DNA of 36,460 bases from Sapientia aquatica. GTDB lineage: Bacteria > Pseudomonadota > Gammaproteobacteria > Burkholderiales > Burkholderiaceae_D. Both the position numbers and the translations under genes were made by a program. The DNA lies in contig NZ_SMYL01000017.1 of NCBI RefSeq assembly GCF_004358105.1, positions 1 to 36,460 on the forward strand. Direction: 5' to 3'. This document shows, in pieces, positions 1-36,460 of the stretch. The number at the start of each line of letters is the position of its first letter. Position 1 is the stretch's first letter. Under the pieces are notes generated by a model. The model saw only the letters and a list, made by a program, of their open reading frames with translations. It had not been told where the DNA came from and made no database searches.

Positions 1-85
1 CCCATAAAACCCCGACTGCCTACGCCGGAAAAAGCTGGATAGATAATGCGAAAAACACAAACAAACAGACTTCAATGAGATCGGT

Positions 86-796
86 TCAATTTAAAAAGTT
101 ACACGACAAGTAGTCTGACAGATGGGGCATCCACGTTGGCATACTACCGCCGAGCGCCCCCCCAATTGGCGATATCTGAACATTAATCTGTTCGTGTTGA
201 GAATCAGCAAATTGCAGCTGCGCATCGAGGAATGACCAATCGAAGGTTCCAGATGCTACACCATTCACGTGGGACCAGGTATCGGAGTAGTCTTGACCTC
301 GGGTAAATGGATATTGCGTAACGGTATTGTAACCAGTTCGATCCCATACACCGTAAGATTCCCTGGCCAGTCCTAGTTTGGCCAGCGGATTGGCTGGAGC
401 GAGGGTGGCAATAGAAATCGACACCGTTGCACTTCCGGCTGAACTCGCGGATGTAACGATGTATGTAGTGGCTGGCGTAACGAGCGTTGGCGTACCCGTG
501 ATCATTCCATTGGCCGCATTCAAGCTCAAACCAGCAGGCAATGCTGGGCTAATCGTAAACGATGTAGCAACCCCTCCGCTGACAGTTGGACTATTCTCAG
601 TTATTTGGACGTCCTTGGTGTAAACAGCTGGATTGCTGCTGTATACGACTGTGCCTGGAGCCGATGCAGGATTACTTACTGTCCCACCTCCTATCCCTGC
701 AGTATTCCCAGAACTACTGCCTCCTCCTCCGCAGCTTTGCAGCATTAACAAAAAGGCTAAACCAGATATAAATTGTTTACAGTTTGCAGAAATCAT
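86..796 (-). CDS. Lipoprotein with putative Ig-like domain and truncated glycosidase-like domain
   Basis: A 236-residue protein. The N-terminus is a lipoprotein signal ending in a lipobox (LMLQSC, Cys22), followed by a Gly/Ser-rich linker, so it is probably anchored in the outer membrane. Residues about 60-130 resemble a He_PIG-type putative Ig domain (pattern PALPAGLSLN...GMITGTPT). From about residue 140 the sequence resembles the first strand-helix units of a TIM-barrel glycosidase (YPFTRGQDYSDTW, FDWSFLDAQL). It then stops abruptly, shortly after GGSMPTWMP, with no catalytic residues. A working barrel would need roughly 250 more residues, and the 85 bases beyond the stop do not continue it in any frame I checked. 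It is therefore probably a truncated, inactive relic of a galactan-degrading enzyme. The lipoprotein part is well supported; the glycosidase reading is an inference. Confidence 0.6.
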   Translation of the reverse strand: MISANCKQFISGLAFLLMLQSCGGGGSSSGNTAGIGGGTVSNPASAPGTVVYSSNPAVYTKDVQITENSPTVSGGVATSFTISPALPAGLSLNAANGMITGTPTLVTPATTYIVTSASSAGSATVSISIATLAPANPLAKLGLARESYGVWDRTGYNTVTQYPFTRGQDYSDTWSHVNGVASGTFDWSFLDAQLQFADSQHEQINVQISPIGGALGGSMPTWMPHLSDYLSCNFLN

Positions 797-976
797 AGGA
801 AGAACACAGGAGGGTAAAGTTTAATAAATAAAAATATTTTTTTGTGACTGCTCTATCGAAGTCAGGTACGTTGACTTTCAGGCCCGCCAATTGTATCCGC
901 ATGGCAATCTTTTGCAAAACAAATAAAGTCAATGGGACACATTATAAAAAATCATGGCCGCGCGGTTCCCGCAATA

Positions 977-998
977 TTTCATCTCCCAGAAGATGAAA
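977..998. repeat. 8-bp inverted repeat (stem-loop)
   Basis: The arms TTTCATCT (977-984) and AGATGAAA (991-998) are perfectly complementary around a 6-base loop. No T-tract follows on either strand, so a classical intrinsic terminator is unlikely. It lies 16 bases before the small ORF at 1015. Confidence 0.4.
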
Positions 999-1014
999 TC
1001 ATGTAATTGAAAAA

Positions 1015-1143
1015 ATGAAAGCGGCGCAAGTGGCCAATGAATATGATATGAACGGTCATGCCGCTAAAGCAGAGCAGTTATTGAGAGAAGCTGAAAATGA
1101 AATGAAATTGGCGGCTGAAGCTGCGAACAAAAACAAAAAATAA
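1015..1143 (+). CDS. Small charged Ala-rich protein (hypothetical)
   Basis: ATG at 1015 to TAA at 1141-1143 gives 42 residues, rich in Ala, Glu, Asn and Lys. The sequence is helix-forming (AAKAEQLLREAENEMKLAAE) and ends NKNKK. It has no signal peptide and no clear Shine-Dalgarno sequence; the frame is open only back to a stop at 994. It could be a genuine small helical protein or the C-terminal remnant of a larger one. It is the only plus-strand candidate in the first 28 kb. I do not recognise the family. Confidence 0.3.
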   Translation: MKAAQVANEYDMNGHAAKAEQLLREAENEMKLAAEAANKNKK

Positions 1144-1364
1144 ATCTAACCAAAATTTGTAATGCGGCCGTCAAGTCTAATCGATCTGCACGGCTGGCAC
1201 TGGAATCAACGTTAAGCGCCAAAAAAGAAACCAAATTGTGTCTGAATTGTCTCGCACAGCAGACAACAATCTGGATCAAGAATTTCAATAAATGGCAAAC
1301 AACAATCCAGGCAAGGCGGAGCGGACAAATGGAGCCCCGGCTTCGTTCGATAAAACGCTCAACA

Positions 1365-2927
1365 TCACTGGGAACTCAACACCACATCATCAAACTGTAT
1401 AACCGTGTTCACACCATCCAGTTGCAGCACAACATTCACACTCCACGCTCCGGCCGGGGCAACCAGACTGCTGCAATACTGTCCCCATGAGCCTGTCGGA
1501 TTAATTAATCCAACCGAGCTACTGATGATGCTCTGGTTTTCATCCTTGAATTCCACCCGCATTGACACCGTAGCGCCACTGCCCGAAGCCCGGCGCGCGA
1601 AACCGTTAACCGTGTAGGTTTTTCCAACCGTCACTGGCGTGGCTTGCCAGAATCCTGCTTCATTACTCTTATCGCCGCCAACAGTGAGCTGAGCATAACG
1701 CGATCCGGAATGGGCACCAGAACCGGATACGACTGTTCCACTGGCACTGTTGCCAAACGCCCACTGCCGCCATCCAGCCGCTTCCGCAGTGCGCCGCTGT
1801 CCGATTGGCACAATTTCGAAACCGGTATTTGATATGAGTCCGGTGCCCGCAAAGCTGGAGATCGTATTGGGCGTTGGCGCTGCCCAGCCCATTTGTGTCG
1901 CAATATGCGCTGCAAGAACATTTGCAAATCCGCCATGCTCTTCAATAACAGCGTGATTTTGCGACCACAACCAGGGCCAGCTGACCCAGGACACATTGGT
2001 TTCGCCTTTTGATTTCATATCGGCCACGGCAATGCTCAGATAGTTGGCTGGCTCATTCGCACTCCACCCCCAGGAATCAGCCAGAACCACGTGTGCGCCC
2101 GGGTGCACCTTGCGGATACGGTTCATGATCAGATCTTCCCAGGCCGGAATAACATTTGCCCGATTATCCCCTTGATTTGAATCATTTGAACCGGCATTGA
2201 TAACAATCACATCCGCAGGAAACTGAGAGAAATCATACGTCACAGTCAAATCATCCGGCCGTAAAAGATTCCAGACGTTTTGCACCAATGGATTCGACAG
2301 GCCTGTCATGCCGGCCCCGCCCCAACCCAGATTTTGGTGTTCCGCATTGAGCATTCGTGCTGTGATCCCCGCATAGCCAAACCACGCATCATTACTTTTC
2401 GCGTAGCCCAGATCGTAAATGTCTTCGCTGTCATGCGCTGAGACATTCGAATCACCATAAAACTCAATGCGACGTGTCGGGCGGGCGGGAGGCGCCAACA
2501 ATGTGCCGTCCACACTGAAGCCGGTAAAGGTCACTACACCCCAGAATTCAGTGCGTTTAAATAAAACCACCGTATGCGCTCCTGGTGCCAGACCGCTGGC
2601 CAGGGTATAGGTGACTGTTTTCCCTTTCGGAGGCTGAATAATGGTCGGAGTCACGACTCCGTCAACCATCACCTGAAGAAAATCCTTGCCAGTCGAATCT
2701 GAGAAAGTGCCCCTGATGGCAGTTCCATTCAGATTGACGGTAATTGACGTATTGGCCCACCCCAACACCGGCGCTGTCGGCGCGCTGAAGTCAACCCGTC
2801 CCATGTATTGAATGTTTGGATTGTCTGGCGCATAGCTGGTGGGTGCAGCAATCGCATTATTCCAGCAACATGCACTGAGGGTGAGGAAAACAGTGCCAAC
2901 GGATGCAACGAGATGATTGAATTTCAT
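1365..2927 (-). CDS. Secreted SGNH/CE2-like carbohydrate esterase with C-terminal binding module
   Basis: A 520-residue exported protein, probably removing acetyl groups from a polysaccharide. The signal sequence at residues 1-27 could be cleaved at AIAA-PTS or act as a lipobox (LSAC). Residues about 38-145 form the beta-sandwich domain that precedes the hydrolase in carbohydrate esterase family 2. The SGNH hydrolase follows, with nucleophile Ser160 in FYGDSN, a Gly/Asn block (NLGWGGAGM) and the Asn motif NAGSND. From about residue 365 a CBM4/9-like jelly-roll module starts at NTGFEIVP and ends FDDVVLSSQ. A Shine-Dalgarno sequence (TGGAG) precedes the ATG. It lies 52 bases downstream of the GH30 gene and probably shares the transcript starting at the TonB receptor. 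The fold is well supported; the exact ester is inferred. Confidence 0.82.
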   Translation of the reverse strand: MKFNHLVASVGTVFLTLSACCWNNAIAAPTSYAPDNPNIQYMGRVDFSAPTAPVLGWANTSITVNLNGTAIRGTFSDSTGKDFLQVMVDGVVTPTIIQPPKGKTVTYTLASGLAPGAHTVVLFKRTEFWGVVTFTGFSVDGTLLAPPARPTRRIEFYGDSNVSAHDSEDIYDLGYAKSNDAWFGYAGITARMLNAEHQNLGWGGAGMTGLSNPLVQNVWNLLRPDDLTVTYDFSQFPADVIVINAGSNDSNQGDNRANVIPAWEDLIMNRIRKVHPGAHVVLADSWGWSANEPANYLSIAVADMKSKGETNVSWVSWPWLWSQNHAVIEEHGGFANVLAAHIATQMGWAAPTPNTISSFAGTGLISNTGFEIVPIGQRRTAEAAGWRQWAFGNSASGTVVSGSGAHSGSRYAQLTVGGDKSNEAGFWQATPVTVGKTYTVNGFARRASGSGATVSMRVEFKDENQSIISSSVGLINPTGSWGQYCSSLVAPAGAWSVNVVLQLDGVNTVIQFDDVVLSSQ

Positions 2928-2979
2928 TGTTTGTCTCCAGCTTATATTTTTTATTACTTCGATTTATAGTGCTTTGGGT

Positions 2980-4506
2980 TTAGTTCACGTAGACATTGTC
3001 AATTTCAAACGTCTGGACTGTATATCCAGAAAAAGTCGCTGAAAATAATTTCCCGTTCAAAAACGTGTCGGCATGATAGCTATGCTTATCGCCTTTGCCC
3101 GTATCACTTCCCGTTGACGTCGCAAGATACCCTCCCCCGGTTTGGGTATCCCAGCGTTGTACCAGTCCCTGACCGTTATAGCTGGTTCCGCTTACCGTTT
3201 TGAAGGCCGTCAAATCAAAATGCATAGTCTGCGACGTTTTGCCGGCATTGGCTGCGACGATGATTAGCTGATGCGCCACCGGATCGTAAGCCGAAACCAT
3301 ACTGCCTGTTGAATTCGGATTGGCAATGATTTTCATACCCGGACGAATATGCCGCGTAAATTGCGCCATGACATAGTATTTGGTATTGGCAGTACTGAAT
3401 GATGATGAGCTTAAATTCGACTGAATCGCTCCCCATCCGCCATAATCCAACACCTGCCAATAGACCCAGCCACTTGGATGCAAATAGGAAAAGTCGAGCA
3501 TCAGCGAATCAATAAGTTCCTGACCGCTGGCATCGCCGTCGCCATATTCTGAATTCCAGATTTTTTGTCCCGTTGGCGCTACCGCTGCAGCCAGCAAATC
3601 ACGGCGGCCACCGGCATATTGATAACCATGGACATTAAATCGGCCAACCTGTGCCTTGGCGGCACCACTGATGCTTTGCCAGGTAGTGGTGGCCTGATCG
3701 TACGTATTTTCATCTGACGCACTGACCATCACATTTGCCAGACCCTGATTATTTAATTCGCTGCGCAAATAAGCGATGATGCTTTGCTGAGTGGAAGCGC
3801 CGATGAAACAACCTTCCTGGGAATTTGCGGTCGACCACCAGTTTGAGCTCGGTTCATTAAACGCCTCGACGGAATTAAATGTAATACCCCAATTGGTTTG
3901 AGCATATTTGGCAATCGTCGCCAGATACACGGCATGTTGATCCAGGTAAGAATTTTGCAGATTCGCGCCGCCGTTTGCAGCACCCTGCGGATCTTGATTG
4001 ACCGTCATCCACCAGATGGGTGAATTGGAAAACAGTTCAAAGATATTCGCGCCGCGCAATTTGGCCTTTTGCATCATCGTGCGCTGGTTCAGATCGGCCG
4101 CCCAGTTCCAGCTCGCCGACAAGGGTGAATTGCTGTAGCCATCCAACCAGTAACCATCCATCTCCCGATTCGGATCCATGCTGGACGATAATTTCATGGT
4201 TAAGCCGTTATAGCTGCTGGAAGTACTGGCGCCGGCATTGTAGCGAACTATATTTAAGCCGAGGCCCGGCAGTACAACCCCATTCAGTGTCACCGAATTT
4301 GTCGTGAAGGCCAGATCAGCCAGATCGTCCCGATTACCAAATGCCTTGGCCCACCATGCCAGTGACGTTCCCCAACCATCCCAGGTTCCGTATGCACTGG
4401 CCGCATTGATTTTATATGTCGGGCTGGTTGTCGCCCCAACTGAACACGCTGATACCGCAATTGATCCAAGTAGTAATGCACTATTAAGAACTAGTTTGTG
4501 GTTCAT
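2980..4506 (-). CDS. GH30-family glycoside hydrolase, probable endo-beta-1,6-galactanase
   Basis: A 508-residue exported enzyme. The N-terminus has a probable lipobox (VSAC, Cys21), which would tether it to a membrane. The catalytic (beta/alpha)8 barrel opens with GWGTSLAWWA, a hallmark of the GH30 branch acting on beta-1,6-galactan (subfamily 5). The acid/base is Glu218 in EAFNEPSSNWW and the nucleophile Glu320 in IWNSEYGDGD. Both are at the expected spacing for a retaining clan A glycosidase. The C-terminal ~110 residues form the beta-sandwich side domain typical of GH30. An AAGGA ribosome site lies about 8 bases before the ATG. It sits between a TonB-dependent receptor and an esterase, with galactose catabolic genes upstream. 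That context favours galactan side chains, such as those of arabinogalactan, as substrate. Xylanase or glucosidase activity is less likely but not excluded. Confidence 0.85.
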   Translation of the reverse strand: MNHKLVLNSALLLGSIAVSACSVGATTSPTYKINAASAYGTWDGWGTSLAWWAKAFGNRDDLADLAFTTNSVTLNGVVLPGLGLNIVRYNAGASTSSSYNGLTMKLSSSMDPNREMDGYWLDGYSNSPLSASWNWAADLNQRTMMQKAKLRGANIFELFSNSPIWWMTVNQDPQGAANGGANLQNSYLDQHAVYLATIAKYAQTNWGITFNSVEAFNEPSSNWWSTANSQEGCFIGASTQQSIIAYLRSELNNQGLANVMVSASDENTYDQATTTWQSISGAAKAQVGRFNVHGYQYAGGRRDLLAAAVAPTGQKIWNSEYGDGDASGQELIDSLMLDFSYLHPSGWVYWQVLDYGGWGAIQSNLSSSSFSTANTKYYVMAQFTRHIRPGMKIIANPNSTGSMVSAYDPVAHQLIIVAANAGKTSQTMHFDLTAFKTVSGTSYNGQGLVQRWDTQTGGGYLATSTGSDTGKGDKHSYHADTFLNGKLFSATFSGYTVQTFEIDNVYVN

Positions 4507-4525
4507 AGAATATCCTTCATGCGAC

Positions 4526-4539
4526 CGGTGTTTTCACCG
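4526..4539 (-). repeat. Short stem-loop between receptor and GH30 genes
   Basis: CGGTG (4526-4530) and CACCG (4535-4539) pair around a TTTT loop in the 35-base gap between the TonB receptor stop and the GH30 start. It has no downstream U-tract, so it may stabilise or process the shared mRNA rather than terminate it. Confidence 0.3.
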
Positions 4540-4541
4540 CA

Positions 4542-7271
4542 TCAGTTAAACGAATACGTGGTCGACATCCAGAACGTACGTCCGCGTAAATCGGCATAAC
4601 GTGGGTCGTACCCGTATCCCGAATACGTGTTCGTAAAAGGCGGTGCATGATCAAATGCATTTTTGATCCCTCCACCAATTTGCCATTTTTTTGTCACGGT
4701 ATATGCAGCCGTTAAATCATAGAGGGTGTAGCTCGAAATTCGTGGGTAGCCTGGGATAGTCAGGTTGTAAAAACCGGAATAAGAATTCTCGTCGCGGTAG
4801 CCGGATTTGAAATTTTGAGCAAACGTGACATCCCATCCGTCTTTCACCCAATTCAACGTCAGATAATGTTGCCAGCGACTTACGCCACCCGAAACACCAA
4901 CCGATGACGTGGTCGGCGTAATACCTAAACTTTGATCAAATTTCTCTGCATAAGTACCATGCAGATCGACTGAAAAATTACCCAGCTGAGTGCTCGGGAT
5001 ACCATAGTGCATATCCAGATCTGAACCTCGCGAATTCCATCGTCCGATATTCAACGATGGATTTTTTACATAAAGAATCTCTCCCGGCAACGTGGCTGTC
5101 GCCGTTGCCGGATCGCGTACCAACAAAAATGAATATTGGCTGGCGGTTGCCGGATCGAAGGCCAAATTAGTCGGCAGTCCCCCAACTGAAATAACATTTC
5201 TCAAATTGATCTGGAACATATTTACCCCAAGAGAGAACTCTTTAATGGGCTCAAATACGAATCCAATCGTGCTTTGTCTTGATTTTTCCGGTTGCAAATC
5301 AGGGTTCCCGTACAGCAGGGACTGATAAGGCGTTGTGCAATCGTAGGCCGACGTTGCCGCGACCTGGGCGACGTTTCCAGGGCAGCGTACCGGATCAGGG
5401 ATCGGCTGACTGTTATAGCCGAAGGTCGCAGGTGTACCAATATCACTCAATGTCGGTGCGCGAAAGCCCGTTCCCCAGGAACCACGGACAATCAATACTT
5501 CGGCTACCGGTTTCCACAGGAATGACACCTTGGGGTTGAGGGTGTTCCCAAAATTTGAGTAGCTGTCGTCGCGCGCACTCACATTTAATTCCAGGGATTT
5601 CAATACCGGGATATTCGCTTCGGCGCTGAGCGATTTGACCGTAACAGGTTTCGGATTGGCCGGAGGAGCTGCTCCTCCCCAATTCATCAGCTGGCCGGTA
5701 GTCAGTTCCGGAGAATAGATTTGCGACAACCGTTCGTCCATTAACTGCGCGCCCAGTGCCACATCGACAGAACCAGCCGGTAGTTTGAACAGCGGTCTGG
5801 AGATTCTTCCGTCCCAGGTTTTTGTGATGGCAAAGGCGTTTTTGAATTCGCCGTTAAATTGCGTCGCCTTTAGCAGGGCAAGGTCGCCAGGGGTCTGCAA
5901 ACCGAAAGGGTTGTAATGACCACTTTGCACCAGATCATAAAATTTGGCGGTATAAATCATGTCACCCAAAAAAATTTGCTTACTGGCGGCACGATTAAAT
6001 TGAAATGCCGTGTCGTAATCCCAGCCGGCAATCGTGCCATTGATGCCAGCAACAATGCGCGCCTGCTTATTGGTGGTTTCGATCACAGAAGCACCGAGCT
6101 CGTTGAGAGAAGACTGAAACCCGATTGGTTCACCATTTACGCCCTGGTCGGTGGCCCATTGTGTGGGATAAAAAGGATTGCCGGGAGAAAGGGTAAATGC
6201 GGTGCGCCCGGGGAAATTACCTGCTGCGGTATTATTTTCACCGATAGTAAAGGTGGGCGTTGAAACCAGACGGTAGGTATTTTGCGAAAGGCCCGCCTCA
6301 ACATAGAATTCAGTTTCTCCATTCGGCCGGTAGGTTAATTTAGATATTGCCGAAATTTTCTTATCTTTGGGCAGTACGTAGCCCAGCGTGGCGAAATTAT
6401 AATTACATCCGCCGTAGCCATCCGAATACTGATTCGGTTGCGTACAGTTCGGGTCGGTGGGATTACCCCAGGCTCCGCTGGCAGTGTAGGCTCTGCCTGG
6501 ATAGCCGACATAATTCGGGAACAGCAATTTTCCCGCCGCAGGACCATAATTCGCTGGCAAAAGTTGAGACGACGTATAGGAACGTGCTGCCGCATTCAAG
6601 GGTTGATTCTGCCGAAGATCCACAGACGCAAACACATTGTATTTATCGTCTGTTAAATCACCGATACCGCCGCTAAGCGTTGCACTCGAACCGCTGGCGC
6701 CACCGTGCTGTGATGCGTCACCATACACGGTCGCCTCTACACCATGAAAATCTTTTTTCAGAATGAAGTTGATCACACCGGCAACCGCATCAGCGCCGTA
6801 AATCGCGCTTGCCCCATCCTTTAATATCTCAACACGTTCCAGCGCGCTGATCGGAATGGTGTCGATATCGACCCCACTGCCGCTGAACGCATTATTGGCT
6901 ACACGACGGCCATTCAACAAGACCAAAGTGCGTTCAGCTCCCAGTCCACGCAATGAAGGAGAGCTTTGGGCATCACCGCCATACATGCTGGTTGTGGGAC
7001 TGTAAGCGCCGGCGTTTGACGAAGATGACACCGCATTTAACAATTCGGCCGCCGTTGTGGCGCCGGTATGCTCAATATCTTTCTTCGTCAGAATTTGCAC
7101 CGGCAACGAGGTTTCGCCGGCGATCTGTTTAACCGATGAACCGGTGATATACACCTTCTGTGGTGCGTCGCGGGATTGATCATCCGGATTGTCCGCAGCA
7201 CAGGAAATGCCAACGTATCCAGTCAGACTGACAGCCGAAGTGACGGCCATAGCGATGCGCTTGAATTGCAT
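4542..7271 (-). CDS. TonB-dependent outer-membrane receptor (oligosaccharide uptake)
   Basis: A 909-residue outer-membrane transporter with an N-terminal signal peptide (cleavage near CAADN). The plug domain (residues about 38-170) shows ERTLVLLNGRRV, ERVEILKDGASAIYG and GVINFILKKDF, all canonical plug signatures. The remainder is a 22-strand barrel ending in STTYSFN. The NGRRV-type plug belongs to the receptor branch common in polysaccharide-degrading proteobacteria. No siderophore-type regulatory extension is seen. An AGGAG ribosome site precedes the ATG. It heads the receptor-GH30-CE2 gene group, so it most likely imports galactan oligosaccharides generated at the cell surface. Confidence 0.9.
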   Translation of the reverse strand: MQFKRIAMAVTSAVSLTGYVGISCAADNPDDQSRDAPQKVYITGSSVKQIAGETSLPVQILTKKDIEHTGATTAAELLNAVSSSSNAGAYSPTTSMYGGDAQSSPSLRGLGAERTLVLLNGRRVANNAFSGSGVDIDTIPISALERVEILKDGASAIYGADAVAGVINFILKKDFHGVEATVYGDASQHGGASGSSATLSGGIGDLTDDKYNVFASVDLRQNQPLNAAARSYTSSQLLPANYGPAAGKLLFPNYVGYPGRAYTASGAWGNPTDPNCTQPNQYSDGYGGCNYNFATLGYVLPKDKKISAISKLTYRPNGETEFYVEAGLSQNTYRLVSTPTFTIGENNTAAGNFPGRTAFTLSPGNPFYPTQWATDQGVNGEPIGFQSSLNELGASVIETTNKQARIVAGINGTIAGWDYDTAFQFNRAASKQIFLGDMIYTAKFYDLVQSGHYNPFGLQTPGDLALLKATQFNGEFKNAFAITKTWDGRISRPLFKLPAGSVDVALGAQLMDERLSQIYSPELTTGQLMNWGGAAPPANPKPVTVKSLSAEANIPVLKSLELNVSARDDSYSNFGNTLNPKVSFLWKPVAEVLIVRGSWGTGFRAPTLSDIGTPATFGYNSQPIPDPVRCPGNVAQVAATSAYDCTTPYQSLLYGNPDLQPEKSRQSTIGFVFEPIKEFSLGVNMFQINLRNVISVGGLPTNLAFDPATASQYSFLLVRDPATATATLPGEILYVKNPSLNIGRWNSRGSDLDMHYGIPSTQLGNFSVDLHGTYAEKFDQSLGITPTTSSVGVSGGVSRWQHYLTLNWVKDGWDVTFAQNFKSGYRDENSYSGFYNLTIPGYPRISSYTLYDLTAAYTVTKKWQIGGGIKNAFDHAPPFTNTYSGYGYDPRYADLRGRTFWMSTTYSFN

Positions 7272-7359
7272 AAAATGTCTCCTCTTTTTAGAGTAATTTT
7301 TGTATTGTTAAAAACTGCTTATAAAACCTGTATCAACGCATTCCTGAAACGGAATCCGC

Positions 7360-8271
7360 TTACTGCATTCGCTTTTTTACCCAACGCACAAAGAGCGCAG
7401 GCCACTGATCTGTTCCGTCGGCAGCGCGGCCGAGCCCAAAACCGTGACCACCGCGTTCGAACAGATGCATCTCAACCGGAATATGGTGCGCGAACAATTG
7501 CTGTGCATAGAGCGTTGATTCCTCGACATGGCACACCTGATCGTCATAGGCATGCACCAGAAAAGCGGGAGGCGTATCGGGCCCAACTTTTTCCAGCAGA
7601 CGGTTGTCGTTTCTTTCCAGATCGGTCAGTTGGCGCAGGTAAAGGCTTTCTTCAAGCCATTTTTCATTTTCTGCCGTGTAGTTCGTGACGCCATAAATCA
7701 GTGCCGAGAAATGCGGTTGCTCATCCGGATCAGTGCTCACCCAAAGGGTAGTCAATGCTGCCAGATGGCCGCCGGCTGAAAATCCCATCACACCAATTTT
7801 CATGGGATCGATGCCAAATTGTCTGGCCTTATCATGCATCAATTTCAATGCCCGCCGGCTGTCAGATAGCGGCACCATTGAAGGCTGATCGGAACTGAGT
7901 TGATTCGGAAGCCGGTATTTCAATACCGCCGCCGTAATGCCTTGTTCGGCCATTCTGCGCGCCACATCGTAACCCTCATGATGAATCGCAACGCCGGAAT
8001 AATTCCCTCCCGGGATCACCAGCACGCCGATTCCACTGTGTCTGCCGAGCGGAGAAAAGACAGTAATGGTCGGGTCGGTTATGTTTTCCAGTATGCCACT
8101 TCCCCAATAGTGCACTTCACGTTCCTGCAACTGATTCGGCTTGGAAAAGGGCATACTCACGCCTTCCCAGAGTCGGATCACCACAGGCGCGGCAACGGCG
8201 CCTGCCAGCGCCTGCACGCTGCAGATCAGCAAGCCTGTCATGCAACACAGGTGGAAAAATTTCAGTCTCAT
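7360..8271 (-). CDS. Secreted alpha/beta-hydrolase, acetyl-esterase-like
   Basis: About 303 residues. I place the start at ATG 8271, where GAGAGA sits about 6 bases upstream; an in-frame TTG at 8295 lacks such a site. A signal peptide spans residues 1-23 (LLICSVQALAG). The fold is an Aes/BD-FAE-type hydrolase: oxyanion block VIPGGNYSG, nucleophile Ser in GFSAGGHLA, acid Asp in HAYDDQV and catalytic His in GGHGFGLG. Related enzymes remove acetyl or aryl groups from plant polysaccharides. It lies between the LysR gene and the TonB receptor, with a LysR-type dyad in its upstream region. It may deacetylate imported oligosaccharides in the periplasm. The substrate is inferred. Confidence 0.82.
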   Translation of the reverse strand: MRLKFFHLCCMTGLLICSVQALAGAVAAPVVIRLWEGVSMPFSKPNQLQEREVHYWGSGILENITDPTITVFSPLGRHSGIGVLVIPGGNYSGVAIHHEGYDVARRMAEQGITAAVLKYRLPNQLSSDQPSMVPLSDSRRALKLMHDKARQFGIDPMKIGVMGFSAGGHLAALTTLWVSTDPDEQPHFSALIYGVTNYTAENEKWLEESLYLRQLTDLERNDNRLLEKVGPDTPPAFLVHAYDDQVCHVEESTLYAQQLFAHHIPVEMHLFERGGHGFGLGRAADGTDQWPALFVRWVKKRMQ

Positions 8272-8305
8272 TGCATCTCTCAACGTTGTCAGCAACTACA
8301 TTGGC

Positions 8306-8335
8306 CCCGATTGTATAAGCACCGTTTAAATCGGG
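8306..8335. repeat. Inverted repeat downstream of LysR gene
   Basis: CCCGATT (8306-8312) and AATCGGG (8329-8335) form a perfect 7-bp dyad with a 16-base spacer in the gap between the LysR stop and the esterase start. There is no U-run after it. It could be a weak terminator for the regulator or a protein-binding dyad. Confidence 0.3.
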
Positions 8336-8357
8336 ACTATGAATAGTCGCATGGCAG

Positions 8358-8376
8358 GTATATGTTTTTAGAATAG
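8358..8376. promoter_or_regulatory. LysR-type box (GTAT-N11-ATAG)
   Basis: GTAT (8358-8361), 11 bases, then ATAG (8373-8376). It fits the T-N11-A core of LysR-family sites and matches dyads upstream of the SDR gene and of dgoD. It lies about 90 bases upstream of the acetyl-esterase-like gene. Confidence 0.4.
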
Positions 8377-8386
8377 GATACTGTCG

Positions 8387-9319
8387 TCAGCATGAAGCAC
8401 GACTCAACAGGTCAACCATGATTTGTGCACTGGTGGACAGACGATGTTGTTTGCGCGTGACGATGCCATAGGCATCCATCACCAGATCCAGGTCCACATC
8501 GAGCTGTACCAGCAGACCGGCCTCCAGATAGTGACGCAACGGCTCAAGCGGCAATGCCACCAGAAAGTCGCTCGATAACAACAAACTGATAATGACCGGC
8601 ATGGCCGAGGTTTCCACGGCAGCCCTGGGGGTATCGAGGCCCTTGGAAACGAACAGCGAGGTCAGTCGGTCGCGCAATACGCTGGCGCGTGGTGGCAGTA
8701 TCCACGTGGCCTGGCTTAACTGCCTGAGCGTCAAGTCACCGGCTTTAGTCAGAGGGTGACCAGCACGCACCACGAGATGATGCTGTTCAGTCTGCAGAGG
8801 GACAAACTTCAGCTCGGCACTTGCATCCGCTCCAATGATGCGACCTATCATGACATCGAGCATCCCGGCGCGCAGCTGCTGCAATAGCGCAATGCTGGTG
8901 TCGACCACCACCGAGACATTTACTGCCGGATGACTGGCCTTGAATTCGGTCAGGGCGCGTGGCACCAGACTGGTCGAGGGTGTGATGATGGTACCGACCG
9001 AGACCTGTCCGCGCGAACCTGACATCAGTTCCATCACTTCCTGATGTGCCGAATCCATTTCTGCCAGCGCCGCTCCAGCCCTCCTGATCATTACCTCACC
9101 GTTGATGGTCGGTGAAATCCCGCGTGCCAGTCGCTCAAACAGCTGCACACCCAACACGTATTCCAGCTCAGAGAGGCGCTTTGACGCTGAAGACTGCGTC
9201 ATGTTCGCAGCCTGCGCAGCGCGCAGGATTGAACCATGCCGGCCCAACTCCACCAACAGGACCATATGACTGGTTTTCAGATGGGTCCGTACAAAGCGGT
9301 CCGAGAGATGATCGCGCAT
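8387..9319 (-). CDS. LysR-family transcriptional regulator (GbpR-like)
   Basis: A 310-residue regulator. The N-terminal winged helix-turn-helix (residues about 15-75) includes SILRAAQAANMTQSSASKRL and LGVQLFERLARG. It is followed by a periplasmic-binding-protein-like effector domain (residues about 95-300). The overall look resembles GbpR, the LysR regulator of sugar-binding-protein genes in alphaproteobacteria. It starts only 8 bases after the SDR stop, so it is cotranscribed with the dehydrogenase and closes that transcription unit. The location, and three similar T-N11-A dyads in the locus, suggest it controls galactose/galactan genes. The inducer, probably galactose or an acid derived from it, is inferred. 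Confidence 0.85.
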   Translation of the reverse strand: MRDHLSDRFVRTHLKTSHMVLLVELGRHGSILRAAQAANMTQSSASKRLSELEYVLGVQLFERLARGISPTINGEVMIRRAGAALAEMDSAHQEVMELMSGSRGQVSVGTIITPSTSLVPRALTEFKASHPAVNVSVVVDTSIALLQQLRAGMLDVMIGRIIGADASAELKFVPLQTEQHHLVVRAGHPLTKAGDLTLRQLSQATWILPPRASVLRDRLTSLFVSKGLDTPRAAVETSAMPVIISLLLSSDFLVALPLEPLRHYLEAGLLVQLDVDLDLVMDAYGIVTRKQHRLSTSAQIMVDLLSRASC

Positions 9320-9327
9320 AGAATGGT

Positions 9328-10155
9328 TTATTCGTGATAGAGCTGGGAGCGACCACCGTCAATCAAAATATCCGTGGCATTAATGAATTGCGCTTCATCG
9401 CTGGCCAGAAATAATGCGGTGTAAGCCACTTCCTTTGGATCACCAATACGTTTACACGGAAGTAACGCGGCCTGCCGCTGAGCTTCATAAGCCGGATCAG
9501 GACAGCTACTGAGCCAGGTCTGAATCGCTTCAGTCAATATAAGGCCCGGTGAAATTGAATTGACCCGCACACCGCGCGCGGCATATTCGATCCCCAGTGA
9601 ACGAGTCAGACCGATCAGAGCGTGCTTGGCCACCGGATAAGGGAAGCAACCGGGAATGATTTTGTGACCGTGAACCGAAGCGATATTCACGATCGAACCG
9701 GCACCCTGAGCCAGCATGGTCGGCAGTACGGCGCGCGTCGCGTTCCACACTCCGTCCAGATCGACCGAAAAGCAGCGTTGCCATTGTTCCTGTGTCATTT
9801 GCAACGGGTCGGCGAACACATTCATGCCTGCATTATTGACCAGCACATCGACGCGCCCAAACTGCTCCAGGGCTTGATCAACCAATGCCTCCATGGCATC
9901 TTTATTCGACACATCGGCCTGTACAAACAGGGCATTTTGCTCACCCAACTCAGTGCGCATCGCGTGTGAAGCCGCATCATAGCGCCGGCTGTTCAATACA
10001 ATTTTGGCGCCGTGGCGTGCAAACAGGCGTGCAGTTGCCGCGCCGATTCCCAGGGTTGAACCGGTAACGATGGCCACTTTGCCTTCCAGACGGCCAGCAC
10101 CTGGTGGTGGAAATTTTTCAATCAATTCAGTCTCGCATTCATTTAGTGTTGACAT
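9328..10155 (-). CDS. SDR-family oxidoreductase, probable sugar (galactose) 1-dehydrogenase
   Basis: About 275 residues from ATG 10155; in-frame ATGs at 10176 and 10227 would add 7 or 24 residues that look non-native, and no start has a convincing ribosome site. It is a classical short-chain dehydrogenase with cofactor motif TGSTLGIG, NNAG, active-site Ser in NIASVHG, catalytic Tyr and Lys in YPVAK, and a C-terminal IDGG. With an SMP-30 lactonase and dgoD, dgoK and dgoA in the same locus, the missing first step of the De Ley-Doudoroff pathway is oxidation of D-galactose to galactonolactone. This enzyme is the best candidate. L-arabinose or L-fucose oxidation is possible too, as SDR sequence alone does not set the substrate. 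Confidence 0.8.
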   Translation of the reverse strand: MSTLNECETELIEKFPPPGAGRLEGKVAIVTGSTLGIGAATARLFARHGAKIVLNSRRYDAASHAMRTELGEQNALFVQADVSNKDAMEALVDQALEQFGRVDVLVNNAGMNVFADPLQMTQEQWQRCFSVDLDGVWNATRAVLPTMLAQGAGSIVNIASVHGHKIIPGCFPYPVAKHALIGLTRSLGIEYAARGVRVNSISPGLILTEAIQTWLSSCPDPAYEAQRQAALLPCKRIGDPKEVAYTALFLASDEAQFINATDILIDGGRSQLYHE

Positions 10156-10269
10156 TGGAAGGGCTAGTCTGACCATGGGCCTCGGGCGGGCCGCTCTCAA
10201 GGGGTGACCCTGACTGGACCAGATCATATCTTTGGTCTATCTATCGTGGAAATGAAGAATATTGATCGG

Positions 10270-10292
10270 AGCTATGACAAATCGCGATAGCT
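10270..10292. promoter_or_regulatory. Perfect LysR-type dyad AGCTAT-N11-ATAGCT
   Basis: AGCTAT (10270-10275) and ATAGCT (10287-10292) are perfectly inverted with an 11-base spacer, exactly the T-N11-A architecture of LysR regulator sites. It lies 115 bases upstream of the SDR start, in the 5' region of the SDR-LysR pair, so it is a likely autoregulatory site. The best dyad of the three found in this locus. Confidence 0.6.
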
Positions 10293-10324
10293 TGATTCGG
10301 TAGCAATAAAAATTTGCTGAAGCA

Positions 10325-10356
10325 GTCAGGTAAGGCGCCAGCTTGCCTTACCTGAC
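10325..10356 (-). terminator. 12-bp stem-loop after the GH2 gene
   Basis: GTCAGGTAAGGC (10325-10336) and GCCTTACCTGAC (10345-10356) are perfect complements around an 8-base loop, 6 bases past the GH2 stop on the minus strand. A U-rich run (AAATTTTTATT) follows about 14 bases further, so it is not a textbook terminator. Even so it should end or strongly stabilise the dgoD-to-GH2 transcript. Confidence 0.6.
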
Positions 10357-10362
10357 GCGGAA

Positions 10363-12675
10363 CTAAACCAGTTCTGCCCCTGCGGCGCTGACACGCACGG
10401 TAACGCTGGCACTGCCCAGCAACGCATGCGTGGCCGTCAGACGAACCAGGCCGCTTTGTTGTGTGGTGCGCAACCAGACCGCGCCACTGCCGGCAACCAG
10501 AGAAAATGGATTCGGTCCAATCAATTCCGCAGGGCCTTCCAGATGCAGCACAACAGCATCACCACAGGGCTGCCGGATTGCACCGAATTCATCCATCATC
10601 CGAATCACCACCCGGGTTGCATCAATACCGTCGGCAATCAACTGTTCATCATCAGCGAACAGAGCGAATTTCTGATCAATTCCTTTTCCGGACAAGGTTT
10701 TACTGATCACCATGCGTCCATTGATATACCCTTCCATGCGCAGGTCACCCCAATGTGTAATTGCAGCCTCATACAGATCGACAATGAACGGGGCATAGGG
10801 CAGGTGGGGAAACTGTTTGCGGTCAGGGTCGGCTTCGGCTACCAGTTTCGAGTCAATATAGAACTTGACGTGCTCGCAATTGGAACAGACCAGCACATCG
10901 CGAATGCCGATCGATTCGTCGTTGCGCGACCAATGGAAAGCTGGTTCCAGCACGATTTCTTCGGCCGGATCGCACTGCGATTTATAAAAGCCGGCTGCCG
11001 GTTTTGGTTCACGGAAAATATCACTGACGCCGTGATAGCAGATCCGATCACCGGAACCAAAATCAGCATGCGTATTGTAGTCAAACGCGCACCAGCCCAG
11101 ACCGCCGGAATACTGGGCACTGGAAGCGAGCTGATCATGGATACGGGCATGGCGCAGGGTATGCTCCATCAACCGTTCTTTACTGTCGATGGTTTTGGTC
11201 GGATAAGTATGACCAACAAATTCGGTGTTCAGATAACGTGGATGATTCGGTGCCTTCAGAGGAAATTCAAAATCATTCATCGTGAATACATCTTCCAGAA
11301 ATTCAGACTCCTGGAAATAACGTATCCCACCGGTTTGACGAGTCGGATCAAGTCGGTGCGCCAGCGCGTTGGTCTTGGTATAAAAGTCGTGAAAATCCTG
11401 GGATTCATTGACCCGCACGCCCCACAGAATAATGCTGGGGTGATTCCAGTCACGTCGTATCATGCGTTGCACATTATCGACACAGACCTCTCGCCAGGCT
11501 TCGTTACCAACAAACTGCCAGCCTGGTATTTCTTCCAGAACCAATAGACCAAGCTCGTCACAGGCATCCAGAAAATGGCTCGAATTCGGGTAATGGGAAG
11601 TGCGCACAATATTGCATTTCAATTTTTTGCGCAGAATTTCTGCATCGCGCTTCTGTACCCGCGCGCCCATCGCCTGCCCAACATACGGGAACGTTTGATG
11701 GCGGTTAAGGCCGCGCAGTTTCACGACTTTCCCGTTCAATTCGAAGCCATGGTCAGTAAACTCAGCGACCCGAAAACCGAAACGGCGACTCAGCTGATCG
11801 ATCACGACTCCAGTGCGCAGCAAACGAACCTGCACCGAATACAAACTGGGATCTTGCAGATTCCACAGGCGGATTCCATGCAGATTGGTCAGGCGCACGC
11901 TCTGTACCTGTTCTGAGCTGGTATCGGCCGTCATCACGGCGCGACCACTGGCGATCACGGTGCTGCCATCGATCAGATCCACTTCGAGTTCCAGTGGCTC
12001 GCTTTGCCCCTCCAGATTCAGGATAAAACACTGCACATCCACCGCGGGTGCAGCCGACAGAGTGTCGATGGTTTTAACGAACACATTGTCCAGATGTTGT
12101 GCGGGGACTATGCGCAGCGCGACCTCGCGATAAATGCCACCGAAAGTCAAATAATCGACCTGGTTACCCAATGGGGGAATATCCTTTCTTTCCGTCGAGT
12201 CGACATCCACGGCCAGAACGTTATCTCCATGCCAGTTAATATGCGGCGTCAGTTCAAACGAGAAGGGGGTATACCCGCCGCGGTATTCACCAAGTCGCAC
12301 CCCATTTATCCATACGGTTGCCGCCGTCATGACCCCTTCAAAATCAATGAAGACATGCTTGCCTTTGGCCTTTGGCGGGAGCTTGAAATGGCGGCGATAC
12401 AGCGAAACAAATTCATAGGACTGATCATCAAAACTGTGCCATGGCAAACGGCTGTTCGAATGCGGTACCGTAATTTTCTGGAAACGACTCTCATCACAAA
12501 CCGGATCATGGCCACCGGCCACAAAGTGCGGGCTAAAACGCCATTGACTATTGACAGGCAAGGTCATGCGCATGCCGGCACTGTCCAACGCCGTTTTGGC
12601 CCTGGCCATGCTGACCGGTAACGCCGCACCGGCCGTCATCGCTCCCATCGATAAAATAAAATTACGTCTTTTCAT
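10363..12675 (-). CDS. Family 2 glycoside hydrolase, probable beta-galactosidase, Tat-exported
   Basis: A 770-residue enzyme with an N-terminal twin-arginine signal (KRRNFIL, then a hydrophobic stretch ending SMARA). It is therefore exported folded to the periplasm. Domain order is that of GH2: sugar-binding jelly roll (about 35-185), Ig-like domain (about 190-300), catalytic TIM barrel (about 300-590), then two C-terminal beta domains. The acid/base is Glu424 in WGVRVNESQDF and the nucleophile Glu485 in YLNTEFVGH. GH2 includes beta-galactosidases, glucuronidases and mannosidases. Galactose catabolic genes on the same transcript favour beta-galactosidase, releasing D-galactose next to the AraF binding protein. 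It is the last gene before a strong hairpin. Confidence 0.85.
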   Translation of the reverse strand: MKRRNFILSMGAMTAGAALPVSMARAKTALDSAGMRMTLPVNSQWRFSPHFVAGGHDPVCDESRFQKITVPHSNSRLPWHSFDDQSYEFVSLYRRHFKLPPKAKGKHVFIDFEGVMTAATVWINGVRLGEYRGGYTPFSFELTPHINWHGDNVLAVDVDSTERKDIPPLGNQVDYLTFGGIYREVALRIVPAQHLDNVFVKTIDTLSAAPAVDVQCFILNLEGQSEPLELEVDLIDGSTVIASGRAVMTADTSSEQVQSVRLTNLHGIRLWNLQDPSLYSVQVRLLRTGVVIDQLSRRFGFRVAEFTDHGFELNGKVVKLRGLNRHQTFPYVGQAMGARVQKRDAEILRKKLKCNIVRTSHYPNSSHFLDACDELGLLVLEEIPGWQFVGNEAWREVCVDNVQRMIRRDWNHPSIILWGVRVNESQDFHDFYTKTNALAHRLDPTRQTGGIRYFQESEFLEDVFTMNDFEFPLKAPNHPRYLNTEFVGHTYPTKTIDSKERLMEHTLRHARIHDQLASSAQYSGGLGWCAFDYNTHADFGSGDRICYHGVSDIFREPKPAAGFYKSQCDPAEEIVLEPAFHWSRNDESIGIRDVLVCSNCEHVKFYIDSKLVAEADPDRKQFPHLPYAPFIVDLYEAAITHWGDLRMEGYINGRMVISKTLSGKGIDQKFALFADDEQLIADGIDATRVVIRMMDEFGAIRQPCGDAVVLHLEGPAELIGPNPFSLVAGSGAVWLRTTQQSGLVRLTATHALLGSASVTVRVSAAGAELV

Positions 12676-12720
12676 TTGGTCTCCCTGTTTATTATTAGAA
12701 CAGCTTCACACTGGCCGACA

Positions 12721-13698
12721 TTAGTGACGAGCGCCGCGACTTTTAAGTTGATCCAGCAGCACGGCGATTAACAGAATCACGCCACGCATCAGGTACTGAT
12801 AAAACGCATCCACATCCAGCAGATTCATGACATTTTCGAGTGTCCCCATAATCAGCACGCCAACCAATACGCCGAAAATTCTTGCCTTGCCGCCTTGTAA
12901 GGACACCCCGCCCAACACACACGCTGAAATCACATCCAACTCAAAACCCTGCGCCGCATTCGGTTGACCGCTGGTGATACGCGAGGCCAGAATCAGCCCG
13001 GCCAGAGCGGCCACCAGGCCCTGAAGCAGAAATATCCAGACGCGCAATCGTTCTACCCTCACTCCCGCCAGTCGCGCCGCTTCCGGATTACCTCCAATGG
13101 CCAGGGTATTGCGACCGAAGACCGTGTGATTGAGTAAAATCCCAAACACAACAAAACAGAGCGCCATCACCCAGACCGGCAAGGGCATGCCCAACAGACG
13201 CGCATCACCAAAATTAATAAACAGCTCGTTCGCAATCCCCACTGCCTGACCATGCGAAACGATAAAGGCCAGTCCGCGCACCATCAACATCGACGCCAGT
13301 GTGGCAATCAACGCGTTGACCCGCAGATAGGCGATCAACACGCCGTTTGCAGCGCCAATGAGCGCACCTGACAGCAGGCCACCACCGATGGCAATAACGG
13401 TGCTGTGCGTAGACTCGAGCAGAATCGCACCCAACACTCCGGAAAAGGCAATGGTTGAACCAACCGACAGATCAAAATCACGCGAGGCCAGACACAGCAT
13501 CATGGTGCAGGCCACCATGCCAATCTGCGCTACCGACAGCATCAGCCCGACGATATTGACAGCGGAGAAAAAGTTCTGCACGGTTGCCGCCAGCAACGCG
13601 AACAACAGCGAGTAGCCCAGCGTCATGCTGTGTTCAATCATCCATTGTCTGGGATGAACGGATTGGACTGTGTGTTGCAAAGGAACGGGTATAGTCAT
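12721..13698 (-). CDS. araH: Sugar ABC transporter permease AraH
   Basis: A 325-residue inner-membrane permease of the ribose/arabinose class with about 8-10 hydrophobic segments. It carries the AraH-typical stretches [45 protein letters not shown] and [14 protein letters not shown]. It closely parallels E. coli AraH in length and motif order. Its ATG overlaps the araG stop (ATGA), so translation is coupled. It forms the membrane channel with AraG and AraF. In this context it probably moves D-galactose, L-arabinose or both. Confidence 0.9.
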
Positions 13699-15242
13699 AC
13701 AAATCTCCGAATGGCTGGATGGGTGTTATTCAACGGCGCTGTGCTTGCAGCGGCGTCTGGCAGCGCCAGACTGAGCACACTGTTTTCATCGGCCTGTTCG
13801 CGGTTTAAGGTTCCGGCTATCTGACCGTCACGCATGACGACGATGCGATCGGCGATACCCAATACTTCTGGCAGTTCACTTGACACCACAATGACGCAAC
13901 AGCCGCTTTCCGCCACTTCATAGATAATCCGGTAGATTTCATTCTTGGCGCCGACATCAATCCCACGCGTTGGCTCGTCCAGTATCAATACCTTCAGATT
14001 AGCCTCAGCCAGCCAGCGCGCCAGAATCACCTTCTGCTGATTCCCACCGGATAACAGCCGCAACTCCTGAGTTCGATGCGGCGTTTTGATACGCAGACGG
14101 GCAATGAACCGGTCTGCAATGGCCGCTTCCATCCGATGACGCAAAAACAAACCCGCGCGCAAATTTTTTCTTCGACAACTGATGTTGATATTTTCCGCAA
14201 CCGAGGCCTGTGCCAGGATGCCCTGCTCCTTCCGGTCCTCCGGGCAAAAAACCATGCCTTGCTCAATCGATCCGGGCGGGCCTGATTCAGGCAACAATTT
14301 TCCATCCAACTGCACGCTTCCTGAGCTGCGCGGATCAGCGCCATACAGAAGTCGCATTAACTCGGTGCGCCCTGCTCCAACCAGTCCGAAAAAGCCCAGC
14401 ACTTCGCCCTCTCGCACCGTGAAACTGGCACTGTTGGTCAGCGTTCTCCCGGCAAGGCTGGACACCACCAGTCGGTCCTTGCCTGGCGTGCGGGCGCGAT
14501 AAGCATAAATATCATTTACTTCACGGCCAACCATTTCACTGATCAATCGCTCTCTGGGCACGCTTGCCATCGCCGGATGAGTGACGATTTTGCAGCCATC
14601 ACGAAAAATGGTGCAGCTGTCACACAATTCATACAACTCTTCCAGACGATGCGAGATGTAAATCAACGCATGACCAGTGCGGCGCAGTTCTCGCACCAGG
14701 CGGAACAGAATGGTACTTTCAGTATGCGACAGACTGCTGGTGGGCTCGTCAAAGGCAATGATTTTGGCGTCCTGCATAACGGCCTTGCAGATCTCCACCA
14801 TCTGACGCTGTGCAATCGACAGATCGGCAAGACGCGCGTCGGGATCGATATCCACGCCAATTTCAGTCAACCGTTCAGCGACGATACTGCGCGCCTTGTT
14901 GCGGTCGACAAAACCAAAGCGACCCGGCATCCGGCCCAGCAGAATGTTTTCAGTGACAGTCAGTTCCGGAACATATTGCAGCTCCTGATGGATTACCGCG
15001 ACACCGGCTGCAATCGCATCTCTGGCACTGGAAAACTGGCAGTGATGTCCCTGGACTAACATGCGTCCACCGTCAGGTCGATACTGCCCACCCAGAATTT
15101 TGAGCAGCGTCGACTTGCCGGCTCCGTTTTCACCCAGCAAGCCATGCACCGAGCCAGCCTGAACCGAAAAGCTGACCTTATTCAGGGCTGTCACACCAGG
15201 GAAAATTTTACTGACCTGATCAAATTCGAGATAAGCTGGCAC
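13695..15242 (-). CDS. araG: Sugar ABC transporter ATP-binding protein AraG
   Basis: A 515-residue double-ATPase subunit. It starts with GTG at 15242, preceded by a GAGAGGG ribosome site. The first half has Walker [11 protein letters not shown]-loop [10 protein letters not shown], signature [11 protein letters not shown] and Walker [11 protein letters not shown]. The second half has a degenerate Walker A (GLVGAGRTE), signature [14 protein letters not shown] and [14 protein letters not shown]. Stretches such as [10 protein letters not shown] and the C-terminal [15 protein letters not shown] match AraG more closely than RbsA or MglA. It powers uptake through AraH. Confidence 0.92.
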
Positions 15243-15292
15243 GGCACCCTCTCATGCAAACGCAACAAAAATATAGTTTAGGGAGTTGCCTG

Positions 15293-16309
15293 TTACAGAC
15301 CATTTTCAGCACGCACTACTTGCTGGTTTATTCGGGTCATCAATACGCCACTGGTAACAATGATCGCAGGCGGCACCTGATTAGCGCTGATCCACTGATA
15401 CAGGTTGGCCGATGTTTCATAGCCATGGCGCTTCGGGCTGATCAGTACCGTGGCAAAAAATCCGGTCAGTTTCGGTTTGGCAAATTCATTGAGCGCGGTT
15501 TTACTTCCACCAATTCCGATACCGATCACATTGTCGTTGCCGAGATTGTGCCCTTCTGCTGCACGAATGGCTCCCAGCACGGCTTCATCGTTCAGACCAA
15601 ATACCAGCCAGTGTTTCATGCCGGCCTGTTTAGTCAGCAGGATATTGGCTGCATTGAACGCACTTTCCGTATCGGTCTTAGCCTGTGCTGCATCGAATAT
15701 ATTCGTCACTGGAAAGCCTGCATCCTTCAGGGCAGCGACGGCTCCCATGGTCCTGTCACGCGCCGTTGGCAACTGATCGAAAGCAACCCGCATCGCGCCC
15801 ACTTCTGCCGGATTCCAACCACGCGATTTCATTTCATTAGCCAGTCCCTGCCCAACCTGCCTGCCGATTTCAAAGCCAGAGATACCCATATGCGGAATGG
15901 AGGCCACCGCTTTTCCTGCGCCGTCGAGCAGTTGATCGTCGACCGATATAACTTTCATGTTGTAGCGTCTGGCAGCGCGCTCTACTGCCGCACCAAGCTT
16001 GACATCGGGCGCGCAAATGACAAAACCCTGGGCCTGTTGCGCAGCAAGGTTATCGATTGCCGCCATCATTTTTTCGCCATTGGGAATGCCGATTTTCACC
16101 AGCGTAAAACCTTTGTCTTTTGCTGCCTGTTCGGCAAAACGCCATTCATCCTGAAACCACGGCTCTTCGGCCTGTTTGACTAAAAATCCGATTTTTACCG
16201 GCTCGGCGGCGTGCCCGACAAATGGGATCAGCGTCGCCATGCAGCAGCACAGCAATAGTGTGCGCAGCTGCAGCGCGAGGCCCCGAATGAGTGAAAAAAG
16301 TTGATGCAT
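15293..16309 (-). CDS. araF: Periplasmic sugar-binding protein AraF
   Basis: About 338 residues from ATG 16309, chosen because AGGAG lies 7 bases upstream; the open frame extends 60 bases further without a better site. A Sec signal peptide ends at VGHAAE. The mature part matches arabinose-binding proteins: KIGFLVKQAEEPWFQDEWRF, QGFVICAPDVKLG, MKVISVDDQ, WLVFGLNDEAVLG and VIGIGIGGS. E. coli AraF binds both L-arabinose and D-galactose. No L-arabinose catabolic gene is visible here while a full galactonate route is, so D-galactose is the likely main ligand. It is in operon order lactonase-araF-araG-araH. Confidence 0.9.
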   Translation of the reverse strand: MHQLFSLIRGLALQLRTLLLCCCMATLIPFVGHAAEPVKIGFLVKQAEEPWFQDEWRFAEQAAKDKGFTLVKIGIPNGEKMMAAIDNLAAQQAQGFVICAPDVKLGAAVERAARRYNMKVISVDDQLLDGAGKAVASIPHMGISGFEIGRQVGQGLANEMKSRGWNPAEVGAMRVAFDQLPTARDRTMGAVAALKDAGFPVTNIFDAAQAKTDTESAFNAANILLTKQAGMKHWLVFGLNDEAVLGAIRAAEGHNLGNDNVIGIGIGGSKTALNEFAKPKLTGFFATVLISPKRHGYETSANLYQWISANQVPPAIIVTSGVLMTRINQQVVRAENGL

Positions 16310-16365
16310 GTTTATCTCCTGGTAGTTTTTATTGGTACAACCCCAAAGGGCGGGGCACAACTGAA

Positions 16366-17316
16366 TCAATGGCTGTCGTCAAACAAGGTTTCAGGTACAC
16401 CCACAACATCCGGTAATGCGATTCCGAACAGACTGCCTGCGTCAGGCATCGCCGCGTTCTCCTGTGGCGACATTTCCTGGCGCGAACTCGTGACCAGCAG
16501 ATTACGCAACGACAGCTCGCCAAATGCCGGACAGGTTGGATTTTTGGCCGGCACCTGCCATCGCTGCATCAACTCACCTAGCGGCGAATAACGCTGCACA
16601 CTGGCCGCACCCCACTGCGCATTCCAAAGGCAGCCGTCACTGTCGATCACCGCTCCGTCCGGATACGCGCCGGTTTCGGATAGCGTTGCAAACAGACGGA
16701 TATTGTCGACCTGCGCGCTCTCAGAGTCATAGTCACACTGCATGATGCGGCGCGTTAAGGTGTCTGAAAAATACATGGTGCGGCCGTCAACACTGAAGCA
16801 GATACTGTTGGCGATGGCCACTGCCGGCAAGGCCAGGCGACGCAAACCGTGCTGTTGCGAATACTGATAAAAACTGCCGATCGCGCGCTTTTCTGTGGCT
16901 TCATTCATCGTCCCAAACACATAGAATCCGCGCCGGTCGCAGCGGCCATCGTTGATGCGGGTGCGACTTTCAGTCGGATCGACAGCACATGCTGTTTGAA
17001 TCTGCAGCTGCAACTGAGCGTCGGCTTCGCGCTGCTGGCGCTGCCGGCTGGTGCGCGCAAATGCCAGGCGCTTCGTGAAACCGATCAGAATCGCTCCCGA
17101 CTGGCAATGCACAAAAGAACCGGCCCGATCAGGCAATCTGAAACTGTGCAGTGCATTACCCTTTGCCGACCAGCTGTGCAACGCGGACGATTCGATATCG
17201 GTCCACCACCACCGCGCGGTCGCCGCGTGCCAGACCAAACCCTCGCCGAGCAGCGAATTATGTTTAAACTGTAATTCCATCTCGTGGCCGTTATCAAAAA
17301 CAGGTATCTCAGGCAT
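16366..17316 (-). CDS. SMP-30/gluconolactonase-family sugar lactonase
   Basis: A 316-residue six-bladed beta-propeller lactonase. The metal-site residues are visible: Glu in LLGEGLVWH, Asn-Asp in TRINDGRCDRRGFYVFG, and Asp in YPDGAVIDSDG. The family hydrolyses aldonolactones, and close relatives include L-arabinolactonases and galactonolactonases. Set between araF and dgoA, it should open galactono-1,4-lactone to galactonate. The start at 17316 is uncertain: an ATG 36 bases downstream (MELQFKHN) is equally possible, and neither has a strong ribosome site. Confidence 0.87.
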   Translation of the reverse strand: MPEIPVFDNGHEMELQFKHNSLLGEGLVWHAATARWWWTDIESSALHSWSAKGNALHSFRLPDRAGSFVHCQSGAILIGFTKRLAFARTSRQRQQREADAQLQLQIQTACAVDPTESRTRINDGRCDRRGFYVFGTMNEATEKRAIGSFYQYSQQHGLRRLALPAVAIANSICFSVDGRTMYFSDTLTRRIMQCDYDSESAQVDNIRLFATLSETGAYPDGAVIDSDGCLWNAQWGAASVQRYSPLGELMQRWQVPAKNPTCPAFGELSLRNLLVTSSRQEMSPQENAAMPDAGSLFGIALPDVVGVPETLFDDSH

Positions 17317-17396
17317 AAAAATCTGCTCAGTCAGAAAGTGCGATGTCAGGCATCTTAACGACTCTGTGCATGTCCAACAAATGCATTCCGTCGCAC

Positions 17397-17421
17397 CAGC
17401 TATGTCATTTCAGCATAGCTG
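17397..17421 (-). repeat. 8-bp stem-loop right after dgoA
   Basis: CAGCTATG (17397-17404) and CATAGCTG (17414-17421) pair perfectly around a 9-base loop, immediately after the dgoA stop. No U-tract follows. It occupies the only large gap (105 bases) in the dgo-ara transcript, so it may tune expression between the enzyme genes and the transporter genes. AGCTAT and ATAGCT here are also the arms of the dyad at 10270, but with a 13-base gap rather than 11. Confidence 0.45.
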
Positions 17422-18069
17422 TTACTGCGCTTGCAGCGCACACCATGCGGCTACAAATTCACGCGCACGCTCGGTGACCTGGGCGAGCGACATGCCGGGC
17501 TTATACAGTGCGCCACCCAAGCCAAAGCCCGAGGCGCCGTTACGTTGATACTCGGCCATGCGCGACGGTGTTATTCCACCTACCGGAAATAACAGCAAGT
17601 CAGGTGGCAGCACCGCGCGCACTGCATTCAGTACTGCCGGCGTCACCAGTTCGGCCGGAAACAGTTTTACGGCGTGGGCTCCGGCAGCAATGGCACTGAA
17701 TATCTCCGCTGGCGTAGCGGCACCAGCCAGGCACAGCATTCCAGCTTGCCTGGCACAACGAATGACATCCGGATCGTTGTGGGGCATGACGATCAGGCTG
17801 CCGCCAGCCTGTGCAATCTGCTGTACCGAACTGCTGTGAAGAACCGTACCGGCACCGAGCACCGCATCGTTCGGCAGGCACTTCCTGATTCGGGCCAACG
17901 AGTTCAATGCATCCGGCGAATTGAGGGGTACTTCAATTATTCGGAATCCCTGCTCGTACAGGGTCAGCGCTACACCCTCGGCTTCATGAGGGTGTATGCC
18001 GCGCAGAATGGCAATGAGCGGCAGTCTGTCGCAGGCAAGTTTGAAATGTGAAAAATCGACTGAATTCAT
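17422..18069 (-). CDS. dgoA: 2-dehydro-3-deoxy-6-phosphogalactonate aldolase
   Basis: About 215 residues from ATG 18069, which overlaps the dgoK stop (ATGA); the open frame extends 60 bases further into dgoK. A class I KDPG/KDPGal aldolase barrel: general base Glu46 in IIEVPLNSP, phosphate-binding loops GAGTV and GGITP, and Schiff-base Lys135 in AVKLFPAE. It splits KDPGal into pyruvate and glyceraldehyde-3-phosphate, the last step of galactonate catabolism. The dgoK neighbour separates it from the Entner-Doudoroff Eda enzyme. Confidence 0.92.
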   Translation of the reverse strand: MNSVDFSHFKLACDRLPLIAILRGIHPHEAEGVALTLYEQGFRIIEVPLNSPDALNSLARIRKCLPNDAVLGAGTVLHSSSVQQIAQAGGSLIVMPHNDPDVIRCARQAGMLCLAGAATPAEIFSAIAAGAHAVKLFPAELVTPAVLNAVRAVLPPDLLLFPVGGITPSRMAEYQRNGASGFGLGGALYKPGMSLAQVTERAREFVAAWCALQAQ

Positions 18070-19061
18070 GATTGACCGGCCAGTGAAATTGACGTATTGA
18101 TCAGTCCGGCCTGTGTGGCCAGTTTCCACAAACCGTGCGGGGCCGTGTTATGCAATACCAGTGGTACCGGTGCCGCCAAACGTGTCAATGCCTGGCGATA
18201 CATCGCGCACAGTTCAGTTGCGCCGATCAGCACCAGCGGTGCTGCATCCAGACCGGCCTCACTTCGCCATGCCAGTCCGGCAAGCAGTTCATGACCTATC
18301 AGCAGGCCGGAAAGGTAGTCAGCCAGACTGTCGGCACTCATCGCCCCAGTCAACCCCAGTGTCCTGACGGAAAAAAGCTGGTGGCTCAGACCAGAATGAT
18401 GATGATCCCGCGCGGTATCAACACCTTTATCAAATGCCGCCATACTCAACCTGACCGGTTCCGGCTCTGCCGGGATCAGAAAACCCAACACCGAATGACG
18501 TGACAGTACCGCAAATAATTCACCTGTCATGTGCGTGGCGAAATCAAGGATTTGTGCATGCTGCACATTGACCCACTTTGAATGCGTTCCCGGCAGGATC
18601 AGGCAGGCCGCCGCGGCCAGTTCCGGATGCAGCTCGAGCGCACCGACAATCTGGGTTTCCTCGCCGCGCATGACATCTGGCGGCAAACCCGGTGTCTGCA
18701 CGATCAGGCCGGGACAAATCCATGGCGCCGTATCGTCAATCGGCATCAGACTCTGGGCCAGCTCGCCTGCATTACTCGGACAGGCGACATAAGGTGCGGT
18801 GCGCCAGCCATGTTGTGAACCAACCATGCCAGAGGCAAGCAATGGCAAACTGCGCCCTCTGTGATCACGATAGTCAAGCCAGTCACCAGCGAGTTCACGC
18901 AACACTCTGGCATAGGCATCACTACCCCTTAGCTGCAAGGCGCCCTGCTGCGATGAGCGGGTCTGTAGCACGCTGCCCTGTGCGCCTATCAGAAACACGC
19001 GCAATCCAGTGCTGCCCCAGTCAATGCCGATCAACTGCGCTGCATCGTTGTGTTTTTTCAT
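18066..19061 (-). CDS. dgoK: 2-dehydro-3-deoxygalactonokinase
   Basis: About 331 residues. The start is placed at ATG 19061, two bases after the dgoD stop; ATG 19070, overlapping dgoD, is an alternative. A DgoK-family ASKHA-fold sugar kinase: phosphate-1 loop IGIDWGSTGLRVFL, then SGMVGSQHGW, PGLPPDVMRGEETQ, LILPGTHSKWV and HMTGELFAVL, all characteristic of the family. It phosphorylates 2-dehydro-3-deoxy-galactonate to KDPGal. It lies in a coupled dgoD-dgoK-dgoA cassette. Confidence 0.92.
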   Translation of the reverse strand: MKKHNDAAQLIGIDWGSTGLRVFLIGAQGSVLQTRSSQQGALQLRGSDAYARVLRELAGDWLDYRDHRGRSLPLLASGMVGSQHGWRTAPYVACPSNAGELAQSLMPIDDTAPWICPGLIVQTPGLPPDVMRGEETQIVGALELHPELAAAACLILPGTHSKWVNVQHAQILDFATHMTGELFAVLSRHSVLGFLIPAEPEPVRLSMAAFDKGVDTARDHHHSGLSHQLFSVRTLGLTGAMSADSLADYLSGLLIGHELLAGLAWRSEAGLDAAPLVLIGATELCAMYRQALTRLAAPVPLVLHNTAPHGLWKLATQAGLINTSISLAGQS

Positions 19062-19063
19062 GG

Positions 19064-20212
19064 TCACCATTCGGCCACACTGCCATCCTGGTGCCGCCAC
19101 AGCGGATTGCGCCAGTCAGGCGCGTTCCGGCTGGCCTCCTCTACCCGTTGCTCATCGATCACAACGCCAAGCCCGGGTTTGGGTAACGGCGCGATATAGC
19201 CACCGACAATAGTGAAGTCGTCGCGATTGACCACATAGTCGAGTAATTCAGCACCCTTGTTGTAATGAATTCCCATGCTTTGTTCCTGCAGCACCGCGTT
19301 GTGTGACACAAAATCGACCTGCAGGCAGGCGGCCAGCGCAACCGGTCCGAGCGGACAATGCGGTGCCAGTGCGACGTCGTGTGCCTCAGCCATGGAAGCG
19401 ATGCGAATACATTCGGAAATGCCGCCGGCATGCGACAGGTCGGGCTGCACGATGGCGATGCCCCCTTGCTGGAAAACGCGTTTGAAATCAAATCGTGAAT
19501 ACATGCGCTCACCGGCGGCAAGCGGAATAGAGGTGCTCTGGGCAAGTTGCGGGTAATATTCACACTGTTCGGCCAGCACCGGTTCTTCAACAAACAAGGG
19601 ACGGTACTGCTCCAGTTCGCGCAGCAGCACCTTTGCCATTGGCGCGGCGACCCGGCCATGGAAATCAATGCCGAATTCAATCTGATTGCCGAACGCACTG
19701 CGTATTTCCGCAATGCGTTCCACCGCAGCATCCACATCTTTCGCACTGGCGATCATGCCGAATTCTTCTGTGCCGTTCATCTTGAACGTATCGAATCCGG
19801 CTTCACGCAAACGACGAATGCCGGCGATCACATCAGCAGGTCGGTCACCGCCGACCCAGCTATAGGTTTTCATGCGATCACGGACCAGCCCGCCGAGCAA
19901 CTGATAGACCGGCACATTGTGCACTTTTCCCTTGATATCCCAGAGGGCCTGATCAACACCGGCAATGGCGCTCATGAGTATGGGGCCACCGCGATAAAAT
20001 CCACCACGGTACATGGCTTGCCAGAGATCATTGATGCGCGCCGGGTCCTGACCGATCAGGAAGGACGACAGTTCATGGACCGCAGCCTCCACTGTTTTGG
20101 CGCGGCCTTCGATGACGGGTTCGCCCCAGCCGGTAACGCCGGCATCCGTCTCGATTTTAAGAAGCATCCAGCGTGGCGGAATGCGGTAGGTAGTGAGCCT
20201 GGTTATTTTCAT
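19064..20212 (-). CDS. dgoD: D-galactonate dehydratase
   Basis: 382 residues from ATG 20212, the same length as E. coli DgoD and nearly gap-free against it from [15 protein letters not shown] to [16 protein letters not shown]. Enolase-superfamily enzyme: metal ligands Asp in FGIDFHGRV, Glu in [10 protein letters not shown] and Glu in [11 protein letters not shown], with general acid/base His in LAPHCPLGP. It dehydrates D-galactonate to 2-dehydro-3-deoxygalactonate. It is the first gene of the dgo-ara-GH2 transcript, and a LysR-type dyad lies about 100 bases upstream. Confidence 0.96.
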
Positions 20213-20309
20213 CATATTCTCAAAAGATTGACCAACACGGAAATGAGGATCCAATGGGCAAATCTTAAACCGGGCTCACTTGCACGAAATATGAATAAGA
20301 AGCGATTAA

Positions 20310-20328
20310 CTATACAAAAACAGAATAC
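20310..20328. promoter_or_regulatory. LysR-type box (CTAT-N11-ATAC) upstream of dgoD
   Basis: CTAT (20310-20313), 11 bases, ATAC (20325-20328). It differs from the perfect dyad at 10270 in one core arm base and has the same 11-base spacing. It lies about 100 bases before the dgoD start, a suitable place for activation of the operon. Confidence 0.45.
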
Positions 20329-20346
20329 GCCAGAGTCTGAACAGAA

Positions 20347-21870
20347 TCAGGCGCCAGGCAGTTTTTGCGGAAAGGTTTTCAGCAGGTTGTATACCATCAT
20401 TCCAGACAGGAACAACAAGGGCAGACTGGCGACAAGTACCGCTGACATAGCGATCTTAATACCGCCATTGACCAGTATCAGTGCAATGGGCAGCAACCCA
20501 AGTGCAACCGCCCAGAACACACGATTCCACCGACTGGGATCTTCACCGACACTGAGCTCCACCGATGTGCAGGCCGCCAGTGCGTAGGCTTTGGAATTGT
20601 AGGTGGCAGCGATAAAGATGATGGCAATCAGTGCAAATACGCCGCGCATCACATTACCGAATGGCAGCGATCCCATTACTGCCGAAATAGCCTGCCCGGT
20701 GCTGGCATCATGAACAATCTGACGCACCGGTACCAGGTGATGCATATCGACGTAATAGGCATAGTTACCCAGAATAATATAAAAAATCCAGGCGCCCAGA
20801 CTGCCAAACACTGCCATGCCAAGAATCAGATCGCGCAAGGTACGGCCTCGGGAAATTCGGGTGACAAAAATGCCGACTATCGGGCCATAGGCGATCCACC
20901 ACGCCCAATAAAAAATCGTCCAGTTTTCGACGAAACCGCTGCGCTTGACCGCATCGGTGTAGGTCAGCATGCGCAAGGAATTTTGCAGCATGAAACCCAG
21001 ACTTTCCGTGCCTTGTCGCAAAATGAATTTGGTTGGTCCAGTCAACAGGATAAACATCAAAAACACAAACGCGAGGCCAACATTGAATGACGCCAGTTTT
21101 GAAATACCTTTGGAAAGACCGGAATAGGCAGCAATGGAAAGCAGACCGATGCAGGTGCACACCACCGCGATATCCATGGTGAGCGATCTGGTGGCGCCAA
21201 CCGAGTCCGCAATCGATGCAGATATCATCGGAATGGACAAACCAATTGACGTGCCAGCGCCTGCCAGCAGAGAAATCACGAACAGGCTGTCAATAATTCT
21301 GGCCAGCAGTTTTGCACGGCCAGGATGTGAAATCAGGCCGTGACATCCGGTACTCAGACGCAAACTGCTCGCGCCGCGCACATAGTATTGATAAGAGATC
21401 GCCACAGTAGGAAGCGCATAAATGGCCCAGGCCAGCGGGCCCCAGTGGAACATGCCATAGCTGACGGCAAGCAGGCGGCCTTCTTCACTTCCTGGCACGG
21501 CATCCATGGGCGGATGCTCTATATAATGCGACCATTCGATCGTCGCCCAGTAAATCAGTCCTGCACCAACCCCGGCACAAAACAGCATGGAGATCCAGGC
21601 ATAGTTGCCAAATTCCGGCTTCTGACTATCACTTCCAAGGCGAATGCTTCCATGCCGGCCAAATGCCACCCAGGACAGAAACAGCAGAGCACCAATGACG
21701 CCCCACTGGTACAGTAGTCCCAGATTTTCGGTGATCCAATCGTACATACCTGCGATCTGTTGCCCGGCCATTTCCGGCCACACCAGAATCGGCACGGACA
21801 CGGCAAGCAAAATCAACGCGGCCGGAATAAATATGGCAGTATCGATCGATCGTTTAAAATTATTTTCCAT
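20347..21870 (-). CDS. BCCT-family transporter
   Basis: A 507-residue inner-membrane transporter with about 12 hydrophobic segments and the betaine/choline/carnitine family signature, including the Trp-rich stretch ENWTIFYWAWWIAYGP followed by GIFVTRISRGRTLRDLILG. BCCT proteins carry quaternary or tertiary ammonium compounds, or sulfonium analogues, by ion- or proton-coupling or antiport. It is the last gene of the four-gene minus-strand unit starting at 24418, 28 bases after the oxidoreductase. It has no obvious link to the galactose genes. The cargo is unknown. Confidence 0.9.
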   Translation of the reverse strand: MENNFKRSIDTAIFIPAALILLAVSVPILVWPEMAGQQIAGMYDWITENLGLLYQWGVIGALLFLSWVAFGRHGSIRLGSDSQKPEFGNYAWISMLFCAGVGAGLIYWATIEWSHYIEHPPMDAVPGSEEGRLLAVSYGMFHWGPLAWAIYALPTVAISYQYYVRGASSLRLSTGCHGLISHPGRAKLLARIIDSLFVISLLAGAGTSIGLSIPMISASIADSVGATRSLTMDIAVVCTCIGLLSIAAYSGLSKGISKLASFNVGLAFVFLMFILLTGPTKFILRQGTESLGFMLQNSLRMLTYTDAVKRSGFVENWTIFYWAWWIAYGPIVGIFVTRISRGRTLRDLILGMAVFGSLGAWIFYIILGNYAYYVDMHHLVPVRQIVHDASTGQAISAVMGSLPFGNVMRGVFALIAIIFIAATYNSKAYALAACTSVELSVGEDPSRWNRVFWAVALGLLPIALILVNGGIKIAMSAVLVASLPLLFLSGMMVYNLLKTFPQKLPGA

Positions 21871-21898
21871 TGAATATTTTGCAATCCGGGACCGTTAA

Positions 21899-22882
21899 CT
21901 AGTTAATTTCGACAACCACACAGCCGTTAAGGCCGCCTTTTTCAATCGCATTATTCGATTCAGCAAAATGTTCTAGAGGATATCGCTGTGCAATTCTGTG
22001 TGTCAACAGACCATGCGCCAGTGCGTCTCCAATATCGTTGATAGCATGTTCTTTGGCTGACTCCGGCATGGCGTAAACAATCACCATTCTGAGTGTCATA
22101 TCCATAAACATCATTTTCCGGAACGGCAGGGCCGGTTCTGCGGCTGACGATGAGTAAGTGGCAACCGTGCCGCCAATACGAATCACTTCCAGTACGGAGG
22201 ACAGGTTGGCACCAAAATCAACATCGATGACACGATCTACCTTACGACCGTCAGTCACCGCCAGCAACGCCTTGTGCCATTCTGGTTCACGGTGACTGAT
22301 CACATAATCCGCTCCGGCGGCCAGGCAATCGTTTCGGGTCGCATCATTACTGGCCGTGGCAATGACCATAGCGCCAGCCAGTTTCGCCCATTGAATGGCG
22401 TAATAGCCGACACGTCCGGCACCCCCGGTTACAAGAACCAATTGCCCCTGGACAGGTCCGTCCGCATGAACACAGCGGTGTGCTGTCATGGCGGGAATTC
22501 CCATGCAGGCGCCAACCGAAAAATCCACATTCCCAGGAAGAGGTGCTGCGCGCTTTCCATCAATGGCCACGTATTCTGCTGCCGTTCCAAAACGTCGACC
22601 GTATTGAGCCTGATATACCCAGACACGCTCACCTATTCGGGAATGCATCACTCCTGGACCAACCGCTTCAATCACACCGGCACCGTCACTGTTGGGAATG
22701 ATCATGCCGCCAGCGAGCAGGTCGGGGAAGGCGCCTGCGCGCTTTTTGGTATCAGAAGGATTAGTTCCTGAGGCATAGAGGCGTACCAACACCTCGCCGT
22801 GCCCAACTGAAGGCCTATCAATCTCGCCCATGCGAATTACGTCGTTAGCCGAACCGAATCGTTCGAACCAGGCTGCTTTCAT
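21899..22882 (-). CDS. MDR-family NADPH:quinone oxidoreductase
   Basis: A 327-residue zinc-independent medium-chain dehydrogenase. It begins MKAAWFERFGSANDVI, has the GroES-like domain (ASGTNPSDTKKRAG), the nucleotide-binding loop VTGGAGRVGYYAIQW and a C-terminal barrel closing strand. It lacks the structural-zinc cysteine cluster of alcohol dehydrogenases. It probably reduces a quinone, enone or enal with NADPH. A strong AGGGAG ribosome site precedes it, 24 bases after the racemase-like gene. The substrate is unknown. Confidence 0.85.
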   Translation of the reverse strand: MKAAWFERFGSANDVIRMGEIDRPSVGHGEVLVRLYASGTNPSDTKKRAGAFPDLLAGGMIIPNSDGAGVIEAVGPGVMHSRIGERVWVYQAQYGRRFGTAAEYVAIDGKRAAPLPGNVDFSVGACMGIPAMTAHRCVHADGPVQGQLVLVTGGAGRVGYYAIQWAKLAGAMVIATASNDATRNDCLAAGADYVISHREPEWHKALLAVTDGRKVDRVIDVDFGANLSSVLEVIRIGGTVATYSSSAAEPALPFRKMMFMDMTLRMVIVYAMPESAKEHAINDIGDALAHGLLTHRIAQRYPLEHFAESNNAIEKGGLNGCVVVEIN

Positions 22883-22906
22883 TTTTTTCTCCCTTTAGAA
22901 TGTTTT

Positions 22907-23641
22907 TTACAGGCGCGGAGTTAATCCGGTAGCCACCGCAAACGCGTGATACAACGCATAGTCCGCAGAAATAACCGGCTTGCCAATTTTTTGCTGTGCA
23001 TCGCGAATCCAGCTCAGTGTTCTTGCGCCGGCACCAGTGACAATAATGGCCTCGGCTTGCGGGGCCGCTTCAGCAGTCCGGTAAACGCTGCTACTGATTT
23101 CGGCTGCACTGAAATTCCATTGCCTGGCGTCGATTTCGGCCTGGCTTTTGAAACTTCCCTGGTCAAGCATACTTTGCATGGTGATGATTTCAAATTCGTT
23201 ATGCGTAAAAAACTGGCGATATTCGGCTTTCCATTCCTCGTTATAGTACGGACACGCAATGGCGATTTTTCGCGCCTGATTTGATGCCAGAAGATCCAGT
23301 ACCGCGACACCATTCAGAATGACTTTGACGCCACAGGCCTGAGTGAGTCTGGCACTGAATTCACGCACGCCCTGCATCGTCTGCCCGATCTGATAGGTAA
23401 AGGCGGGGCCAACCTGGAGGATGAGTTCACTGCCAGCTGCGGCGAGCAGTTTCGCCGCAGCGGTGATACCTGCCTCAGAGCGACGCACCATGGGAAAGCT
23501 GTAATCGAAATCAATCGGCCCCATAATGGTTTGGGCAATTCTGACCTCTTCAGGATGACGAACGCGAATTTCATCACCGGTAGGCTCCATCCAGCACGGT
23601 GCAGCGAGAATGCCGAGATTAATGGGTTTGCTTTGCTTCAT
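22907..23641 (-). CDS. Asp/Glu racemase-superfamily protein (maleate isomerase/AMDase-like) lacking both cysteines
   Basis: A 244-residue protein that aligns end to end with arylmalonate decarboxylase and maleate cis-trans isomerase proteins (GILAAP start; VILNGVAVLDLL; IAIACPYYNEEW; GKPVISADYALYHA). These enzymes use one or two catalytic cysteines. Here the first site reads LQVGPAFTYQ and the second IIVTGAGARTL where SCGG is usual, so Gly replaces the key Cys. I confirmed this in the nucleotide sequence near 23020-23050. It may catalyse a different reaction or be a binding protein. An AGGGG ribosome site precedes the ATG; the upstream SDR stop is 9 bases away. Confidence 0.75.
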   Translation of the reverse strand: MKQSKPINLGILAAPCWMEPTGDEIRVRHPEEVRIAQTIMGPIDFDYSFPMVRRSEAGITAAAKLLAAAGSELILQVGPAFTYQIGQTMQGVREFSARLTQACGVKVILNGVAVLDLLASNQARKIAIACPYYNEEWKAEYRQFFTHNEFEIITMQSMLDQGSFKSQAEIDARQWNFSAAEISSSVYRTAEAAPQAEAIIVTGAGARTLSWIRDAQQKIGKPVISADYALYHAFAVATGLTPRL

Positions 23642-23650
23642 GGATATCCC

Positions 23651-24418
23651 CTAGGCCAATAAGCCGCCATCGACAATGATCGTCTGGCCAGTGATATAAC
23701 CGCCGGAAGCGCACAGAAACAAAATCACCTCGGCAAAATCACCAGGTTCGCCAACTCGCCCTAACGGCAAGGCTTTCGCCGCAGCGGCGGCTTCTTCCGG
23801 CGCCCAACTACAGTCCCAGTTGGTTCCGGTCACCCAGCCCGGAGCGATGGCGTTGACGCGAATTTCCGGTCCGAGCCCCTTGGCCAGTTCGCGCGTCATC
23901 AGCACCAACCCGGCCTTGGTCGTTGCGTAAGCTGTACTGCTGCCACCGCCACCGAACGCGGCGGTAGAGGCCACATTAACTACTGCGCCACCAGAGAGCT
24001 TCAGATATTTTTTTGCGGCACGAATGCATCGATAAGGTCCAAGCAAATTCACGTCAAGCAGCTTGTCCCAGAATACCTCGCCCTGTATGTCCATATCGGC
24101 AGGTGGAATGCTCAACCGGGTTCCTGGCGTTGCCGCATTATTGATCAGATAGTCGAGCCCACCGATTGCATTGACTGCAGCATTCATCATGCGGATAACG
24201 TCATCGGGATCACCAACGTTGCCCGGAGCGGCAATGACCTTCAGTCCCTGGGATGTTAGCTTTTGCACTGCAGGTTCAAGCGCCGGATTGGTAGCCAGGT
24301 CATTCAATGCAACCGTTGCGCCGCAACGCGCCAGCATCTCAGCGGTTGCATATCCAATTCCGGACGCCGCACCGGTCACCAATGCCCTTCTACCGGCTAG
24401 ATTGGCCGTCATGTTCAT
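23651..24418 (-). CDS. SDR-family oxidoreductase
   Basis: About 255 residues from ATG 24418, selected for the AGGAG 8 bases upstream; the open frame extends 81 bases further without support. A classical SDR: TGAASGIGYATAEML cofactor loop, NNAATPG, active-site Ser in NVASTAAFGG, Tyr and Lys in YATTKAG, and C-terminal IVDGG. It probably oxidises or reduces a hydroxyl/keto group of the compound handled by this operon. It is the first gene of SDR-racemase-like-MDR-BCCT. The substrate is unknown. Confidence 0.87.
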   Translation of the reverse strand: MNMTANLAGRRALVTGAASGIGYATAEMLARCGATVALNDLATNPALEPAVQKLTSQGLKVIAAPGNVGDPDDVIRMMNAAVNAIGGLDYLINNAATPGTRLSIPPADMDIQGEVFWDKLLDVNLLGPYRCIRAAKKYLKLSGGAVVNVASTAAFGGGGSSTAYATTKAGLVLMTRELAKGLGPEIRVNAIAPGWVTGTNWDCSWAPEEAAAAAKALPLGRVGEPGDFAEVILFLCASGGYITGQTIIVDGGLLA

Positions 24419-24541
24419 TTCTGTCTCCTGAGCTGATTTTGATTTGTAAATTCTGTTGACGAATGATGCCACGCGAACAGTTTTGGGTGAAACGATCAAT
24501 TCAAATCGACACCATTATGAACCACAATAGCCAGACCAATT

Positions 24542-24558
24542 CACACAGATACTGTGTG
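24542..24558. promoter_or_regulatory. Palindrome CACACAG-ATA-CTGTGTG, possible operator
   Basis: A perfect 7-bp inverted repeat with a 3-base centre. It sits 21 bases past the stop of the propeller-like gene and about 125 bases upstream of the SDR that heads the next minus-strand operon. No U-tract follows, so a repressor or activator site is more likely than a terminator. Confidence 0.4.
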
Positions 24559-24578
24559 CCTGTGAGCGGCAAGTCTTA

Positions 24579-25682
24579 CTAATAAGGCATGCGGATGACA
24601 CTGCCGGGAGAGGTATCAACGCCCCAGTAAACAAAGCGATTGGTGGTGTCGATAAACTGGGTATAAATCCCCTGACTGGTATCACCTCTGGCAAACGGGC
24701 TGCACGCCATCGAGATAGTTCCGGTTTCCCTGAACGTCGTCAGATCGACGGTGGAGACATTGCAGCTATTGTTGGAACTGCCAAAGAACGCAAGGTTATG
24801 AATCAGATCAATGACTCCACCTGAGATTACCGGCGAAGTCAGCGCTGTGGACGCAACGATTGACAGACTGCCCAGATCAATTTTGTACAACGTTGTCGCA
24901 GTGCCGTATGACGTGACATAGGCAATGTTGTTGCCGGTATCGATTAAGCCCCAATCAATATAGGTCGTCGGGATACTCAGACTGGATACGCGCGCTCCGG
25001 TTACCAGGTTGATGCTGACCAGACGACTGGTGCCGCTTTTGGTTGTACCGGTCACGATGCCGGCGTACAACATCTGACGACCGGGATCAATCATCAGGAA
25101 GTTAACGACCGCCTCTCCCGCAAGTAAAGGAATGGAGGACACAAAGGCAGACTTAGACGTATCAATTTTAATGATCTGCCCTTTGACGGTGGCCTTGCCG
25201 GCATTGCTTCCAAAATACGCCATCTGGGTAGTCGGATCATAGGCTTCGCTATACGTGCCTGGGAAATTCAATGACGCGTTTAAGGTCAGCGTACCGGTCT
25301 GAGTAAAATTGGCCAGATTCACAAAAGCAAATTGATTTGAATAATATCCGCCGTAGACAGCTGTGTTTTTGCCGGGATTGTAGGCTACCGCATTCAAATA
25401 CGTCGGCCCGGTAACCGTCAAACTGGACGTGCTGGTCATGCGTGCCAGATCAACCTGAAAAATTTGATTGGGCGATGCCACCCAATCAGAAAAATACCCG
25501 GTATTTGACGTGGCATTAAACACCGAGGTCGATGAATAACTGGAACCCTTGGCCCATTGGACGCTCGGGTAAGTGACCGTGGCAGCTGCAGCCGAAAAAT
25601 GTGCAGCGCAGATCGCCCCTGCTGCTGCGACACCGATGACATATTTTTTAATGAGTGAATGAAATCGATTACTGGATTGCAT
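24579..25682 (-). CDS. Secreted beta-propeller-like repeat protein (hypothetical)
   Basis: A 367-residue protein with a Sec signal peptide (hydrophobic residues about 14-32, ending AAHFSAAAA). The mature part is built from repeated units of about 45 residues, such as IDTSKSAFVSSIPL, DPTTQMAYFGSN, DTGNNIAYVTSYG and DLGSLSIVAST. These alternate fluctuating-value strands with 'seen or stored' strands, as in YncE/YVTN-type beta-propellers. It has few Cys and no catalytic motif. It lies between the SDR operon and the TPR-sulfotransferase, with a good TCTCC-type (GGAGACAT) ribosome site. The role is unknown, possibly binding at the cell surface or in the periplasm. Confidence 0.7.
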   Translation of the reverse strand: MQSSNRFHSLIKKYVIGVAAAGAICAAHFSAAAATVTYPSVQWAKGSSYSSTSVFNATSNTGYFSDWVASPNQIFQVDLARMTSTSSLTVTGPTYLNAVAYNPGKNTAVYGGYYSNQFAFVNLANFTQTGTLTLNASLNFPGTYSEAYDPTTQMAYFGSNAGKATVKGQIIKIDTSKSAFVSSIPLLAGEAVVNFLMIDPGRQMLYAGIVTGTTKSGTSRLVSINLVTGARVSSLSIPTTYIDWGLIDTGNNIAYVTSYGTATTLYKIDLGSLSIVASTALTSPVISGGVIDLIHNLAFFGSSNNSCNVSTVDLTTFRETGTISMACSPFARGDTSQGIYTQFIDTTNRFVYWGVDTSPGSVIRMPY

Positions 25683-26010
25683 GATGTCTCCTTGTGTTTT
25701 ATTGAACAGAGCACATGGCCCCGATGAATGGACTGACTCACATCACGCGGATGCAAGTGCGATTCGTTCTGTCACTTCGGAAGTCTTTGCCAGTCGATCT
25801 TTTAGAACGGACTACTTTGTCTGATTGCAGTTGGCTGGCGGAAGTCATTATCGGGGATGTGATTTTCAAGTGCCAATGAAGTTGCCTGATTGGCGTCATC
25901 ACGAAATCACATGGTGCAGCGCAAGGTTAAAAACTGGTCGTGCTCATCCCATGGCAACACCAGAAAAGTCAGGGGATCAAACCGATGGAATGCTGCACTG
26001 CGTGGCGGAT
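25683..26010. other. Gap between propeller and TPR-sulfotransferase genes
   Basis: 328 bases hold the upstream region of the propeller-like gene. I see its ribosome site next to 25682 but no convincing sigma-70 promoter, hairpin or ORF with recognisable product. Confidence 0.5.
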
Positions 26011-27756
26011 TCAGCGCAGCACAAGCGCCTGGCGCAGTTCGCCAAGGTGTTGTTCATAGGGTTTCCAGGCGCTCATACCCTTGCGGTTAATAGGCTGCCT
26101 GACCTGCTCGGCGCTCGGTGTTGCTACGGGCCGATTTGATTTGTAGAAGTCGCGACATGCCAATTCATAGGGTAGACCGCAGTACTGAATCAGTCTGGCG
26201 ACTTCATGATCAAAATTGTCCACCAACTGCTCATAGACCACCCTGTGAATCTGTCCGGGATAACATACATCCCAGTGCGCCATCAGTCTTTCATAATCGC
26301 GGTAGTAGCGTCCCAGATCAGTGAGCGAATAACTGAATGCCTGACCACTCGCAAACAGCTGCTTGTAGCAACTGAAACATGAACTCATCGGATCTCTGCG
26401 CACATCAATGATGCGAGCTGCGGGCAGGATGCGTTTAATCAGGCCAATGTGCAGAAAGTTATTGGGCAGTTTGTCGATGAAGAATGGCGCCTGGGCACGC
26501 AGCGGCGCAGCCCTCCGGATATATTTGGCACCCAGATCCAGCAAGGTCGACGTCGACAGTTCTGACAATGACTCCGGATAGCTGGTCTGCCGACCGCCGA
26601 AGCGCACCATGCCAAACTCACGCACCAGAGCAGGTATAAATGGAAGTTCTTTGGTGCCATCAATCTGCGAATGTGCAGACAGAATCTGCTCTACCAATGT
26701 GGAACCTGATCTGGGCAATCCAACGATAAAAATGGGAGCACATTGTGTCGACGCAAAGTCAGCCGGAAGTCGAATCTGATCGCCAGAAAAAAATTTGATC
26801 AGGCGATCCACCAGTTCGGCAACATCGCCACTATCATAGTACTGACCAGATCGGATCAGTGCATTTCCGCGCTGATACCACGCGAAGGATTCATTGAACT
26901 GACTGGCATCCTCCAGGGCTTTGCCCAATGCAAAACAAAGATGCGCTTCATCGTCTTTCCGCAAACCAGATTCAAGCTGCTTTTTCATCGATTCAATTTC
27001 ATTCCCCGCAAATCGGTACGTCTTCATGTTCGCCAGATTCCAGTATGCGCGCCCATCAGAAGAATCCGCTTCAATGGCCTTTCTGTATGCCGCAATCGAC
27101 TCATCAGCCTTGCCCAGAGTTTTGACCGTATGACCGGTGCTGTTCCACAAACCTGCATCGTTCGGGCGTAACTGATTCAACTCAGAATAAATTTGCCGGG
27201 CGTCTGAATAACGCCCCATGCGCACAAAAGTGGCTGCTTTAATGACTCGATGCGCTATATCGCCTGGCGCGATTTTTTCAAGCGCATCGATTTCTGCCAG
27301 AGCCAGCTCATAATATTCCAGCTTGCACAGTACATCGGCATAGTTCAAACGGGCATGATGAAACTCCGGCGCCATGTTCAGACAACGCTCAAGTATGCGC
27401 AGACCTTCTTCAAGTGAGCCTGTCGCAATCGCCAATTCGGCCAACATGCGCGCCGCCTCAACGTCATGCGAATTTTCGCGAAGTCGCTCTCGCAGCAAGG
27501 ACTCCGCCGCCGGGAAATTCTCTTCGAGCAGTGCATGGCCCGCCTGTTTCAGGATGAGACCCTTCTGACTGATGTCAATCGCCACATGACGCAGTTCCCT
27601 GGCCAAGTTGACCTGACCAAGTTGGGAATAACAGTCTGCAAGAAGGAGGCAGGTTCGCTCATCCATTGACGAACGGTCGATCTTTTCCATTAAGGCCACT
27701 GCAGCTGCGACTGCGCCTGACTGCACAAGATCGTTCAGTTGTTTAAAGTCTGTCAT
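26011..27756 (-). CDS. TPR-containing sulfotransferase-family protein
   Basis: A 581-residue, apparently cytoplasmic protein. Residues about 1-270 form tetratricopeptide-type helical repeats (for example AARMLAELAIATGSLEEGLRI, GLWNSTGHTVKTLGKADESI). From about residue 340 comes a sulfotransferase domain: the PAPS 5'-phosphosulfate loop FIVGLPRSGSTLVEQ, then DKLPNNFLHIGLI and the 3'-phosphate region IIDVRRDPMSSCFSCY. It would transfer sulfate from PAPS to an unknown acceptor; some related proteins are of uncharacterised activity. It lies just beyond a LysR gene (28-kb side) whose divergent neighbour is a TonB receptor. Confidence 0.83.
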   Translation of the reverse strand: MTDFKQLNDLVQSGAVAAAVALMEKIDRSSMDERTCLLLADCYSQLGQVNLARELRHVAIDISQKGLILKQAGHALLEENFPAAESLLRERLRENSHDVEAARMLAELAIATGSLEEGLRILERCLNMAPEFHHARLNYADVLCKLEYYELALAEIDALEKIAPGDIAHRVIKAATFVRMGRYSDARQIYSELNQLRPNDAGLWNSTGHTVKTLGKADESIAAYRKAIEADSSDGRAYWNLANMKTYRFAGNEIESMKKQLESGLRKDDEAHLCFALGKALEDASQFNESFAWYQRGNALIRSGQYYDSGDVAELVDRLIKFFSGDQIRLPADFASTQCAPIFIVGLPRSGSTLVEQILSAHSQIDGTKELPFIPALVREFGMVRFGGRQTSYPESLSELSTSTLLDLGAKYIRRAAPLRAQAPFFIDKLPNNFLHIGLIKRILPAARIIDVRRDPMSSCFSCYKQLFASGQAFSYSLTDLGRYYRDYERLMAHWDVCYPGQIHRVVYEQLVDNFDHEVARLIQYCGLPYELACRDFYKSNRPVATPSAEQVRQPINRKGMSAWKPYEQHLGELRQALVLR

Positions 27757-27797
27757 TGGTAAGATTGGAATGGCGCGCAGCCAAGGACCGACATTGG

Positions 27798-28664
27798 CTA
27801 CACGCTCAGATTGGAAATTTCGGCCATGATAAATTCAACGATAGGTTTGACGTCCAGCGAAACATCGCCCTGACCGGTAAATAAGGCGATATTAAATTTG
27901 GGCAGCGCCGGAAATCCTTCGGTCTCTCCCATTCGGCGGATATTGGGCAACAGCGAACTTTGACTGAGCACACCAACGGCCAGACCTGCACTGACGGCAG
28001 CCTGAACTCCGCCTACATTCATCGTCGTTACGGCCCCCACCCAGCTTCTGCCGATGGAGTTCAATGCGCTGATGGCCGCTTCGCGATAGAAGCAGGGCGG
28101 AGGAAGCAAAGCCAGCGGCAAAGGTTTATCCGCTTCTAACCGAAAGTCATGGTGGGCCGCCCAAAAAAGCTGCTCCTCCAACAAATTGACGCCGCCCTGA
28201 TTCGCCTCGGAACGGGCCGCAATAACAACATCGAGCTTACCCTCTTCGAGTTCGCGCAACAGCGAGCCGCTCAGATCAATTTTCAGTCTGAGGTCAAGTT
28301 TCGGAAACGTCGCGCGCAGCCTCGACAGAATCGCCGGCACCCGATGTGGTGCCAGGTATTCAACTACCCCAAGTCGCAACATGCCTTTAATTTCAAAGTC
28401 AGACATTCTGAAAATGGTTTCATCGTTGATCGCCAGAATACGCCGGGCGTAACTGAGCAACACCTCACCATGCTCGGTGAGAATAACGGCACCGCGCTGT
28501 CGGTCGATAAGTCGGTATCCCACAAATTCTTCAAGTCTGGCCATGTGCACACTGACTGTTGACTGCGTTATATGCAGGTGATCCGACGCCGCAGTAAATC
28601 CGCCCGTATCGATAATTTTGCAGAATGTGCGTAACAGATCCAGATCAAGGTTGCGTAGTTTCAT
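27798..28664 (-). CDS. LysR-family transcriptional regulator
   Basis: About 288 residues. I choose ATG 28664 (MKLRNLDLDLLRTF); the longer frame to 28748 would begin upstream of the promoter predicted here. The N-terminal HTH shows GGFTAASDHLHITQSTVSVH and VGYRLIDRQRGAVILTEHG. The effector domain covers residues about 90-285. It is divergent from the TonB receptor-esterase-aconitase X operon and shares a 247-base control region with it. It is therefore the likely regulator of that operon. Confidence 0.88.
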   Translation of the reverse strand: MKLRNLDLDLLRTFCKIIDTGGFTAASDHLHITQSTVSVHMARLEEFVGYRLIDRQRGAVILTEHGEVLLSYARRILAINDETIFRMSDFEIKGMLRLGVVEYLAPHRVPAILSRLRATFPKLDLRLKIDLSGSLLRELEEGKLDVVIAARSEANQGGVNLLEEQLFWAAHHDFRLEADKPLPLALLPPPCFYREAAISALNSIGRSWVGAVTTMNVGGVQAAVSAGLAVGVLSQSSLLPNIRRMGETEGFPALPKFNIALFTGQGDVSLDVKPIVEFIMAEISNLSV

Positions 28665-28697
28665 AATCAATTTGGGGGATGTGGAAAGCGGGACATT

Positions 28698-28727
28698 ATT
28701 ATAGAAGCGTGGGGCGATTATAAACAA
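28698..28727 (-). promoter_or_regulatory. Predicted sigma-70 promoter of the LysR gene
   Basis: On the minus strand, TTGTTT (28727-28722), 18 bases, then a perfect TATAAT (28703-28698). This would give a short 5' leader of about 25 bases to ATG 28664 and supports that start. Confidence 0.45.
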
Positions 28728-28777
28728 CCTTGCACCGCAACATTCCATTTCATAATGACTGGCATTGAGTAAAATCG

Positions 28778-28807
28778 TTGTTCAGAAAATACTCGCTTGA
28801 ACATAAT
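28778..28807 (+). promoter_or_regulatory. Predicted promoter and dyad for the receptor operon
   Basis: TTGTTC (28778-28783), 18 bases, CATAAT (28802-28807), about 105 bases before the receptor ATG. A 5-bp dyad GTTCA (28780-28784) and TGAAC (28798-28802) spans the spacer, where a LysR protein could act. A further GTCGAAG/CTTCGAC stem lies at 28827-28846 in the leader. Confidence 0.4.
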
Positions 28808-28826
28808 AGGCTCGAACAAACAAATT

Positions 28827-28846
28827 GTCGAAGGCTAATCTTCGAC
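28827..28846. repeat. 7-bp inverted repeat in the receptor leader
   Basis: GTCGAAG (28827-28833) and CTTCGAC (28840-28846) pair around a 6-base loop, just after the predicted promoter and 65 bases before the receptor start. It could be an operator half or a leader stem-loop. Confidence 0.35.
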
Positions 28847-28911
28847 TGGCGAGTCTGACGCAACGTGGGCTGATGACTCGACTTAATTAGAAAAATAATT
28901 TGGAGACATTC

Positions 28912-31419
28912 ATGACAGCACATTACAAACCATCTGCAGTTGGGTTTAAAAACAACACTCATCAACGATCAGGTTTGCCTGCCCGTTCGCCACTGCACCA
29001 TGCAATCAAAACAATTTTCGGCCTCCCGGGTATGTCGGCCGTTGCACTTTCACTCATACAAATCGGTACTGCACTGGCTAATGCGGATCCACAGGCCACT
29101 ACTTATCCGAGCGCAGCTGCAGTGAACTCGACATCACCTGATGATTTGCAAACCGTGGTCGTAACCGCCCGAAAATTCAAGGAGCGCGCTCAAGATGTAC
29201 CGGCCACCGTAGAGGCCATTTCAGGAGAAAAACTCGAGGAATTACATCTGACTAATTTTGAAGATGTTGTCCAACTGTTACCCAGCGTGTCATTTCAATC
29301 ATATGGGCCTGGCCAGTCGCAAATTTATATGCGCGGCGCAGTCGACGGCGGTGACGGCAATCCGTCAGGATCCTCACCAACCGTGGCGGTGTATCTTGAC
29401 GAAACTCCGGTGACAGCGATTGGTCGCAATCTCGATCTGCACGTCTATGATCTTGATCGGGTTGAAGCACTTCCGGGTCCGCAGAGTACCCTGTTCGGAG
29501 CCAGCAGCGAAGGTGGCACATTGCGCATGATTACGCATCAGCCGGTATTGCACACGCTTGAAGGCGGCGTAGATGCAGGTGGTTATTCGACCAACAATGG
29601 AGCGGCCAGCGGCAGTCTGGAAAGCTTTCTCAATATTCCTTTGGGCGAGGATGCTGCCGTGCGCCTGGTTGTCTATGACATTCACGACGGCGGATTCATC
29701 GACAACGTTTTGGGCAACCGCAATTACCAGCTCTATCAAGGCAGTGCGGCGGGAACAGCAACACCGACTTCGCAAGTCAGTGTCAGTAACGCCACCCTGG
29801 TCAAGAAGGATTTCAATACCGAAGATACGCGAGGTGGTCGCATTTCGTTTAAATACAGAATTAACTCAGACTGGTCCTTCAATGCCGGCTGGATCAATCA
29901 GAATCAAAAAACCAGCGGAGTCTGGTCTGATGATGTGAACAATCCCAATGCGAAATTGTCGGCATATCAGGTTCAAAGCTTCTTCCCCAATTCAACTGAC
30001 GACACCTACAATCAAGAGCACGTGGGCTTTGATGGCGATCTTGGTTTTGCAGATTTATTGTTTACCGCGTCGTTCTCGCAACGCAAGGTCAACACCGCTT
30101 CCGATTATTCCGAATATTCGGATTTCAAAGCCAATCCAGGTCTGTCATCGTTTATTGGCGGAGCCAGCTGTGATTACTATGCACTGGCAACGCATCCCTG
30201 CTCCAATCTTGGCATCTATTTCACAACCAATGACCATTACCGCAGACAGACTGATGAGCTTCGGCTACAGTCAAAACTGAAAGGCGATGTTCAATATGTA
30301 GCCGGCCTGTATTCCGAATCGTTGCGCCATGATTATCTGGAGCAGTGGATTGAACCAGGTTCTGCAACTGGCGGGCCAGATATGTCCCTGCTCGGCCCAT
30401 CCAATTTATGGTACGAAACCAATCAGTCACGCCTCGACAAACAATGGGCCGCCTTTGGTGAAGTGCGTTACAAATTCCAGCCTGAATGGACTGCCACTCT
30501 GGGTGGCCGATACTTCCATGAAACGAGCTCCCTGGCCGGATATTCGGGATACGGGCTGTTCGCCTATAGCCCTGTCGTTCCAGTGAATTCATCCGTATCC
30601 GACAACGGCAATACGATGAAGGCCAACCTTAGCTATCAACCTGATGCCAACCAGAATTACTACGCACTGTGGTCACAGGGCTACCGCCCCGGTGGCATAA
30701 ATCGTGTTGCCACGTCCGTTGTCGCTCAGACGTACAAGCCGGACCAAATGAACAACTATGAAGCTGGATGGAAGTTGTCGTTGAGTCGCAAGCTTCAGTT
30801 CGACGGCGCGTTTTACATGATGGACTGGAAGAATATGCAGTTGTCGCGCTACGAATCTGCCTGGGGGGCGCCGCTCGGCTTGACGGTCAATTTGACCAAG
30901 GCACGGATCACCGGTTTCGAAACATCGCTGGCATGGAGACCGGTCAGGAAATGGAATTTATCAGCCGGACTGGATTTGAACAACGCCAGACTGTCGCAAG
31001 ACCTGGTGGTAGGCAGTGCAACTGCAGGCTATAGCGTGGCACCCTCAGGTACGCCATTGCCTTATGCGCCCAAAGTCAAATATAACCTGTCGAGCAGAAA
31101 TAGCTACGAAATTGCAGAGGACTTTGAAGGTTACTTCCAGATGACCTATGCTGAAACCGGAAAACGGTATAACGATGTATTCGTTTATCAGACTCCAACG
31201 CTCGGCACACCTGGCCCTGACGGCAGACGGGAAATGGACGCGTATGGGCAATTGAATCTGGGTACCGGAGTGATGCACAATGCCTGGTCAGCAGATTTTT
31301 ATGTCAACAATGCCCTGAACAAGCGAGCAGAACTGGCCCGAAGTACAGCTGCCTGGGATACCTGGACAACGGTCAACCGCCCTCGTACGATCGGCCTTAA
31401 AATTTCATACAGGTTCTGA
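28912..31419 (+). CDS. TonB-dependent outer-membrane receptor
   Basis: 835 residues from ATG 28912, preceded by GGAGA. It has an unusually long N-terminus (about 55 residues before the mature region at ALANADPQ), followed by the TonB-box-like LQTVVVTARKF. The plug contains RVEALPGPQSTLFGASSEGGT, the signature of the sphingomonad-type receptor branch. The barrel ends in LKISYRF with the C-terminal Phe expected for outer-membrane assembly. It heads an operon with a secreted esterase, so it probably takes up an ester-containing compound or its parts rather than iron. This receptor differs from the one at 4542-7271 and belongs to another branch. Confidence 0.9.
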   Translation: MTAHYKPSAVGFKNNTHQRSGLPARSPLHHAIKTIFGLPGMSAVALSLIQIGTALANADPQATTYPSAAAVNSTSPDDLQTVVVTARKFKERAQDVPATVEAISGEKLEELHLTNFEDVVQLLPSVSFQSYGPGQSQIYMRGAVDGGDGNPSGSSPTVAVYLDETPVTAIGRNLDLHVYDLDRVEALPGPQSTLFGASSEGGTLRMITHQPVLHTLEGGVDAGGYSTNNGAASGSLESFLNIPLGEDAAVRLVVYDIHDGGFIDNVLGNRNYQLYQGSAAGTATPTSQVSVSNATLVKKDFNTEDTRGGRISFKYRINSDWSFNAGWINQNQKTSGVWSDDVNNPNAKLSAYQVQSFFPNSTDDTYNQEHVGFDGDLGFADLLFTASFSQRKVNTASDYSEYSDFKANPGLSSFIGGASCDYYALATHPCSNLGIYFTTNDHYRRQTDELRLQSKLKGDVQYVAGLYSESLRHDYLEQWIEPGSATGGPDMSLLGPSNLWYETNQSRLDKQWAAFGEVRYKFQPEWTATLGGRYFHETSSLAGYSGYGLFAYSPVVPVNSSVSDNGNTMKANLSYQPDANQNYYALWSQGYRPGGINRVATSVVAQTYKPDQMNNYEAGWKLSLSRKLQFDGAFYMMDWKNMQLSRYESAWGAPLGLTVNLTKARITGFETSLAWRPVRKWNLSAGLDLNNARLSQDLVVGSATAGYSVAPSGTPLPYAPKVKYNLSSRNSYEIAEDFEGYFQMTYAETGKRYNDVFVYQTPTLGTPGPDGRREMDAYGQLNLGTGVMHNAWSADFYVNNALNKRAELARSTAAWDTWTTVNRPRTIGLKISYRF

Positions 31420-33011
31420 TGAAAAAACGACTGACATACGCATTGCTTAGCCTCGGAATGATGGCGAGCCTGGACTGGCCATGCAGTGCCAGTGCAGGCG
31501 AGCCAGCTCCAACCGTGGCAATCGAGCATAGCTTGATACAGGGCACTGCCGCCGCATCTCATCCGGGTATGGGCGTATTCAGGGGGATTCCATTCGCAAA
31601 GCCGCCCGTCGGTCCAATGCGCTGGGCTCCGCCTGAACCGACCATGCCCGGAAAGACAATTATTCACGCTGACCATTTTGCGCCGGCGTGCTATCAGGGC
31701 AAGTCCAATACTGACTGGTATCGCGCTATTGCCAAGGCTTTCGACGCTAGCGATATTGGCTTTACGGAGCCGCAAATCAGTGAGGATTGTCTCTACCTCA
31801 ATATTTGGGTGCCATCGCTACAAAAAGGTGAAAAGCTTCCGGTGATGGTGTGGATTCATGGTGGTGGCAATCGGGACGGCTACAGCTTTGAACCGAATTA
31901 TCAGGGTGCGAATCTGGCGGCCGAAGGACGGGTGATTGTCGTTTCAGTGGCCTACCGGTTAAATGTATTTGGCTTCCTCCGCCCGCCTGGTCTGGATCAA
32001 AAAGATCCATCGGCTACTTTCGCGTTGCTCGACCAGATTGCCGCTCTCAAATGGATACAGAAAAATATCTCTGGATTCGGTGGGGATCGTAAAAACGTCA
32101 CGCTGTTTGGCGAATCAGCGGGCGCATCCAATATCGGCTACCTGCTCAGCTCCCCGGTTGCCGCACCTCTATTCCGGCGTGCCATCAGCCAGAGTGGCGG
32201 CTTCCAGATGTTTGATCACTATTCGGCCCACACGGCGAACGACGACAGCCACCAATTTTTTGCGCCCCTGTCAGGCGATCTGGCGATCAAAGCGCTGCGC
32301 GAGATTCCGGCGGCAACCCTGTTGGATCATGCCGGAGAATCGGCCTCAACGGGACTGTTCAGACCGGTAGTTGACGGAACGGTAATAAGTCAGTTTACGG
32401 CCGCAAGATACCGTGAGCATGGCATTCGCCATGACTTGCTGATTGGTTCTAACGAAGACGAATGGTACATGTACCTGGATCCAACTGAGGCATCGTTCGA
32501 GAATGACATCGCGAGCATGCCTCCAGAATCCCGCCAGGCACTCAGATCAATCGCCGCCAGGGAATCCGATATACGCCATGGTCATGACAAGGCCTATACC
32601 TTTGCGAACATGGTCTGTCCGGCGTATCTGATGGCACGAGCAGTAAACAGTGCGCACCATGCCTGGGTCTATCACTTTACAAAAGTGCGCAATGGTGATG
32701 GCGGCCTTGCCCTTGGCAGTTACCACGGCGCCGAGATCCCGTATGTCTTTGACACGCACGACGCATGGTTGCCCACCGACGCAAGCGACATTAAGCTAAC
32801 CAGAGAAATGATTGCATACTGGACTAATTTTGCGCGCACTGGCAATCCGAATGGTGGCGATCTGATTGCATGGCCGCGCTTTGACACAAGAGCTGGCAAT
32901 ATCATGCAACTGGGCGTCACGTCCGGTTCGATGGTCGCACCGAATCTGGAAACCTGTTTGACTCTGGCGCGGCCTCTTTATGAATCAGACAAAGATCTCG
33001 GTGCAGAATGA
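31419..33011 (+). CDS. Secreted type-B carboxylesterase
   Basis: 530 residues. The ATG overlaps the receptor stop (TGATG), so the two are translationally coupled. A signal peptide covers residues 1-27 (ending CSASAGE). It is a carboxylesterase/lipase with the type-B layout: FRGIPFAKPPVG, WIHGGG oxyanion loop, nucleophile Ser233 in FGESAGASN, acid Glu348 in GSNEDEWY and His436 in GSYHGAEIPYVF. It hydrolyses carboxylic esters in the periplasm. With aconitase X and a CoA-transferase downstream, it probably releases the acid that the pathway then consumes. The ester is unknown. Confidence 0.9.
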   Translation: MKKRLTYALLSLGMMASLDWPCSASAGEPAPTVAIEHSLIQGTAAASHPGMGVFRGIPFAKPPVGPMRWAPPEPTMPGKTIIHADHFAPACYQGKSNTDWYRAIAKAFDASDIGFTEPQISEDCLYLNIWVPSLQKGEKLPVMVWIHGGGNRDGYSFEPNYQGANLAAEGRVIVVSVAYRLNVFGFLRPPGLDQKDPSATFALLDQIAALKWIQKNISGFGGDRKNVTLFGESAGASNIGYLLSSPVAAPLFRRAISQSGGFQMFDHYSAHTANDDSHQFFAPLSGDLAIKALREIPAATLLDHAGESASTGLFRPVVDGTVISQFTAARYREHGIRHDLLIGSNEDEWYMYLDPTEASFENDIASMPPESRQALRSIAARESDIRHGHDKAYTFANMVCPAYLMARAVNSAHHAWVYHFTKVRNGDGGLALGSYHGAEIPYVFDTHDAWLPTDASDIKLTREMIAYWTNFARTGNPNGGDLIAWPRFDTRAGNIMQLGVTSGSMVAPNLETCLTLARPLYESDKDLGAE

Positions 33012-33045
33012 GCATGGACTGTCATTACAATAAAAAGAGGTCAGC

Positions 33046-34257
33046 ATGAACTACCTGGAGTGGGCCGAAAATCTGCAGGCCAAGGTGGCCATTGCGATGA
33101 ATGTGCAAAGCTATGTGCCGGTTTCCAGAGCACATCTGGTCGGTTGTTACCACAGCGGGCCAGCCAATCTCGATTTGATCAGGCAACTGGCAAATTCCGG
33201 AGCCAGAGTGGCGATTCCGACGACGATGAATGCCTCCGCAGCAGACATGATCGAGGGCAAACAAGGCAGGTGTCCACGAGCGACAGACTATGACCAGAAC
33301 TACGAACTGGTTAGCCTGCTCGAACAGATCGGTTGTCAACCAACGCTGACCTGCGCTCCCTACTATTTGCCAGATCCACCGAAATTGGGTGAGAACATTG
33401 CCTGGGCCGAATCCAATGCCGTTGTTTTTGCCAACTCGGTGTTGGGTGCCCGCACCAACATGACCATGCAATATCTGGATTTGTCTGCCGCGCTAACCGG
33501 TCGAATTCCTGCGTTCGGACGGTATGCCGATGCAAACCGCATTCCCGCTCTCCGTTTTGACGTCGCCGAAATTCCAGAAGTCTGGTTTCAAAGCGACGCC
33601 TTTTTTCAGCTGCTCGGTTCAATTCTTGGTAGTGAATGCAAAACCGGTGTGCCGATCATCACTGGTGGGCCCGCCGAGATTGACACTGACCACTTGCGCT
33701 CGATCGGCGCCGCCGCAGCCAGTGCCGGCAATCTCGATCTGTTCCATTGGGAAGGCGTTACCGCGGAATCGCGCAACGGCTTGCTCGACTGCCATCTGAA
33801 TCAACTACCTGTTCGCAAGATAAGCAAAGCGATGATCACTGACGCCTTGAGCAAACTGAACAGAGACGCCCATTTCATTCCTGACACCCTGTGCATGGGT
33901 ACTCCACACGCCTCACTCAATGAACTCCATAAACTTGAGAACTACATTCAAAACCGCAAGTTACCTCCAAACAAACGGATCATTGTTTCATTGGGACGAT
34001 ACGTCCATGAGGCGGCGAGCCACGCCGGCCTGATCAGTCGCATGGAAGCACTTGGAGTGGAGTTTATCCGCGACACATGTACCTACTACGGCAACCTGAT
34101 TGGCGAAACCGGCGGAGGCATCGTCACACCGTCGTTCAAGTGGGCCTATTACGGCGGTTCGCAACTTGGCAAACCGGTGGCGTTTGCGCGAATTGATCGC
34201 GCTATTGAATTGCTGTTTTCCGGTGTAGAAATCGGCACTGATCCGTTCTGGAACTGA
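33046..34257 (+). CDS. Aconitase X large (catalytic) subunit
   Basis: 403 residues with an AGAGG ribosome site. It is an aconitase X (AcnX/DUF521) large subunit. Three spaced cysteines likely to hold the iron-sulfur cluster are present: Cys103 in LTCAPYYL, Cys283 in TLCMGTPHAS and Cys345 in RDTCTYYG. Other family features are SGARVAIPTTMNA, ENIAWAESNAVVFANSVLGARTN and the C-terminal SFKWAYYGGSQLG. Known AcnX enzymes dehydrate cis-3-hydroxy-L-proline or (R)-mevalonate 5-phosphate. Here the split large/small form is encoded with a CoA-transferase, which suggests dehydration of another hydroxy acid. The substrate is unknown. Confidence 0.9.
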   Translation: MNYLEWAENLQAKVAIAMNVQSYVPVSRAHLVGCYHSGPANLDLIRQLANSGARVAIPTTMNASAADMIEGKQGRCPRATDYDQNYELVSLLEQIGCQPTLTCAPYYLPDPPKLGENIAWAESNAVVFANSVLGARTNMTMQYLDLSAALTGRIPAFGRYADANRIPALRFDVAEIPEVWFQSDAFFQLLGSILGSECKTGVPIITGGPAEIDTDHLRSIGAAAASAGNLDLFHWEGVTAESRNGLLDCHLNQLPVRKISKAMITDALSKLNRDAHFIPDTLCMGTPHASLNELHKLENYIQNRKLPPNKRIIVSLGRYVHEAASHAGLISRMEALGVEFIRDTCTYYGNLIGETGGGIVTPSFKWAYYGGSQLGKPVAFARIDRAIELLFSGVEIGTDPFWN

Positions 34258-34263
34258 GTAACC

Positions 34264-34752
34264 ATGAATCACTCAGAAGTTATTCTCAACGGCAAAGCCC
34301 AGGGTGAACTGCTGGTGTTGACCGAAGCGCTAAGTTTTTGGGGTGGCACCGATATCAGCACCGGCCGCATTATAGATCGCTATCATCCTCAAGTCGGTAA
34401 GCTGCTGGCAGGCCGGATCGTGGTACTGCCAGGCGTCAAGGGCAGTACCGCCGGAACCGGAGCACTACTGGAAATGTTGTGCGCCGGCGTCGGGCCAGCC
34501 GGATTCATTTTGCGTGGGCCGGACATTATCGTCACGGCAGCGTGCCAGATTGCGAACAATCTGATTGCCACGACAGTGCCCGTGCTGCGCATACCTGATC
34601 TGGATTTTTCCGACCAGAGTCTGGCCGGCATCTGGAACATTGACGATGATCAGATTTTTATTGTTCAGTCAAACAGCATACGACTCAATCCTAAAGGTGG
34701 GTTTCCCAATACAAAGCAGGGAAGCCCGCGACGCTTAACAACAGGTTCCTAA
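34264..34752 (+). CDS. Aconitase X small subunit (swivelling domain, DUF126)
   Basis: 162 residues, starting 6 bases after the large subunit, so they are made together. It is the AcnX swivelling-domain partner: LSFWGGTDISTGRIID, GRIVVLPGVKGSTAGTGALLEM, and APAT-like VTAACQIANN. The Ser/Thr-rich loop after PGVKG is where the small subunit normally supplies active-site residues to the large one. It completes the dehydratase. The last ~25 residues (beyond QSNSIRLN) are variable. Confidence 0.88.
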   Translation: MNHSEVILNGKAQGELLVLTEALSFWGGTDISTGRIIDRYHPQVGKLLAGRIVVLPGVKGSTAGTGALLEMLCAGVGPAGFILRGPDIIVTAACQIANNLIATTVPVLRIPDLDFSDQSLAGIWNIDDDQIFIVQSNSIRLNPKGGFPNTKQGSPRRLTTGS

Positions 34753-34764
34753 ATTCCAAAGATC

Positions 34765-35466
34765 ATGAATAAACTCTATCCAGATTCACGCCAGGCACTG
34801 CAGGACATCATTAAGAATAACCAGACCATTGCCGTAGGCGGCTTTGGCGTATGCGGAATCCCTGAAGCGCTGATTGATGCATTACGCGATTCAGGTGCAC
34901 AAAATTTGACGGTCATTTCTAACAATGCCGGATTGGATGGTGTAGGACTGGGCAAACTGCTTGATACGCGTCAGATCAAAAAAATGATTGCGTCGTACGT
35001 CGGTGAAAACAAAGAATTTGAACGTCAGTATCTGTCGGGAGAGTTAATCCTGGAATTTACCCCACAAGGCACTCTGGCTGAGAAACTGCGCGCCGGCGGA
35101 GCGGGCATCCCGGCCTTCTTCACCAAAACCGGTGTTGGCACGCTGGTGGCCGAGGGAAAAGAGACACGACAATTTAATGGGCAGACTTACCTGATGGAGC
35201 TGGCACTGGTGCCCGATGTCGCATTAGTAAAGGCATACAAGGCCGACCGCGCCGGCAATCTGATTTATCGGAAAACGGCCAGGAATTTTAACCCCAACGT
35301 TGCGATGGCCGGAAAAATCACGATTGCTGAAGTGGAGCAGATTGTGGAAATCGGCGAACTCGATCCGGATGAAATTCATACGCCGGCAATCTATGTCCAT
35401 CGGATTATTGTTAACGCGACACCCGAAAAACGCATTGAACAGCGGACAGTCACCACTGCCCCGTAA
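34765..35466 (+). CDS. 3-oxoacid CoA-transferase subunit A
   Basis: 233 residues. The alpha subunit of a family I CoA-transferase (SCOT/Ato/Pca type): [17 protein letters not shown] and [17 protein letters not shown], with [18 protein letters not shown]. It binds CoA as a heterodimer with the next gene. It moves CoA between acids, commonly from succinyl-CoA or acetyl-CoA to a 3-oxoacid. It is 12 bases after the AcnX small subunit. Sequence cannot separate scoA, atoD and pcaI roles. Confidence 0.92.
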
Positions 35467-35494
35467 AACCTGATTAAAGAGAGTGAGAACAGCA

Positions 35495-36142
35495 ATGGCA
35501 TGGACCCGCGACGAAATGGCTGCGCGCGCAGCAAAAGAGCTGCAGGATGGATACTACGTCAATCTGGGCATTGGTTTGCCTACGCTTGTGGCGAACTACG
35601 TGCCAGCCGGTATGGATGTGTGGTTGCAATCGGAGAATGGGTTGCTGGGGATAGGTCCGTTTCCTTTACCTGAGAACGTCGATGCCGATTTAATTAACGC
35701 AGGCAAACAGACGGTGACGACGTTGCCTGGCTCGTCTTTTTTTAGCTCCGCTGATTCATTCGGCATGATTCGCGGCGGGAAAATCAATCTGGCCATTCTG
35801 GGCGCGATGCAGGTGAGCCAGTCTGGCGACCTGGCAAACTGGATGATCCCTGGGAAAATGGTCAAGGGCATGGGTGGAGCCATGGATCTGGTTGCAGGTG
35901 TTGGTCGCGTTGTCGTGTTGATGGAGCACGTGGCCAGGAACGATCAGCACAAGATTCTCAAGGTCTGCGATTTGCCCTTAACGGGTGTGGGCGTAGTGAA
36001 CCGAATCATTACCGACCTTGGTGTTCTCGATGTTACCGACTCCGGTTTGAAATTAATTGAATTGGCACCGGATGTAAGCATCGATGAAACAATTACTAAA
36101 ACCGGGGCTGAACTGGATATATCGACCATCGTTGCTCACTGA
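35495..36142 (+). CDS. 3-oxoacid CoA-transferase subunit B
   Basis: 215 residues from ATG 35495, after GAGTGAGAAC; an in-frame GTG at 35483 would add four residues. The beta subunit carries the catalytic Glu47 in [12 protein letters not shown], which forms the CoA thioester, plus [13 protein letters not shown] and [15 protein letters not shown]. It is the last gene of the plus-strand operon and closes the proposed route: an acid from the AcnX step is activated to its CoA ester here. The acceptor is inferred. Confidence 0.92.
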
Positions 36143-36154
36143 AATACTACCTGA

Positions 36155-36183
36155 CCTGTTGTGACGGCGGTCAGTTGAACAGG
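36155..36183 (+). repeat. Imperfect hairpin past the CoA-transferase genes
   Basis: CCTGTT (36155-36160) and AACAGG (36178-36183) flank an inner TGAC-GGCG-GTCA stem, 12 bases after the last stop. No T-run follows, so termination here is uncertain. Confidence 0.3.
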
Positions 36184-36267
36184 CGGCCATCTAAATCAGG
36201 CAGACATATAGACCCGACTTGCCGTCCATTTAAGCCATCGACGACACGCGATGCCCAATTTTAGCGC

Positions 36268-36285
36268 CAGCAGACCTGCTGTTTT
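36268..36285 (+). terminator. Possible weak intrinsic terminator
   Basis: CAGCA/TGCTG stem with a 4-base loop followed directly by TTTT (36282-36285). It lies 126 bases beyond the last gene. The stem is only 5 bp. Confidence 0.25.
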
Positions 36286-36343
36286 ATTGCTCTTGTTGCG
36301 ATTGCCTGACTACGGATAGATCATTGTTTGTATTTTTGATTCA

Positions 36344-36460
36344 TCAGACTTTCCTGTGGGTCGCTGAAGTCGGATAAAGGTCAAGCCCGCCACAATGGAA
36401 ATATACGGCGATCTTGAAATTGTCCCGATTTCGGAATCCACAGGCGCGTTTTTGTACAGT
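36344..36460 (-). CDS. C-terminal end of an ISL3-family-like transposase (partial)
   Basis: On the minus strand, 38 residues enter from the right edge and stop at TGA (36344-36346). The stretch [18 protein letters not shown] followed by LDLYP resembles, to my recollection, the conserved tail of ISL3-type (DDE) transposases. Most of the gene lies outside the window, so neither its completeness nor the element's inverted repeats can be judged. It marks the right border of the operon as a mobile-element junction. Confidence 0.5.

What the first reader, a model, noticed from the sequence alone, without database searches (positions are those of the whole stretch)
28912..36142. Receptor-esterase-aconitase X-CoA-transferase operon: a possible new ester catabolic pathway
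Six plus-strand genes are tightly packed (two overlap; gaps are 6 to 34 bases). The order is TonB receptor, secreted type-B carboxylesterase, AcnX large, AcnX small, CoA-transferase A and B. Known AcnX roles (hydroxyproline, mevalonate phosphate) do not need a TonB receptor, an ester hydrolase or a CoA-transferase. The set reads as: import an ester, hydrolyse it, dehydrate the hydroxy acid, then attach CoA. I know of no described pathway with this composition.
Basis: partly seen in the sequence, partly recalled or inferred. Interest (0 to 1): 0.78.

Follow-up and report, generated by a model that had tools for sequence, protein, structure and literature searches.

The report
Betaine-ester breakdown cluster with aconitase X
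A bacterial gene cluster looks built to take up an ester, cut it, import a charged betaine-like acid and break that acid down with an unstudied kind of aconitase X enzyme; much of the same gene set recurs in some marine bacteria, so the set is real, but no reaction has been tested.

Summary
Linkage beyond this genome is real, but six genes is not the right unit. Three genomes of the Haliea family carry receptor, type-B esterase and AcnX pair together with genes that here lie on the minus strand: a BCCT transporter, an MDR reductase (63-65% identical) and a TPR-sulfotransferase, plus an SDR that here is a different lineage. The CoA-transferase was found beside AcnX only in the window; the genome has another SCOT A copy 82% identical to it. 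AcnX keeps the catalytic and carboxylate-binding residues of solved AcnX enzymes, has lost the two that hold the nitrogen of cis-3-hydroxyproline, and gained a tyrosine beside a conserved tryptophan. Seven AcnX pairs share this signature and form one clade. The BCCT protein is, among solved structures, closest to the DMSP importer DddT and keeps 10 of 12 pocket and entry residues. Best reading: a pathway for esters of an onium (betaine-type) beta-hydroxy acid, carnitine or a relative, in which AcnX dehydrates the acid without CoA. The gene set and residues are shown; substrate and reactions are inferred.

The parts
28912..31419 (+). TonB-dependent receptor
   Evidence: PF00593/PF07715; relatives 27-34% in Halieaceae and Woeseiaceae loci near AcnX
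31419..33011 (+). type-B carboxylesterase with signal-like N-terminus; Ser233/Glu348/His436
   Evidence: PF00135 322.5 bits; 39-40% to esterases of L095, L179, L180 and 48% to L195
33046..34257 (+). AcnX large subunit, variant active site (Val32, Tyr35)
   Evidence: PF04412 318.8 bits; residue table; predicted fold pLDDT 89.6, best matches 7cnp/7cnq TM 0.89
34264..34752 (+). AcnX small subunit (Trp26, Ser61, Thr62, Ala63)
   Evidence: PF01989 74.6 bits; alignment to 7cnp; positions checked
34765..35466 (+). 3-oxoacid CoA-transferase subunit A
   Evidence: TIGR02429 266.6 bits, cut-off 128.5; second copy 82% identical in the genome; not found in other AcnX loci
35483..36142 (+). 3-oxoacid CoA-transferase subunit B
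   Evidence: TIGR02428 320.7 bits, cut-off 243.55
27798..28748 (-). LysR regulator, divergent
   Evidence: PF00126/PF03466; no BLAST match at 1e-5 to the LysR proteins of L095, L179, L180
26011..27756 (-). TPR-sulfotransferase, recurring neighbour of the receptor
   Evidence: PF13469 169 bits; 41-44% in L087, L095, L179, L180
23651..24499 (-). SDR oxidoreductase; the SDR of the other loci is a different lineage (28-32%)
   Evidence: PF13561
22907..23641 (-). AMDase-like protein, found only in the window among the module loci
   Evidence: PF17645 50.7 bits; no tblastn hit at 1e-5 in the loci then fetched
21899..22882 (-). MDR reductase, best-conserved partner
   Evidence: 63-65% to L095, L179, L180; 49% over 166 residues to the Ekhidna piece
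20347..21870 (-). BCCT transporter, DddT-like, onium pocket kept
   Evidence: PF02028 432.7 bits; DddT 440 bits against CaiT 269; 44-49% to L177, L179, L180, L194

Best explanation
The window holds a catabolic module for an ester of a zwitterionic onium acid (quaternary ammonium or sulfonium) with a beta-hydroxyl, most likely carnitine or a close relative (for example an O-acylcarnitine). Proposed steps: the receptor brings the ester through the outer membrane; the exported esterase cuts it; the BCCT protein imports the onium acid; AcnX-L/S removes water from C2-H/C3-OH without CoA, giving a 2-enoate; the MDR enzyme reduces a double bond; an SDR oxidises an alcohol; a 3-oxo acid is finished by the SCOT pair here or by a beta-keto acid cleavage enzyme in Haliea. 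Shown by computation: the recurring gene set, the AcnX residue signature, the BCCT pocket. Inferred: the substrate, the order of steps, every reaction.
For: Gene set: L179, L180 and L095 (with L177 on the same contig) carry receptor, TPR-sulfotransferase, SDR, MDR, esterase, BCCT and AcnX-L/S., within the fetched loci: esterase 3 of 6, MDR 4 of 6 (the cut Ekhidna piece counted), sulfotransferase 4 of 6, BCCT 2 of 6 (a third is in L177) in the signature loci, each 0 of 129 in other AcnX loci, of which 86 are 10 kb or longer. AcnX: Tyr206 in 7 of 101 large subunits, all seven without Asp203, and Thr71 in the same 7 of 93 small subunits; one clade, SH-aLRT 96. In AtAcnX Asp203 and Thr72 hold the substrate nitrogen, and Trp35 and Ile206 touch C4-C5 (PMC8184944, section 9); here these are Val, Ala, Trp and Tyr, so no alpha-amine is expected and an aromatic pair faces C4-C5. 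Base, carboxylate and metal residues are kept. BCCT: 10 of 12 DddT pocket and entry residues identical (mapped by hand from the alignment and passages of PMC13270143); nine of these ten are invariant in five BCCTs. Several other AcnX without Asp203 sit near onium genes: glycine-betaine ABC genes in L042 and their homologues in L156, MttB in L100, homocysteine S-methyltransferase in L087 and L176. Parallels with carnitine routes: PMC12482172 passages.
Against: The unit is not fixed: G211 has esterase-MDR-SDR on a short contig and no AcnX match in its genome; in the Woeseiaceae genome SDR-MDR-BCCT and AcnX are on different contigs and no esterase matched at 1e-20; Ekhidna also had no esterase match. 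A 62% MDR lies in what looks by eye like an acetone-carboxylase cluster in G429. The window SDR and LysR are not those of the other loci. Loss of Asp203 and onium genes do not track strictly: with Asp203 kept, L024 has an MttB match and eight loci match a betaine-type permease at 33-43%; without it, L005 and L021 showed no onium marker. BKACE is also near AcnX in 4 of 129 other loci. A carnitine dehydratase plus a carnitine dehydrogenase would be redundant. Many DddT-like proteins do not carry DMSP (PMC13270143 passage). The window AcnX-L is at most about 39% identical to any relative found and sits on a long branch.
Confidence: 0.42

Rival explanations
1. One reading: an ester of an ordinary (non-onium) hydroxy acid is imported and cut, AcnX dehydrates the acid, and the CoA-transferase activates the enoate. 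The BCCT, MDR and SDR genes serve something else.
For: Six genes in one compact run; receptor and esterase recur with AcnX.
Against: CoA-transferase absent from the other AcnX loci examined (0 of 135) and 82% like another copy in the genome; BCCT and MDR recur beside esterase and AcnX, which this route leaves unexplained.
Confidence: 0.17
2. The two halves of the ester go different ways: BCCT, SDR and MDR treat an onium compound, while AcnX treats the other half, a hydroxy acid without onium group (a tertiary 3-hydroxy acid such as 3-hydroxy-3-methylglutarate would be possible).
For: SDR-MDR-BCCT and esterase-MDR-SDR occur without AcnX next to them (L194, L195).
Against: AcnX in L179 and L180 adjoins the BCCT gene directly; its new Tyr206 beside Trp35 fits a cationic group near C4-C5.
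Confidence: 0.2
3. The onium acid is a sulfonium, in particular gonyol (5-dimethylsulfonio-3-hydroxypentanoate): SDR makes the 3-ketone, dimethyl sulfide is lost by elimination, MDR reduces the vinyl ketone, and 3-oxopentanoate goes to SCOT or BKACE. AcnX would be a side enzyme.
For: BCCT nearest DddT; the chain explains SDR, MDR and the 3-oxo acid enzymes together (inference); homocysteine S-methyltransferase beside AcnX in L087 (MmuM model 349.1 bits over a cut-off of 215) and L176; gonyol was found in all haptophytes and dinoflagellates surveyed and is consumed by bacteria (PMC7221440 passages).
Against: No needed role for AcnX or the esterase; the bacteria tested in PMC7221440 released no detected dimethyl sulfide from gonyol, methanethiol instead (passages); I know of no gonyol ester (recall).
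Confidence: 0.12
4. [quoted passage not shown]
For: Family match; best solved relative is AtAcnX.
Against: Asp203 and Thr72 lost; NF051439 scores 282.2 and 109.7 against a cut-off of 700 for the fused protein; no hydroxyproline gene among the window genes scanned.
Confidence: 0.03

Closest known systems
[quoted passage not shown]
   Same: Fold (TM 0.89), Ser base, Glu292/Ser293/Asn294, Lys530, Tyr534, cluster Cys273, Trp35
   Different: Split genes (as in IIa); Asp203 to Val, Ile206 to Tyr, Cys71 to Thr, Thr72 to Ala, Ser449 to Thr, one Cys only where AtAcnX has Cys508 and Cys510
AcnX type IIb, mevalonate 5-phosphate dehydratase (TkAcnX)
   Same: Two subunits; no amine site; Thr next to the Ser base (PMC8184944 section 12)
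   Different: Cys at position 449 is Thr; Ser50 and Leu27 are Tyr and Trp here
Pseudomonas aeruginosa carnitine operon caiX-cdhCAB-hocS (PMC5806209 passages)
   Same: Works like: ester hydrolase, onium uptake, dehydrogenase and a beta-keto acid step (BKACE in Haliea)
   Different: Uptake there is by an ABC transporter with CaiX, here a BCCT; AcnX, MDR and receptor are extra; no homology search with the cdh or hocS genes was made
Fumonisin gene cluster of Sphingopyxis (recalled)
   Same: A TonB receptor with a type-B carboxylesterase; fumonisin esterase 8s6d is among the solved relatives
   Different: No AcnX or BCCT there as far as I recall; the esterase similarity is family-wide
DddT, BCCT importer of DMSP (PMC13270143, abstract and passages)
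   Same: 10 of 12 pocket and entry residues; hydrophobic Leu201 and Ala205 at the BetP Na1 site, as in DddT
   Different: Ala99 to Gly, Tyr112 to His; substrate of the window protein untested

Membership tests
AcnX family | Pfam AcnX and AcnX_swivel over cut-off | tested here: met
   318.8 against 31.5 and 74.6 against 27 bits; fold match
[quoted passage not shown]
   Val32 and Ala63. Thr72 itself is kept in few split AcnX (1 of 93 small subunits seen with Thr, table), so Asp203 carries the test
[quoted passage not shown]
   282.2 (L) and 109.7 (S) bits; the model is for the fused form, so split enzymes may miss it anyway
AcnX mevalonate 5-phosphate dehydratase | third cluster cysteine (position 449) and Leu27(S)/Ser50(L) | tested here: not met
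   Thr286, Trp26, Tyr35
AcnX subclasses IIc-IIf of PMC8184944 | position in that paper's tree | not tested
   its reference sequences were not at hand
Type-B carboxylesterase | PF00135 and catalytic Ser/Glu/His | tested here: met
   322.5 bits; Ser233, Glu348, His436 invariant in five
BCCT transporter of onium compounds | PF02028 and aromatic onium pocket with carboxylate Ser | tested here: met
   432.7 bits; Trp143, Trp324, Trp325, Tyr328, Ser208 by alignment
3-oxoacid CoA-transferase (SCOT) | TIGR02429 and TIGR02428 over cut-off | tested here: met
   266.6/128.5 and 320.7/243.55
Carnitine catabolic pathway | activity on carnitine or acylcarnitine | not testable with these tools
   needs enzyme or growth assay
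Carnitine catabolic pathway | cdhA/cdhB/cdhC/hocS homologues in the genome | not tested
   no such query was run; BKACE seen in L095 alone among the six other signature loci

The most novel reading that the evidence does not exclude
A third AcnX reaction: CoA-independent dehydration of an onium beta-hydroxy acid (carnitine type), at the heart of a horizontally spread pathway that scavenges amphiphilic onium esters such as long-chain acylcarnitines through a TonB receptor, a periplasmic type-B esterase and a BCCT importer.
Probability: 0.3. Interest if true: 0.75.

Novelty: new variant of a known kind. Interest (0 to 1): 0.55.

Why it matters
PMC8184944 (section 14) says that the AcnX subclasses IIc to IIf have no landmark residues of either known enzyme and await characterisation; this work gives one unassigned AcnX group a signature, a gene set and a testable substrate class (whether it is one of IIc-IIf was not tested). 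PMC5806209 (passage) says that the enzymes hydrolysing medium- and long-chain acylcarnitines in P. aeruginosa have not been identified; a receptor-esterase-BCCT set of this kind would be a route to such hydrolases in other bacteria.

Tried and rejected
Fusarinine-type siderophore breakdown (anhydromevalonyl esters) was considered, because AcnX IIb makes anhydromevalonate phosphate; dropped when the BCCT and MDR linkage appeared, not disproved. Hydroxyproline betaine was considered; one paper search (34 papers, 10 listed) gave nothing useful in its listing. A first genome-contig scan with the single AcnX-L found nothing. Co-occurrence of Asp203 loss and onium genes was not turned into a statistic, because marker queries were few and Asp203-keeping loci also show some. 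The all-against-all neighbour clustering added no new substrate clue. I did not test glycine betaine or DMSP catabolic genes in the module genomes. Fisher p-values ignore the shared ancestry of the three Halieaceae loci. For the residue table, 12 AcnX-like hits with a different active site (L004, L006-L012, L018-L020, L022) and most fused type I rows were left out (four fused rows of the earlier set, AtAcnX and the later L183 and L184 were in), as were L013 and L023, which are the same genome as L087. The class search that found more MDR genes was not biased by AcnX, but the three Halieaceae genomes were found through AcnX.
Full report
Observation. The six genes are present at the stated coordinates with the stated families and spacing. 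The window is one whole contig; after the last gene only 318 bp remain. The genome is in the same class as the Woeseiaceae genome met below (G361 is 'same class' and has the contig length, 90,943, and sequence of L087), so Gammaproteobacteria in the GTDB sense. No further placement is claimed.

Rarity. In the family search 10 of 195 genomes had an AcnX match, the own one included; the nine others were 27-30% identical and none of the 4 same-genus genomes had one. In the class 10 of 369 and in the phylum 36 of 398 genomes matched at E 0.001, the own included, at most 39% identical. The MDR gene was likewise missing from the 4 same-genus genomes; 4 of 59 relatives matched at 1e-60, own included, the others at 40-48%. 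The set looks like an acquired island (inference).

AcnX. phmmer to solved chains and the residue table show Ser61(S) for the base Ser70, Cys103 for Cys273, Glu122-Ser123-Asn124, Lys365 and Tyr369 kept. Asp203 and Thr72, which bind the substrate nitrogen in AtAcnX, and Ile206, which touches C4-C5 together with Trp35 (PMC8184944, section 9, read), are Val32, Ala63 and Tyr35; Trp35 is kept as Trp26. Residues of mevalonate-phosphate dehydratase (section 12) are not kept either: Thr286 for the third cysteine, Trp for Leu27, Tyr for Ser50. The predicted large subunit (17 sequences, pLDDT 89.6) matches 7cnp and 7cnq with TM 0.89.

Relatives. Searches in the families of Haliea (8 of 140 genomes) and of the Woeseiaceae genome (2 of 107) and in the order of Ekhidna (1 of 241), each count including the starting genome, at 1e-40, gave more. 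In 101 large-subunit rows Tyr206 occurs in 7, and in the same 7 the small subunit (93 rows) has Thr71; these are the window, Ekhidna L084, L095 (Haliea), L179 and L180 (same family as Haliea), and L087 and L176 (Woeseiaceae and its family). They form one clade (SH-aLRT 96 in a quick tree), with the window, L084, L179 and L180 at 99. The window branch is long. In all, 13 of 101 rows lack Asp203.

Gene set. In L179 the order is receptor (cut by the locus start), TPR-sulfotransferase, LysR, SDR, MDR, esterase, BCCT, then AcnX-S and AcnX-L on the other strand; L180 has the same set; L095 has it with a BKACE gene (PF05853 331.7 bits), the BCCT gene lying further along the contig in L177. The 3.4-kb Ekhidna contig has an MDR piece, AcnX-L, AcnX-S and an alpha/beta hydrolase 55% identical to the one at 7360-8295 of the window. 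Control counts against 129 other AcnX loci: esterase 3 of 6 against 0, MDR 4 of 6 against 0, TPR-sulfotransferase 4 of 6 against 0, BCCT 2 of 6 against 0, receptor 4 of 6 against 4, SDR 3 of 6 against 24, BKACE 1 of 6 against 4; CoA-transferase A and B 0 of 6 and 0 of 129. Many of the 129 are short; 86 are 10 kb or more. The three Halieaceae loci are not independent of each other; the window and Ekhidna come from other groups.

Looser forms. In the Woeseiaceae genome SDR-MDR-BCCT is on another contig than AcnX (L194); G211 has esterase-MDR-SDR beside glycolate-oxidase-like genes (by eye) and no AcnX match. A class search with the MDR found 9 of 369 genomes at 1e-70, four of them at 61% or more including the window genome: of these four, two have AcnX (window, Woeseiaceae) and two do not (G211, G429). 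So MDR, SDR, esterase and BCCT look like a core to which AcnX is often added. The window has its own SDR and LysR lineage and an AMDase-like gene that the other module loci lack; L100, another AcnX without Asp203, has an AMDase gene directly before AcnX and an MttB gene about 8 kb on.

Substrate. The window BCCT scores 440 bits to DddT, 269 to CaiT, 218 to the trimethylamine transporter and less to BetT-type and BetP; BCCT importers without a solved structure were not compared. Mapping by hand from that alignment onto the residues named in passages of PMC13270143, DddT 101, 105, 140, 204, 313, 316, 317, 320, 321 and 324 are identical, 99 and 112 differ; all but 324 of the ten are invariant in five BCCTs. 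Import of an onium carboxylate is thus well supported; which one is not. Both known AcnX enzymes act on a carboxylate with a beta-hydroxyl, and this one has lost amine recognition. Put together: an onium beta-hydroxy acid. Carnitine is the commonest one (recall), and known carnitine routes use the same kinds of step: dehydratase plus reductase in E. coli; dehydrogenase, BKACE and DhcAB in P. aeruginosa (PMC12482172 passage). The enzymes here would be different ones. Gonyol is the sulfonium alternative (PMC7221440 passages).

CoA-transferase. The pair is a plain SCOT by models and subunit A by solved relatives; the genome has another SCOT A 82% identical, and 6 of the 7 other genomes searched (all but G969) have a SCOT A homologue at E 1e-20. 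It reads as a late local addition for a 3-oxo acid, matching the BKACE in Haliea (inference).

Literature. A search for aconitase X or AcnX gave 21 papers, 20 listed, most of them unrelated. A second search joining AcnX with betaine terms gave 55, 15 listed; of these 15 three hold AcnX, all on known AcnX enzymes. No listed paper links AcnX with a BCCT transporter, an esterase or carnitine by its title or abstract start. I read sections 4, 9, 12, 13 and 14 of PMC8184944, part 1 of 6 of PMC5144071, the abstract and passages of PMC13270143, and passages of PMC7221440, PMC5806209 and PMC12482172; the library lacks most subscription journals.

Verdict. The linkage claim survives in changed form, the CoA step as a conserved part does not, and the substrate class is narrowed by two separate residue tests (AcnX and BCCT). 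No reaction has been shown.

Noticed in passing
window 2980-20254: A galactan/galactose set on the minus strand: GH30, GH2, 2-keto-3-deoxygalactonokinase and KDPG-type aldolase, galactonate dehydratase (668 bits, cut-off 311), and by eye a second TonB receptor, a sugar ABC transporter and a lactonase-like gene. It runs up to the BCCT gene.
   Followed up: partly
window 7360-8295: Alpha/beta hydrolase whose 55% relative sits right after AcnX-S on the Ekhidna contig (L084 2345-3145).
   Followed up: partly
window 24579-25682: Putative exported protein with no Pfam match between SDR and sulfotransferase.
   Followed up: no
L114, L121, L132, L135: AcnX loci of sphingomonads (Asp203 kept) with a BKACE 48-49% like that of Haliea and a TonB receptor: another uncharacterised AcnX setting.
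   Followed up: no
L004, L006-L012, L018-L020, L022: Twelve AcnX-like proteins with Met203, Asp-Thr-Gly in place of Glu292-Ser293-Asn294 and Ile for Tyr534 (Thr206 in eleven, Ile in L004): possibly another reaction.
   Followed up: no
L095 745-7276: Genes that look by eye like Sox thiosulfate oxidation genes just before the AcnX cluster of Haliea.
   Followed up: no
L180 3960-7091: Transposase- and integrase-like ORFs (by eye) beside the module, which would fit transfer as an island.
   Followed up: no
L100 7546-20633: IlvD-like dehydratase (by eye), AMDase (PF17645 78.9 bits), AcnX with Thr203/Phe206, and MttB (691 bits) in one stretch.
   Followed up: partly
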